In this document: piece after piece, positions 1 to 64,000 of the stretch
How positions within the stretch are numbered: position 1 is the first letter of the stretch
Layout: each line of letters opens with the position of its first letter
Source: Bryoerythrophyllum caledonicum
Lineage: Eukaryota > Streptophyta > Bryopsida > Pottiales > Pottiaceae
Assembly: GCA_963971425.1 (NCBI GenBank)
Contig: OZ020515.1
Span: 8,820,291 to 8,884,290 of the forward strand
Reading direction: 5' to 3'
DNA: 64,000 nucleotides
Notes under the pieces: generated by a model
What the model was told of the DNA's origin: nothing
What the model saw: only the letters and a program-made list of their open reading frames with translations
Database searches by the model: none
Position numbers and translations under genes: made by a program

Positions 1-120
1 GAGGAGAGAGTAGTTCTATACTACTAAATCTATGTCTGGTGGACATTGCTTTAGTGGTGGAACGAACAAACACTTTATTCACTCCTACCCCCTCAAGTGA
101 GGACCCGAGTTCTTCTTCTT
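1..120 (+). mobile_element. 3' end of a non-LTR-type retroelement, cut by the window edge
   Basis: The segment matches the 3' untranslated end of the retroelement at 14,880-15,031. Both share the block GTGGAACGAACA..ACTTTATTCAC, then an imperfect hairpin (about 88-112), then a short TTC tail. Only the 3' end is inside the window. Transposon class is inferred from the shared 3' end and the 3' simple-repeat tail. Confidence 0.6.
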
Positions 121-1862
121 TTGTAAAGGAATATGATAGATACTTGCTTTTTAAAAGTAGCAATTCTTTACTATCTCTTTTAATGTAATCTTAGACACTT
201 TCCATCCATATTTCAGCTACAACAGAAAACAGATCTTTAATAGAATATAGACAAACGAAAGTCCAAAAATAGTGGTTGGCTGCCAGCCGAGAGCTGCTAA
301 AGCGTCTTATCAATAATCTTCTAAAGTGCCTAACTCACTCATTTTCTATCCAAATGGAGAATATGAGATGTTTTTTGGCATCTACAAAAATGTAGATGTC
401 AAAAAACACCTCATAAGCTTGATTTGGACAAAACTTGAGTAAGTTATGACCGTTTGAAATTTTCATACGAAGAGAAGTATCGGGTGGCAGCCGATAAGAA
501 TTCAGAGTCTATCGGTCCACAAATGGTGATTTTGTCCTAATTTTGTTAAATATCCGTTATAAGTGTCTAGTATATATTTTTAAAAATTCAATAGAACGGG
601 TCCAAAAACAAACCAATATTTTTTAGTAATTCAAATTTTCAATGAAATATTATTTATAAATACATATGATTATGCATGAGACACTCAAATAATACCTGGG
701 AAGATGGACTACACATCAGCTAATAACCAAATGGTTCAAATTATTACTCGTAAAATATCCTTTTGGTACTTTTGGAGCCCTAGATTTATTGCTAATTAAG
801 TAGTTTGAGTTTTTAAAAATGCTCTACTAGCTCTAGAAATAACAATCATTTCAAAAGTAAGTTTTGACTTCATTGTTTTAAAGTTATGGCCACTTTTCTC
901 ATACACTATATTCAACTAGTCAACCTTTGATGTCTAAATAGACAATTTATAAAATATATAACAAATAAAACTCCATAGAAACATACGTGATGTAAAGAAG
1001 AGCATATATACTACAACAACTTCACCTTGATGATCACTTTTGGTGGAGAATTTTACATGGGTCTGGAGTCGATATTGAAAGAAGCACTTCATTGGTCTAC
1101 TTCATTGTCCTTAATTGCTTCTCAAGGACCATTACAACATGCTTTTATTTGAACAAACATAACTCCAACATCATAGTTTAAGTTCAATTTTTGTGATGAA
1201 TATCATATAACAAGGGCTATGAAGCACAATTAGTCAAGGATTGTTTGAAGACTTTTTTTTTCTACATACATTTTAATGTGTAGAAAGAAAATTCCTCGCG
1301 CTCTTGAACAAAGTTTTGGTTTCCATTATGGTCCAACCCAAATCCTAATACAAAATTAATGAAAAAGTATTATAATCTAAACCCTTGAAGCTCTTAGTAT
1401 TGTGAAGTAGCATTAAGAGAAGGTATTTGTGAAAGCAACATATGGCTGGTGAAAACACCATACGCCCATGCCAACTTGAGTTGGCTTTCTGGTACAATGT
1501 TCCCAGGCTAGTGGGATGGTTGAAAAGCTCAAAAAGTTTTTTATACACTATTCAAAACAATCTTGAAAGGAAGATAACAATACATGAGAGGATTGTGACA
1601 CTATTATAACTAGTGACAATGTAAAGCAAATATTACACTATTGAAGGAATAATAGCATTGTCAAGTGAGATAGTAAACATAGTACTTGATTGGTCTTAAG
1701 AACAAAATTTTACATGCGAATATGACGTTTTCAAGAATGACAAAAAGACTAGTGTGAAGCCAAAATAACTCACTTTCTACAATTTTATTTGGTGAAATTC
1801 CTTAGGCATGAGTTCCTCCATTAGGACAAATGGTTGTATTAACTCTTTAAGAAATCTAAGTA
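121..1862. other. AT-rich intergenic DNA without a recognised gene
   Basis: No reading frame here resembles a known protein and no RNA gene was recognised. The only structure noted is the short hairpin at 362-416. Confidence 0.5.
362..416. repeat. Short inverted repeat (hairpin)
   Basis: Arms of about 25 bp (362-386 and 391-416) are reverse complements with one or two mismatches around a 4-base loop. It could be a very small foldback element or an RNA hairpin. No function is assigned. Confidence 0.6.
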
Positions 1863-2575
1863 TGGCACATTTACACTATTTGCAAGTTTTCAAAACAACT
1901 TTTGACATTTCTTTGGACACTTCACACTGAATAGTGTCAAATTTAGTGTGTTAAAAACAACCTCATTTGTACTACACCAAACCATCAACCCTTAAACGCT
2001 CCAATGTGCCGCTATGACCTTAGTACTATTCTACATGTACGGTGTTGTGTTTGAACTTGAAAAGGTTGAGATACTGAAATGACCTGCAAATGAAAGATGT
2101 TAGTTGAAGAATCTTCAATCCAAAAGGTGTATTGGTCGTGCTAAGGTGTAATACATGTTTTGAACTATATAGAACAAAATGAATGACCGTGTATACGGTC
2201 CCCATGGGTCATTTAAGGGTTTACCCTTAAACAACCCCAAGGGAATCGTAAATACAGGCACATATTTTCCATTGCAGAGTTCAAAACATGTATTACAGCT
2301 TAGCACGACCAATACACCTTTTGGATTGAAGATCCTTCAGCTGACATCTTTTATTTGTAGGTCATTTCAATATCTCAACCTTTTCATGTTCAAATACAAC
2401 GCCGTACATGAAGAATAGTACTAAGGTCATAGCGGCACATTGGGGCGTTGATGGTTTGGTGTAGTACTAAAGAGGTTGTTTTTAACACACTAAATTTGAC
2501 ACTATTTAATGTGAAATGTCCAAAGGAATGTCCAAAATTGTGTTACAAACTTGTGAATAGTGTAAATGTGCCAAA
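1863..2575. repeat. Large palindrome built from two inverted copies of a TTAA-type MITE and its flanks
   Basis: About 355 bp on each side of a centre near 2,220 are inverted copies of one another. The inner parts (about 1,985-2,215 and 2,225-2,455) belong to the small dispersed repeat also seen at 47,773, 55,995, 56,845 and 60,333. The outer parts (for example 1,863-1,980 and 2,460-2,575) are inverted as well, so flanking DNA was included. Part of the same repeat reappears in direct orientation at 2,586-2,655. Confidence 0.75.
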
Positions 2576-2655
2576 TTTGGATTATCATGTTGAAATACGA
2601 CACCGTACAATGTAGAAGAGTACTAAGGACATAGAGGCACATTGGGGCGTTCAAG

Positions 2656-2826
2656 GGTGTACTCACGATGGTGAGTTACTAATAATCCGGATGCGGTTAT
2701 TGATCGGAGGCAGTAGAGGGCTTGAAGAGGCTCCAGAGCTGCCATGCAAGTGTTGACGAGCCGTAACGGTTGAAGTCTTCTCCTCCGAGAACAGATGCGC
2801 TGCAGTTGCTCTGAAAGATCAGCAGC
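2656..2826. other. DNA upstream of NME7 copy 1; possible gene fragment on the minus strand
   Basis: This sequence is unique to copy 1; copies 2 and 3 have a different upstream region. The minus strand has an open frame (2,623-2,844) with a helical, Arg/Leu-rich stretch that could be a captured exon, but I do not recognise a family. It probably contains the copy 1 promoter, although no clear TATA box was found. Confidence 0.25.
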
Positions 2827-2933
2827 CTTTTGCACTCTCATCACTTCATCACATGAAGAAGCTGGAGAACACTTGAATCCTTTCAGCTTGAAAACGACTT
2901 GAGCGACGATTTCTGCTAGCGTGCCGGCAAACT

Positions 2934-5900
2934 ATGGTAATTTCTCCGATCTCCAGGACTGGTCTGATGAAACTGCTGCGACTTGTGAGTGACGACGTGC
3001 TTTCGTTCAGGACATCAAGAATGACGGAGCACGGTACGCTTTCCAGGTGCGGTGGACGGATCCCAGGAATCAGATTGTATGGAAGTACCAGTTCATGTAC
3101 CACACCTCCGACAGATCCATTGAGATGGTGCGTCAGTTGCTCTATCCTCAATGCATCATGTTTCGGTGGCTATGATTTAGATGTAGTTGCAAGAATTTGG
3201 ATGAGAAGACTCGTTTCTTCTGTATATCAAACTGGAACACCGAATCCGCCTCAACAAAACAGAACCTTAGCTGGTTTCAGTCTTGAGACCAGTTTTTTTG
3301 AAGTTCTCCCCTGCTCCTGCCACCAACAGATGTGTCTTTTTTCAATCACATGTTTTGCTACAGCGTCGATCCAGTGCCGTAATACATAACGAGCTGAATG
3401 TATGATTGACGGAGTTTATGAGAGTCTGAGGTAAAAATGGGCGACATGTTTCATGGTCTAGTGAATTGAATTCCATACGATGAATCGTTTGCTTTGCCAT
3501 TCAGTCCAAGGTAGAATCTGAAATTAGCAGAGTGGATCATTGCCTCGATCTGGGAAGGAGTGACCCTGAGTGTAGTCATTCAAACACGAGTTCCTTCATG
3601 AGCTGATTCATCTGCACACTTGTGAAATGCAGTACGATATGAAGAACCAGAAAACGTTTCTGGGAAGAGTAGCCTACCCGGACTTGACTCTGGAGCAGCT
3701 GTACATCGGGAGCACCATCTTGGTCTACTCGCGACAGCTTTTCATTGAGGACTTCGGCGATGACTTCACAAGGAAGAACCTACGAGGGCTGCAGGAAACG
3801 TAAACCTTCATACCTCGACTTGCTCAGCTTGTGTCTGATCTTGACGCGGGATTCAAAGTTGCTGGCCTCAGTAGTTACTTAGATTGTGTGAATGACCTGC
3901 ATCGTGCGTAAACCAGGACCCTGGCCATGATCAAGCCAGATGCGATCCAGCATACCGGACGGATCTTGGAGTGCATCACCTCGAATGGACTTCTGGTGAA
4001 GAACCTGCGCATGTGCCAGCTCTCGCTTGCGCAGGCGGAGGAGCTCTACACCTCTCACCGGGGAAAGCCCTTCTTCCAGTAAGAATTGCTGACATTTCAC
4101 AAACCAGGCTTCATCGAGATCACGGACAGTAACCAAATCATCGATGTGGACCACGCAGGTGCCTCACTCAGCTGATTGCGAGTGGACCGATCGTCGCCAT
4201 GGAACTGGTCGGTGAAAATGCGCTCTACAGGTTGCGACTGTTACTTGGTAAGAACCATCTTCACTTCAACCCCTCCGGATAATCAAGGGATGCTCGTCGA
4301 AGGGAGTTATGTGCAGGTACATTACGTTATGAAGAGTTGTTCGCCTGATGAAGCTAGAGATTCGGAAGAAGCTAGCTCACAGATAGACTGGTTCTGGATT
4401 CATGCAAGGTCCTACAAGCCCCGAAGTAGGAAGGATGAAGGCACCCTCGTCGATTCGTGCCCAGTTCGGCTCGGATTGCACGAGAAACGCCTGTCATGGA
4501 TCAGATTCGCACGAGGCGGCGCGTCTGGTATCGTCAGATCCTCTTCGAGACTACTGCATCCATACCATGTGTGCATATGAAGTGGTTGCTTACTGACAGT
4601 CATACATGAGTGGCTCTTTTGCAGGAGACATGCTTTTTCTTCATCAATCGTAAGCTTGGAATGTGCGCTCGGTTCCGGAACTGCAGCGTCGCAATTGTAA
4701 AACCACATGCCGTGACGGCAGGTGATGTCTGATCTTGTGAGAGAAAACATCGCACGCAATTGTAGCTGCAGTCAATTTGCCTGAAATACTAACCGATGCT
4801 GTTGTTTTTTGCACAGTTTTTGAAATTAGGGGCATGTAACATAGCACGTATTACATTGCACTCGCGAGGAATCCCAGCTGAAAAATGCGTGAACATGCAT
4901 AATTCGAGATGAGATGGCATTGCACGACCACATGAGATAGTACATTCTGTGGTCTTTGTCCATGTAAGTCCATTTACAGAACAACCAGTCATGAGTTGGT
5001 CAAGAGTTGCTGATAGTGAGTACTATTATTCATACAGGAAGTGCGGGGGCAATCATAAGCCGCGTCATGGAGAACTTCGACGTCACAGCCATAGAACTGG
5101 CCCATTTCTCAAGGGCAAATGCGATGGAATTCCTCGAAGTGTACCGAGGGATTGTGCCAGACTTCCTCGTAACGTGCTCACCATCTACTCCTTTTTGAAG
5201 AGTACAAGACATGAATGGGTGCATGTTGTGTGTGATCTGACACGAGGTCTTTCTGGCCTTGATCCATTCAGGCCATGACGTTCGAGCTCGAGTCCGGAGC
5301 TTTCATAGCCATGGAGGTCGTGGACAAGCACAATCCTTGCACAAACCCCGTGAACAAGTTGCGGGAGCTGTGCGGACCTGCGGACCCTTGCATTGCACGC
5401 CCTCTTCGGCCTGACACCATCCGTGCCGAGTTCGGAATCAACAAGGTACGTTCTCTGCCTCCTGCACCCCAGCTTCACCACTCAACTTGCAGTTCCCAGG
5501 AGAGCGTCTCATGCATGTTCAACAAGTCCAGCTTCGGAACGACAGATCAAAACTTCTTCCCTCTTTGCAGTGACTAGGGACATCCAAAAGCAGCCAAGAT
5601 ATTATGGGGCATACAGGATGCGTCCACGGATCTAACGATCATTGCAACCATGTAGTTCAACATGCATGTAGAATCTAATCACTAAGACTTTAGCTTTCTT
5701 ACAAATAGACCTGTTTTCGACACTCTGAACTTGACACTTTGAGGTGTCAAAACGAAGACTTGTGGAAAACTTGTGATAGGATATAACTGTAGTGAGTCAA
5801 AAACAGCCCCATTTGTACTGGAGATCAGTTAGTGAACTCTACCTGTTATGAAGGTAAAATTCTCCCAGCAGAATCCCAAGGTGCTTCTGGTCGAACACTG

Positions 5901-6300
5901 GCTGCACCGAGATCAAGTATCTATCTGCCTGGCAATTGATGTTCTGGATTAGCGTGACGTGCACGAACAAACTTCAGTCTGACGCGGTGAAGCTGACCGT
6001 GGAATCATATTACAGGTGAGGAACGCCATCCACTGCACGGATCTGGAAGACGACGGCGAGCTGGAGTCGCAGTACATCTTCATGCACGAGTACGAGCGAG
6101 AGCCCTCCAAAGCGGTGGTGATTCCCAAAGCCGACGCCTCGTGCATACAACCCTCTGCGCCCGACTCTGCTTCTGACCAAGTCTCTAGTTCCTCCAGGAG
6201 CAGCAGCTCCTCCGGGACGTGCTCCGGCACATCCTCCTCCTGTTCGTCCTCCCAAAGCGACCGAGGTGTCCCGCATCCCAAACTCAATTGCCGCGCTTGA
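2934..6300 (+). CDS. NME7: NME7 / nucleoside diphosphate kinase 7, copy 1 (ten exons)
   Basis: Flagellar NDK-family protein with an N-terminal DM10 domain and two NDK domains; in other eukaryotes NME7 is a ciliary microtubule inner protein and binds the gamma-tubulin complex. Exons read: 2934-2936 (start ATG only), 3011-3127, 3633-3799, 3917-4078, 4159-4247, 4409-4527, 4625-4721, 5038-5168, 5272-5445, 6016-6300. All junctions are GT-AG and the phases join without a break, giving 447 residues. DM10 covers about residues 8-95. NDK A starts at TLAMIKPDA (about 97), with catalytic-type His209 in NACHGSDS. NDK B starts near VAIVKPHA (about 238), with His359 in NAIHCTD. The start was chosen because it gives a 74-bp intron and a family-like N terminus. 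The Ser-rich tail (about 53 residues longer than copy 3) is unusual. Exon 6 uses an AAG acceptor where copies 2 and 3 have CAG. Confidence 0.92.
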
Positions 6301-6342
6301 CGCAACGAAGAAGAAGAAGAAGAACAGCTTCAATCTGGCGTG

Positions 6343-6348
6343 AATAAA
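6343..6348 (+). promoter_or_regulatory. Polyadenylation signal AATAAA of NME7 copy 1
   Basis: A canonical AATAAA lies 43 bp after the predicted stop. It also overlaps the stop of an alternative frame that ends KKKKKNSFNLA. Copy 2 has the same hexamer at 19,890-19,895; copy 3 has AATGAA. Confidence 0.5.
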
Positions 6349-6382
6349 GTGTCTGAATGAGGACGAGAGTAGTGCCTTTCGT

Positions 6383-6432
6383 CCAGTGAGAAGGTAGACT
6401 AGACAGATGAAGGTCGTCTACCTTCTCACTGG
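6383..6432 (+). repeat. 17-bp perfect inverted repeat behind NME7 copy 1
   Basis: 6383-6399 and 6416-6432 are perfect reverse complements around a 16-base loop. After a 3-base bulge the stem extends by a further TGCCTTT/AAAGGCA pairing. It is kept in copies 2 (19,930-19,979) and 3 (about 33,472-33,521). It could fold in the 3' UTR or mark an old insertion end. Confidence 0.7.
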
Positions 6433-6463
6433 AAAGGCAGTAAGCTGATTAGTAACCAAAGGT

Positions 6464-6690
6464 AGTCTCTGCAGCTCAAGGAATGAGAACGGGGAACTCA
6501 AGGGAACGGAGAGTGGGAACAACCACAAAAGCGGGATATACCCCACATCGTTTGCAAAAGTATGTTCTGAGAGGTATAAATACAGAAACGAGAAAGGAAT
6601 ATTCTGTCTTTTCGGAGACATGTAAATTTGGTGCGGACCCGAAAAAGGGGCCAGAACCTTTTTGCCCAAGAATGCTATTTTTTGCACCTA
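6464..6690 (+). repeat. Dispersed TATA-bearing repeat (MRS2-upstream type)
   Basis: About 210 bp, running from GCTCAAGGAATGAGAACG to GGGGCCAGAACC. It is also found at 16,070-16,268, 20,011-20,237, 29,616-29,814 and 38,288-38,482, and in diverged inverted form at 59,690-59,885 upstream of the real MRS2 gene. It contains TATAAATA (6575-6582), so it may act as a promoter. Confidence 0.75.
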
Positions 6691-6864
6691 AAGGCTGAGG
6701 CAATTTTGTGGGTTTTGTGGGCTTTTAGGGTTTTGTGGGTTGTGTGGGATTTGTCGGTTTTGTAGATTTTGAGGGGTTTTATAGGTTTTGTGGGTTTTGT
6801 AGATTTTGTGGGTTTTTGTAGGTTTTGAGGGATTTTGTACGTTTTGTGGGATTTGTGGGTTGTC
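6691..6864 (+). repeat. GT-rich minisatellite (TTTTGTGGG / TTTTGTAGG units)
   Basis: Irregular tandem units of 9-10 bp lie between the TATA-bearing repeat and the MRS2 fragment. Copy 2 has it at 20,238-20,411; shorter versions are at 16,269-16,340, 29,815-29,887 and 38,483-38,594. Confidence 0.8.
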
Positions 6865-7243
6865 TGGGTTTGCGCGTTTGGCAGAGATGGTTTTGTTGGG
6901 TCGCGTGAGGCCATTTGAGGACGTGCCATCGGTGTGAGCGAGAGCATGCCTCTTTTGGGGTTGTGGGTATTTGCTTGTGGCGGTTGTGGTGAGAGTTCGA
7001 GCGGGGGTTTGAGCTTGGGAATTGGGGGAAGATGGTAACTTTGAAGGCGAGGTTGATGCGGTTGGGGGCTGCTGGGCCATTGGAGGCGCTTTGAGGCGGG
7101 GAAGGGGCGGCATGGGGAGTTGCTGAAGCGGCCACCGTTCCAGGGGATGGAGGGCGGGTTGGTGAAGGAGCGGTGCGGTCGTGGATCCAAAATCGATTTG
7201 TGCGGGAACACGCACATTCTGGAGGTGGACAAGGCGTCGTCGA
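6865..7243 (+). pseudogene. MRS2 5'UTR/exon 1 fragment (copy 1)
   Basis: Reads in the same order as the reverse complement of 58,680-58,250: the 5' leader with GCGCCATCGGTGTGA-like sequence, the start region (ATG at 7032, giving MVTLKARL where MRS2 has MADLKARL) and the beginning of exon 1 up to the GCGGGAACACGCA and GACAAGGCGTCGT blocks. The frame soon stops at TGA, so no MRS2 protein is made. At about 7,244 it passes directly into NME7 intron sequence. It is a captured or duplicated gene fragment. Confidence 0.85.
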
Positions 7244-8690
7244 TTACATTGCACCCGTGTTGAATCCCAGTTGAAAATTTGGGTTATTGAAATGCGTGCA
7301 CAATTCAAGTCGAGTCGATGGCATTGCACGACCATCTGACATACAAGCTCATTTTATAGTCTTTGTCCTTGTAAGTCCATTTACAGAACAACCAGTCATG
7401 AGCTGGTCAAGAGTTGTTGATAGTGAGTACTATTATTCATACAAGAAGTGCGGGGGCAATCATAAGCCGCGTCATGGAGAACTTCGACGTCACAGCCATG
7501 GAACTGGCCCATTTCTCAAGGGCAAATGCGACAGAATTCCCCCAAGTGTACCGAGGCATTGTTCCAGTCTTCCTCGTAACGTGGCTCACCATCCATATGT
7601 GTTGATTCTCTTAACCCCTAGAGGACCAAATCTCCTTCGGGGGGATTTCTGATTTTGGGCAGGTTCCTAAAATTCGAAAAAAAATCCTTTTTCTCTAAAT
7701 ATTTTATTCTAGAATGCCTGTGATAAGAGCTTCGTGGAGATTATTTTATTTTATTTTTTGGATTTGTAGTTTGAAAGTTAGTACCACTTAAAGCCAAAAG
7801 TGGGGACTCCCGGCACCTCCAAAATTTTGGACAAAAGTTTCTATTGACATTGAGATTTTCCACACATATAAAGAATATTTACTTCTTAGGAAATTTTCAA
7901 AAAAAATTCTTGTCTTTAGAGTAAAAAGGCATTTTATTCCAAGTCAAACATTTTCACACATTGTTGGGCAACTGGGGGAAAAAATTCATCTTTTCTACAT
8001 AAAACCTAGAGATCTTCATATTTTTCACCTTTTATTTTTTCAAAAACAATATGTGGTGAAAACCTTCTTAATGACCGTTTGGATTATCATTTGAATACAT
8101 ACGGAGTTCACAAAAAAATAAAACGTGAAATGGCAATTTTTGAACCTCCACTCCTTGCACACTTGTTTTGAATATGCTACACCCCTTTTTTACCTTTAAA
8201 AATTGGTGTGCTGGGAAATGACATCATGCTCAAGACAATGGTAAAAGATTTAGACCTTGTACAATGCAAAAACATGATACAAAGTGAAGTCAAAGTCCGC
8301 AGATCTACTCAACGCATGGAAGAAAATGAACCATTGTTTTGACTTTAAACACTAAAGCTATCAATCTGTGCGGTGGATTGCAACCAAAATTTTACGGCAT
8401 GTTTATATAGAAGTCTAATTTAAGATCTTACGGTTGAAAATCCGAAATTCACTTTAAAATGTGATTTTTATGTCTCTTTTTGGCAGTGGCAATTTTGGAC
8501 TGGTTTTAGAGCGAAAGTGGTCGTGGTCCTTCAGGGGTTAAGAAAACAAGAAAGTTGTTTTTCCGCAGAATGTGTGCATGATGTGTACGATCTTACACCT
8601 TGTCTAATTTCTGGCCTACTTCCATTCAGGCCATGACGTTTGAGCTTGATGAGCTTGATGGAATGGGCTCGCGAAGAGATGCTCAAAATG
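7244..8690 (+). pseudogene. NME7 fragment (intron 6, exon 7, start of exon 8), split by a MITE
   Basis: 7244-7450 matches NME7 intron 6. 7451-7585 matches exon 7 (AIISRVMENFDVTAMELAH), with the acceptor changed from CAG to CAA. Intron 7 is interrupted by the TTAA element at 7,611-8,541 and resumes at 8,542. Exon 8 starts at about 8,631 (AMTFELDE) and is lost after a few codons. It is non-functional as NME7, but is fused in sense orientation behind the MRS2 fragment. Confidence 0.85.
7611..8541. mobile_element. TTAA-flanked non-autonomous DNA element 1
   Basis: Starts TTAACCCCTAGAGGACCA and ends TGGTCCTTCAGGGGTTAA, so it has terminal inverted repeats bounded by TTAA on both sides, as in piggyBac-type insertion. 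It has no coding capacity. It sits in an NME7-fragment intron, which fixes its boundaries. It shares internal sequence with the element at 46,477-47,608, for example the GGTGGATTGCAACCAAA block. Confidence 0.75.
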
Positions 8691-8791
8691 ATTCATTTTA
8701 GGAGTCACACATGCATCTGCAACCATCCAAGCATGTGAATCAGATGCAACAGATAAAAAATTGTTGCACAAAATACAACCTGCTACCATAT

Positions 8792-9639
8792 TTAACCCCT
8801 AAAGTCGAAATGGACCCGAATGTGGTCGATCTGACTCTGGTCAGGCTCTCAGTTACTAAATTTAGATCGTATGAAGTTACAATTTTGGAAGGTTGTAGAG
8901 TTTTCCCATACCTTTAAAATGACACCATTCATGCTTCAAAATTCCTCATACTTTAGGAGATATTCACGGTCAAAGTTTGAAAACACTGTTAGGGCATGCT
9001 GAAATCTGCCCAGAACTGCGGTATATGCTCATTTATTCTCAAAATCTGCCCAAAATCAATTAGATCGCAGTAACTTCAGAAATTCACCAAAAATTGAGAG
9101 TTTACTTTTTTTCGAATTTTGTTTTCGTACATGTAAAAGAGGAAGTAAAGCATGATCTCACCGTTTGGATTTTCAATCAGATAATTTTTTACAGGCCTTT
9201 TTAATTGTTGAAAATGGTCATTTGTATTTGTATTTCAGCATACCTCCATGTGAAAAATTAAGCATTTCTTTAGGTTTTATAGGTCCTATGAGGGTAAAAA
9301 TTATATGGACATATTCCTTACTCACATAGGAACAAGAATTTGAAGAGCCTCATGTCAAATTTCCTTTCAAAATTGGTTTTTTTGGCCCCCAAAACATTAG
9401 TTTTCCATTCTACAACAAGGAAAAAATCTTTTTTTTCAACTTTGAACATTACGATCTCACAAATGGAGAGGAATTTGAATCTAAGATTCGGTATGCATGT
9501 ACATGTACAAGTTAGGTACTAGATCTTACGGTTATATACTCGAAAATTTGTCAAAAGTTAAAAATTTCCACCTTGCATTGGAAGAGGCCAGTTTTGAGGG
9601 TTTTTGGCAGTTTTGAGGGCTTTCGACTTTAGGGGTTAA
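8792..9639. mobile_element. TTAA-flanked non-autonomous DNA element 2
   Basis: Bounded by TTAACCCCTAAAGTCGAAA and its inverse TTTCGACTTTAGGGGTTAA. It has the same outer terminus as element 1 but different inner bases, so it is a related subfamily. No coding capacity seen. Confidence 0.75.
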
Positions 9640-9844
9640 GAAGCCACGTATGGTTACGGTTATCACAATGCAGGTGACTTTTGCTATATGACGCACATTC
9701 TCACTTCGACGGGCGTGACCCAAAGTAGTCCCCTAGAGGCTACATCTAAGACCTACTAAATCTTGATAGAAGGACAGGGCAAACATTGTCTACAACCTAA
9801 GCGTCGCTCGCGATGCCTTGAAAATCACTTATTCAGTGAATACA

Positions 9845-10660
9845 TTAAACCCCTAAAGGACCATGGCAATTTTTCCTCAAAAACACTCCAAAATTGCCAT
9901 TTTCAGCACATTCAACACAAAATTATACAAAATCATTTTTTTGAAAATTTAACCGTAGGATCTTGTACTAGACTTGTCTGAGAGTTTGTGGTGAAAATTT
10001 TGGTAAGTTTGATTGCACGGATTGAAAGATATTAGCCTTTGTAGTGCGACATAGTCTCTTTTTCAGGTCATACTTTACACCTTCAACAAACTTCGACCAC
10101 CTTCTATGGCAACTTTTTGCACTACGGGCCGTGAATTTATTGTGTTAACTTGAAAAAATCATGTTAGGCACATGTGCACCAAATTTTAGAAGTAGAAGAG
10201 GTGTAGAAGATGTCCTGAAAAATCCTGCAATGCAACTATGTGTTGAGAATCAACAATACACTTTACATTTTGCATATATCATATCCTTCTCAAATATTTG
10301 AAATTCACAAATCCGTACGGTAGATGCAAAGATCTCAATCTCCTTTCCAAGAGGACATTTTCTTTCTTTTAAATGAACAAAAGCTTGAATTTCTATTGAA
10401 TTTAGAAGCTATTAAAGTTTGGTGACAGTATTTGTGATATGTCACACTAAACTGCTGCAATATTTGTATATGTAAGTGAAAATAAATTGTAACTTTTGAA
10501 CCGTAAGTCGGAATTCTACGAAATTTGTGTCTATGCAAAGCTAATAAAAAAGTGTCCATTCAATAAAAAATCTCAGAAAATAATGCCTAGAATTGAGAAC
10601 GTGGTACCTTACCCAAACTCAAAATGTCCCCCGAGGGGACATTGGTCCTTTAGGGGTTAA
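9845..10660. mobile_element. TTAA-flanked non-autonomous DNA element 3
   Basis: Left end TTAAACCCCTAAAGGACCA (one extra A), right end TGGTCCTTTAGGGGTTAA. It is the third member in a row. The inner end sequence matches element 1 more closely than element 2. Confidence 0.75.
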
Positions 10661-10992
10661 ATACTCTACTCAATAGTTCAAAATGAAGATTGAATAAATT
10701 ACTAGAGACTCACCAAAATTGCGGCCAACTTCCTGATTTATGTGCGCGTGTTGAGATGAAGCTATTTATTCTCTACCTAGTTGTACAAAACCTTCTGGAA
10801 ACGTAGCAGTTGTATTTTTGCCTTGGCTAGGATTTCCACAGACATTGGAGCTGAAGAGTGTGCTTTTTCAATTATCCGTTCCGCTGACGTTCATTTCTCA
10901 TGAACCAGTGCCCAGCTTTTGATAGTACGTACCTCACAGTTTACGCGGTGTGATGTGCAATCATCTCAATGGGTTTCCACATCAAAGTGGGA

Positions 10993-11331
10993 TTAGGTTT
11001 TGGATGAATTGACAAAGCGCCCCTCGAGAAAATGCTCGTATGTCTCGATGCAACTTTTGAAAACAGATCGCAGCTGCGGGAGTGCATGACCAACCAAAAT
11101 ACGTTGTGCTAATCCAATAGGTACTATGAGAATAGCTTTGGATGAATTTGGTTTTGCACTTGAAAACGTGCTTTGTACCGTATCTGTAATGCTATTCTAT
11201 TGTAATGCTTACCGCGGTCTGCAGCATCTTCGGAGTCATGTCAGCATCAATTGCGACTTCCAAAGAGCCAGACATGTCCACTATTTTCTCCGCCATTTTG
11301 AATGGATCCACCACTCCCTCAGGTGATGCGT
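10993..11331 (-). pseudogene. Two-exon 3' fragment of an unidentified host gene
   Basis: On the minus strand, an exon at 11331-11213 (acceptor GCAG, 119 nt, reads ASPEGVVDPFKMAEKIVDMS and on to TPKMLQTA) ends at a GTAAGC donor. An exon at 11073-10993 follows (acceptor CCGCAG, 27 codons, LRSVFKSCIETYEHFLEG to a TAA stop). The junction is in phase 0 and both exons are fully open, which is unlikely by chance. I do not recognise the protein. Upstream exons were not found, so it is probably a captured gene end. Copy 2: 24,539-24,877. Confidence 0.5.
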
Positions 11332-11469
11332 CTGCTTAGAATTCCTCACAGAGTGTATTACAAAAAACACAGTACATATTAGTCAATAAGACACGCGAGT
11401 AATAGCAGCAGATGCTTAAAACGGCAGCACCGACTATTTTAGTACATACAAGACTTTATGCAACCAGAG

Positions 11470-11690
11470 TGATCGCATCAAGGTGCAGTTCCGAAATTCC
11501 AACAGTGAAGACATAAGACGAAGAGAGAAATGTAACATAATCAATATAAGACACATCATATGACTCAGATGAACACATATTCCAACACTCCCATTCGTTA
11601 TAGGTTTATTAGATTCAAACAACAACGGTGAGATATGCACGTATTACATTGCACTCGCGATGAATCCCAGCTGAAAAATGCGTGAACATG
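11470..11690. repeat. Mosaic segment: intron-like DNA plus an NME7 intron 6 fragment
   Basis: About 11,480-11,635 matches 39,028-39,175. About 11,641-11,690 matches NME7 intron 6 (GTATTACATTGCACTCGCGA). The same two pieces occur in the opposite order at 38,885-39,175, so the block has been rearranged. Confidence 0.6.
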
Positions 11691-11790
11691 CACTACAAGA
11701 AATCGGAGTGGATAGCAACACCAAAAGAATAACGTTTCCTGGAAACGTTGCTATCTGAGCGACGTTTGTTAGAAGGCCCAAAATCCTAAT
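11691..11790 (+). mobile_element. CACTA-type transposon end (single terminus)
   Basis: Begins CACTACAAGAAATCGG, the usual terminus of plant CACTA (EnSpm) elements, exactly where NME7 intron similarity stops. It includes a small inverted repeat (GATAGCAAC..GTTGCTATC). No matching right end was found, so the element is truncated or split by the following retroelement. Confidence 0.5.
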
Positions 11791-11881
11791 ATAGAACAAC
11801 CTCTCATGTTCCCGCGAGAGTTCCCCAGAACAAATAGTACTCGGTCATTTGGGAACAAGTTGGTAATCTTGCAAAGGGATC

Positions 11882-12946
11882 ATGATGTGGCTAGTGGGAT
11901 GTCGCCAATTCACCACAAAATCGATCCACCCTCCCCACTTCCACCCACACCACCCAAACCACATCCTCAAAAACCCCACCACCTATCCCATTAACAGCAT
12001 CATACACCACGAATACAAGAAAAAAATAGATAAAAACCAAATAGAAGACAATTACACTAGATATCTATGCCAATGGACTCACAATAACCACACTTACAAC
12101 AAATGGCTCCCCCAAAGAAACCTCTTCCCAAGACACAACCAAAACACCATTTCACATAACACAAATAAATTGACAAAATATTATCAAAGAACTCAACACA
12201 AATTCTACACCGAAATTATCCAAGTTCACCACCCACAAAACCAACCCCAAGACACAAGGTCCGTCACCCCACCCACAATAATCCCCCTACTAAACATCTA
12301 CACAACGGAATGCAACCCCGAAAAAGACACTCTTACCTCATCTAACACAATAAAAATTGACAAAGACCAAGCACACTTATACGAAGAAGATGGAAGGCAT
12401 CTTTTTACCATCCCAATCACTAGGCTCACATGGTTGTGGAACCAATATAATACTAAACTACAAACCCCTACAAACATTGAACCAACAACCCAACCGTTCG
12501 AAACCGAAGTCATTTGGCTATACCAAAGATACAAATATAGATTACCAAAAAGTAACCCCCTTAAACTTACACAATATACACTACCCATACCTATACTTAA
12601 TTCACTAATCTCCACATTCAACATCCAACACTCATATTTCTCCTCCCCCGTCACATGCCCCACCAAACTCAACAAATTTTACTCCCCCTTTGAAAGAGAT
12701 AAAATATTCGGATCACTAGGCAAAGCCTTTGACCACAAATGGATAGGTAATGGTATGGCCCACCCACACAATGAAGAAGGAACACAACAAGCTCTACATT
12801 GGGCCCGCCTCGCGGCCAAACATGACCCAAACCACACCTCCACTCTAATCATAACCCAGACAAAAACTGGTACCAAAATCATAATCCACACTCGGGCCCC
12901 TTTCCCGATACACACATCATCACAATATTCGAAGCGGATTCAATAA
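11882..12946 (+). pseudogene. Retroelement frame A with a possible adenine-methyltransferase-like segment
   Basis: 354 residues, rich in Asn, Thr, Lys and His. Residues 266-340 (FYSPFERDKIFGSLGKAFDH, then KWIGNGMAHPH and ALHWARLAA) resemble, from memory, the methyltransferase-like domains with an FG..G.AF..W.G..NPPF pattern found in algal mobile elements. The catalytic-type NPPF would here be AHPH (293-296), so any activity is doubtful. The frame breaks near 12,905: sequence continuing the domain (DTHIITIFEADS) runs on in the frame of the next ORF, so a one-base shift separates two parts of one polyprotein. The start is arbitrary because the 5' end is truncated. Confidence 0.45.
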
Positions 12947-14736
12947 CATATGAAGAACCCACCATCCCACTAGATCTAAAAAAACCCAGAATTGAATCAT
13001 CCACTCTACAAATAATATGCATCCACCACCAAAATCATACTCTAGGCACACAAGAACAACTAGAAGAACTCTCCTCCATAGCAAAGACTCTAAACGTACA
13101 CCGGATACTCACAAAATCGGCCCCACCAACGCCAATGCAAACACCCGTCAACAGAAGCAAAAAATGGTCAAAACTACACTACAATAACAATACACTAAAC
13201 TACACCTTAACACCCCCACCCCTCCCGGAGTATCAAACTAACACCCCACCTAAATTTAACCCCGAATATAGCTACTATACTGATGGCTCCTTTAAACCGC
13301 CAGAACAAATTAGCCCGGGATCTTGGCGCAGAGAAAAAGCCGGTTATGGAATATACAACGCTACGAAAGAAATCAAACTAGCCAAAAGACTACATGGACT
13401 GCAAAATATCCTCAGAGCAGAACTAATGGCCATCCACAAAACATTAGAAATCGTCTCAACAAAATACAACAATGAACCGGTGCACATATTTACATATTGC
13501 ATTAATGCACTATATTTATTAAACACCCAAATAACACATCCTACCCTCCATGATAGTCACCCCGACCGAATCATACTAGAATCAACGGTCCAAATGATAC
13601 TAAAAAGAGAACAAATCACAACCCTTCACAAAGTCCGAGCCCATGCTAATATTGATGGCAATGAACAAGCGGATAAACTCGCAAAAGAAGGAAGAGAAAA
13701 ATCACATAAAAATGCCAAAGACCCACATGAACACGCCCACGCCACCCCTTACTATTTCCAAAAAGAAGACTGGCCCTCCAAAGAAGACACCCCCGATAAA
13801 GGCCCGGTTAGATTCCTGAGTAAATACCTCAAAAAACAAGACCTACATAACAATCTTGACACAATCACAGATAACCTTCCTAACATAGAAAAATGGATCA
13901 ACAACGATGACATAGACAATGAACTCTCTACAAATTTTTGGAAAAACCCCATCGTCACCGATTCACAAATAACATGCCTTATCAAATTCCGTACCGGTCA
14001 ATACATGGGAAACGCCCGTAAACAACTGTTCTTTGGAATAGAAAGAATTCCATCCATAACATGCCCCATATGCCCCTCAACGGACCCCGACACATGGCTA
14101 CGTGTTCTACTCAAATGCCAAAACCACCACATACACTCCCTAATTGTTAAAAGACATAACAAAGCAGTATGGGAAGTCCGAAAACTAATCACCTCCCACA
14201 ATAAATCGAGATGTTTTATACTAATGAACGCCGGCACTTTCAATAACAATCCACAAGAAAATACGGTCCCCCCGTGGCTACTCCCATGCTCATGTACGAC
14301 CCAAAGATGTCATTGCAACGCTAGGCTCAAACCGGACATCCTTTGTGTCAAAGGTTTACCATACAATGACCCACCACCCGATAACGTCAACCAAGACTAC
14401 ACCATTCAATTTATTGAATTCACATACTGCAACGATAGATTTTCCCCGGAAACAATCCAAAACAAAATAGACAAATACCAACCCCTTATTGACGACATCA
14501 TCGCCCTCGGATGGAATGTCGACCCCCTTATGGTAATCACATCCGGCGCTCGAGCCACCACCTTTATCCCATCTATGAAAACTCTAGAAGACACCTTCAA
14601 GATACCCATTGAAACAATTAAAACATCCTTTAAAAACATTAACACTATAGCTATCCAACATGCCATGTCCATTCTTCTACATAAACGCAAAATCGAAAAC
14701 AACGAAGCCCTCCCCGATACACAGGACCCCCCCTAA
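12907..14736 (+). pseudogene. Retroelement frame B: RNase H-like domain, Cys/His motif, putative restriction-like nuclease
   Basis: Open from about 12,907; the first ATG is at 13,135 (533 residues from there). RNase H signature: YYTDGS (D50), RAELMAIHKTLE (E96) and KVRAHANIDGNEQADKLAKE (H170, D180). The third catalytic Asp, usually TDS, is TYC here (Tyr121), so the enzyme is probably inactive. A CPIC..LLKC Cys/His cluster follows (310-341), as in non-LTR elements after RNase H. The end carries KPD (399-401), Glu428 and KIDKY (444-448), reminiscent of the PD-(D/E)XK endonuclease of R2-like elements. RNase H assignment is firm; the nuclease is a hypothesis. Confidence 0.7.
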
Positions 14737-15031
14737 ATTCTCCCCCCGCCTTGATTTTCATGACTAGTTGGTTTTAAGGTTTTTGACTACTTGCCTGGTT
14801 TGTGGTTGGTTCGTTGGTTAGTTGCCCGGTTTGTGATTCGTTGGTGGGATGGTTGACTTGTGGTTCTTTGGTTTCTTGTTACATAGTGTCTACCCTCGAG
14901 AGAGGGAAGTAGTTCCAGCTCACTAATTCCTTGTCCTTTGGGCATGGTCTTAGTAGTGGAACGAACAGACACTTTATTCACGCCGGCCTCCTTCGGAGAC
15001 CGGCGTTCTTCTTCTTCTTCTTCTTCTTCTG
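14737..15031 (+). other. Retroelement 3'UTR, terminal hairpin and TTC tail (copy 1)
   Basis: The GT-rich 3'UTR ends with the block GTGGAACGAACAGACACTTT and a hairpin CGCCGG-C-CTCC-TTC-GGAG-A-CCGGCG (about 14,980-15,004), followed at once by about nine TTC triplets. Conserved 3' hairpins recognised by reverse transcriptase are known for several LINE families. The same arrangement occurs at 1-120 and, inverted, at 61,440-60,768. Confidence 0.65.
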
Positions 15032-15044
15032 CTACCGTGCCACC

Positions 15045-15655
15045 TTTGAGGAAAATTTAGAGGCGGAGCAAGATGGGCATCTACAAAGATTGGTGGCACT
15101 AAAATTGATGCAAGCATTGGCGAACTACAGTAACTTCTATGAAGTGTGGTTGCAATGGGATGAACCCTTTGTATAGAAGATGTTCAGTATGATCTACTAC
15201 TCTCGTAGATTTTTCCATGCCTTGTGAGCTTGTAGGCCTAAAAGGGTTGACCTCTTACAACCACTTTTTGGTCTCTGGGTGTGTTATATCCAAATTTGCA
15301 TGAAATCTGTGAGGAACTAGGAACACTAAGTTTAGATTTGTACATACATTATATGCATGCTTTTGAAAAATCAGATTATGATTTGAAGTTCTATAATTCT
15401 TGGAATACCTCATAACACATTGCCAAATACACTATGTACACTTCAATATAATGAATACCTACAAATACAATGTCAAATACTATGTGGTTATTTGTATACA
15501 TGGAAAATCACAATGGTTTGAATATTGTACCCATCGATTAAGCATTTTGATGAAGAATTTATAATCTTCTCTAACATCAAAACTAATGGAGAAAACAACA
15601 AAATTAAAGGGATAGTGTTAACCTTTAAGTTAGTGAGTTGTGTAAATAAAGATCA
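15045..15655. repeat. Dispersed non-coding repeat (shared with 34,020-34,620 and 52,690-52,860)
   Basis: Starts near GAGGCGGAGCAAGATGGGC and matches the 34 kb locus over about 600 bp and the 52.7 kb locus over about 170 bp. No coding potential seen. The 34 kb version appears to be the older neighbour from which the tandem-unit version was copied. Confidence 0.65.
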
Positions 15656-16069
15656 AGTGTTACTTCAGAGAATCTGCTTTCTATTAGCAAGAGACTGAAT
15701 GAAACCATTTTGCTCAATTTGCATACATGATGTGTATTGAGTAGGGACACAATTATCATAACGTGAAGGCCAAGAACATGTTCATCCAAAAAGTCAGACC
15801 CAAAAAACCACTTGTGCATGGCAGATTTGTAGCATTCATTGCATAATCCAAGCGTGAGCACAACTGAGTTTTAGAGCTAATTTACTTTTATCTATATCTT
15901 TCTCAAATTATTTTGCATTGTTGGACTTGTAATTTGGTAGCCACATCATTTACTTGCATGTATACTTGAGCCGTCAACTCATTTGGCATTAAATGCAGTA
16001 AATTATAAATTACGATTGGCTAAAGGTAGACTAAGGTGTTTCCTAATCAGTTTTGGCAGTCTCTGTACA
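15656..16069 (-). pseudogene. N-terminal remnant of the Tc1-like element (copy 1)
   Basis: On the minus strand the frame near 15,861-15,690 (NECYKSAMHKWFFGSDF, then HHVCKLSKMVS) matches 36,747-36,590 beside the Tc1-like transposase. In this copy the transposase body is deleted and the sequence jumps to the repeat at 15,655. The right part (to 16,069) matches 36,760-36,950 up to the foldback-element insertion point. Confidence 0.6.
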
Positions 16070-16347
16070 GCTCAAGGAATGAGAACGGGGAACTCAAGGG
16101 AACGGAGAATGGAACAACCACAAAAGCGGGATATATCCCACATCGTTTGCAGAACCATATTCTGAGAGGTATAAATACAGAAACGGGAAAGGAATATTCT
16201 GTCTTTTCGGAGACATGTAATTTAGGTGCGGACCCGAAAAAGGGGCCAAAACCTTTTTGCCCAAGAATGTTTTGTGGGTTTTATGGGTTTTGTTTTGTGG
16301 GTTTTATGGGTTTTGTGGGATTTGTCGGTTTTGAGGGGTTTTGTACT
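16070..16347 (+). promoter_or_regulatory. TATA-bearing repeat directly upstream of NME7 copy 2
   Basis: Same repeat as 6,464-6,690, followed by a short GT-rich minisatellite that joins NME7 leader sequence at 16,348. TATAAATA lies at 16,170-16,177, 278 bp before the NME7 copy 2 start. In position it can act as the promoter of this copy. Copy 3 has the same arrangement (TATAAATA at 29,716-29,723). Confidence 0.55.
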
Positions 16348-16454
16348 CTTTTGCACTCTCATCACTTCATCACATGAAGAAGCTGGAGAACGCTTGAATC
16401 CTTTCAGCTCGAAATCGACTGGAGCGTTGTTTTCTGCTAGCGTGGCGGCAAACT

Positions 16455-19400
16455 ATGGTAATTTCTCCGATCTCCAGGACTGGTCTGATGAAACTGCTGC
16501 GACTTGTGAGTGACGACGTTTGCTTTCGTTCAGGACATCAAGAATGACGGAGCTCGGTACGCTTTCCAGGTGCGGTGGACGGATCCCAGGAATCAGATCG
16601 TGTGGAAGTACCAGTTCATGTACCACACCTCCGACAGATCCATTGAGATGGTGCGTCAGTTGTTCTATCCTCAATGCATCATGATTCGGTGACTGTCTTT
16701 ACGATCTTGCAGCACTGCTATGATTTAGATGTAGTTGCAAGCATTTGGATGAGAAGACTCGTTTCTTCTGTATATCAAACTGGAACACCGAATCCGCCTC
16801 GACAAAACAGAACCTTAGCTGGTTTCAGTCTTGAGACCAGTTTTTTTGAAGTTCTCCCCTGCTCCTGCCACCAACAGATGTGTTTTTTTCCATCTCGTGT
16901 TTTGCTACAGCGTCGATCCAGTGCCGTAATACATAACGAGCTGAATGTATGATTGACGGAGTTTATGAGAGTCTGAGGTAAAAATGGGCGACATGTTTCA
17001 TGGTCTAGTGAATTGAATTCCATACGATGAATCGTTTGCTTTGCCATTCAGTCCAAGGTAGAATCTGAAATTAGCAGAGTGGATCATTGCCTCGATCTGG
17101 GAAGGAGTGACCCTGAGTGTAGTCATTCAAACACGAGTTCCTTCATGAGCTGATTCATCTGCACACTTGTGAAATGCAGTACGATATGAAGAACCAGAAA
17201 ACGTTTCTGGGAAGAGTAGCCTACCCGGACTTGACTCTGGAGCAGCTGTACATCGGGAGCACCATCTTGGTCTACTCGCGACAGCTTTTCATTGAGGACT
17301 TCGGCGATGACTTCACAAGGAAGAACCTACGAGGGCTGCAGGAAACGTAAACCTTCATACCTCGACTTGCTCAGCTTGTGTCTGATCTTGACGCGGGATT
17401 CAAAGTTGCTGGCCTCAGTAGTTACTTAGATTGTGTGAATGACCTGCATCGTGCGTAAACCAGGACCCTGGCCATGATCAAGCCAGATGCGATCCAGCAT
17501 ACCGGACGGATCTTGGAGTGCATCACCTCGAATGGACTTCTGGTGAAGAACCTGCGCATGTGCCAGCTCTCGCTTGCGCAGGCGGAGGAGTTCTACACCT
17601 CTCACCGGGGAAAGCCCTTCTTCCAGTAAGAATTGCTGACATTTCACAAACCAGGCTTCATCGAGATCACGGACAGTAACCAAATCATCGATGTGGACCA
17701 CGCAGGTGCCTCACTCAGCTGATTGCGAGTGGACCGATCGTCGCCATGGAACTGGTCGGTGAAAATGCGCTCTACAGGTTGCGACTGTTACTTGGTAAGA
17801 ACCATCTTCACTCCAACCCCTCCGGATAATCAAGGGATGCTCGTCGAAGGGAGTTATGTGCAGGTACATTACGTTATGAAGAGTTGTTCGCCTGATGAAG
17901 CTAGAGCTTCGGAAGAAGCTAGCTCACAGATAGACTGGTTCTGGATTCATGCCAGGTCCTACAAGCCCCGAAGTCGGAAGGATGAATGCACCCTCGTCGA
18001 TTCGTGCCCAGTTCGGCTCGGATTGCACGAGAAACGCCTGTCATGGATCAGATTCGCACGAGGCAGCGCGTCTGGTATCGTCAGATCCTCTTCGAGACTA
18101 CTGCATCCATACCATGTGTGCATATGAAGTGGTTGCTTACTGACAGTCATACATGAGTGGCTCTTTTGCAGGAGACATGCTTTTTCTTCATCAATCGTAA
18201 GCTTGGAATGTGCGCTCGGTTCCGGAACTGCAGCGTCGCAATTGTAAAACCACATGCCGTGACGGCAGGTGATGTCTGATCTTGTGAGAGAAAACATCGC
18301 ACGCAATTGTAGCTGCAGTCAATTTGCCTGAAATACTAACCGATGCTGTTGTTTTTTGCACAGTTTTTGAAATTAGGGGCATGTAACATAGCACGTATTA
18401 CATTGCACTCGCGAGGAATCCCAGCTGAAAAATGCGTGAACATGCATAATTCGAGATGAGATGGCATTGCACGACCACATGAGATAGTACATTCTGTGGT
18501 CTTTGTCCATGTAAGTCCATTTACAGAACAACCAGTCATGAGTTGGTCAAGAGTTGCTGATAGTGAGTACTATTATTCATACAGGAAGTGCGGGGGCAAT
18601 CATAAGCCGCGTCATGGAGAACTTCGACGTCACAGCCATAGAACTGGCCCATTTCTCAAGGGCAAATGCGATGGAATTCCTCGAAGTGTACCGAGGGATT
18701 GTGCCAGACTTCCTCGTAACGTGCTCACCATCTACTCCTTTTTGAAGAGTACAAGACATGAATGGGTGCATGTTGTGTGTGATCTGACACGAGGTCTTTC
18801 TGGCCTTGATCCATTCAGGCCATGACGTTCGAGCTCGAGTCCGGAGCTTTCATAGCCATGGAGGTCGTGGACAAGCACAATCCTTGCACAAACCCCGTGA
18901 ACAAGTTGCGGGAGCTGTGCGGACCTGCGGACCCTTGCATTGCACGCCCTCTTCGGCCTGACACCATCCGTGCCGAGTTCGGAATCAACAAGGTACGTTC
19001 TCTGCCTCCTGCACCCCAGCTTCACCACTCAACTTGCAGTTCCCAGGAGAGCGTCTCATGCATGTTCAACAAGTCCAGCTTCGGAACGACAGATCAAAAC
19101 TTCTTCCCTCTTTGCAGTGACTAGGGACATCCAAAAGCAGCCAAGATATTATGGGGCATACAGGATGCGTCCACGGATCTAACGATCATTGCAACCATGT
19201 AGTTCAACATGCATGTAGAATCTAATCACTAAGACTTTAGCTTTCTTACAAATAGACCTGTTTTCGACACTCTGAACTTGACACTTTGAGGTGTCAAAAC
19301 GAAGACTTGTGGAAAACTTGTGATAGGATATAACTGTAGTGAGTCAAAAACAGCCCCATTTGTACTGGAGATCAGTTAGTGAACTCTACCTGTTATGAAG

Positions 19401-19847
19401 GTAAAATTCTCCCAGCAGAATCCCAAGGTGCTTCTGGTCGAACACTGGCTGCACCGAGATCAAGTATCTATCTGCCTGGCAATTGATGTTCTGGATTAGC
19501 GTGACGTGCACGAACAAACTTCAGTCTGACGCGGTGAAGCTGACCGTGGAATCATATTACAGGTGAGGAACGCCATCCACTGCACGGATCTGGAAGACGA
19601 CGGCGAGCTGGAGTCGCAGTACATCTTCATGCACGAGTACGAGCGAGAGCCCTCCAAAGCGGTGGTGATTCCCAAAGCCGACGCCTCGTGCATACAACCC
19701 TCTGCGCCCGACTCTGCTTCTGACCAAGTCTCTAGTTCCTCCAGGAGCAGCAGCTCCTCCGGGACGTGCTCCGGCACATCCTCCTCCTGTTCGTCCTCCC
19801 AAAGCGACCGAGGTGTCCCGCATCCCAAACTCAATTGCCGCGCTTGA
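16455..19847 (+). CDS. NME7: NME7 / nucleoside diphosphate kinase 7, copy 2 (ten exons)
   Basis: Exons 16455-16457 (ATG), 16534-16650, 17180-17346, 17464-17625, 17706-17794, 17956-18074, 18172-18268, 18585-18715, 18819-18992, 19563-19847, all GT-AG and in phase, 447 residues. It has the same DM10 and two NDK domains as copy 1 and the same Ser-rich tail. It keeps the usual Phe in EEFYTSH, where copy 1 has Leu, and carries Ser for Gly late in NDK A (HEAARL reads EAARL after GS..). Its 5' leader and promoter are of the copy 3 type, not the copy 1 type. Confidence 0.92.
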
Positions 19848-19929
19848 CGCAACGAAGAAGAAGAAGAAGAACAGCTTCAATCTGGCGTGAATAAAGTGTC
19901 TGAATGAGGACGAGAGTAGTGCCTTTCGT

Positions 19930-19979
19930 CCAGTGAGAAGGTAGACTAGACAGATGAAGGTCGTCTACCTTCTCACTGG
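19930..19979 (+). repeat. Inverted repeat behind NME7 copy 2
   Basis: Identical to the hairpin at 6,383-6,432. AATAAA lies upstream at 19,890-19,895. Confidence 0.7.
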
Positions 19980-20010
19980 AAAGGCAGTAAGCTGATTAGT
20001 AACCAAAGGT

Positions 20011-20414
20011 AGTCTCTGCAGCTCAAGGAATGAGAACGGGGAACTCAAGGGAACGGAGAGTGGGAACAACCACAAAAGCGGGATATACCCCACATCGTTT
20101 GCAAAAGTATGTTCTGAGAGGTATAAATACAGAAACGAGAAAGGAATATTCTGTCTTTTCGGAGACATGTAAATTTGGTGCGGACCCGAAAAAGGGGCCA
20201 GAACCTTTTTGCCCAAGAATGCTATTTTTTGCACCTAAAGGCTGAGGCAATTTTGTGGGTTTTGTGGGCTTTTAGGGTTTTGTGGGTTGTGTGGGATTTG
20301 TCGGTTTTGTAGATTTTGAGGGGTTTTATAGGTTTTGTGGGTTTTGTAGATTTTGTGGGTTTTTGTAGGTTTTGAGGGATTTTGTACGTTTTGTGGGATT
20401 TGTGGGTTGTCTGG
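20011..20414 (+). repeat. TATA-bearing repeat and GT-rich minisatellite, copy 2
   Basis: Second-unit counterpart of 6,464-6,864, with TATAAATA at 20,122-20,129. Confidence 0.75.
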
Positions 20415-20790
20415 GTTTGCGCGTTTGGCAGAGATGGTTTTGTTGGGTCGCGTGAGGCCATTTGAGGACGTGCCATCGGTGTGAGCGAGAGCATGCCTCT
20501 TTTGGGGTTGTGGGTATTTGCTTGTGGCGGTTGTGGTGAGAGTTCGAGCGGGGGTTTGAGCTTGGGAATTGGGGGAAGATGGTAACTTTGAAGGCGAGGT
20601 TGATGCGGTTGGGGGCTGCTGGGCCATTGGAGGCGCTTTGAGGCGGGGAAGGGGCGGCATGGGGAGTTGCTGAAGCGGCCACCGTTCCAGGGGATGGAGG
20701 GCGGGTTGGTGAAGGAGCGGTGCGGTCGTGGATCCAAAATCGATTTGTGCGGGAACACGCACATTCTGGAGGTGGACAAGGCGTCGTCGA
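20415..20790 (+). pseudogene. MRS2 5'UTR/exon 1 fragment (copy 2)
   Basis: Same as 6,865-7,243; the start-like ATG is at 20,579 and the frame stops after about 20 codons. It joins NME7 intron 6 sequence at 20,791. Confidence 0.85.
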
Positions 20791-22236
20791 TTACATTGCA
20801 CCCGTGTTGAATCCCAGTTGAAAATTTGGGTTATTGAAATGCGTGCACAATTCAAGTCGAGTCGATGGCATTGCACGACCATCTGACATACAAGCTCATT
20901 TTATAGTCTTTGTCCTTGTAAGTCCATTTACAGAACAACCAGTCATGAGCTGGTCAAGAGTTGTTGATAGTGAGTACTATTATTCATACAAGAAGTGCGG
21001 GGGCAATCATAAGCCGCGTCATGGAGAACTTCGACGTCACAGCCATGGAACTGGCCCATTTCTCAAGGGCAAATGCGACAGAATTCCCCCAAGTGTACCG
21101 AGGCATTGTTCCAGTCTTCCTCGTAACGTGGCTCACCATCCATATGTGTTGATTCTCTTAACCCCTAGAGGACCAAATCTCCTTCGGGGGGATTTCTGAT
21201 TTTGGGCAGGTTCCTAAAATTCGAAAAAAAATCCTTTTTCTCTAAATATTTTATTCTAGAATGCCTGTGATAAGAGCTTCGTGGAGATTATTTTATTTTA
21301 TTTTTTGGATTTGTAGTTTGAAAGTTAGTACCACTTAAAGCCAAAAGTGGGGACTCCCGGCACCTCCAAAATTTTGGACAAAAGTTTCTATTGACATTGA
21401 GATTTTCCACACATATAAAGAATATTTACTTCTTAGGAAATTTTCAAAAAAAATTCTTGTCTTTAGAGTAAAAAGGCATTTTATTCCAAGTCAAACATTT
21501 TCACACATTGTTGGGCAACTGGGGGAAAAATTCATCTTTTCTACATAAAACCTAGAGATCTTCATATTTTTCACCTTTTATTTTTTCAAAAACAATATGT
21601 GGTGAAAACCTTCTTAATGACCGTTTGGATTATCATTTGAATACATACGGAGTTCACAAAAAAATAAAACGTGAAATGGCAATTTTTGAACCTCCACTCC
21701 TTGCACACTTGTTTTGAATATGCTACACCCCTTTTTTACCTTTAAAAATTGGTGTGCTGGGAAATGACATCATGCTCAAGACAATGGTAAAAGATTTAGA
21801 CCTTGTACAATGCAAAAACATGATACAAAGTGAAGTCAAAGTCCGCAGATCTACTCAACGCATGGAAGAAAATGAACCATTGTTTTGACTTTAAACACTA
21901 AAGCTATCAATCTGTGCGGTGGATTGCAACCAAAATTTTACGGCATGTTTATATAGAAGTCTAATTTAAGATCTTACGGTTGAAAATCCGAAATTCACTT
22001 TAAAATGTGATTTTTATGTCTCTTTTTGGCAGTGGCAATTTTGGACTGGTTTTAGAGCGAAAGTGGTCGTGGTCCTTCAGGGGTTAAGAAAACAAGAAAG
22101 TTGTTTTTCCGCAGAATGTGTGCATGATGTGTACGATCTTACACCTTGTCTAATTTCTGGCCTACTTCCATTCAGGCCATGACGTTTGAGCTTGATGAGC
22201 TTGATGGAATGGGCTCGCGAAGAGATGCTCAAAATG
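20791..22236 (+). pseudogene. NME7 exon 7-8 fragment split by a MITE (copy 2)
   Basis: Counterpart of 7,244-8,690, interrupted by the TTAA element at 21,158-22,087. Confidence 0.85.
21158..22087. mobile_element. TTAA-flanked element 1, copy 2
   Basis: Same ends as 7,611-8,541, one base shorter in the A run near 21,527. Confidence 0.75.
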
Positions 22237-22337
22237 ATTCATTTTAGGAGTCACACATGCATCTGCAACCATCCAAGCATGTGAATCAGATGCAACAGAT
22301 AAAAAATTGTTGCACAAAATACAACCTGCTACCATAT

Positions 22338-23185
22338 TTAACCCCTAAAGTCGAAATGGACCCGAATGTGGTCGATCTGACTCTGGTCAGGCTCTCAGTT
22401 ACTAAATTTAGATCGTATGAAGTTACAATTTTGGAAGGTTGTAGAGTTTTCCCATACCTTTAAAATGACACCATTCATGCTTCAAAATTCCTCATACTTT
22501 AGGAGATATTCACGGTCAAAGTTTGAAAACACTGTTAGGGCATGCTGAAATCTGCCCAGAACTGCGGTATATGCTCATTTATTCTCAAAATCTGCCCAAA
22601 ATCAATTAGATCGCAGTAACTTCAAAAATTCACCAAAAATTGAGAGTTTACTTTTTTTCGAATTTTGTTTTCGTACATGTAAAAGAGGAAGTAAAGCATG
22701 ATCTCACCGTTTGGATTTTCAATCAGATAATTTTTTACAGGCCTTTTTAATTGTTGAAAATGGTCATTTGTATTTGTATTTCAGCATACCTCCATGTGAA
22801 AAATTAAGCATTTCTTTAGGTTTTATAGGTCCTATGAGGGTAAAAATTATATGGACATATTCCTTACTCACATAGGAACAAGAATTTGAAGAGCCTCATG
22901 TCAAATTTCCTTTCAAAATTGGTTTTTTTGGCCCCCAAAACATTAGTTTTCCATTCTACAACAAGGAAAAAATCTTTTTTTTCAACTTTGAACATTACGA
23001 TCTCACAAATGGAGAGGAATTTGAATCTAAGATTCGGTATGCATGTACATGTACAAGTTAGGTACTAGATCTTACGGTTATATACTCGAAAATTTGTCAA
23101 AAGTTAAAAATTTCCACCTTGCATTGGAAGAGGCCAGTTTTGAGGGTTTTTGGCAGTTTTGAGGGCTTTCGACTTTAGGGGTTAA
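22338..23185. mobile_element. TTAA-flanked element 2, copy 2
   Basis: Same as 8,792-9,639 apart from a G-to-A change near 22,624. Confidence 0.75.
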
Positions 23186-23390
23186 GAAGCCACGTATGGT
23201 TACGGTTATCACAATGCAGGTGACTTTTGCTATATGACGCACATTCTCACTTCGACGGGCGTGACCCAAAGTAGTCCCCTAGAGGCTACATCTAAGACCT
23301 ACTAAATCTTGATAGAAGGACAGGGCAAACATTGTCTACAACCTAAGCGTCGCTCGCGATGCCTTGAAAATCACTTATTCAGTGAATACA

Positions 23391-24206
23391 TTAAACCCCT
23401 AAAGGACCATGGCAATTTTTCCTCAAAAACACTCCAAAATTGCCATTTTCAGCACATTCAACACAAAATTATACAAAATCATTTTTTTGAAAATTTAACC
23501 GTAGGATCTTGTACTAGACTTGTCTGAGAGTTTGTGGTGAAAATTTTGGTAAGTTTGATTGCACGGATTGAAAGATATTAGCCTTTGTAGTGCGACATAG
23601 TCTCTTTTTCAGGTCATACTTTACACCTTCAACAAACTTCGACCACCTTCTATGGCAACTTTTTGCACTACGGGCCGTGAATTTATTGTGTTAACTTGAA
23701 AAAATCATGTTAGGCACATGTGCACCAAATTTTAGAAGTAGAAGAGGTGTAGAAGATGTCCTGAAAAATCCTGCAATGCAACTATGTGTTGAGAATCAAC
23801 AATACACTTTACATTTTGCATATATCATATCCTTCTCAAATATTTGAAATTCACAAATCCGTACGGTAGATGCAAAGATCTCAATCTCCTTTCCAAGAGG
23901 ACATTTTCTTTCTTTTAAATGAACAAAAGCTTGAATTTCTATTGAATTTAGAAGCTATTAAAGTTTGGTGACAGTATTTGTGATATGTCACACTAAACTG
24001 CTGCAATATTTGTATATGTAAGTGAAAATAAATTGTAACTTTTGAACCGTAAGTCGGAATTCTACGAAATTTGTGTCTATGCAAAGCTAATAAAAAAGTG
24101 TCCATTCAATAAAAAATCTCAGAAAATAATGCCTAGAATTGAGAACGTGGTACCTTACCCAAACTCAAAATGTCCCCCGAGGGGACATTGGTCCTTTAGG
24201 GGTTAA
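23391..24206. mobile_element. TTAA-flanked element 3, copy 2
   Basis: Same as 9,845-10,660. Confidence 0.75.
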
Positions 24207-24538
24207 ATACTCTACTCAATAGTTCAAAATGAAGATTGAATAAATTACTAGAGACTCACCAAAATTGCGGCCAACTTCCTGATTTATGTGCGCGTGTTGA
24301 GATGAAGCTATTTATTCTCTACCTAGTTGTACAAAACCTTCTGGAAACGTAGCAGTTGTATTTTTGCCTTGGCTAGGATTTCCACAGACATTGGAGCTGA
24401 AGAGTGTGCTTTTTCAATTATCCGTTCCGCTGACGTTCATTTCTCATGAACCAGTGCCCAGCTTTTGATAGTACGTACCTCACAGTTTACGCGGTGTGAT
24501 GTGCAATCATCTCAATGGGTTTCCACATCAAAGTGGGA

Positions 24539-24877
24539 TTAGGTTTTGGATGAATTGACAAAGCGCCCCTCGAGAAAATGCTCGTATGTCTCGATGCAAC
24601 TTTTGAAAACAGATCGCAGCTGCGGGAGTGCATGACCAACCAAAATACGTTGTGCTAATCCAATAGGTACTATGAGAATAGCTTTGGATGAATTTGGTTT
24701 TGCACTTGAAAACGTGCTTTGTACCGTATCTGTAATGCTATTCTATTGTAATGCTTACCGCGGTCTGCAGCATCTTCGGAGTCATGTCAGCATCAATTGC
24801 GACTTCCAAAGAGCCAGACATGTCCACTATTTTCTCCGCCATTTTGAATGGATCCACCACTCCCTCAGGTGATGCGT
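24539..24877 (-). pseudogene. Two-exon fragment of an unidentified host gene (copy 2)
   Basis: Exons 24,877-24,759 and 24,619-24,539, identical in structure to 11,331-10,993. Confidence 0.5.
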
Positions 24878-25427
24878 CTGCTTAGAATTCCTCACAGAGT
24901 GTATTACAAAAAACACAGTACATATTAGTCAATAAGACACGCGAGTAATAGCAGCAGATGCTTAAAACGGCAGCACCGACTATTTTAGTACATACAAGAC
25001 TTTATGCAACCAGAGTGATCGCATCAAGGTGCAGTTCCGAAATTCCAACAGTGAAGACATAAGACGAAGAGAGAAATGTAACATAATCAATATAAGACAC
25101 ATCATATGACTCAGATGAACACATATTCCAACACTCCCATTCGTTATAGGTTTATTAGATTCAAACAACAACGGTGAGATATGCACGTATTACATTGCAC
25201 TCGCGATGAATCCCAGCTGAAAAATGCGTGAACATGCACTACAAGAAATCGGAGTGGATAGCAACACCAAAAGAATAACGTTTCCTGGAAACGTTGCTAT
25301 CTGAGCGACGTTTGTTAGAAGGCCCAAAATCCTAATATAGAACAACCTCTCATGTTCCCGCGAGAGTTCCCCAGAACAAATAGTACTCGGTCATTTGGGA
25401 ACAAGTTGGTAATCTTGCAAAGGGATC

Positions 25428-26492
25428 ATGATGTGGCTAGTGGGATGTCGCCAATTCACCACAAAATCGATCCACCCTCCCCACTTCCACCCACACCACC
25501 CAAACCACATCCTCAAAAACCCCACCACCTATCCCATTAACAGCATCATACACCACGAATACAAGAAAAAAATAGATAAAAACCAAATAGAAGACAATTA
25601 CACTAGATATCTATGCCAATGGACTCACAATAACCACACTTACAACAAATGGCTCCCCCAAAGAAACCTCTTCCCAAGACACAACCAAAACACCATTTCA
25701 CATAACACAAATAAATTGACAAAATATTATCAAAGAACTCAACACAAATTCTACACCGAAATTATCCAAGTTCACCACCCACAAAACCAACCCCAAGACA
25801 CAAGGTCCGTCACCCCACCCACAATAATCCCCCTACTAAACATCTACACAACGGAATGCAACCCCGAAAAAGACACTCTTACCTCATCTAACACAATAAA
25901 AATTGACAAAGACCAAGCACACTTATACGAAGAAGATGGAAGGCATCTTTTTACCATCCCAATCACTAGGCTCACATGGTTGTGGAACCAATATAATACT
26001 AAACTACAAACCCCTACAAACATTGAACCAACAACCCAACCGTTCGAAACCGAAGTCATTTGGCTATACCAAAGATACAAATATAGATTACCAAAAAGTA
26101 ACCCCCTTAAACTTACACAATATACACTACCCATACCTATACTTAATTCACTAATCTCCACATTCAACATCCAACACTCATATTTCTCCTCCCCCGTCAC
26201 ATGCCCCACCAAACTCAACAAATTTTACTCCCCCTTTGAAAGAGATAAAATATTCGGATCACTAGGCAAAGCCTTTGACCACAAATGGATAGGTAATGGT
26301 ATGGCCCACCCACACAATGAAGAAGGAACACAACAAGCTCTACATTGGGCCCGCCTCGCGGCCAAACATGACCCAAACCACACCTCCACTCTAATCATAA
26401 CCCAGACAAAAACTGGTACCAAAATCATAATCCACACTCGGGCCCCTTTCCCGATACACACATCATCACAATATTCGAAGCGGATTCAATAA
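25428..26492 (+). pseudogene. Retroelement frame A, methyltransferase-like segment (copy 2)
   Basis: Same 354-residue translation as 11,882-12,946, ending at the same frameshift. Confidence 0.45.
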
Positions 26493-28282
26493 CATATGAA
26501 GAACCCACCATCCCACTAGATCTAAAAAAACCCAGAATTGAATCATCCACTCTACAAATAATATGCATCCACCACCAAAATCATACTCTAGGCACACAAG
26601 AACAACTAGAAGAACTCTCCTCCATAGCAAAGACTCTAAACGTACACCGGATACTCACAAAATCGGCCCCACCAACGCCAATGCAAACACCCGTCAACAG
26701 AAGCAAAAAATGGTCAAAACTACACTACAATAACAATACACTAAACTACACCTTAACACCCCCACCCCTCCCGGAGTATCAAACTAACACCCCACCTAAA
26801 TTTAACCCCGAATATAGCTACTATACTGATGGCTCCTTTAAACCGCCAGAACAAATTAGCCCGGGATCTTGGCGCAGAGAAAAAGCCGGTTATGGAATAT
26901 ACAACGCTACGAAAGAAATCAAACTAGCCAAAAGACTACATGGACTGCAAAATATCCTCAGAGCAGAACTAATGGCCATCCACAAAACATTAGAAATCGT
27001 CTCAACAAAATACAACAATGAACCGGTGCACATATTTACATATTGCATTAATGCACTATATTTATTAAACACCCAAATAACACATCCTACCCTCCATGAT
27101 AGTCACCCCGACCGAATCATACTAGAATCAACGGTCCAAATGATACTAAAAAGAGAACAAATCACAACCCTTCACAAAGTCCGAGCCCATGCTAATATTG
27201 ATGGCAATGAACAAGCGGATAAACTCGCAAAAGAAGGAAGAGAAAAATCACATAAAAATGCCAAAGACCCACATGAACACGCCCACGCCACCCCTTACTA
27301 TTTCCAAAAAGAAGACTGGCCCTCCAAAGAAGACACCCCCGATAAAGGCCCGGTTAGATTCCTGAGTAAATACCTCAAAAAACAAGACCTACATAACAAT
27401 CTTGACACAATCACAGATAACCTTCCTAACATAGAAAAATGGATCAACAACGATGACATAGACAATGAACTCTCTACAAATTTTTGGAAAAACCCCATCG
27501 TCACCGATTCACAAATAACATGCCTTATCAAATTCCGTACCGGTCAATACATGGGAAACGCCCGTAAACAACTGTTCTTTGGAATAGAAAGAATTCCATC
27601 CATAACATGCCCCATATGCCCCTCAACGGACCCCGACACATGGCTACGTGTTCTACTCAAATGCCAAAACCACCACATACACTCCCTAATTGTTAAAAGA
27701 CATAACAAAGCAGTATGGGAAGTCCGAAAACTAATCACCTCCCACAATAAATCGAGATGTTTTATACTAATGAACGCCGGCACTTTCAATAACAATCCAC
27801 AAGAAAATACGGTCCCCCCGTGGCTACTCCCATGCTCATGTACGACCCAAAGATGTCATTGCAACGCTAGGCTCAAACCGGACATCCTTTGTGTCAAAGG
27901 TTTACCATACAATGACCCACCACCCGATAACGTCAACCAAGACTACACCATTCAATTTATTGAATTCACATACTGCAACGATAGATTTTCCCCGGAAACA
28001 ATCCAAAACAAAATAGACAAATACCAACCCCTTATTGACGACATCATCGCCCTCGGATGGAATGTCGACCCCCTTATGGTAATCACATCCGGCGCTCGAG
28101 CCACCACCTTTATCCCATCTATGAAAACTCTAGAAGACACCTTCAAGATACCCATTGAAACAATTAAAACATCCTTTAAAAACATTAACACTATAGCTAT
28201 CCAACATGCCATGTCCATTCTTCTACATAAACGCAAAATCGAAAACAACGAAGCCCTCCCCGATACACAGGACCCCCCCTAA
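26453..28282 (+). pseudogene. Retroelement frame B, RNase H-like and putative nuclease (copy 2)
   Basis: Same translation as 12,907-14,736; first ATG at 26,681. It keeps the TDG, AEL and GNEQAD motifs and the TYC substitution of the third catalytic Asp. Confidence 0.7.
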
Positions 28283-28590
28283 ATTCTCCCCCCGCCTTGA
28301 TTTTCATGACTAGTTGGTTTTAAGGTTTTTGACTACTTGCCTGGTTTGTGGTTGGTTCGTTGGTTAGTTGCCCGGTTTGTGATTCGTTGGTGGGATGGTT
28401 GACTTGTGGTTCTTTGGTTTCTTGTTACATAGTGTCTACCCTCGAGAGAGGGAAGTAGTTCCAGCTCACTAATTCCTTGTCCTTTGGGCATGGTCTTAGT
28501 AGTGGAACGAACAGACACTTTATTCACGCCGGCCTCCTTCGGAGACCGGCGTTCTTCTTCTTCTTCTTCTTCTTCTGCTACCGTGCCACC

Positions 28591-29615
28591 TTTGAGGAAA
28601 ATTTAGAGGCGGAGCAAGATGGGCATCTACAAAGATTGGTGGCACTAAAATTGATGCAAGCATTGGCGAACTACAGTAACTTCTATGAAGTGTGGTCGCA
28701 ATGGGATGAACCCTTTGTATAGAAGATGTTCAGTATGATCTACTACTCTCGTAGATTTTTCCATGCCTTGTGAGCTTGTAGGCCTAAAAGGGTTGACCTC
28801 TTACAACCACTTTTTGGTCTCTGGGTGTGTTATATCCAAATTTGCATGAAATCTGTGAGGAACTAGGAACACTAAGTTTAGATTTGTACATACATTATAT
28901 GCATGCTTTTGAAAAATCAGATTATGATTTGAAGTTCTATAATTCTTGGAATACCTCATAACACATTGCCAAATACACTATGTACACTTCAATATAATGA
29001 ATACCTACAAATACAATGTCAAATACTATGTGGTTATTTGTATACATGGAAAATCACAATGGTTTGAATATTGTACCCATCGATTAAGCATTTTGATGAA
29101 GAATTTATAATCTTCTCTAACATCAAAACTAATGGAGAAAACAACAAAATTAAAGGGATAGTGTTAACCTTTAAGTTAGTGAGTTGTGTAAATAAAGATC
29201 AAGTGTTACTTCAGAGAATCTGCTTTCTATTAGCAAGAGACTGAATGAAACCATTTTGCTCAATTTGCATACATGATGTGTATTGAGTAGGGACACAATT
29301 ATCATAACGTGAAGGCCAAGAACATGTTCATCCAAAAAGTCAGACCCAAAAAACCACTTGTGCATGGCAGATTTGTAGCATTCATTGCATAATCCAAGCG
29401 TGAGCACAACTGAGTTTTAGAGCTAATTTACTTTTATCTATATCTTTCTCAAATTATTTTGCATTGTTGGACTTGTAATTTGGTAGCCACATCATTTACT
29501 TGCATGTATACTTGAGCCGTCAACTCATTTGGCATTAAATGCAGTAAATTATAAATTACGATTGGCTAAAGGTAGACTAAGGTGTTTCCTAATCAGTTTT
29601 GGCAGTCTCTGTACA
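28591..29615. repeat. Dispersed repeat and Tc1-like remnant, copy 2
   Basis: Counterpart of 15,045-16,069. Confidence 0.6.
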
Positions 29616-30000
29616 GCTCAAGGAATGAGAACGGGGAACTCAAGGGAACGGAGAATGGAACAACCACAAAAGCGGGATATATCCCACATCGTTTGCAGAA
29701 CCATATTCTGAGAGGTATAAATACAGAAACGGGAAAGGAATATTCTGTCTTTTCGGAGACATGTAATTTAGGTGCGGACCCGAAAAAGGGGCCAAAACCT
29801 TTTTGCCCAAGAATGTTTTGTGGGTTTTATGGGTTTTGTTTTGTGGGTTTTATGGGTTTTGTGGGATTTGTCGGTTTTGAGGGGTTTTGTACTCTTTTGC
29901 ACTCTCATCACTTCATCACATGAAGAAGCTGGAGAACGCTTGAATCCTTTCAGCTCGAAATCGACTGGAGCGTTGTTTTCTGCTAGCGTGGCGGCAAACT

Positions 30001-33000
30001 ATGGTAATTTCTCCGATCTCCAGGACTGGTCTGATGAAACTGCTGCGACTTGTGAGTGACGACGTTTGCTTTCGTTCAGGACATCAAGAATGACGGAGCT
30101 CGGTACGCTTTCCAGGTGCGGTGGACGGATCCCAGGAATCAGATCGTGTGGAAGTACCAGTTCATGTACCACACCTCCGACAGATCCATTGAGATGGTGC
30201 GTCAGTTGTTCTATCCTCAATGCATCATGATTCGGTGACTGTCTTTACGATCTTGCAGCACTGCTATGATTTAGATGTAGTTGCAAGCATTTGGATGAGA
30301 AGACTCGTTTCTTCTGTATATCAAACTGGAACACCGAATCCGCCTCGACAAAACAGAACCTTAGCTGGTTTCAGTCTTGAGACCAGTTTTTTTGAAGTTC
30401 TCCCCTGCTCCTGCCACCAACAGATGTGTTTTTTTCCATCTCGTGTTTTGCTACAGCGTCGATCCAGTGCCGTAATACATAACGAGCTGAATGTATGATT
30501 GACGGAGTTTATGAGAGTCTGAGGTAAAAATGGGCGACATGTTTCATGGTCTAGTGAATTGAATTCCATACGATGAATCGTTTGCTTTGCCATTCAGTCC
30601 AAGGTAGAATCTGAAATTAGCAGAGTGGATCATTGCCTCGATCTGGGAAGGAGTGACCCTGAGTGTAGTCATTCAAACACGAGTTCCTTCATGAGCTGAT
30701 TCATCTGCACACTTGTGAAATGCAGTACGATATGAAGAACCAGAAAACGTTTCTGGGAAGAGTAGCCTACCCGGACTTGACTCTGGAGCAGCTGTACATC
30801 GGGAGCACCATCTTGGTCTACTCGCGACAGCTTTTCATTGAGGACTACGGCGATGACTTCACAAGGAAGAACCTACGAGGGCTGCAGGAAACGTAAACCT
30901 TCATACCTCGACTTGCTCAGCTTGTGTCTGATCTTGACGCGGGATTCAAAGTTGCTGGCCTCAGTAGTTACTTAGATTGTGTGAATGACCTGCATCGTGC
31001 GTAAACCAGGACCCTGGCCATGATCAAGCCAGATGCGATCCAGCATACCGGACGGATCTTGGAGTGCATCACCTCGAATGGACTTCTGGTGAAGAACCTG
31101 CGCATGTGCCAGCTCTCGCTTGCGCAGGCGGAGGAGTTCTACACCTCTCACCGGGGAAAGCCCTTCTTCCAGTAAGAATTGCTGACATTTCCCAAACTAG
31201 GCTTCATTGAGATCACGGACGATTAACCAAATCATCGATTTGGACCACGCAGATGCCTCACTCAGCTGATTGCGAGTGGACCGATCGTCGCCATGGAACT
31301 AGTCGGTGAAAATGCGCTCTGCAGGTTGCCACTGTTCCTTGGTAGAAACCATCTTCACTCCAACCCCTCCGGATAATCAAGGGATGCTCGTCGAAGGGAG
31401 TTATGTGCAGGTACATTATGATATGAAGAGTTGTTCGCCTGATGAAGCTAGAGCTTCGGAAGAAGCTAGCTCACAGATAGACTGGTTCTGGATTCATACC
31501 AGGTCCTACAAGCTCCGAAGTCGGGAAGATGAAGGCACCCTCGTCGATTCGTGCCCAGTTCGGCTCGGACTGCACGAGAAACGCCTGTCATGGATTAGAT
31601 TCGCACGAGGCGGCGCGTCTGGTATCGTCAGATCCTTTTCGAGTTTATGCTGTAGACTACTGTATCCATACCATGTGTGCATATGAAGCGGTTGCTTACT
31701 GACAGTCATACATGAGTGGTTCTTTTGCAGGAGACATGCTATTTCTTCATCAATCGTAAGCTTGGAATGTGCGCTCGGTTCCGTAATTGCAGCGTCGCAA
31801 TTGTAAAACCACATGCCGTGACGGCAGGTGATGTCTGATCTCATGAGAGAGAACATCGCACGCAGTTTTAGCTGCAGTTAATTTGCCTGAAATACTAAGC
31901 GATGCTGATGTCTTTTGCACAGTTTTGAAATTAGGGGCATGTAATCTAGCAAGTATTACATTGCACTCGCGAGGAATCCTTCGTGAACATGCATAATTCA
32001 GGTTGAGATGGCATTGCACGACCACATGAGATAATACATTCTGTGGTCTTTGTCCATGTAAGTCCATTTACAGAACAACCAGTCATGAGTTGGTCAAGAG
32101 TTGCTGATAGTGAGTACTATTATTCAAACAGGAAGTGGCGGGGCAATCATAAGCCGCGTCATGGATAGCTTCGACGTCACAGCCATGGAACTGGCCCATT
32201 TCTCAAGGGCAAATGCGACGGAATTCCTCGAAGTGTACCGAGGGATTGTGCCAGACTTCCTCGTAACGTGCTCACCATCTACTCCTTTTTGAAGAGTACA
32301 AGACATGAATGGGTGCATGTTGTGTGTGATCTGACACGAGGTCTTTCTGGCCTTGATCCATTCAGGCCATGACGTTCGAGCTCGAGTCCGGAGCTTTCAT
32401 AGCCATGGAGGTCGTGGACAAGCACAATCCTTGCACAAACCCCGTGAACAAGCTGCGGGAGCTGTGCGGACCTGCGGACCCTTGCATTGCACGCTCTCTT
32501 CGGCCTGACACCATCCGTGCCGAATTCGGAATCAACAAGGTACGTTCTCTGCCTCCTGCACCCCAGCTTCACCACTCAACTTACAGTTCCCAGGCGAGCG
32601 TCTCATGCATGTTCAACAAGTCCAGCTTCTGAACGATAGATCAAAATTTCTCTCCTCTTTGCACTGACTAGGGTCATCCAAAAGCAGCCAAGATATTATG
32701 GGGCATAAGCGCAGGTTAGGATCCGTCCACGGATCTAACGATCATTGTAACCATAAAGTTCAACATGCATGTAGAATCTAATCACTAAGACTTTAGCTTT
32801 CTTTTAAACGGACCTGTTTTCGACGCTCTAAACTTGACACTTAGAGGTGTCAAAACGCAGTGTGGAAAACTTGTGATAGGATATAACTGTAGTGAGTCAA
32901 AAACAGCCCCATTTGTACTGGAGATCAGTTAGTGAACTCTACCTGTTATGAAGGTAAAATTCTCCCAGCAGAATCCCAAGGTGCTTCTGGTCGAACACTG

Positions 33001-33241
33001 GCTGCACCGAGATCAAGTATCTATCTGCCTGGCAATTGATGTTCTGGATTAGCGTGACGTGCACGAACAAACTTCAGTCTGACGCGGTGAAGCTGACCGT
33101 GGAATCATATTACAGGTGAGGAACGCCATCCACTGCACGGATCTGGAAGACGACGGCGAGCTGGAATCGCAGTACATCTTCATGCACGAGTACGAGCGAG
33201 AGCCCTCCAAAGCGATGGTGATTCCCAAGGCCGCCGCCTGA
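30001..33241 (+). CDS. NME7: NME7 / nucleoside diphosphate kinase 7, copy 3 (ten exons, family-length)
   Basis: Exons 30001-30003 (ATG), 30080-30196, 30726-30892, 31010-31171, 31253-31341, 31503-31621, 31731-31827, 32132-32262, 32366-32539, 33116-33241; GT-AG and in phase throughout, 394 residues. It ends at a TGA after KAAA, close to the length of animal NME7. An 8-bp difference in this exon removes that stop in copies 1 and 2. Substitutions include HGLDSH for HGSDSH next to the catalytic-type His209, LCRLPLFLG for LYRLRLLLG, and MDSF for MENF. The AATAAA signal is AATGAA here. All frames are open, so it may well be active; the Ser-to-Leu change in a conserved motif makes NDK A activity uncertain. 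Confidence 0.9.
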
Positions 33242-33471
33242 ACCCTCTGCGCCCGACTCTGCTTCTGACCAAGTCTCTAGTTCCTCCAGGAGCAGCAGCT
33301 CCTCCGGGACGTGCTCCGGCACATCCTCCTCCTGTTCGTCCTCCCAAAGCGACCGAGGTGTCCCGCATCCCAAACTCAATTGCCGCGCTTGACGCAACGA
33401 AGAAGAAGAAGAACAGCTTCAATCTGGCGTGAATGAAGTGAATGAGGACGAGAGTACTGCCAAGTTTCATC

Positions 33472-33521
33472 CAGTGAGAAGGTAGACTAGACAGATGAAG
33501 GTCGTCTACCTTCTCACTGGA
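33472..33521 (+). repeat. Inverted repeat behind NME7 copy 3
   Basis: Same hairpin as at 6,383 and 19,930; the arms are intact although the surrounding sequence has diverged. Confidence 0.65.
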
Positions 33522-33835
33522 AAGGCAGTAAGCCGATTAGTATCCAAAGGTGAGGCATGAACAAGGCCAACAATAGCTAAAGTGAAACAAAAAGGAGTTT
33601 GATTGTCTGTTGTCTCAAGGACTAGTAGAAACCTCAACAGTGATAGTTCAAGCATTTTTGAAGTGGATGAGTTGATCCGGTCACAGAGGGACAGGAAAAA
33701 CCAACACCCTTTTCTGCATTTTTGCGTGAGGAGCGACGTTTTTTTTGAGTGAGGAGCAAGAGGACTTCTTGTGGAGGAAAATCTGTTGGTTGTCCAAAGT
33801 TCTTCAAGGTGATGTAACAAGGCTGAAGTTTATGT

Positions 33836-34009
33836 CACTACAAGAAAACAGGGTGTTTAGGAACGTTTTGAAAATATCTGAAGCAACGCCTAGGGGCTTG
33901 CTTTGTACATAGAACTACGCTACAACTGTTGTTTCTTTATAAAGCAAGCCCCTAGGTGTTGCTTAAATATTTTTGAAAACATTGCTAGACACCATGTTTT
34001 CTTTTAGTG
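33836..34009. mobile_element. CACTA-type MITE, 174 bp
   Basis: Starts CACTACAAGAAAACAGGG and ends CATGTTTTCTTTTAGTG, so the termini are inverted CACTA. The 3-bp sequence TGT is duplicated on both sides (33,833-33,835 and 34,010-34,012), as CACTA elements make. The interior is itself inverted (AAGCAAGCCCCTAGG and its complement). No coding capacity. Confidence 0.85.
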
Positions 34010-34019
34010 TGTCTAGTTT

Positions 34020-34620
34020 TGATTGGTGACACCAAGATTGAAAACTACAGTAACTTTCATAAAGTGTGGTCGCAATGAAATGTACCCTTTGTACAATAGA
34101 GGATGTTCAGTATAATCCACTCCTCTCGTACATTTTGCCATGCCTTGTGAGCTTGTAGGCCTAAAAGGATTAACCTCTGGTGACCATACAACCACTTTTC
34201 GGTCTCTGGATGTGCTATATCCAAATTTGCATGAATTCGTGAGGAACTAGGAACTCTAAGTTTAGATTTGCACATACATTATATGCATGCTTCTGAAAAA
34301 TTGGATTATGATTTGAAGCTCTATAGTTCTTGGAATACCTCATACTACACATTGCCAAATACACTATGTACACTAAAAAATTTAATGAATACCTACAAAT
34401 ACAATGCCACATACGATGCACTTATTTATACACATGGAAAATTATAGTGGTTTGAATATTGTACCCATCCATTAAGCATTTTGATGAAGAATTTATAATC
34501 TTCTTTGACATCAAAACTAAAGGAAAAGACAACAAAATTAAAGGGATAATGTTAACCTTTAAGTTAGTAAGTTGTGTAAATAAAGATCAAGTATTACTTG
34601 AGATTGAGGGCCAACCACAA
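34020..34620. repeat. Dispersed non-coding repeat, older version
   Basis: Diverged counterpart of 15,090-15,655 and 28,636-29,200. It begins at GATTGGTGACACC just after the CACTA MITE. Confidence 0.65.
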
Positions 34621-35618
34621 CAAATCGCACATGTATAGAGGAAATTGTAGAATTCAGGTTGTTCAAAGCACCTCCACCACTGAGCGCCAACTCGCGCCAC
34701 ACCAAGCCAGAGAAGCAGGGATGGAGGAGGTACGGTTGAGAGGCTATAGGGAATTTCATGTAGCACAGACGGAATTCCTTCAAACATCAAAACGGCAACC
34801 AAGCTCCAGGCACCATGAGTTACAGCTGGGAAACAAACTAATAAGCTTGTGTCTGTAAAGGTTATGCCTGCAAAAGGATATGCCACGCCTCCACTTTGCA
34901 TAAGTGATCAAGAACGCTAGATTTTGGTGATGACTGGCAAATAGAGCAAATATGGCGTCAGAGCCAACTATACCTCGTGCCGCGCTCAACTGGGACGCTA
35001 GCCTTGTGCATGCGGTGCGGAGAATTTTCAAGTTCACCCCTCTAAAACGGCAAATCTGTTGGAGCCGCGTGCCTACGTAGAGATGCTTTCACGTCCACCT
35101 CGATGTGGTTGTCGTTCAACATTTGAATTTATTTTCATTATTTATTGACCTATTGAGCATCAATGGAGTACTGCAAAAGAACTATTAGTTGACTCTTCAG
35201 GAACCTTGGAAACTTTAGCTTGCATTGGGTATGAAATTTCTCATGGTCTCTTTAATCCTTTATTTGAATATCACCTTTCAAAGTCTCATCCATGCACCCG
35301 CATGCGACATATACATTGACTGCCAAAACTGAGTACGAACACATCACATTGAAATTCAACAAACAATGTAAGGAAATTGGATGCACCAAAAATGAAACCA
35401 TAAATTGGATAGGATTACCATTGCAATTAGTCATACTTCCATGGAGATTGAGGTCTATTACACACAAATATGCATGTACAAAAAAAAGTAAAGTGAAGTT
35501 GATCCAAAACTCAATTTTGCTCACACTAGCTGGAACAAAGTTAAAAATTTGTCCACCTATCCTTAGCAGCTATAACAGTTGCAATGCGCTTAGGCATGCT
35601 TCTATACAAGTTCTTACA
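34621..35618. other. Intergenic stretch without a recognised gene
   Basis: Short frames exist on both strands, but none matches a family I recognise. This part is absent from tandem units 1 and 2, which are deleted here. Confidence 0.4.
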
Positions 35619-36747
35619 CTAATTGGGAGTAATTGAAGACCAACAATCCTCAGCACTCTCCAACAATTCTAACATTTCTTTGAATGGTCTCTCATATTGG
35701 TTTAGTTGACGTTTTAAAGTTGCCCACACGTGTTTGATCAGATTGAAGTATGGAGATTGCGCCGGCCACTTCAAAAGAGTGAATTCTTGCAAATTTAGCC
35801 AACGCCACACACTCTTGGATGTATGTTTCGGGTCATTATCATGTTAAAAAACCAAATTGGCAGGATCTAAATTATATGCGTGTAGTGTAAGAACCAATTC
35901 TCGCTCTAAATTTTTTCTATACATGTACTGATTCATTCTTCCCTCAATCCTACACATCATTCTAGGGCCACTCGGAGTCATGCAACCCCACATCACCACT
36001 TCACCTCCAAACTTGACGGTTGGTTGCACCATTCCAACACCTCTACTCTGCCAATCACAAAACCAACACCAACTACGACCATGAAAGCAAAATCTATTGA
36101 TCTTTGTTTCATCAAAGAATACTACACAATCCCAATCATCATCAATCCAATGGCAATGACGTCTAGCAAATTCTAATTGTCCCTTAATCTGAAGAAGTGT
36201 GAGCTTTGGTTTCTTTTGCTTCACCTTACATTTCAAACCTACTTTTTGTGACACTCTCCTCACATTACTATCACTCGTACCAACATGAAGCTCTTCTTTC
36301 AAGTAATTTCCAACTACAGTATGTGTGTAGTTTCTAAGCCACCTATAGTGATTTCTCTCACACAAGCCCTACAATCAAATGCAGTGTACACATGTGGCCC
36401 GCCACCGAAATTGCAGTTTCACTTCACTCAACTCACTCAAATGTTGCTCACCAAATTGTCCAAACCAACTTTGAAATATAAACTTGTAAGTCTCTAGCAA
36501 CATTTCTAGTACTTTCACCCCTCCTCAACTTCTCTAAAGTAGCTTCTTCTATCTGCTTTCTATCAGCAACAGCGAGAGACCTCAATGAAACCATTTTGCT
36601 CAATTTGCATACATGATGTGCACTAAATAGGGGCTCAATTATCATAATGTGAAGGCCAAGAACATGCCCATCATAAAATTCAATCCCAGAAAACCACTTG
36701 TGCATGTCAAATTTGTAGCATTCATTGCGTAATCCAAGTGTAAGCAT
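35619..36747 (-). pseudogene. Tc1/mariner-type transposase, inactivated
   Basis: The minus strand encodes a helix-turn-helix-like N-terminal part (36,600-36,500, DRKQIEEATLEKLRRGEST), then stops and shifts, then an integrase core from 36,365. First Asp: VVFFDETKIN. Second Asp: HDNDPKHTSKS, directly preceded by an in-frame TAA (35,844-35,846) where related proteins have Gln. The third acidic residue is replaced: SPYFNLIKHVW has Lys where Tc1 proteins have Glu, at the position that gives DD34E spacing. With stops, a frame break and the lost Glu it cannot be active. Confidence 0.85.
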
Positions 36748-36956
36748 AACTGAGTTTTAGAGCTAATCTACTTTGATCTATATCTTTCTCAAATTATTTT
36801 GCATTGCAAGATTTTTAATTTGGTAGCCACATCATTTACTTGCATGTATACTTGAGCCGTGAACTGATTTGGCATTAAATGAAGTAAATTTTAAAATATG
36901 AATGGTCAAAGGTAGACTAAGCTATTTCGTACTCTATTTTGGAAGTCTCTGTACAG

Positions 36957-38280
36957 TACCCTCACACAAGTATACGTACTTTTTGCTTTTGTACGTTTCC
37001 ACACTACACTGCTGCCAACTTTGGCACCGTCCTGAGGGCTAAAAATTTGTCAACTTACCATGAAAGTCTTGGCACAAGATCACTTCTATGTTGAAAACAT
37101 GTGTGCCAAATTTCAAGGCCAAAAGATTTATACAAAAAAAGATATCCAAGATTTACCAACATGGGGTAGCTGTAAGAAAAGTTTCACAGCTGCCAACTTT
37201 GACACCCTTCCAAGGATTGAAAGAATTTTTTTTGCCCATGTAATTTTTAGCATGAAACGACCTCTATGTTGATTATATGTGTGAAAATTTTCAAGACCAA
37301 AAGATCCACACAATTAAAACTACATCAAAAGCTAGCAACATGTGTAGTTGTGAGAAACATTTCACTCCTAGCCGACTTTGACACACTCCCAAGGATTGGA
37401 TTCTTTGGTATTTTCCCATGAAACTTTTGACATGAGAATATCTCTATGTTGATCACATGCGTGCCAAATTTGAAGCCCAAAATATCCACATATCAAAAGA
37501 TTTTTGAAATCTACCAACATGTATAGTTGTGAGAAACATTTCACTCCTGCCAACTTTTGACACCCTCCTAAGGATTCAATTTTTTATTTTTTCCCATGAT
37601 ATTCTAGACATAAGATCACATCTATGTTGGCTATACATGTGCTTAATTTCAAGTCCAAAAGACCCACAGAAGAAAAGAAACAAATCTAAATCTACCAACA
37701 TGTGTAGTTGTGAGAAACAATCAGCGAAACCATATCACTATTGTCAACTTTGGCACCTTCCCTAGGTCGGAAAAATTGTTAATTGGCCATGAAATTTTTG
37801 GCACAAGATCACCTTCATGTTGATAACATGTGTGCCAAAATTCAAGGCCAGGAGATTAATACCAAAAACTATCTCCAAAATGTACCAAAATATGTAGCTA
37901 CAAGAAACAATTTTGAATATCCTTTTTTCTATTCATCATGTGGCCTTGGAATTTGGCACACTTATCATAAACATAGACGTGGTCTCATGCTAAAAATTCC
38001 ATGGGCAAAAAAATTCTTTCAATCCTTGGGAGGGTGTCAAAGTTGGTTAGCTGTGAATGGCTCACAACTACACATCTTGGTGGATATTGAATATCTTTTT
38101 TTGTATTCATCTTCTGGCCTTAAAATCTGGCACACATGTTGTCAACATCATGGTGATCTTGTGCCAAAAATTTCATGGTAAATTGACAATTTTTCAGCCC
38201 TCGAGAGGGTGCCAAAGTTGGCAGGAGTGTAGTGTGGAAACGTACAAAATCAAAAAAGTACGTATACTTGTGTGAGGGTA
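36957..38280. mobile_element. Foldback DNA transposon, 1.32 kb, hAT-like
   Basis: Ends are TACCCTCACACAAGTATACG and its reverse complement; the inverted repeats extend for more than 350 bp. The flanks CTGTACAG (36,949-36,956) and GTGTACAG (38,281-38,288) form an 8-bp target duplication with one mismatch, as hAT elements make. The uninterrupted target is seen at 16,060-16,075. The body consists of units of about 178 bp (starts near 37,020, 37,198, 37,377, 37,554, 37,749), with inverted units near 38,030 and 38,205. No transposase. Confidence 0.8.
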
Positions 38281-38287
38281 GTGTACA

Positions 38288-38594
38288 GCTAAAGGAATGA
38301 GAACGGGGAACTCAAGGGAACGGAGAGTGGGAACAACCACAAAAGCGGGGTATATCCCACATCGTTTGCAAAAGCATATTCTGAGAGGTATAAATACAGA
38401 AACGGGAAAGGTATGTTCCGTCTTTTCGGAGACATGTAATTTGGGTGCGGACCCGAAAAAGGGGCCAAAACCTTTTTGCCCATTGTTTTGGTTTGTGGGT
38501 TTTGTAGGTTTTGTGGGGTTTGTGGATTGTTTTGGTTTGTGGGTTGTCAGGGATTTTGTGGGTTTTGTAGGTTTTTTGGGGTTTGTGGGTTGTC
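38288..38594 (+). repeat. TATA-bearing repeat and GT-rich minisatellite, older locus
   Basis: Counterpart of 6,464-6,864; TATAAATA at 38,389-38,396. Confidence 0.75.
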
Positions 38595-38888
38595 AGGGTT
38601 TGCGCGCTTGGCAGAGATGGTTTTGTTGGGTCGCGTGAGGCCATTCGAGGACGTGCCATGAGTGCGAGCGAGAGCATGTCTCTTTTGCGGTTGTGGGTAT
38701 TCGCTTCTGGCGGTTGTGGTGAGAGTTTGAGCCTGCTTGGGGGTTTGAGCCTGCTGGGTCATCGGAGGTGCCTTGAGGCGGGGAAGGGGCGGCATGGGGA
38801 GTTTGCTGAAGTTGCCGCTGTTCCAGAGGATGGAGGGCGCGTCGGTGAAGGAGCGGGGCCGTGCGGTGCGGTCGTGGATCCGGATCGC
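38595..38888 (+). pseudogene. MRS2 5'UTR/exon 1 fragment (older locus)
   Basis: Matches the MRS2 leader and exon 1 like 6,865-7,243, but lacks the region around the ATG and ends earlier, at GGATCCGGATCG, where it joins NME7 intron 6 DNA. It shows independent deletions from the tandem-unit versions. Confidence 0.8.
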
Positions 38889-39180
38889 GATGAATCCCAG
38901 CTGAATATTTGAGTTACTGAAATGCGTGAACGTGCATTATTCGAGTTGAGTCGATGGCATTGCACGACCATCTGACATAGAAGCTTATTCTATGGTCTTT
39001 GTCCTTGTAAGTCCGTTTACAGAACTGGGGTGCAATTCCGAAATTCCAGCAGTGAAGACATAAGACGAAGAGAGAAATGTTACATAATCAAAATCAGAAA
39101 CATCACAGGATTGAGATGAACACATATTCCAACACTCCCATTCGTGATGGGTTTACAGGATTCAAAGAGCAACGGTACAG
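38889..39180 (+). pseudogene. NME7 intron 6 fragment joined to intron-like mosaic DNA
   Basis: 38,889-39,025 is NME7 intron 6 (AATCCCAGCTGAA to TTTACAGAAC). 39,028-39,175 matches 11,480-11,635. No NME7 exon is present. Confidence 0.65.
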
Positions 39181-39839
39181 ATATGAATCAAAATCATGCG
39201 GAGCCAAACTAAATGCCTCTCAGTACAGAGAAGATCTCGCATTAAGAAAATCGCTTTGTGTTAGACCTCCGCCTCATATCTGTGTCTACGTGCCAAAATA
39301 ATCAGATTCGAAACTAAAAGATGTCGCTACACAAGAATGATGTCAAAAGAAAGTTTTATCAGAGAATCAGAACGCAAGTGGAATTCATATGGCATCGTGA
39401 GATTTTCAAGAGATAGTCTCTATAGAAGGGAAGACCGGTAATGGAAGTCTCACACGATTTCGGAAGCTACTTTTCAAGAATTCTCGTAGTTCTCCCTCAC
39501 ACTTTCCCTTCTATATACACCATCTCTACAATCTACTTAGCGTGTTCAATATAATAATCAATGTAGTCCGCGGCCATCAGGAATTAACCGAAAACTAAAT
39601 ACTAGCAAATGAACAAGGACACAGCATAATTATCTTTGAGTTTAAAGCTGATTGTAAAGTCACCCAAAGTTTCAATGCTTCTTTTGATTTAGTGAGCCAA
39701 CGTAAGAAGAGATAACCATTTTTTTTTATCAAATTTGCAAAGAACTCGCACAAACCTATTCTCAATTCCTCCTTTCGAAGGTGAACCCAAATCGTACTAT
39801 CTACAATGTAGATGTTGCAGTTTTCTTCATTATTAATTT
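39181..39839. other. Intergenic DNA
   Basis: Nothing recognised; probably downstream DNA of the epimerase gene on the minus strand. Confidence 0.4.
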
Positions 39840-40012
39840 TTATTTTTTGGCACAAATTAAACCGAGATTCAATTGCAAGAAAGTAACTAGAACAAGGAAA
39901 GTGCACGCTAGGATCAGCCAAGCACAAAACCAAGACTCACAAAACTAACTAAAGCCCTCTAGCCCAAGTCACTTGTGTGCCTTGACCTGTGTACAGATTA
40001 GCCTCAAAACGA
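39840..40012 (-). mobile_element. Candidate SINE with A-rich tail
   Basis: About 165 bp on the minus strand ending TTTGTGCCAAAAAATAAAAA. A second, diverged copy lies at 54,722-54,890 in the same orientation. Two copies with a shared A-rich end suggest retroposition; no tRNA-type promoter was identified. Confidence 0.4.
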
Positions 40013-40596
40013 CTCTAATTGGTGTCGACCTAGGAGAGCAATTGGAGGGGAAAAAAAACGAGGAAGAGCAAGAAGTGTTTCCAAAAGAGGCGAACATGAG
40101 ATAGTTAAATTGATACAAATAGAACCTACACACATTGCTACTATCAATATTGATTGTCACAAGCAATCCTCATTTGTCCTTGATAACTATCATGTACAGT
40201 ACATCAATTCTTACACCTTGCATGTCGAATACACAGAAAACATCACTGGTTGCAACCCAAATATGGCTTCTCAGACCTTTGAGAGTTAAAATCCAATGAA
40301 GCATTTACACAACCATCCAAAAGACAATTCGCTCCAAATGCGATTGCACTCTGGAAAACTGACATGAGTCTTCAGCCTACCCAATCATATCGATGGAAAA
40401 GAAGACACTAAATTCAGGACTCCGAGAATCATCTTTGTTGATTTGTATGTATATGTACAACAACTTTCCTACTTTCCTCTATGTATAAGCACAATGCCAA
40501 ACTGTTTTCTGTATGGGATTGGCATTGCTTTCTGAGGAGAAAGAGTGTTTACAGGTATGTAAGTGAGTGTACAATATTGTCACAAGAGGAGAGCAG
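40013..40596. other. Downstream region of the epimerase gene
   Basis: No coding region recognised. The 3'UTR of the minus-strand gene should lie in the right part, but no convincing polyadenylation signal was picked. Confidence 0.35.
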
Positions 40597-41870
40597 TCAG
40601 ACGCGAGGCTGCGGGCGGATGGACTGCTGCAGCTGAATGAGCACGCCCATGTTATCCTTGGGCTGCAAAAACATCCCAGACTTCTGCCCCGCTCCTCCTT
40701 CCATGCTGATAGTGCCAATGGGCAGGCTGCCCACGCCGGCGTCGTTCAAGTGCCCTTGCGCACTGTTGATGTTGTCCACCTGAAGTAAAATAAAAACAAA
40801 ACAAAACAAAATCAAGCTTTGGCTACAGTCACGGTATGCGTCACTAAGGGAAGTCCTGGTGCACAAGGTACTTGGAAGGAAAGGGAAGTCCTGGTGCATA
40901 AGGAACTTGGAAGGAAAGAGAAGTCCTGGCGCATAAGGAACTTGGAAGGAAAGAGAAGTCCTGGCGCACAAGGAACTTGGAAGGAAAGGAAAGCATAAAC
41001 TCGTAAGGCTTGCCCTTTTATACACAAAGAGCCTTACATGCACAAAACTAAATATCATGCACAAAAGACTGACAAAAACATTCCTTGTTGAATCCTTTCC
41101 TTGGTGACTACGGCCATTTGTCCTTTCATTAAACTTTTACTTTAGAGCTAATATTTTGTAAGTGTTTCATGCTAGAAAAACAGCAACCGCCGCAAAAACA
41201 CGTGAGCATTCTAGTTTATTATTGTGAGAGCATTGTTTTTTGAGCTTGGAAGCATGTCGAGGCGTTACCGTGATGGAGACATGGTGGACGCCGCCGTTGG
41301 GGTTCCTCTTCAGGAACTCCGCGACTGGGCTTTCGTGTCCCGCGGGATGCAAGAGCTCCAGGCACACATTGGGCATCTGGACAAATACCACGTAGGTTTG
41401 CTTGAGAGAAGCATGATCCTGCCAACGCCACCGACATGATGAGATCAAAATCATTAACACAACATCCAGAACCAAAACCTGGCACTCGTCTCAAGCAACA
41501 CTGAGACCAGAATCCAGTTCTGAAGCTCCTCTCTTCGCTAGATATCACTAGAACCGACAACTAAGGCGGCTGCAGCAGCAATGAGAGCAGGATGGATGAT
41601 GCTTACCACGGGGTCGCTAACTTGCGCCCCGAAGGCGCTGCGGTAATGCTCGGCGGCGGCGGCCAGGTCCGGAACCGCCATGGCAATGTGCTGCAGGCCC
41701 TTGACCGCGAAGGGGATGTCTTGCGGCGGGCTCCGGACGGACCACCCGCCGCACCGGCCCCCGCTGCCCGCTCCGACGTGCGCGTCCACCGCCTGCGTGG
41801 CGCGCGCCGCCTGAGCGAAGATCTGGCGCGCTACCGGCACAATCGCGCGTCGCAAAACGACTCCCGCCAT
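40597..41870 (-). CDS. Methylmalonyl-CoA epimerase-like protein, probably mitochondrial (three exons)
   Basis: Exons 41870-41607, 41418-41269 and 40779-40597, all GT-AG and phase 0, encode 198 residues. The family interconverts (2R)- and (2S)-methylmalonyl-CoA on the propionate-to-succinate route. Residues 1-45 are rich in Arg and Ala without acidic residues before Asp29, as in a mitochondrial leader. The vicinal-oxygen-chelate fold follows: LQHIAMAVPDL (His61), LELLHPAGHESPVAEFL (Glu109), GGVHHVSIT (His133/134) and VDNINSA. The last metal ligand, Glu in other epimerases (GVLVEL-type), is Gln187 in GVLIQL. The start ATG at 41,870 gives the most leader-like N terminus; an in-frame ATG at 41,918 is possible. 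A general glyoxalase-family role cannot be excluded. Confidence 0.85.
40851..40990. repeat. 35-bp x 4 minisatellite in epimerase intron 2
   Basis: Four units starting at 40,851, 40,886, 40,921 and 40,956 (AAGTCCTGGYGCAYAAGG type). It lies between the second and third exons and is probably intronic. Confidence 0.9.
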
Positions 41871-42247
41871 GAAAAACTTCGAGTTGTCCAAAAAGACCCT
41901 ACAAACACACAGACCCATGTCAGCAACCTCTCCTCGAAAGTCAAGTGACCCCTCTAAACACTACAAGCAAGAACATGAACCTCCCATCAGGTACCAGGAT
42001 CAACATCGCAGCTAGCACTGCCCCCGAAACACACAAACATCGACGAAAACCTGGACCACCTAACGAAAGCCCTCCACTGAGGCTTTCTCTGGTCGCTACC
42101 TGGGCAAATGAGGACGGATTGCGGCGTGTGAGCACTCGATTGAAAGCTAGAGACGCGGCGGTCGCGACGATGAGGAGGGAGCGAGGTGGGAGGTGGAAGG
42201 TGGGAGGTGGGGGAAGTGGGAAGTGGGAGGGAGGCTGGCGTGGGGTG

Positions 42248-42256
42248 GGTTTATAG
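42248..42256 (-). promoter_or_regulatory. TATA-like element of the epimerase gene
   Basis: CTATAAACC on the minus strand, about 380 bp before the ATG, at the edge of a GC-rich leader region (41,950-42,240). Position and strand fit a core promoter; there is no transcript evidence. Confidence 0.4.
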
Positions 42257-42299
42257 TCGGGGATTCCTTGCGACGCGAGGAAAAGAAAGCGCACTCGGA

Positions 42300-43903
42300 A
42301 AAGGACGAGGCTTTATCCGGGCGATGGTAAATATCAACTGGATTTATCCGCTTACTGTACTTGGGGCAACTTTAGTGTGGTTTATATTTTAAACCTATTT
42401 CTGCTCGTCAGTGGGATTCTGGCCTCCTTTATATAGAGACTAGTGCATTTTACTTTCATAAGACAAAAGTATATCACATCCAAAAGTATAACAACATCCT
42501 TTGCTTGTGTCAAAAAAAACAAAAAAAAACAAAAGTATAACAACCACAATAAGTACAAATGATTCTTTCACCTGGATTTGCCAAAATACCCCGATCGAGC
42601 GTTGTAGCAAGCCTTAGGCTTGGAAGGGTGGGGGAGGGTAGGGACAGAACCAGCCCCGATTTTTATGTAGGAGGGGGGCTATTTGATCAATGGGGGGGCT
42701 TCCTTGCGTAGATTGAGGCCGCATGGCCCATATTTGGCCAATTTTTTATTTTAAAAAAGCCTCTAGAGCCTCGAAAGTCAAAAGACAAGAAAAATGGACC
42801 ACCCTAGAGGCTTGGTGCAATGCTCGACCAGGGTAAATAGGGAGATCCCTTTCACCTCCTCCAAACATTCAGGAATTAAGTTACCAAACCCACCATCACG
42901 CTTTTCAACAAGGTCCTCATGGGGATGGGGCCCCCTTAAGATTCATGCTACATTTCACTTGGACCGGTAGCCGCATCCAAGCCAATGAGAGGGGCCGAAG
43001 CATGGGCCCCACCCCCAGATCCCCCAAGTTTGCACGCCACCCCCCATACCTGCCCACCTCTCCCATTGGCCCCCTAGAATTTAAAATAATTTTTCCCCAT
43101 TAGCCCCTCAGAAGATGGATTACTACCATTGGCCTTCTTTCAAAAGTATAAAAACTGTATCTTCATTCTGGAATTTTAGGAAATGTTGTTCTATCATTGA
43201 CCTTCTTTTGAGAGGCTCATGGAATGCCAGCCGTTGGATTGGGGGGCGGGGGTGAATCTTCCGGAAACTTGGGGAGAAGTCTGTTTGGGAAGGATCTCTG
43301 TATTTTTTAAATGTTTTTTTTTAGCACACACGAGTTGCTATATTGACAAATTGCCCCCATTCATGTCAAGTGAGAGAAGATTTTAGAGCCATGGATTGAA
43401 CCAACAATTTCATGTCTTTCAGTATCTCACACTATCACCTAGGTAGTTTAGGCCCACGGCAAATTGACCCCCTTGTTGGTACTTACCCAAGGTGGGCCCG
43501 TCTTGACTATATGAGGTCATTTTTCTGGCCCTCTTATTTTAGGGGTCCAGAGGATTTTTTTGGATTTTTTTTTTGACAAATTTGAGGCCTACAGCTGTTG
43601 TTTACTCCCTCGGGACACTCCTTTTTCTATAAATAGGACCTCATCCAAAAAAAAAATAGGAGCCAGGTTTGGCCCCACCACCTCGTGGCCCCCTCAGGTA
43701 TGTACCAACGAGGGGGTCAATTCACCCTCGGCGGTAGTGTAGGGTCATCTCGGAATGTGATTCCAATTTTGGTGGCAAGAGTTTCATTGGAGAGATGGGC
43801 CCTCGCCTTTATGGCACCCTCTTGTTTTTTTTACAGGTCCCCCATCCCAAAAAAGAACTGGGGCGAGGTTTTACCCCACCAACCCCTCCCCTTTAGAAGC
43901 ATG
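42300..43903. other. Intergenic DNA with C-rich repeats
   Basis: No intact gene recognised. Short frames near 43,560-43,950 come from internally similar C-rich sequence (two parts resemble each other around 43,600-43,720 and 43,790-43,900) and look like an old repeat. Confidence 0.4.
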
Positions 43904-43905
43904 TA

Positions 43906-44364
43906 CAGTCTACCCTCTTTAAATGATACTCCTCGGGAGTGGTCAAAAGCATAACACTTATCGAGGTATAACACATATCGAGTTCTGACCTAATTTTTAA
44001 GCCATTTTCCATTCATTTTTCATCAATTTTTCATCCACCAATATATTTTACATTCATTTTTTTCATCCATTAAGACATTTTCATCCTAGAGAATCACCAT
44101 AAACCCTAATTTGCATCTTACTTGGCCAATTTTACTACCCTGCATTACATTTTACTAGCCTTGCTCCTATTTATTGCCCCATACTTTCTCCGATTATTCT
44201 AACTTTAACATTTATAGAGGTGAAATTAACAAAGGAGGGAGCGGATAATGTCATAACACTTAACATATAACACTTAGTAGTGTTAATTTTTCGGGAGCGA
44301 GATTTTTCATAACATTTATCGAGGAATAATACTTATGGAGGTAACATTTAAAGAGGGTGGACTG
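43906..44364. mobile_element. pogo/Tigger-like MITE, 459 bp
   Basis: Ends CAGTCTACCCTCTTTAAATG and CATTTAAAGAGGGTGGACTG are inverted, with TA on both outer sides (43,904-43,905 and 44,365-44,366). The CAGT..CCTCT..TAAAT terminus and TA target fit plant pogo-like (Lemi1-type) MITEs. No transposase inside. Confidence 0.75.
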
Positions 44365-46476
44365 TACCACCAAAATAATAGAGTTCCATTTAAGAAGTTG
44401 AGGAGTGAGGGACTCTCCCACGTTTGGATCTTTCCCAGATTGTCTAAATTTCTTTTTTTAGAATTCGTTACTGTTATGAAAAAAATAATTGAATTGATGG
44501 GGATACTCGACTCTATGATATTGATCCAAGTTGTGGAAATCAAGATATTTCTGAGCATGTTACTTTTGTAACATGGAAGTTTTCTTGAAAGTCTGAAAAT
44601 CATGGAGAGTCACCCTGTGAAAGGAATAATTATTTCTACATTTAGTTCCTCTTATGGGTGACTTGCTTTGTCTTTGAGAATGCCCAAATTTTTGGAGAAT
44701 TTAAGAGTTTTGTCTAGGGATACTCATGTAATGTCAAGGTGATACCCATTGTGTCTGAACCACTGTGATTTGGAAAAATAAATACTTCGATATGTAAGTG
44801 TTGAAAGTGACCACTACATATAGTAGTATCCCATGTTTTTATGTATTCATCTCGTTCTGTATACCACTCTCTCTAATAATTTTCTCTTTTAAAGAATGAA
44901 AATATAATTTAAAATTAATATTTTGTACATAATTCAACCTAATTCTCCCACTTTCAACTAGCTATGTGGTGATTTTATTTGGCTAGCATTTTATTTGGCT
45001 ACATTATTTTGTTCAACTAGCGTTACCCATTCTAATTGATGTTGACCCCTAAATTTCTTTGACAATTTCACACCAAAAACATTTCAAAGCTGTTGATTCT
45101 AAATGAGTAAGGAAAAAAACCAAAATTGTTATTTCCAATTTTAACCGTAGGATCTCAATGAAGACTTATTAAGTGACATACTCACAAAAATTCATAAATA
45201 TTGACCACACAGATTGAAAACTAAAGTGTTGGAAGTAGGGAAAATGATTCATTTTATTCCTTACGTTGAGTGGATGAGTAGATTTTACTTCACTTGGTGT
45301 TAAGTTTTTGCACTACACAAAGGGCTAAATTCATTACCATCATGTCAAGCATGGTATTAGTTCCTTGGAAACCAATTTTTAGAGGTAGAAAAGGGGTGTA
45401 GCATATTCAAGAAAATTGTGCAAGGAAGGGATTCAAAAATTGCTAATTCCAAATGTAAAGTTCATAATTCCCTAGCAAAAGTTTTTACAGGTTGCCCCAC
45501 GTGCCCGCACTCAAGAAAGTTTTGTTCTAAGATGGCATAAGGTTGGATAACCTATCACCACCACCAACCCCAGAATCAACAGTCTTTGTGGGCCAAACCA
45601 CGAACCGCCCACCCCATTTCCGAAATTTTAGGAAAGTCACTTATGATTGGATGTTAGTTTATAATTGGTTCAAAGCTCTCAGTTTTTAGTCTCTTGCACA
45701 AGTGGTCATTAGCACAACTTACTGTGGAAGTAGATAGTTCTGTATGTCGAGAATGGGTCACGGCTTACTATCCACTTTGAAAATTTGTAGCAGTTTCAAT
45801 ATGAAGAAATAAATGCTCACGACAATTGCAATATTCATCAAATCCTATTTTGAATTCCCAAAAAAATTCTTACCATGTATACAAATGCTATAAATAGGTC
45901 AGCAAGCTTAAGTTGGTGGTTGTAGGTCATCCAACGTTATGTTTTGATCCAAAGGTCCAATGAGAGTAAAAATTACATTCCCATGTACCTCTTGCATCAT
46001 TGTACAAAAATTTAAGAAGTGTAAACGTAAATTGCAACATGGAAACGTGCCTGAGATTTGCAAAAGCCCACCTCGGGACTCTTATCATTTACGGGTTGAA
46101 ATTTTTACCTCATCCATAGGTAGCCTACCGAGCTATTTGCTTTGCATAAGTATCTAGCTTGATTGCAACTTGGAGCCTCCCATATTTTTGGACTCTTCAT
46201 AATGGCTTGTGGCCCACTTCAGACCAGCGACTGGATGAATTTTGAAATCTACTACAGTGGTAGATAGTTATAGATTCATCTAGGCCTGCGGTACATCCTA
46301 GTCTAAGGTGGGCCTAAGCCAGCATTCAACGGATGCTTGGGAAATGGTTCGTTGTTTAGGTGTACAAATGCCTCATGGCTCCCACTGCACTTCGATAAAT
46401 AGGAAATGTTGCCACTTTGTGAGCCTAAGGTGGGAGTTTTTTTAAATAAGTTGTAGGATTTCTAGATTTTCTAATA
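44365..46476. other. Intergenic DNA
   Basis: No gene recognised. Near 44,690-44,830 lies a member of a dispersed repeat with GGTGATACCCATTGTGT (others at 48,090-48,270, 51,115-51,260 and 62,800-62,960). Confidence 0.45.
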
Positions 46477-47608
46477 TTAACCCCTAAGAGCCCAAGTGTA
46501 CCTGGGACATACGTTTTGGATTTTGGGCATGTATCTTTGAGTGGAAAAAATACTCCGATTCTTATGAAAATTTTACACTGCATTGTCCTTTAAGAAATCT
46601 ATGTGGGGAATTTTTCAAATATGATTATGGACTTTTGGTTTGAAAGTTATTAGCCTTCAAAGGTCAAAATGGGGAGTCTGGACTATAGGGGCAGCCATGT
46701 CAACCAATGCAATTTGAGGAGAAGAAAGGGGCAGAATTTCGGGACAGAAAAGGCGAGGAAAGGAATCCAGACTTCTATGCACGAAGTCTAAGTAGAAAAA
46801 GCATTGAAAAATATTATAGAGTTGTTAAAATATTTTTTTTTAAAAACAACAAACAATTAGCCGTCAGTTGGCCTGCCAGCATCCCGCGCCAAAAGCGGGC
46901 CCGCAAAAAAATAAAAAAAATAAAAAAATAAAAATTCAAAAAATTAAAAAAAAATTCCACCGTTCAGCTGCGAGGGCGGTCAACAATGGGACAAATTGGC
47001 CACCCAATTTCTAGCACTCCCCTTTCCCATAATGCTTTATTTATTCTATATATTCATGAAAATTATGGATTTTACTATTTTTACTCGTTTCTTTTTCTAA
47101 AATTAGTGAAAAAATAAATTGAAAGTTTCCACCATTGGGATTCTCAAATGCAACAACTTGTATGAAACAGACAATTTCATATCACTTACGTAGTAATTGT
47201 CAACATTTTGTACCCCCTTTCACTAAAGTGTATATTTCTACATCTATTACCCCTCGAATTGACCTCAAATTTTGCACACAAATAGCTAACAACATATAAG
47301 TCATATTGGTAAAAGATTTGATCACATTTCAATGTAAAAACTAGAAGATATACCTAGTCAAAGTAGGCTGACCTTGCCGGGCAAGGGGGGAAAAATACTT
47401 TTCTTTGCACTTCAAACGCTATAATCTTCACATCCGAGCGGTGGATTGCAACCAAATTTGTATTGTAAGTTCATATATGTGTCTATTTTAAGATTGTGCG
47501 GTTAAAAGTCTAAAATTAGACTTTAATGTCAGATTTTGTTGCCACTTATTGATAATGGCAGTTTTGGAGTGTTTCATGAGGGAAAATGCCTGGGCTTTTA
47601 GGGGTTAA
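46477..47608. mobile_element. TTAA-flanked non-autonomous element 4
   Basis: TTAACCCCTAAGAGCCCA at the left and TGGGCTTTTAGGGGTTAA at the right. The inner parts match the element at 7,611-8,541. An A-rich run at 46,905-46,955 may mark a small internal insertion. Confidence 0.75.
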
Positions 47609-47772
47609 GTGACTTTATGCACTTACACAACAATAACTATCATCTAGGTAGAACATAAGTGTCCCAATTCTCATTTGGGTTTTCACTTGTTACCTAGAAT
47701 TTTCAACTAGTCGAGTACCAATCTTGTTTAGAGTTGAGCTCATGGCTAGGCAACGTAATTAGAAAATATGCA

Positions 47773-48007
47773 TTAACCCTAAAACATCAATCGGTAACCG
47801 TGTATACATGCACATATTTTATTTTGTAAAGTACAAAGAGTATATTAAAGTTTAGCAATACTTACACATTTAGATTGAAGATTCTTCAACCAACATATTT
47901 TATTTGGAGGTCATTTCAATATTTCAACTTTATCATGTTCAAATACAACATCATACATGTAGAATAATATGGCCACGAGTGGCACCTTATGACATTTAAG
48001 GGCTAAT
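47773..48007. mobile_element. Small TTAA-type MITE
   Basis: Left end TTAACCCTAAAACATCA, right end TTATGACATTTAAGGGCTAA. The inner blocks GATTCTTCAACCAACAT and GGTCATTTCAATATTTCAAC recur in six places in the window. Confidence 0.65.
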
Positions 48008-48089
48008 ATATCCATGTGACACTCTCTTCTTGGCTACTTTTCTTTGCTATACCGTACATATTGGTCAATTTTGGCACCTCCCTTTCGAA

Positions 48090-48270
48090 TGTATCATTTT
48101 TCCAAATCACAATGGTTTGGACACAATGGTTATCACCTTGGCAACACATGGATATCACCTAGGCATTACATGGATATCACCTAGACCAATCTCTTGAATA
48201 TTCCAATTTTTTGGACATTCTCCATTGTGAAATAATTATGTATGAAATTGACCAATGTGTAGGATAGCTC
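48090..48270. repeat. Dispersed repeat with short ATCACCTAG subunits
   Basis: Contains three tandem GGATATCACCTAG-like subunits. Related sequence, some of it inverted, occurs at 44,690-44,830, 51,115-51,260 and 62,800-62,960. Confidence 0.6.
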
Positions 48271-48302
48271 TTTCTAGAAGAGTTTTCACTTATAACAATG
48301 TG

Positions 48303-48836
48303 GAGGCACCCAATTCCGATCACTTAAGCCAGTTAAGGACTCAAATGACATTGTATGTCAAAAACATGTATGTGGAAAGATGCGGAATTAGGAATGAAAC
48401 TCAACAAATATTTTTTCAAATTTAATCACGAAGATGTGGTATTGATATCGAATTTAAAAGCCCAGAAACCACGGGAGCCCATAATCAAACTGTAGAGTAG
48501 GTGAGTTTGATGTCCTCCTTTGCCCAATGCCAATAAGTGAGAGTGAGTAAAAGAGAGAAGACATGCCATGGATATCTAACTCATCGAGGGTACCCGATGC
48601 CGATCGACCGTATTCAACTTTCGAGGCAAGGCCACCAATGAAAGTTCAATTCAGATGGAGCAATCCAAAATTGCACACTTCATGATCCAATGCCGATAAT
48701 GACTGGGATTTTCATATTTTGAGTTATTGGTTTTGGGTTGCTTCATGCACCATTTCATGCGATTACCATTTGCATGCACCATTCCATGCATACTCTACTG
48801 ATCGGAATTGAATGGGTGATCGGAATTGGGTGCCTC
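48303..48836. mobile_element. DNA element with 21-bp terminal inverted repeats, 534 bp
   Basis: GAGGCACCCAATTCCGATCA at the left is inverted at the right (TGATCGGAATTGGGTGCCTC), and a second TGATCGGAATTGAATGG lies just inside the right end. No clear target duplication, so the superfamily is open. No coding region. Confidence 0.6.
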
Positions 48837-48867
48837 TACCTTTTCGGCTTGGATTATAGTTGGCTGA

Positions 48868-49070
48868 GGTTGTTGTAGAGGGAGTTGATTTTTTTAATTT
48901 AAACAAACATGGTTGTTGTAGAGGGAGCTGATTTTTTTAATTTAAACAAACATGGATGTTGTAGAGGGAGCTGATTGTTAGAATGCTTATAAACATGAAG
49001 TTGTAGACGAAACTGACTGATAAAGGAAGGTTGATATAATAAAACATTGTTGTTGTAGAGGGAGTTGACT
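48868..49070. repeat. 43-bp minisatellite
   Basis: Two full units and further partial units of GTTGTTGTAGAGGGAGYTGA with an intervening AT-rich part. Copies become irregular to the right. Confidence 0.8.
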
Positions 49071-49479
49071 ATATAGAGTCTACCGTGAAGGATAGGCAAG
49101 TAAGGATGGTAATGTATGCACCATCCAAGTCTTGGTGACCTAAGCAGTAGCACTACCTCCAATAAACTCTATATTCATTTGGATTAGTAAGACAAGCGTT
49201 CCTTTTAGAAAATTTCTATCAATTTTCTCATTCATTAATACCATCTTATTCACTAATTATTTTTAGTAGCAAGTGGCGCTATTATTATTATGATGGAACA
49301 CTAACTTTTGATGATTTTATCTCGTAAAGTTTCAAGTTGTACCAATTTTATCATAAAAATTATTTAGTGACAAGGATATGCATTACACAAAGGAGGCACA
49401 CTACAAAGTATTTTTACCCTACTTCCCTTCTTCCGGGCACAATTCTTAGTTCAAGAAAGTAGGAAGGAATCATTGGTAA

Positions 49480-49815
49480 TCCCCCTGGTAACCAACCAAA
49501 ATCCATGACCTATAGCAATAAAATTAGGGTATATTCAATCCACTTCCATTCCATTACCACCGATTTGGCTCCAAATGGAGATTTTTTTGTTGTTGGTCTC
49601 AACCCCTACTTATGGTTGGCGCTTTTTGAGATACCAATTGACAACCACCAACTAAACACGACAACACACTTTGAAAATTCATAACTAATTGACATTTCAT
49701 TGGAAAAATATGAAATCTCATGGGTTATTTCTAATTCTCTTGGTTGTTACTAAACAAAATGAGTGTATTATTATTTGTTGTCACCATATATGCACATTGC
49801 TTAACTTTTGGTTAT
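49480..49815. repeat. Dispersed repeat R-A, copy 1
   Basis: Matches 54,165-54,500 over most of its length (for example GAAAATTCATAACTAATT) and, inverted, 63,835-64,000. No coding capacity. Confidence 0.65.
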
Positions 49816-49819
49816 AGAG

Positions 49820-50910
49820 GGGTTTACGTCATAGCAAGGAGCTTAGAAAATTCGAATGGTCAAAGCAAGCTTCCGACAAAGGGCAAGGCAAGGCATCTAA
49901 GTTGTAACGGCCAATGAAAAGTAAAGAATGAAAAGTGAGCCAAACTTGAAAAGCAAAGAAAAGTGAGAAAAAATAATGCAATAAAGTTTTTGTGAAAGTG
50001 AAAGGGGTGACTCCATATGTCACTCCCTACTTTATTAGCTTATATTGACAATTGGAACTATTGCAAGAGGATGACTTGATATGGAAGAGGTGTGGATGAA
50101 CTATTGGTCAACTCTTGAAAAACTTGGAGTACTTTGGAAAAAGCTTTAGCTTTCATTGACTCAAAGCCATTAATGATCATGCATTTCATTGGTGCATGAA
50201 ACAAGAGCATGAGATTTTTTATGCTCTATTCTTTTCTCACCTTTCATTTCCCTTTCCTTTCTTCTTTTGGAAAGACTTATAAGGAAACACTAATGTAGTC
50301 ATCTTCAAAGAAGTTAGAGCGTTGTGGATGGATCTGGCTAATATTAAGTACTCTAACAATAATATTTACTAATTGATTGTAAACCTCACTAATCAATTCA
50401 TATATGCTATAAGTTTTTCCTCTTGATTTTACTAATGATGTTTACAATGGCCTTCCTTTTTAAAATAGTATAGATAGTTGTGCTCTCGATAAAAATCTTC
50501 ATCAAAAGTAGTATATTATAAAAATTTCAAGACAACTAGTGTGCTTAAATTATACATTAATAGTATACTAAAGGTTGTAGCTTACTCATTTGAGGGAAGT
50601 TTGTACATCAAAGGTAAGTCAAATGTTGTAAAATTCATGAGCACACTTTAAATGCATAGCTTTGCGTATAGACAAGGCAACATTGTTTGCTATTGTGCCT
50701 CATGTATGAACCGCATACTTTTTGACCGTTTTAACATAATATCCCCCAAGCTAGGACCTTTATCGCCCATCCAGCACGGAGATAAAGACTACATTTCATT
50801 GGCATCCATAAAAAGTCAGTTTTGCAACACCTAACACACATATTTGCATTTCGAATACCAACAAAAATTCATGTGACAAATACAAATGCAATTTTCCACA
50901 TGGAATTTCA
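49820..50910. other. Intergenic AT-rich DNA
   Basis: No gene, RNA or clear repeat recognised. Confidence 0.4.
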
Positions 50911-50914
50911 CATC

Positions 50915-51035
50915 CATTGGAAGGAAAGGTTGAGTCGCAAAAGACTTGGTGCATTAATCACAAGGTCTTGGGTTTAGTTCTCCATACAAACACATGACAT
51001 GCCTTCAATGGTTTTTTAAACAAAAGAACTCAAAG
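50915..51035 (+). mobile_element. Degenerate tRNA-derived SINE head
   Basis: GACTTGGTGCATTAATCAC and GGTCTTGGGTTTAGTTCTCC resemble the region around the pol III B box of plant tRNA-derived SINEs (GGTTCGATTCTCC type). The A box is decayed. Weak but specific-looking. Confidence 0.4.
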
Positions 51036-51114
51036 TCAAAAGATGTAGAATTCAAAGTAAAAAATTATCTAAGAAATGTGATCGTGACATATTTTGCGTG
51101 TCAAGTGTTTTGAC

Positions 51115-51260
51115 ACCTTCTTGCCAAATTATTTATTTTTCCAAATCATAGGACAATGGGTATCACCTAGACAAATCTTTTGAATTTCCAAAAAAAAAAG
51201 GACATTCTCATTGTGATATAATTACATAGGAAACTGACCATTGCGTAGGGTAATTGCAGG
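51115..51260. repeat. Dispersed repeat, ATCACCTAG family
   Basis: Same family as 48,090-48,270, with GGGTATCACCTAGACAAATC. Confidence 0.55.
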
Positions 51261-51517
51261 GAATTTTACTCAGGGCCTATGGTTGAAGAACCAAGGTATA
51301 ACCAAGGTATAACTTAACTGACAACCTATGCTAGCCTACAATTGGACATAATATCCTGCCAACCATGACTAGATTATGGAAATGGAATGGAATCCAGGAC
51401 CACCATTTTATGTTTGACAGCTGACATTTTCATCCAAAGGCTTCAGAAGATGCTTAATTGTTGGGGCCTTTTTAACCCTTTAACGCCTAACAACCATTTA
51501 TTGGTCGTTTGGGCACA

Positions 51518-52326
51518 TTAACCCTTTAGCGCCCAGGGATGTTGATGGAAAAACCAAGATTTCTGCTTATGTTTTTCTTTGAACCGGATTTGATGAAAAT
51601 ACAATGACTAACATTAATATCTAACCTTACAAAATTGAATTTAACCCATGACCTAAACCTTGGGGAAATTTTGCACAACATCCAACAGTTGATGGAATAA
51701 ATTACAGTGTTTAAACTTACCGTATATTGGTAGTGAAAACTGTGGAATTTGGAGGGTGTACTACTTTAACCATCAATAGATTCTTGCAAGATTATTTTTT
51801 ACTTTGAATTACCGCAGTTCACATGTGCACTAGGTTGATAGCTTCGCGTTGACATATCATATGTGAAGAAAATATTTATACACAATTATTGGTGATTTTT
51901 TTGCTTTTCTCTACTTGATAGTATACAAAAATGTTCCAACCTTATATGAATCAAAACGGAAATTTTGTATGTGAGGAGAGAGATCAACAATCACAAAACA
52001 ATGAAGAATGTCTTAAAGACGAAGTTCAATCAAAATTTAAGACCAAAATCAATGTCCATATGTGTGAAATACAACATAGTATGTGGCATAGTATTCACTG
52101 TATTCACTGTATTTTAGTGTACTTGGTGTATTTTGTGTTGCATTCCTAGCTTTTCCAAGAGTTCTATAAATCCAAATCATGATATGATTGTTGGAGAGTG
52201 TTTCTCTAATGAGTGCGCAAATCTGAACCTTGTGTCTCAAAGTCTGGTTACTCATGGATTTCATGCAAATTGAGCTTTAGCACCTCCGGAGTCCCATTTC
52301 GGGCTTCCTACACGCTAAAGGGTTAA
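51518..52326. mobile_element. TTAA-flanked element 5
   Basis: TTAACCCTTTAGCGCCCAGG at the left, CACGCTAAAGGGTTAA at the right, about 0.8 kb, non-coding. A further TTAACCCTTTAACGCC lies just outside at 51,472, so a second end is nested there. Confidence 0.65.
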
Positions 52327-52642
52327 CCCTTCAACACCAGAGGTCTTCACAAGGCTTGAGAGAATCCCCAAGTGTAATAGATCATGCACAAGAGCTAGTA
52401 GATAATGTACACCAGTATCTACATAGAGAGTACATATCACATTTGACACCACTTCACATAAATCATTGTAGCTCTCCATTTCTTGGGCCAATGCACCTAG
52501 AATTGTTTCATTTGAAGGATATTCACTATTGCCAGACACATTCCAACAAAAAAAAAGTGCATCCAACTTACACACAAGGAGATCTCACTAGAAATATACT
52601 GAATTCGACCCAGAAACGACCATCTTGAAGTTAAAGGGTTAA
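52323..52642. mobile_element. TTAA-flanked element 6
   Basis: TTAACCCTTCAACACCAG to TTGAAGTTAAAGGGTTAA, 320 bp, sharing the TTAA at 52,323-52,326 with element 5. Non-coding. Confidence 0.6.
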
Positions 52643-52689
52643 GCAAGCACCATTGGTTACTTATGTGAAAATTTGAGACGTGTCTTAGT

Positions 52690-52862
52690 GGCGAAGCATG
52701 ATGAGTATCTACTAGGATTGGTGCCACCAAAATTAATGCAACGCTATGAAATGATTTTCACGAAATGGAGTTGTTGTGATATGTATTTTCCGTGTAGATG
52801 GTGTTGTGCATAATTTATTACACTTGTAGATTCTCCCAGGTCTCGTGAGTTTCTCGGGGGGT
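52690..52862. repeat. Dispersed non-coding repeat, diverged copy
   Basis: Resembles 15,060-15,235 and 34,020-34,160 (GGATTGGTGCCACCAAAATT). Confidence 0.5.
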
Positions 52863-53076
52863 GCACTGTACTAAACATGTACGAGTATACGTGAGTGCAC
52901 AGGAGGGGTATTGATTAGAACCTTGCCGTATTACATATACATATGGTATATATATTATATATTGTAACTACGTACATATATGAAAGGCCTTTAAGAAGTA
53001 TACAACAGTTGTACTTGTATGGTAGCGTTACCATACTACATAGGATAAGTTTTCATATTGGATGAAACTAGGATGA

Positions 53077-53283
53077 ATGATTTTCATTAGCAATGTACTT
53101 GGTTTATGTTGGTATCAAAAAGGGACAAACAACAAGTGGACATATGATCTTACTGATCATTTGATGGTAGACTTAGAGACAATAATTGCATTGGCTACAA
53201 TGACATATATTGCCGAATTAAATGTTTATGAGTTACATCCAGGTGATGAAAAAAATTTCAACGACTTTGCTAATGAAAGTTAG
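53077..53283 (+). other. Unassigned 68-codon reading frame
   Basis: The frame reads like protein (GLCWYQKGTNNKWTYDLTD, MVDLETIIALATMTYIAEL) with mixed polar and hydrophobic residues and no low complexity. No family recognised and no flanking exons found. It could be a mobile-element remnant. Confidence 0.25.
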
Positions 53284-53439
53284 AATATTTTGTTATACAT
53301 ATTATAGGGGTTGATTTTTGTTCAAAAGTATATTTGTATACTTATGTTAATGACTATATATGAATGGAATTTTTTTTGTGTATACATATTGTCACTTGTA
53401 TATTTATTGTTGTAATTGTATGTATATTACCTCCTTTCA

Positions 53440-53588
53440 CAAAAAGAAAGTTGTATATAGGGGGTTTTAAAAGTAGGTTGCGCACGCACGTGATTCTAGG
53501 TTTTAATGAAAGGTGCACCCCCCGAGGTGAGTTTGTTTGGATCAATATGAATGGTGTAACCTACGGTGTCATTAATTACCACGTCTAA
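53440..53588 (+). pseudogene. Possible LINE AP-endonuclease fragment
   Basis: The frame reads GFKSRLRTHVILGFNERCTP, then RGEFVWINMNGVTYGVINYH, which resembles the central strands of LINE AP-endonucleases (W...G..YG..N.Y). Only about 45 residues remain. Similarity judged by eye. Confidence 0.3.
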
Positions 53589-53699
53589 AATGTAATAGTG
53601 GGTAGAAAAGTAGAAAAAGGAGAAGAAAGATAAGGGCCCTACCAAAACAAATAAATCGTGGACTCCATCAAATCACTCCTTCTTATGATCCCATGATTC

Positions 53700-53945
53700 A
53701 ATATTTAGAAGGTGCCACAAGTGGCTACAATATTCTACATGTATAGTGTCATATTTGAACATGATAAGATTTAGATATTGACATGACCTTCGAATGAAAG
53801 ATGTTAGTTGAAAAATCTTCCTTCCAAAGGTGTAAGTCAACTAAATTTTAATACATTTTTTGGTATCATTCAAAGTAAAATACGTGCATGTATATACGGT
53901 TCGCAATTGACATGTAAGAGTTAAATGACATTTTGTACATGCACG
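53700..53945. repeat. Small TTAA-type MITE, degenerate, inverted
   Basis: Contains the same blocks (CTACATGTATAGTGTCATATTTGAACATG, shown here in shortened form as ACATGTATAGTGTCATA; GAAAGATGTTAGTTGAA) as the elements at 55,995 and 56,845, but the ends are decayed. Confidence 0.55.
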
Positions 53946-54164
53946 GTGTAAAAAACACGGTTCGGCAGGTCTCTTAAAGTCTAATCCTGAAAAATAAATT
54001 TTAAATACAAAATTTTGTAACTAAAAAAAACATCAAGTTGCAACCCAAATGTGGCTTCTCATACCTCAAAGGATTGAAACATCTGGAAAATTTGACCACC
54101 CTGCAATAATTCGATTGGAGCTTCGGATCAAAGAGGTACTCTATCAACTGTCACTTCAGATATT

Positions 54165-54500
54165 ATAAGCCCCCCCATAACCAACAAAAACCTATAGCCA
54201 ACGCCTATAAAATTGAGGTATATCCAACCCTCTTCCATTCCATTACCACAAACTTAGTTCCAAATGGAGGTTTGCTATTAGTCAAGACCCTTACTTTTGG
54301 TCGTTGGTTATGGGGGTTACCTACTGCTAGCCACCCACTAAACATGGCTGCACAACTTGAAAATTCATAACTAATTCAGTTTTCATCCAAAAAAAAATGA
54401 AATCACTTGGATTGAAATTGTAATTCTATTGGCTATCACTGAAAAACAACAGTATATTTATCTCCTCTCTCCATTTATGCACATTCCTTAACTTGTCAGT
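54165..54500. repeat. Dispersed repeat R-A, copy 2
   Basis: Counterpart of 49,480-49,815. Its left part is bounded by CCCCCATAACCAAC and the inverse GTTGGTTATGGGGG, so it may contain a small MITE of about 150 bp. Confidence 0.6.
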
Positions 54501-54721
54501 CATAGAGGGGCTTACCTTAATACCAAATGAGACCAAACAAAGAAGAGACCACTTTCGTCTCATATCAATTATCACTCTACTATAAAGTATAGACGAGCAC
54601 CCTATAGCCGTGCGGTGGTGCCACGTCACTATTGAGGAGCAACGAGGAGGGAGCTTGGCCCTAGAGCGATTTTTGGGAAGGCAGAGGGCTGGCTGGCCTT
54701 TAGGGTATAGAGTTTTTTTTA

Positions 54722-54890
54722 ATAATTTTTTTAAGTTTTTTTTGGCACAAAGACAAAGCGAAGTTTGAATTGCAGAGAACCGAGGAACCAATAGAAAATA
54801 CAGGCACGCCAAAGTTGGGAGCACAAAGCCAGACAAAACCAGGACCCTAATGAAACTCTCTAACCCACACCACCCAATTATCTGACCTCG
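54722..54890 (-). mobile_element. Candidate SINE with A-rich tail, second copy
   Basis: Diverged partner of 39,840-40,012, ending GTCTTTGTGCCAAAAAAAAC on the minus strand. Confidence 0.4.
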
Positions 54891-54893
54891 TAC

Positions 54894-54921
54894 TTAGGGT
54901 TTAGGGTTTAAGGTTTAGGGA
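54894..54921 (+). promoter_or_regulatory. Four plant telomere-type TTTAGGG repeats (telo-box)
   Basis: ACTTAGGGTTTAGGG followed by TTTAAGGTTTAGGG. Short interstitial repeats like this occur in the 5' regions of many plant housekeeping genes, and here one stands immediately before an ATG. Confidence 0.6.
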
Positions 54922-55005
54922 ATGGGGGAGGCGAAACGCATCACGCCCAGGAACTTCACCTTGGCCGAGCCCATATACATGAGGACTCTTGACGAGGAAA
55001 TGTGA
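54922..55005 (+). pseudogene. Short reading frame behind the telo-box; possible gene start remnant
   Basis: The frame starts MGEAKRITPRNFTLAEPIYM and ends after 27 codons (TGA at 55,003). Composition is protein-like and GC-richer than its surroundings. With the telo-box it looks like the 5' end of a duplicated host gene, cut short. Family not recognised. Confidence 0.3.
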
Positions 55006-55717
55006 AAGGAACCGATCTCACGACGAAATCCCCCACAGAAAGAGCACCACATTCCGCATGTCGACCAAGCTAAAATCTTAGAAATTTCCATTGTCCTCCG
55101 AATGTTTGCACTTCTCCTTCAATTCCCGAGTTCTAATTTTGTTGCGTTTTGGAAATTTCGGAGATTCGGAGTCTGCAGAAGTTTTTCGGACGTGCGATGT
55201 GAAGGAGTGATTGAGGTTGTTGCGATAGGGTGAGAGAAGAGGCATGTATGTGGATTTGAGAACTGAATGTTCTGGGATGGGTTTTCAGATGGAAGAGAAC
55301 ACCAGGAGAAGGAGGAAGTGACGGCGATGACAACGAGCCAATATACTAGTTTAGTACAAAGTTGAGTTCTTACAAAATCATGGTAGTTTGCCATACATAG
55401 AATATTGAAAGTCAATCATAGAACAGTCTCCACGAGTTTTTATCTGGACTGTCATCCTATACAAATTGACAAAGAATTATAGCTTCGCCCTCCATTCTGA
55501 GGGTTAAGAGCTTATTGAGGGACGAACCTGTTGTTTCTTCTTCCTGTCATGTATGTGCATTTGAGAACAACTAGGAGAGACCTTTTCTCAACCTGAGTTT
55601 ACTGGTTCCTTGACAAATGAAGCCTAAAGGAATTTACTAGGATGTGCAACGCGCTAGTGAGTTTGGAATCTACAAAGGGTGGTTTTACATAAGTGGAATA
55701 CTAAACAAGAGGTAGGA

Positions 55718-58497
55718 CTACAACGGCATCAAGCGCTTATGCTTGAAAAACCATAAGAATGCAATGAAAAGCAAGGCGCCACCAACCCCAGAAATGATGA
55801 GGACCCACTTCAAAGCCCCGGGCTCCTCGTTCACGTCCATGGGAATGTTCATTCCAAACACGCCGGCCACCACGCTGTAGATCGCCATGACAAAAGTTGC
55901 CGTCGTGAGCAGCAGCTCAAATTGAATCAGCTGATTCCGCACGTTGTCCTGTGCACATCACGGAATCAGCTATGAACTCAGTGACGTGCTACAATTAACC
56001 CCGAAACGTCAGTTGAGAGTCGTATATACAGGCACATATTTTACTCGGTCAAATACAAAAGTTTAGCAAGCATCTTACACCTTTGGATTAAAGATTCTTC
56101 AACTAACATGTTTCAGGTGGAGGTCATTTCAATCAATCTGAACTTTATCATGTTCAAATACGACACCATACATGTAGAATACTGCGACCTTCTGGAGTTG
56201 AAGGGTTAAGCAAATGTTGGCAACATCTACACGACGAGTGTACTCTTGCTTTTTTTGTTTATCCAAACTCGGATTATATAATCAAGGTGTGACTTACCAG
56301 CTGTATGTTGATGAAGTCCTCGGTATCGTCTATGTACTCTTTCAGCTGCATACATGCACAAAACATGTTCAGATCTCATTTTCCACTGGTAATGCTAGAG
56401 GAGGGAAGAGATAGTTACTTACCGAGGTCAACTTGTTGAGGGTTCCATCGATGACAACGAAATAGGCTTCCAAAAGCATCTCCAGCTCCTCCACTTCAGT
56501 TGTTCTTGAACTCGTCATGCTGTCGTGCCTCGACTTTTGGCTATAGCTCTTTTCTAATCGTTTGCTGTCCATAAAGGATTGGTGCGCCGACGCAATTGGG
56601 GAACCGACAGGAGAGACGGGAGCCGACATTGAACCCCCCGCATTGTTGAAGGCAAAATGAGCTGATCCAGGCTGCCTTTGATCAAAAAAAGCAAAGTCTG
56701 CCTGCTGCTCTTTCTTTTCTGTTAGATACATCTCTGCCATATCACTATCATCGTCCATCAGCTGTTCGATTTCATCCCTCACCTGCACATGCATGAGAAT
56801 ACTCACATCGAAATCATCTTTTCCAAATTGAATCTGATATGATCTTAACCCTTAGACGTCAGAAGGTCACAGTATTCTACATGTATGGTGTCGTATTTGA
56901 ACATGATAAAGTTCAGATTGATTGAAATGACCTCCAAATGAAAGATGTTAGGTGAAGGATCTTCAATCCAAAGGTGGTAAGGTGCTTGCTAAACTTTATA
57001 CAGGCACGTATTTTACTCTGTGGAATACCAAAAAATGTATATTATACGGAACCGTTGGACTCACCTTCTGTACACGCCTTGTCAAGGCCACAAGACGACT
57101 CTTCAGCCGACGGACATGCTCAAGATTCAGTGTACTAATCTTGGTAGTTAGTTCGTCAAGAACGGGATAAACCTCCTCCTCCAGCTCTGCTGCCTGCATT
57201 CAAGGAGAACAGCGATGAGCCCGAAATCCAATATAGTGCTTGCCCTTTGGAAACACAATGCAAGTGTTGATTGAAAGAGCTCGCGATGGGAAAAAAATAT
57301 CATGACTGCAGCGAAGTATGATAAAGTCGGCGAGGCAAAATTGGGCTTGGACGTAGCAACTCTGAAGCTGAACCAAGGATCCATCACGGTCAACCACATA
57401 ACCAATGATCTCCTGGCAACTATGAAGATGAGATAAATGAAACAAAGAGGTCAACCAGATAATCTCCTGGAATGGTCTACAGAAGCTGGTCACAGAAGCA
57501 ATGCTTTACGGCAATTTGCAACAGGTGGTAATCACGAACTAGACGACGAAGAAAATGTACAACTACACCCTCGTGACCAAAAATTTCTCCAGATCAAGAA
57601 GAAAAAGAAGCCAGGAAATGGTTCTCGAAGTGGCAGAATCTTGCTACAGTCTACGGGGAATTTCGTCCAAGCCACAATGGAAAGAACTTGACACAACCGA
57701 AAGTAATCAACTACCTCTCTCTAAGATGAATGGCGGAAACAGTTGGAAGAAAAACTCGCGAACGATACATCACGCTTGCGCTAGAACCCTAGGGATTAGA
57801 GATGAGGGTGAACTTGAGGTGGTACCTGAGTATCTAAAAAGATGCAGGCGGCCTCCAGAGCGGCTTCGAGCGCCCGAAACTCAAAGGGAAGGTCATCCGC
57901 GGAAGAGCCACTGAACATATCGCCATCGTGAATGGCCTGTTTGCGCTCATCAGGGCTGAGGAGCTGGGCCGCATCGAAATCCGTCCCATTCACATGCTGC
58001 TCCACCGCGCCCGGCGGCCGCCACTTAAAGCTAGTAGCCAGATCACTCTGATTCTTCAAGCAGAGGCGGCGCTGGAGCTCCGTCACGTACTTGAGCACGT
58101 AACTGTCGAGCGAATTCAGCAGGAGCACCTCGTCCGCCGTAATAATACACCGAATCTGCTCCAAATTCACCACGATGGCGCGCTCGCGCCCGAGGATGGT
58201 GCTCGGGTACACGAACAGCGGGTCCAGCAGCCGCAAGTCGCGCGCGGGGAGATCACACCGCCGCATCAACGACGCCTTGTCCGCCTCCAGGATCTGCGTG
58301 TTCCCGCACGGATCGATGCGAATCCACGACCGCACCCCGTGGCCCCGCTTCTTCACCGATGGCCCGCCATCCATCCCTTGAAACAGCGGCCGCTTCACCA
58401 ACTCCCCATGGCGCCCCTTCCCCGCCACCGGCGCCTCCGACGGCCCAGCAGCCCCGGGCGGCCTCGGCGGCAACAACCTCGCCTTCAGATCCGCCAT
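55718..58497 (-). CDS. MRS2: MRS2/MGT-family magnesium transporter (five exons)
   Basis: CorA-type Mg2+ channel. Exons 58497-57826, 57193-57065, 56782-56423, 56345-56298 and 55948-55718, all GT-AG and phase 0, give 479 residues, a normal length for plant MRS2/MGT. The long acidic N-terminal domain includes WIRIDPCGNTQ, AILGRERAIVVNLEQIRCII-like core sequence and the coiled region LEHVRRLKSRLVALTRRVQK. The exon 3 motif QLMDDDSDMAEMYLTEKK is typical of plant MRS2. Two membrane helices end the protein (about 416-435 and 450-470), with the channel signature GMN at 435-437 after the first. Introns carry two small TTAA-type MITEs. Which membrane it serves cannot be told from the sequence. Confidence 0.95.
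55995..56209. mobile_element. Small TTAA-type MITE in MRS2 intron 4
   Basis: TTAACCCCGAAACGTCAG to CTGGAGTTGAAGGGTTAA, 215 bp, complete with TTAA on both sides. Confidence 0.7.
56845..57055. mobile_element. Small TTAA-type MITE in MRS2 intron 2
   Basis: Starts TTAACCCTTAGACGTCAG; inverted relative to the copy in intron 4. The right end is decayed near the exon 2 donor. Confidence 0.6.
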
Positions 58498-58664
58498 CTC
58501 TCCCCCTCAAACCCCCAAGCTCATCCAAACCCTACCTCAAATTCTCACCAGAAGCGAATATCCACAGCCGCAAAAGCGACATGCTCTCGATCACACCGAT
58601 GGCGCGTCCTCACGCAAAACGACGTAGGCCATCTCTCTCAGGCGCGAACCCAGAAAACCCTAAT

Positions 58665-58673
58665 CGCGGGAGG
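58665..58673 (-). promoter_or_regulatory. Telo-box motif upstream of MRS2
   Basis: AAACCCTAA on the plus strand, about 170 bp before the MRS2 ATG, in the leader region that was also copied to 6.9, 20.4 and 38.6 kb. Confidence 0.45.
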
Positions 58674-58879
58674 CGGACATCACGAGGCGCGCTACTTCAG
58701 GAATGCAGGAGTGAGCATTCGCAACACGCTCGGCGCGCGAGGAAGAGGTTGAGTCGTATTGGAGTTGGAGTCGAGACGTGGGAGTGGGTTTTGCCATGGT
58801 TTTTGGTGGGTGACGAGCGCTGGGCTTTTTGGGTGACGGTCCGACGTTGTCCCAAGCTTTGTTTGTAGCTGTTTTGATC

Positions 58880-59665
58880 AGGGGAAAAGCTACCCAGAAA
58901 GAGGGGAAAAGCTACCCAGGAATGAGGAAAGAGGGGAAAAGCTACACAGAACATGGAAAGGAGTAAAAAGCTACCAAAAAGTAAAATGGAGGGAAAACGC
59001 TACCCAAAAAGTAAAATAGAGGGAAACGCTGCCCAAAAAGTTAAAGGAGGGAAAATACTACCCAAAATGTAGTAAGGAAGAAAAACGCTACCCCAAAAGT
59101 AGAAAGGAGGAAAAAGCGACCCAAAAGTAGAAAGGAGGAAAAAGCGACCCAAAAGTAGAAAGGAGGAAAAAGCGACCCAAAAGTAGAAAGGAGGAAAAAG
59201 CGACCCAAAAGTAAAAAGGAGGGAAAAGCGATCCAAAGGTAAAAAGGAGGAAAAAGCGATCCAAAAGTAAAAAGAAGGAAAAAGTGACCCAAAACTAGAA
59301 AGGAGGAAAAAGCGACCCAAAAGTAAAAAGGAGGGAAAAGCGATCCAAAGGTAAAAAGGAGGAAAAAGCGATCCAAAAGTAAAAAAAGGAAAAAGTGACC
59401 CAAAACTAGAAAGGAGGAAAAAGCGACCCAAAACTAGAAAGGAGGGACATCGCTACCCAAAAAGTAAAAGGGAGGCCAATCGCTACCCAAAAAGTAGAAG
59501 GACGAAAAATGCTACCCAAAAGTAGAAAGGAGGGAAATCGCTGCCCAAAAGTAGTTACGAGGAAAATCGCTGCCCAAAAGTAGTTAGGAGGGACATCGCT
59601 GCCCAAAAGTAGAAAGGAGGGAAATCGCTGCCCTAAAGTAGAAAAGAGGGAAATCGCTGCCCAAA
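58880..59665. repeat. 28-bp minisatellite upstream of MRS2, with higher-order repeats
   Basis: About 28 units of the type AAAGTAGAAAGGAGGAAAAA plus GCGACCCA. In the middle (about 59,200-59,430) a block of four units, roughly 113 bp, is itself repeated twice. Both strands have long spurious open frames because the unit lacks stops. It occupies the place that the GT-rich minisatellite occupies in the captured copies. Confidence 0.9.
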
Positions 59666-59689
59666 AAAGTTGTAGTAGCTTTCTCTCAC

Positions 59690-59885
59690 TTTTGTACTTT
59701 TTCGGGCAAAAAGTTGTGTTGCCCGCATTATTTGTCCCCGAAGAGAGAAAGACAAGTGTTCCGTTTCTGTATTTTCACGTGCCAACTACGGTTTTGCAAT
59801 CCGTACGGACTATACCGCCTTCTGTGGATGTTCCCATTCTCCGTTCCCTTGAGTCCCCCGTTCTCAGACCCCGAGCTCCAACGGA
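59690..59885 (-). repeat. MRS2-upstream version of the TATA-bearing repeat
   Basis: Diverged, inverted counterpart of 6,464-6,690 (minus strand: GAGAACGGGGGACTCAAGGG, AATACAGAAACGG). The TATA box is not kept (GTGAAAATACAG). The order repeat, minisatellite, MRS2 leader is the same as in the captured copies. Confidence 0.7.
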
Positions 59886-60332
59886 TGGGGGCCATTTGTC
59901 ACAAATAGGACTTTGAAAGCCTTAATTAGAGGTGAACTTTTCCCAAGTTCCATTCGTCCAATGACAGAATCCCCCACCTGTCAGGATTATTTAAATTTTC
60001 TCTTAGGAAACCTATCTCTTCAATGAAAAATCTCGTCTTTTGCTTCAAAAAAATAAATAAAAAATAAAAAATAAAAAATCAATTTAAAAATAAAATTAAA
60101 AAATCTCGTCTTCAAATATGGCCGACTTTTGTTTTGTCTTTTTCCATCACAAGAATCATATTGGAATATTCTGCAAATGTTTTGCTGACTATGAACCTTC
60201 TCTTTGTGCTTCGTGGAGTTGTTCCTATGATTCTGTTATTCTACTGTACGTCATCTATTATTCAACTTAAATATCTGTAATACATTCTGTTATTCTACTG
60301 TACGTACATCTATTTAAGTTGAATAATAGATA
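59886..60332. other. Intergenic DNA
   Basis: Nothing recognised apart from a short inverted repeat (TATTATTCAACTTAAAT and its complement near 60,256 and 60,312). Confidence 0.4.
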
Positions 60333-60579
60333 TTCACCCTTCAGCGTCAGTGGGAACCGTATGTACAAGCATGTATTTCACTCTATAGGATACAAAAATG
60401 TACAAGCATGTATTTCACTCAAGGTATAGTAGGACTTACACCTTTGGATTGAAGATTCTTCAACTAACATCTTTCATCTCGAGGTCATTCCAGTGTGTGA
60501 ACCTTATCGTGTTTAGATGCGACACCATACATGTTGAATATTGTGGCCACCGACAACACCTTATGACGTTTTAGGTTAA
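60333..60579. mobile_element. Small TTAA-type MITE
   Basis: CACCCTTCAGCGTCAG to TGACGTTTTAGGTTAA. The inner blocks match the copies in the MRS2 introns. Confidence 0.6.
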
Positions 60580-60767
60580 GAAAAAGAGTGATTTAGAAAA
60601 AGCGCACACATCCTTGTTGTCTAATAGAACCGTGGTACTTTCCTTTGTTTTCTGATTTGGTACCCACTATCATATTTTGGACCTAGTTGTAATTGATTTT
60701 TTAAAAATGACCTAGTCATAATTGATTTTTTTAAAATGCCTTCCAAAGTAGGAAATAAAAGAGAAAT

Positions 60768-61281
60768 GAAGAAGAAGAAGAAGAAGAAGAAGAAGAAGAA
60801 GAAGAAGAAGAAGAAGAAGAAGAAGAAGAAGAAGAAGAAGAAGAAGAAGAAGAAGAAGAAGAAGAAGAAGAAGAAGAAGAAGAAGAAGAAGAAGAAGAAG
60901 AAGAAGAAGAAGAAGAAGAAGAAGAAGAAGAAGAAGAAGAAGAAGAAGAAGAAGAAGAAGAAGAAGAAGAAGAAGAAGAAGAAGAAGAAGAAGAAGAAGA
61001 AGAAGAAGAAGAAGAAGAAGAAGAAGAAGAAGAAGAAGAAGAAGAAGAAGAAGAAGAAGAAGAAGAAGAAGAAGAAGAAGAAGAAGAAGAAGAAGAAGAA
61101 GAAGAAGAAGAAGAAGAAGAAGAAGAAGAAGAAGAAGAAGAAGAAGAAGAAGAAGAAGAAGAAGAAGAAGAAGAAGAAGAAGAAGAAGAAGAAGAAGAAG
61201 AAGAAGAAGAAGAAGAAGAAGAAGAAGAAGAAGAAGAAGAAGAAGAAGAAGAAGAAGAAGAAGAAGAAGAAGAAGAAGAAG

Positions 61282-61311
<30 letters not shown>
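60768..61311. repeat. (GAA)n microsatellite, about 181 perfect units
   Basis: 544 bp of uninterrupted GAA/TTC. It adjoins the 3' end of a retroelement copy at 61,312 on the minus strand, where other copies carry only about 4-9 TTC triplets, so it is an expanded element tail. The long Lys and Leu frames across it are meaningless. Confidence 0.97.
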
Positions 61312-61312
<1 letters not shown>

Positions 61313-61440
61313 CTAGTCTCTAAAGGAGACCGGTGTGAATATAGTATTTGTTCATTTTCTTCACTAAATATGGTATTTATTCCAATGGCCACGGGACATA
61401 GGTTAGTGTATCAGAGCTATTTTCCCCTTTTGAGGGTAAA
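61312..61440 (-). mobile_element. 3' end of the retroelement family, minus strand
   Basis: Minus strand reads AGTGAAGAAAATGAACAAAT, ATTCACACCGG and a hairpin-like TCTC..GAGA just before the TTC tail, matching 14,890-15,004 and 1-110. Confidence 0.6.
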
Positions 61441-61457
61441 TATTTTCTACATTAATT

Positions 61458-61593
61458 GCCTTAAAGACAACCAACATGTCATCTCCTCAAGGGCTTTTTG
61501 GGTACTCGTATAATGAGGTCTTAAGTGCCTTAGAGACAACCAACATGTCATCTCCTCAAGGGCTTTTTGGGTACTTGTATAATGAGGTCTTAA
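61458..61593. repeat. 68-bp direct repeat, two copies
   Basis: Units start at 61,458 and 61,526 (GCCTTARAGACAACCAACAT) and differ at two or three positions. They probably form the 3' part of the SINE that begins at 61,850. Confidence 0.85.
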
Positions 61594-61850
61594 GATCCCT
61601 CCCCCACCATAAAGCAAGCGCACATGGCCCCAGACCCGGACGCCCTTCAATCCGTCGGGCTGAATCCATCTGGTCACCCGAGTCCCAATCCAAGATTCCA
61701 GGATCTAAACGGAGGTTGAAAGCCAACCGCACGTTTGCTTGTATTTGGGTGGACTATGGTGGTAGGCACCACGTCGGCGTGGGGATTTGAACTCACAATC
61801 ACCTCACCTATGTGCAGTGACCCAGACCACTAGACCAAGACCATGGTGCC
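61594..61850 (-). mobile_element. tRNA-derived SINE
   Basis: On the minus strand the head reads TGGTCTAGTGGTCTGGG (A box) and GTGAGTTCAAATCCCCAC (B box), spaced as in a tRNA. The 5' end GGCACCATGG pairs only loosely, so it is not a functional tRNA gene. The unique body and the 68-bp repeats follow. Together this is a typical SINE layout of about 390 bp. Confidence 0.7.
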
Positions 61851-62784
61851 AAGAGAAATGAAAGGTGAGATTTAAATAAGGGATTAAAGAGGGCATGAGG
61901 AATTCCATACTCTCTTTTTGTGCACGAGTAGTAAAGGCAGTCAATGCTCGTGGGCCTACCCAATGAATGCAAGATAAAGTTCCCCAAGTTCCTGAAGAGT
62001 CAACCAATAGTTCTCGGGCATCACAAAAGACCGCAAAATAGGGGGTGACATGCAGAGTCACTCTTTTCCACTTTGAGGAAGAGTTCCATGTCATGAAAGG
62101 AAGTTGTTGTGTACAGATATTTGCTTTCATTATTCCTTTCACAACAAAAGGCACAGGAAGCTGGAATGAAACTCGGCATTGTGACTGGTGGACAACTGCC
62201 ATTTCTGGTGTTTTCGGACTTCTGATGGCTTAAAAACTTGACACATGGAGGATTAATCACCTCAGGCTCAACTGCTGCCTTTTATACAGTAACCTAGCGC
62301 GTGCTCATGATGTGGACTATGTACATGCAGAATTTTGCATACCGTACCAGGCTGCGGTCGGTCAGCTATGGATGTTGATTTCACTGCAGAAAAGGGAGGG
62401 TGCATGCAACATTGACTTGTTTGATTTTTCACTAAGTTTATAGGTCTTCACCTCCCGAAACCTCTTCATTTTTGAAAGATTTTGTTTATGATCATCCATC
62501 CCAAAATCGGTAATTCTAAAGTGAATCCAATCACGGAAAGGTTTTGGAAAAACAAAACCACCTCCCAAAATTGGTAGAGAATGGAAAAAACTTGTCTTGT
62601 AGTAACATACAAAAATTGTCTTTTAAAATGTTTTAAAATCAAAAAGTTGTTTTTGGAAAAATAAAATCAAAATCAAAATAATTTATGGAGCCTTGGCCCT
62701 TGGCCTGGATTGGGAGTGTAGAGTTATTTGTGCAAAGTACCCTACCTCGTGGTTGCTTTCGTATATAATTCATTCAAAACAAAG
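61851..62784. other. Intergenic DNA
   Basis: A 132-codon minus-strand frame (62,202-61,804) is open but unlike any family I know. No other feature seen. Confidence 0.35.
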
Positions 62785-62799
62785 AGCTGTCCAAAATTT

Positions 62800-62960
62800 T
62801 GGACAGTAGAAATTTTGAGCTAGTGATTACCCATGTAATGTCAAGGTGTTACCTATATAATGCCTAGGTGATACCCATGTAATACTTAGGTGATACCCAT
62901 TGTGTATGAATCATTGTGTCAAAGAAAATTAATTCTTTCAACAAAGAGGTGCTGAAAGTT
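62800..62960. repeat. Dispersed repeat, ATCACCTAG family
   Basis: Three tandem units of CCATGTAATGYCWAGGTGAT type; inverted relative to 48,090-48,270. Confidence 0.6.
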
Positions 62961-63028
62961 GCATTTAGTAGATGCATTTAATGACTTGTGTATGTTAAGT
63001 GCATTCAAGTTATGATACCATACAACTC

Positions 63029-63534
63029 AGGGGCGCTTTACACTACGGACCATGGAGATTGACCACGGCCCTCTAAAATCTGTGATTGGCCAAGGAAGTT
63101 GTCCCAGTCCAAGTTCGCTTTACACTACCTCGAAAAAAGGAGATTGACCACGGGGTTTGAGGTTACCTAAGTATGCTATTTTTTGCCGAGTGGATAATGT
63201 GTCTTGGTCCAATGGGTTTTCCGTTGGGTCGAGGCAAATAGGCCGACTCAACGGAAATCAAGGGGACCGTTGAGCTAAAAATTAACGATTGGGTGAAATT
63301 CATTTAATTTTTTTATTTTCAATTAAGTTTTTTCCCGGATTTGTAAATATACATTAAAAAATCGGCCCATACTTGTCCTTGTCCAAATCCACTTTACACT
63401 ATGAGAAGTGACCAAGACACTCAAAAAATGATTTTTCATTTTTCATGGTCACGACTTTAAACCAAGAGCGGTGACCATGAAAATAAATGATTTCTCTCGG
63501 TCAATCGTCATAGTCCAGAGTGTAAAGCGCCCCT
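63029..63534. mobile_element. DNA element with AGGGGCGC termini, 506 bp
   Basis: AGGGGCGCTTTACACT at the left and AGTGTAAAGCGCCCCT at the right. Subterminal GGAGATTGACCACGG blocks are repeated inside the left end. The terminus resembles hAT-type MITEs, but no 8-bp target duplication was found. No coding region. Confidence 0.65.
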
Positions 63535-63834
63535 CAGAATCTGTATTTGTAAATTTTCAAAAGGAACGCACCTCACAAGTGTGAGGCCAACATTATTGGG
63601 CTCACCTCTAAACATGCCTTACAATGAGTGACGCCTGTTGTACAGGAGTGCCCGAGCAGGTGTTCTGCTTGCCCACCTCTTATGCACTCAACATCAATCA
63701 TCTAACATCCAAAGGCCACTCAATCCACCAACCGTTTTTTTAATGAATGCAAGAATTTTTTTGCAGGCTTTATGTAAGGCAAATCCCACAAGTTAAGCAA
63801 TGTGCATCAACGGAGAGAACAAATAACAATTTTA
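63535..63834. other. Intergenic DNA
   Basis: Nothing recognised. Confidence 0.4.
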
Positions 63835-64000
63835 TTATTATTTGAGTGGTAGTCAATAGAATTACAATTTTAATTCAAGTGATTTCATATTTTTCCAATG
63901 AAATGTGACTTGGTTATGAATCTTCAAAGTGTGTTGCCATGTTTAGCACGTGGTTGCCAATAGGTACCCCCCATAAGCACCAACCAAAAGTAAGGGGTCC
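63835..64000. repeat. Dispersed repeat R-A, inverted, cut by the window edge
   Basis: Reverse complement of 49,640-49,800 and 54,310-54,430 (for example AATGTGACTTGGTTATGAAT against the inverted CATAACTAATT block). Confidence 0.55.

Follow-up and report, generated by a model that had tools for sequence, protein, structure and literature searches.

A dead, 5'-truncated LINE copy in Bryoerythrophyllum caledonicum and the selected PCIF1/CAPAM-like domain of its putatively Dualen-like family

Introduction

Among non-LTR retrotransposons (LINEs), Dualen is defined by an APE endonuclease together with a PD-(D/E)XK nuclease, and RNase H occurs within the group, as set out in passages of PMC3636483 and PMC4640811. 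For RandI elements, a section of PMC3747384 gives (ATT)n and (CTATTT)n as 3' tails. Nucleic-acid methyltransferases are carried by retrotransposons of other classes, namely Dam or cytosine-type enzymes in DIRS and Ty3/Gypsy elements (described in parts of PMC6338049 and PMC5890265), and PMC12846837 has among its references work on APE-type LINEs with 2A peptides. According to one passage of PMC7641849, the Pfam family PF12237 (PCIF1_WW) is misannotated and really represents a CAPAM-like methyltransferase. Our search of the open-licence literature, including portions of PMC6338049, PMC8868631 and PMC7641849, turned up no retrotransposon described as encoding a PCIF1-family domain.

Here we describe a LINE copy within a stretch of 64,000 nucleotides from Bryoerythrophyllum caledonicum, hereafter the window (assembly GCA_963971425.1, contig OZ020515.1, positions 8,820,291 to 8,884,290 of the forward strand), and compare it with its relatives in the genome searched (437 Mb, 894 contigs). 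Positions are those of the window unless a locus is named.

Results

The plus strand of the window carries a 5'-truncated LINE copy at 11907-15030, a whole insertion that includes a 3' hairpin and a (TTC)n tail, the end of which was read from the sequence. Its start follows from blastn against a longer copy, L032, of which 6519-9641 aligns to window 11907-15018 at 96.9%; this places the beginning of the element proper at 11907, and not at 11791, as a sequence-only reading of the region had it. The two overlapping open frames, A (11867-12946) and B (12826-14736), are one frame in L032, and tblastn of this one-frame relative splits at 12856-12865 (+ strand), which locates the frame break of the window copy inside the CAPAM-like domain described below; the stop codon of the polyprotein frame is at 14734-14736 on the same strand. 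The window copy furthermore has Tyr for the RNase H Asp (13495-13497) and Arg for a zinc-knuckle His (14101-14103), at columns where Asp and His are each found in 33 of the 34 copies of our table; the odd copy at both is presumably L002, the identical duplicate of the window copy. A reverse transcriptase (RT) is missing because the copy is 5'-truncated. In longer copies the RT lies upstream, and the methyltransferase-like segment does not occupy the place where an RT would be expected, as had been supposed. The stretch is a dead, frameshifted, 5'-truncated copy of a high-copy LINE.

A second copy, resulting from a 13.5-kb tandem duplication, lies 13,546 bp further on at 25453-28576 (+ strand), identical to the first throughout the 2870 nt compared; its tail is alike, and its tail end was carried over from the first copy. 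The duplication runs head to tail (2827-20010 against 16348-33551, 98.9% over 17.2 kb) and has both element copies inside; this repeat may have arisen recently or may be an artefact of assembly. Elsewhere, the window holds, at 1-120, a 3' end that belongs to a related element and has diverged (76%), a fragment of a Tc3-type transposase HTH at 35844-36368 (- strand; PF01498, E=1.2e-5, under the cut-off), and an MRS2-like magnesium transporter in two pieces at 56372-58506 (- strand; PF22099, E=1.5e-14 and 7.3e-8). NME7-like pieces near 16400-17500 and at 2892-3389 were recognised by eye only. Rfam, at gathering scores, gave no match within the window.

Searching the genome with frame B yielded at least 69 copies, all at 94% or above (the best 69 of 11,209 first-look candidates), and with the CAPAM-like domain at least 150, all at 91% or above (the best 150 of 4,811 candidates). 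Twelve ten-kb stretches were taken around copies with long frames, and frames of L032, L033 and L034 were run against Pfam. In these longer copies, a 2A-like motif is followed by APE, RT, a weak chromo-like stretch, the CAPAM-like domain, RNase H, a zinc knuckle and a putative restriction-like endonuclease, after which come the hairpin and the (TTC)n tail. As every one of the 12 long loci is interrupted by a stop or a frame break, or is truncated, we infer the whole protein from a comparison of copies and not from any single intact gene. Exo_endo_phos (APE, PF03372) is found upstream of the RT with E=1.1e-5 in L032 and 4.5e-6 in L034, at scores (25.7 and 27 bits) barely above the curated cut-off of 24.5. 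RVT_1 matches with E=3.8e-25 in L032 and 4.9e-22 in L034, and partially in L033 (0.0014, under the cut-off), so that the full-length search proposed by the sequence-only reading did turn up RT-bearing relatives in the same genome. Among solved structures, the nearest to this RT is R2 (E=9.6e-30), with LINE-1 next (2.6e-16).

The RNase H signature that had been read by eye in frame B is borne out by a PF00075 match at 13267-13695 (+ strand, frame B residues 148-290, E=6e-12), with values between 6.4e-11 and 5.4e-13 over the window and the three longer copies (5.4e-13 in L032). The Cys/His cluster noted behind it is likewise present, as a CCHC zinc knuckle of the form CxxC-x9-H-x4-C at 14062-14118 (+ strand), which was assigned by eye and from the 34-copy columns, without a profile match. 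The chromodomain-like stretch at 11996-12130 (+ strand) is weak, matching PF00385 with E=0.0022 in the window, under the family cut-off, and with 0.019-0.064 in three other copies (13.6-18.3 bits over the window and three longer copies, against a cut-off of 25.1). NCBIfam matches were all under cut-off: group II intron RT (4.8e-11), exonuclease III (0.0005) and RNase HI (0.001). No relatives were confirmed in viral contigs, prokaryote genomes or phages, part of which were searched with a two-sequence alignment (A3). In L036 and L043-L045, a younger copy sits beside or within an older related element, pieces of which are 60-88% identical, and this older element is in turn interrupted again.

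Towards the C-terminus, the motifs RLKPD ... QFIEFT ... NKIDKY at 14323-14484 (+ strand) suggest the core of a restriction-like endonuclease, an assignment made from motifs only. KPD, IEF and KIDKY are well conserved over the 34 copies, the Pro of KPD being present in 29 of them. Where KPD, a Glu and KIDKY had been taken for a PD-(D/E)XK endonuclease, the motifs themselves hold up, but Pfam, NCBIfam and further profile searches gave no nuclease match in the C-terminal region, and the model of zinc knuckle plus putative nuclease (A2), at a mean pLDDT of 38.9, is unusable. If this region truly is a nuclease, the element would be a dual-endonuclease LINE like Dualen.

At the other end of the protein, a 2A-like stretch is present in 9 of the 12 long loci, the remaining 3 being truncated downstream of it. 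The putative motif, of the type (D)(I)E(T)NPGP, stands in frame ahead of the main frame, and NPGP is unbroken in 7 of the 9 loci; a piece from an older subfamily keeps NPGP and only part of the core. APE-type LINEs with 2A peptides have the same arrangement, in which an in-frame motif precedes the main frame, whereas here the open frame upstream of the motif varies in length between copies. This upstream region is A-rich and lysine-rich, differs between copies in its frame relation to the main frame as well as in length, has no Pfam match, and is possibly an ORF1. Over its mere 18 codons the 2A core gives a dN/dS of 0.33, which says little on selection, given that one of two out-of-frame controls reads 0.35. 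The same holds for ratios in the short or repeat-rich sequence at and before the motif in general, because out-of-phase frames upstream of and around the stretch are low as well (0.42, 0.31 and 0.35), showing that a low value is not always a coding one. By eye, degenerate 2A-like repeats (YYKTLVLNMDTN...) precede the motif in L032, upstream of 2284, and on the plus strand of L036 at 103-276. Just before the 2A-like stretch, L032 also has an inverted 37-nt copy of the element's own 3' hairpin and tail start (2138-2174), and such a copy is found in several other longer copies too.

The 3'-terminal hairpin (14981-15005, + strand) was read in the sequence and recurs in all of the loci L001-L030 but one, L017 (29 of 30). 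Directly behind it begins the (TTC)n tail (15006-15030, + strand); among copies these TTC-type repeats vary in length, with a few T-rich or TCTTC variants, and give way to unrelated flanks. Direct repeats were examined in the nine copies whose similarity to L032 starts inside the fetched DNA. Five of these have an 8-13-bp repeat at the junction or at most five bases from it (L027 being five bases off), and the other four, including the window copy, have none. Across copies, then, the hallmarks of LINEs are present, with variable 5' truncation, a simple 3' tail and short direct repeats, and together with the RT they identify the element as a non-LTR retrotransposon. The insertion pattern is that of target-primed reverse transcription with no evident fixed target, the priming itself being something that we infer. 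At 60759-61353, a (GAA)n array of about 550 bp abuts the decayed minus-strand 3' end of an element of the same kind, and this microsatellite looks as if it had grown from the (TTC)n tail.

In its domain content, the element appears closest to the Dualen/RandI elements of green algae, and is best called Dualen-like rather than Dualen. Shared with these are APE and RNase H, an RT nearest to R2 (among solved structures only), a putative C-terminal restriction-like endonuclease and a simple-repeat 3' tail. Its own, by comparison, are, between RT and RNase H, the CAPAM-like domain and the possible chromo-like stretch, and besides these the 2A-like motif before the N-terminal domain and a (TTC)n tail that follows a hairpin. 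We know of no Dualen element with a CAPAM-like domain, a chromo-like stretch or a 2A-like motif.

The CAPAM-like domain occupies 12461-12865 (+ strand), where the PF12237 match covers 12461-12796; in L032 the match extends as far as the counterpart of about 12862. Pfam finds PF12237 in frame A with E=9.1e-11 and in L032, L033 and L034 with E=5.4e-11 to 1.6e-10. The scores over the window, the longer copies and members of A1, a 16-copy alignment of the region, are 41.3-44.9 bits against a curated cut-off of 31.1, and 15 of the 16 members of A1 match, the exception presumably being L009, which contributes little of this region to the alignment. With phmmer, the unbroken segment of a longer copy matches solved PCIF1 structures (6irx, E=0.0023; 6irv, E=0.012); frame A of the window is weaker (E=0.081 to 6irx), as is the A1 profile, which reaches PCIF1 at only E=0.12. 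The latter value would suit the view that the similarity to PCIF1 is due to chance and the segment an ordinary LINE linker, as would the AlphaFold model of A1, whose mean pLDDT of 34.0 leaves fold and pocket without model support. Pfam scores of 41-45 bits (E 1e-10 to 1e-11) and the two phmmer matches to PCIF1 chains nevertheless make such a coincidence very improbable. The low pLDDT of A1 and A2 is probably due to shallow alignments, and the structure prediction that the sequence-only reading had advised came to nothing; profile searches, its other suggestion, did return a methyltransferase family, though no nuclease.

From these matches, the segment is assigned to the PCIF1/CAPAM cap-adenosine family and not to the Dam type, so that of the adenine methyltransferase-like segment seen in frame A, the methyltransferase is retained and the DNA adenine type is not. 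A DIRS-like or other element with a Dam-type DNA adenine methyltransferase had that by-eye likeness alone to recommend it, and can practically be dismissed: Pfam listed no Dam-type family at E up to 10 (window) or 1 (longer copies), and the longer copies contradict this identity, their APE, RT and RNase H, like the structure of the tail, being typical of a LINE. Methyltransferase-bearing DIRS and Ty3/Gypsy elements do resemble the present one in being mobile elements with a nucleic-acid methyltransferase-fold domain, but differ from it in methyltransferase family and element class, and the catalytic motif is replaced here.

This replacement is seen in the phmmer alignment to 6irx and 6irv, where A-HPHN stands opposite A-NPPF, with HPHN at 12761-12772 (+ strand) in place of the catalytic NPPF; a substitution of NPPF had been recognised previously, but as AHPH, one place over. 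The Asn of NPPF is conserved for N6-adenine chemistry. At the first position it occurs in 0 of 33 readable copies, in which H, P, H and N are kept 31, 33, 33 and 32 times, and three copies of an older subfamily, two of which measure 73% and 70% identity, read HPHN, HLYN and HPHN. Nearly fixed, and shared by two of these three, the replacement is therefore old and largely kept, and not a matter of recent decay. Compared with the cap-specific adenosine N6-methyltransferase PCIF1/CAPAM, the domain has PF12237 in common, also over the sequence that leads up to the catalytic loop, but it lies inside a LINE polyprotein, reads HPHN for NPPF, and is without a listed WW domain, Pfam giving none in the window or in the three longer copies.

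Selection was estimated as dN/dS over 34 copies, leaving out seven ten-kb loci already represented by earlier ones, and L001, which is identical to L002. The CAPAM-like domain gives 0.230 (95% 0.17-0.32, codon bootstrap), RNase H 0.242, the zinc-knuckle region 0.238, the putative nuclease 0.245 and the chromo-like region 0.336; the adjoining linker gives 0.426 (0.26-0.70), an interval that overlaps that of the CAPAM-like domain. Read out of frame, the CAPAM-like region yields 1.02 and 1.14, and, downstream of the 2A-like stretch, the ten regions of domain size yield 0.65-1.39. With a ratio like that of RNase H and controls around or above one, the CAPAM-like domain is a constant component of the polyprotein and is maintained by selection.

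Purifying selection would also be in keeping with an adenosine methyltransferase that is active although its motif has changed. Such an enzyme could mark the RNA cap or the cDNA of the element itself, for example as a disguise as host mRNA or as a means of avoiding silencing. An HPHN that is nearly fixed and extends to two of the three older-subfamily copies is what a working site might look like; on the other hand, the Asn conserved for this chemistry is missing from every readable copy, and we regard continued methylation as quite unlikely. Alternatively, the domain could do no more than connect RT to RNase H structurally or make protein-protein contacts, free of cap or methyl-donor chemistry. 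Its position between the two enzymes and its replaced catalytic motif both agree with this. Against it, A1 columns 178-182, 184-197, 202-204, 206 and 210 around the motif are nearly invariant, although H207, P208 and H209 themselves are under 90%, and constraint on the domain somewhat exceeds that on the adjoining linker, with overlapping intervals; we consider a purely structural part somewhat unlikely.

Discussion

We favour, at a probability of roughly 0.55, the reading that the window holds a dead, 5'-truncated Dualen/RandI-like LINE whose selected CAPAM-like domain is most likely non-methylating and holds capped RNA. So what exactly would such a domain do? Given that NPPF has become HPHN, it most likely no longer methylates, as far as can be told from the motif. 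The known substrate of the PCIF1/CAPAM family is capped RNA. If the domain has kept the family's hold on the capped 5' end, which is the weakest step and leans on this family substrate, then it may assist the protein in selecting full-length element RNA, or in keeping hold of it, while reverse transcription proceeds, in an element that would insert by target-primed reverse transcription. Taking this further, the LINE might have domesticated a host cap-methyltransferase fold as a reader, with the cap bound by the domain and the 3' hairpin by the RT; this would provide a full-length check and link the end of cDNA synthesis to second-site cleavage by one of the two endonucleases. We offer this extension tentatively and think it unlikely as a whole.

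The finding would be an unusual one, in that a mobile element would have taken over the fold of an RNA-cap enzyme, and would extend the modification enzymes captured by retroelements to a family that acts on RNA caps. Moreover, PF12237 matches in genome annotations may be transposon-derived, and not cap methyltransferase genes. Little is understood of the way in which LINEs recognise their own RNA at its 5' end and complete insertion, and a selected, motif-altered relative of a cap methyltransferase within a LINE is a concrete candidate for a 5'-end-recognition module.
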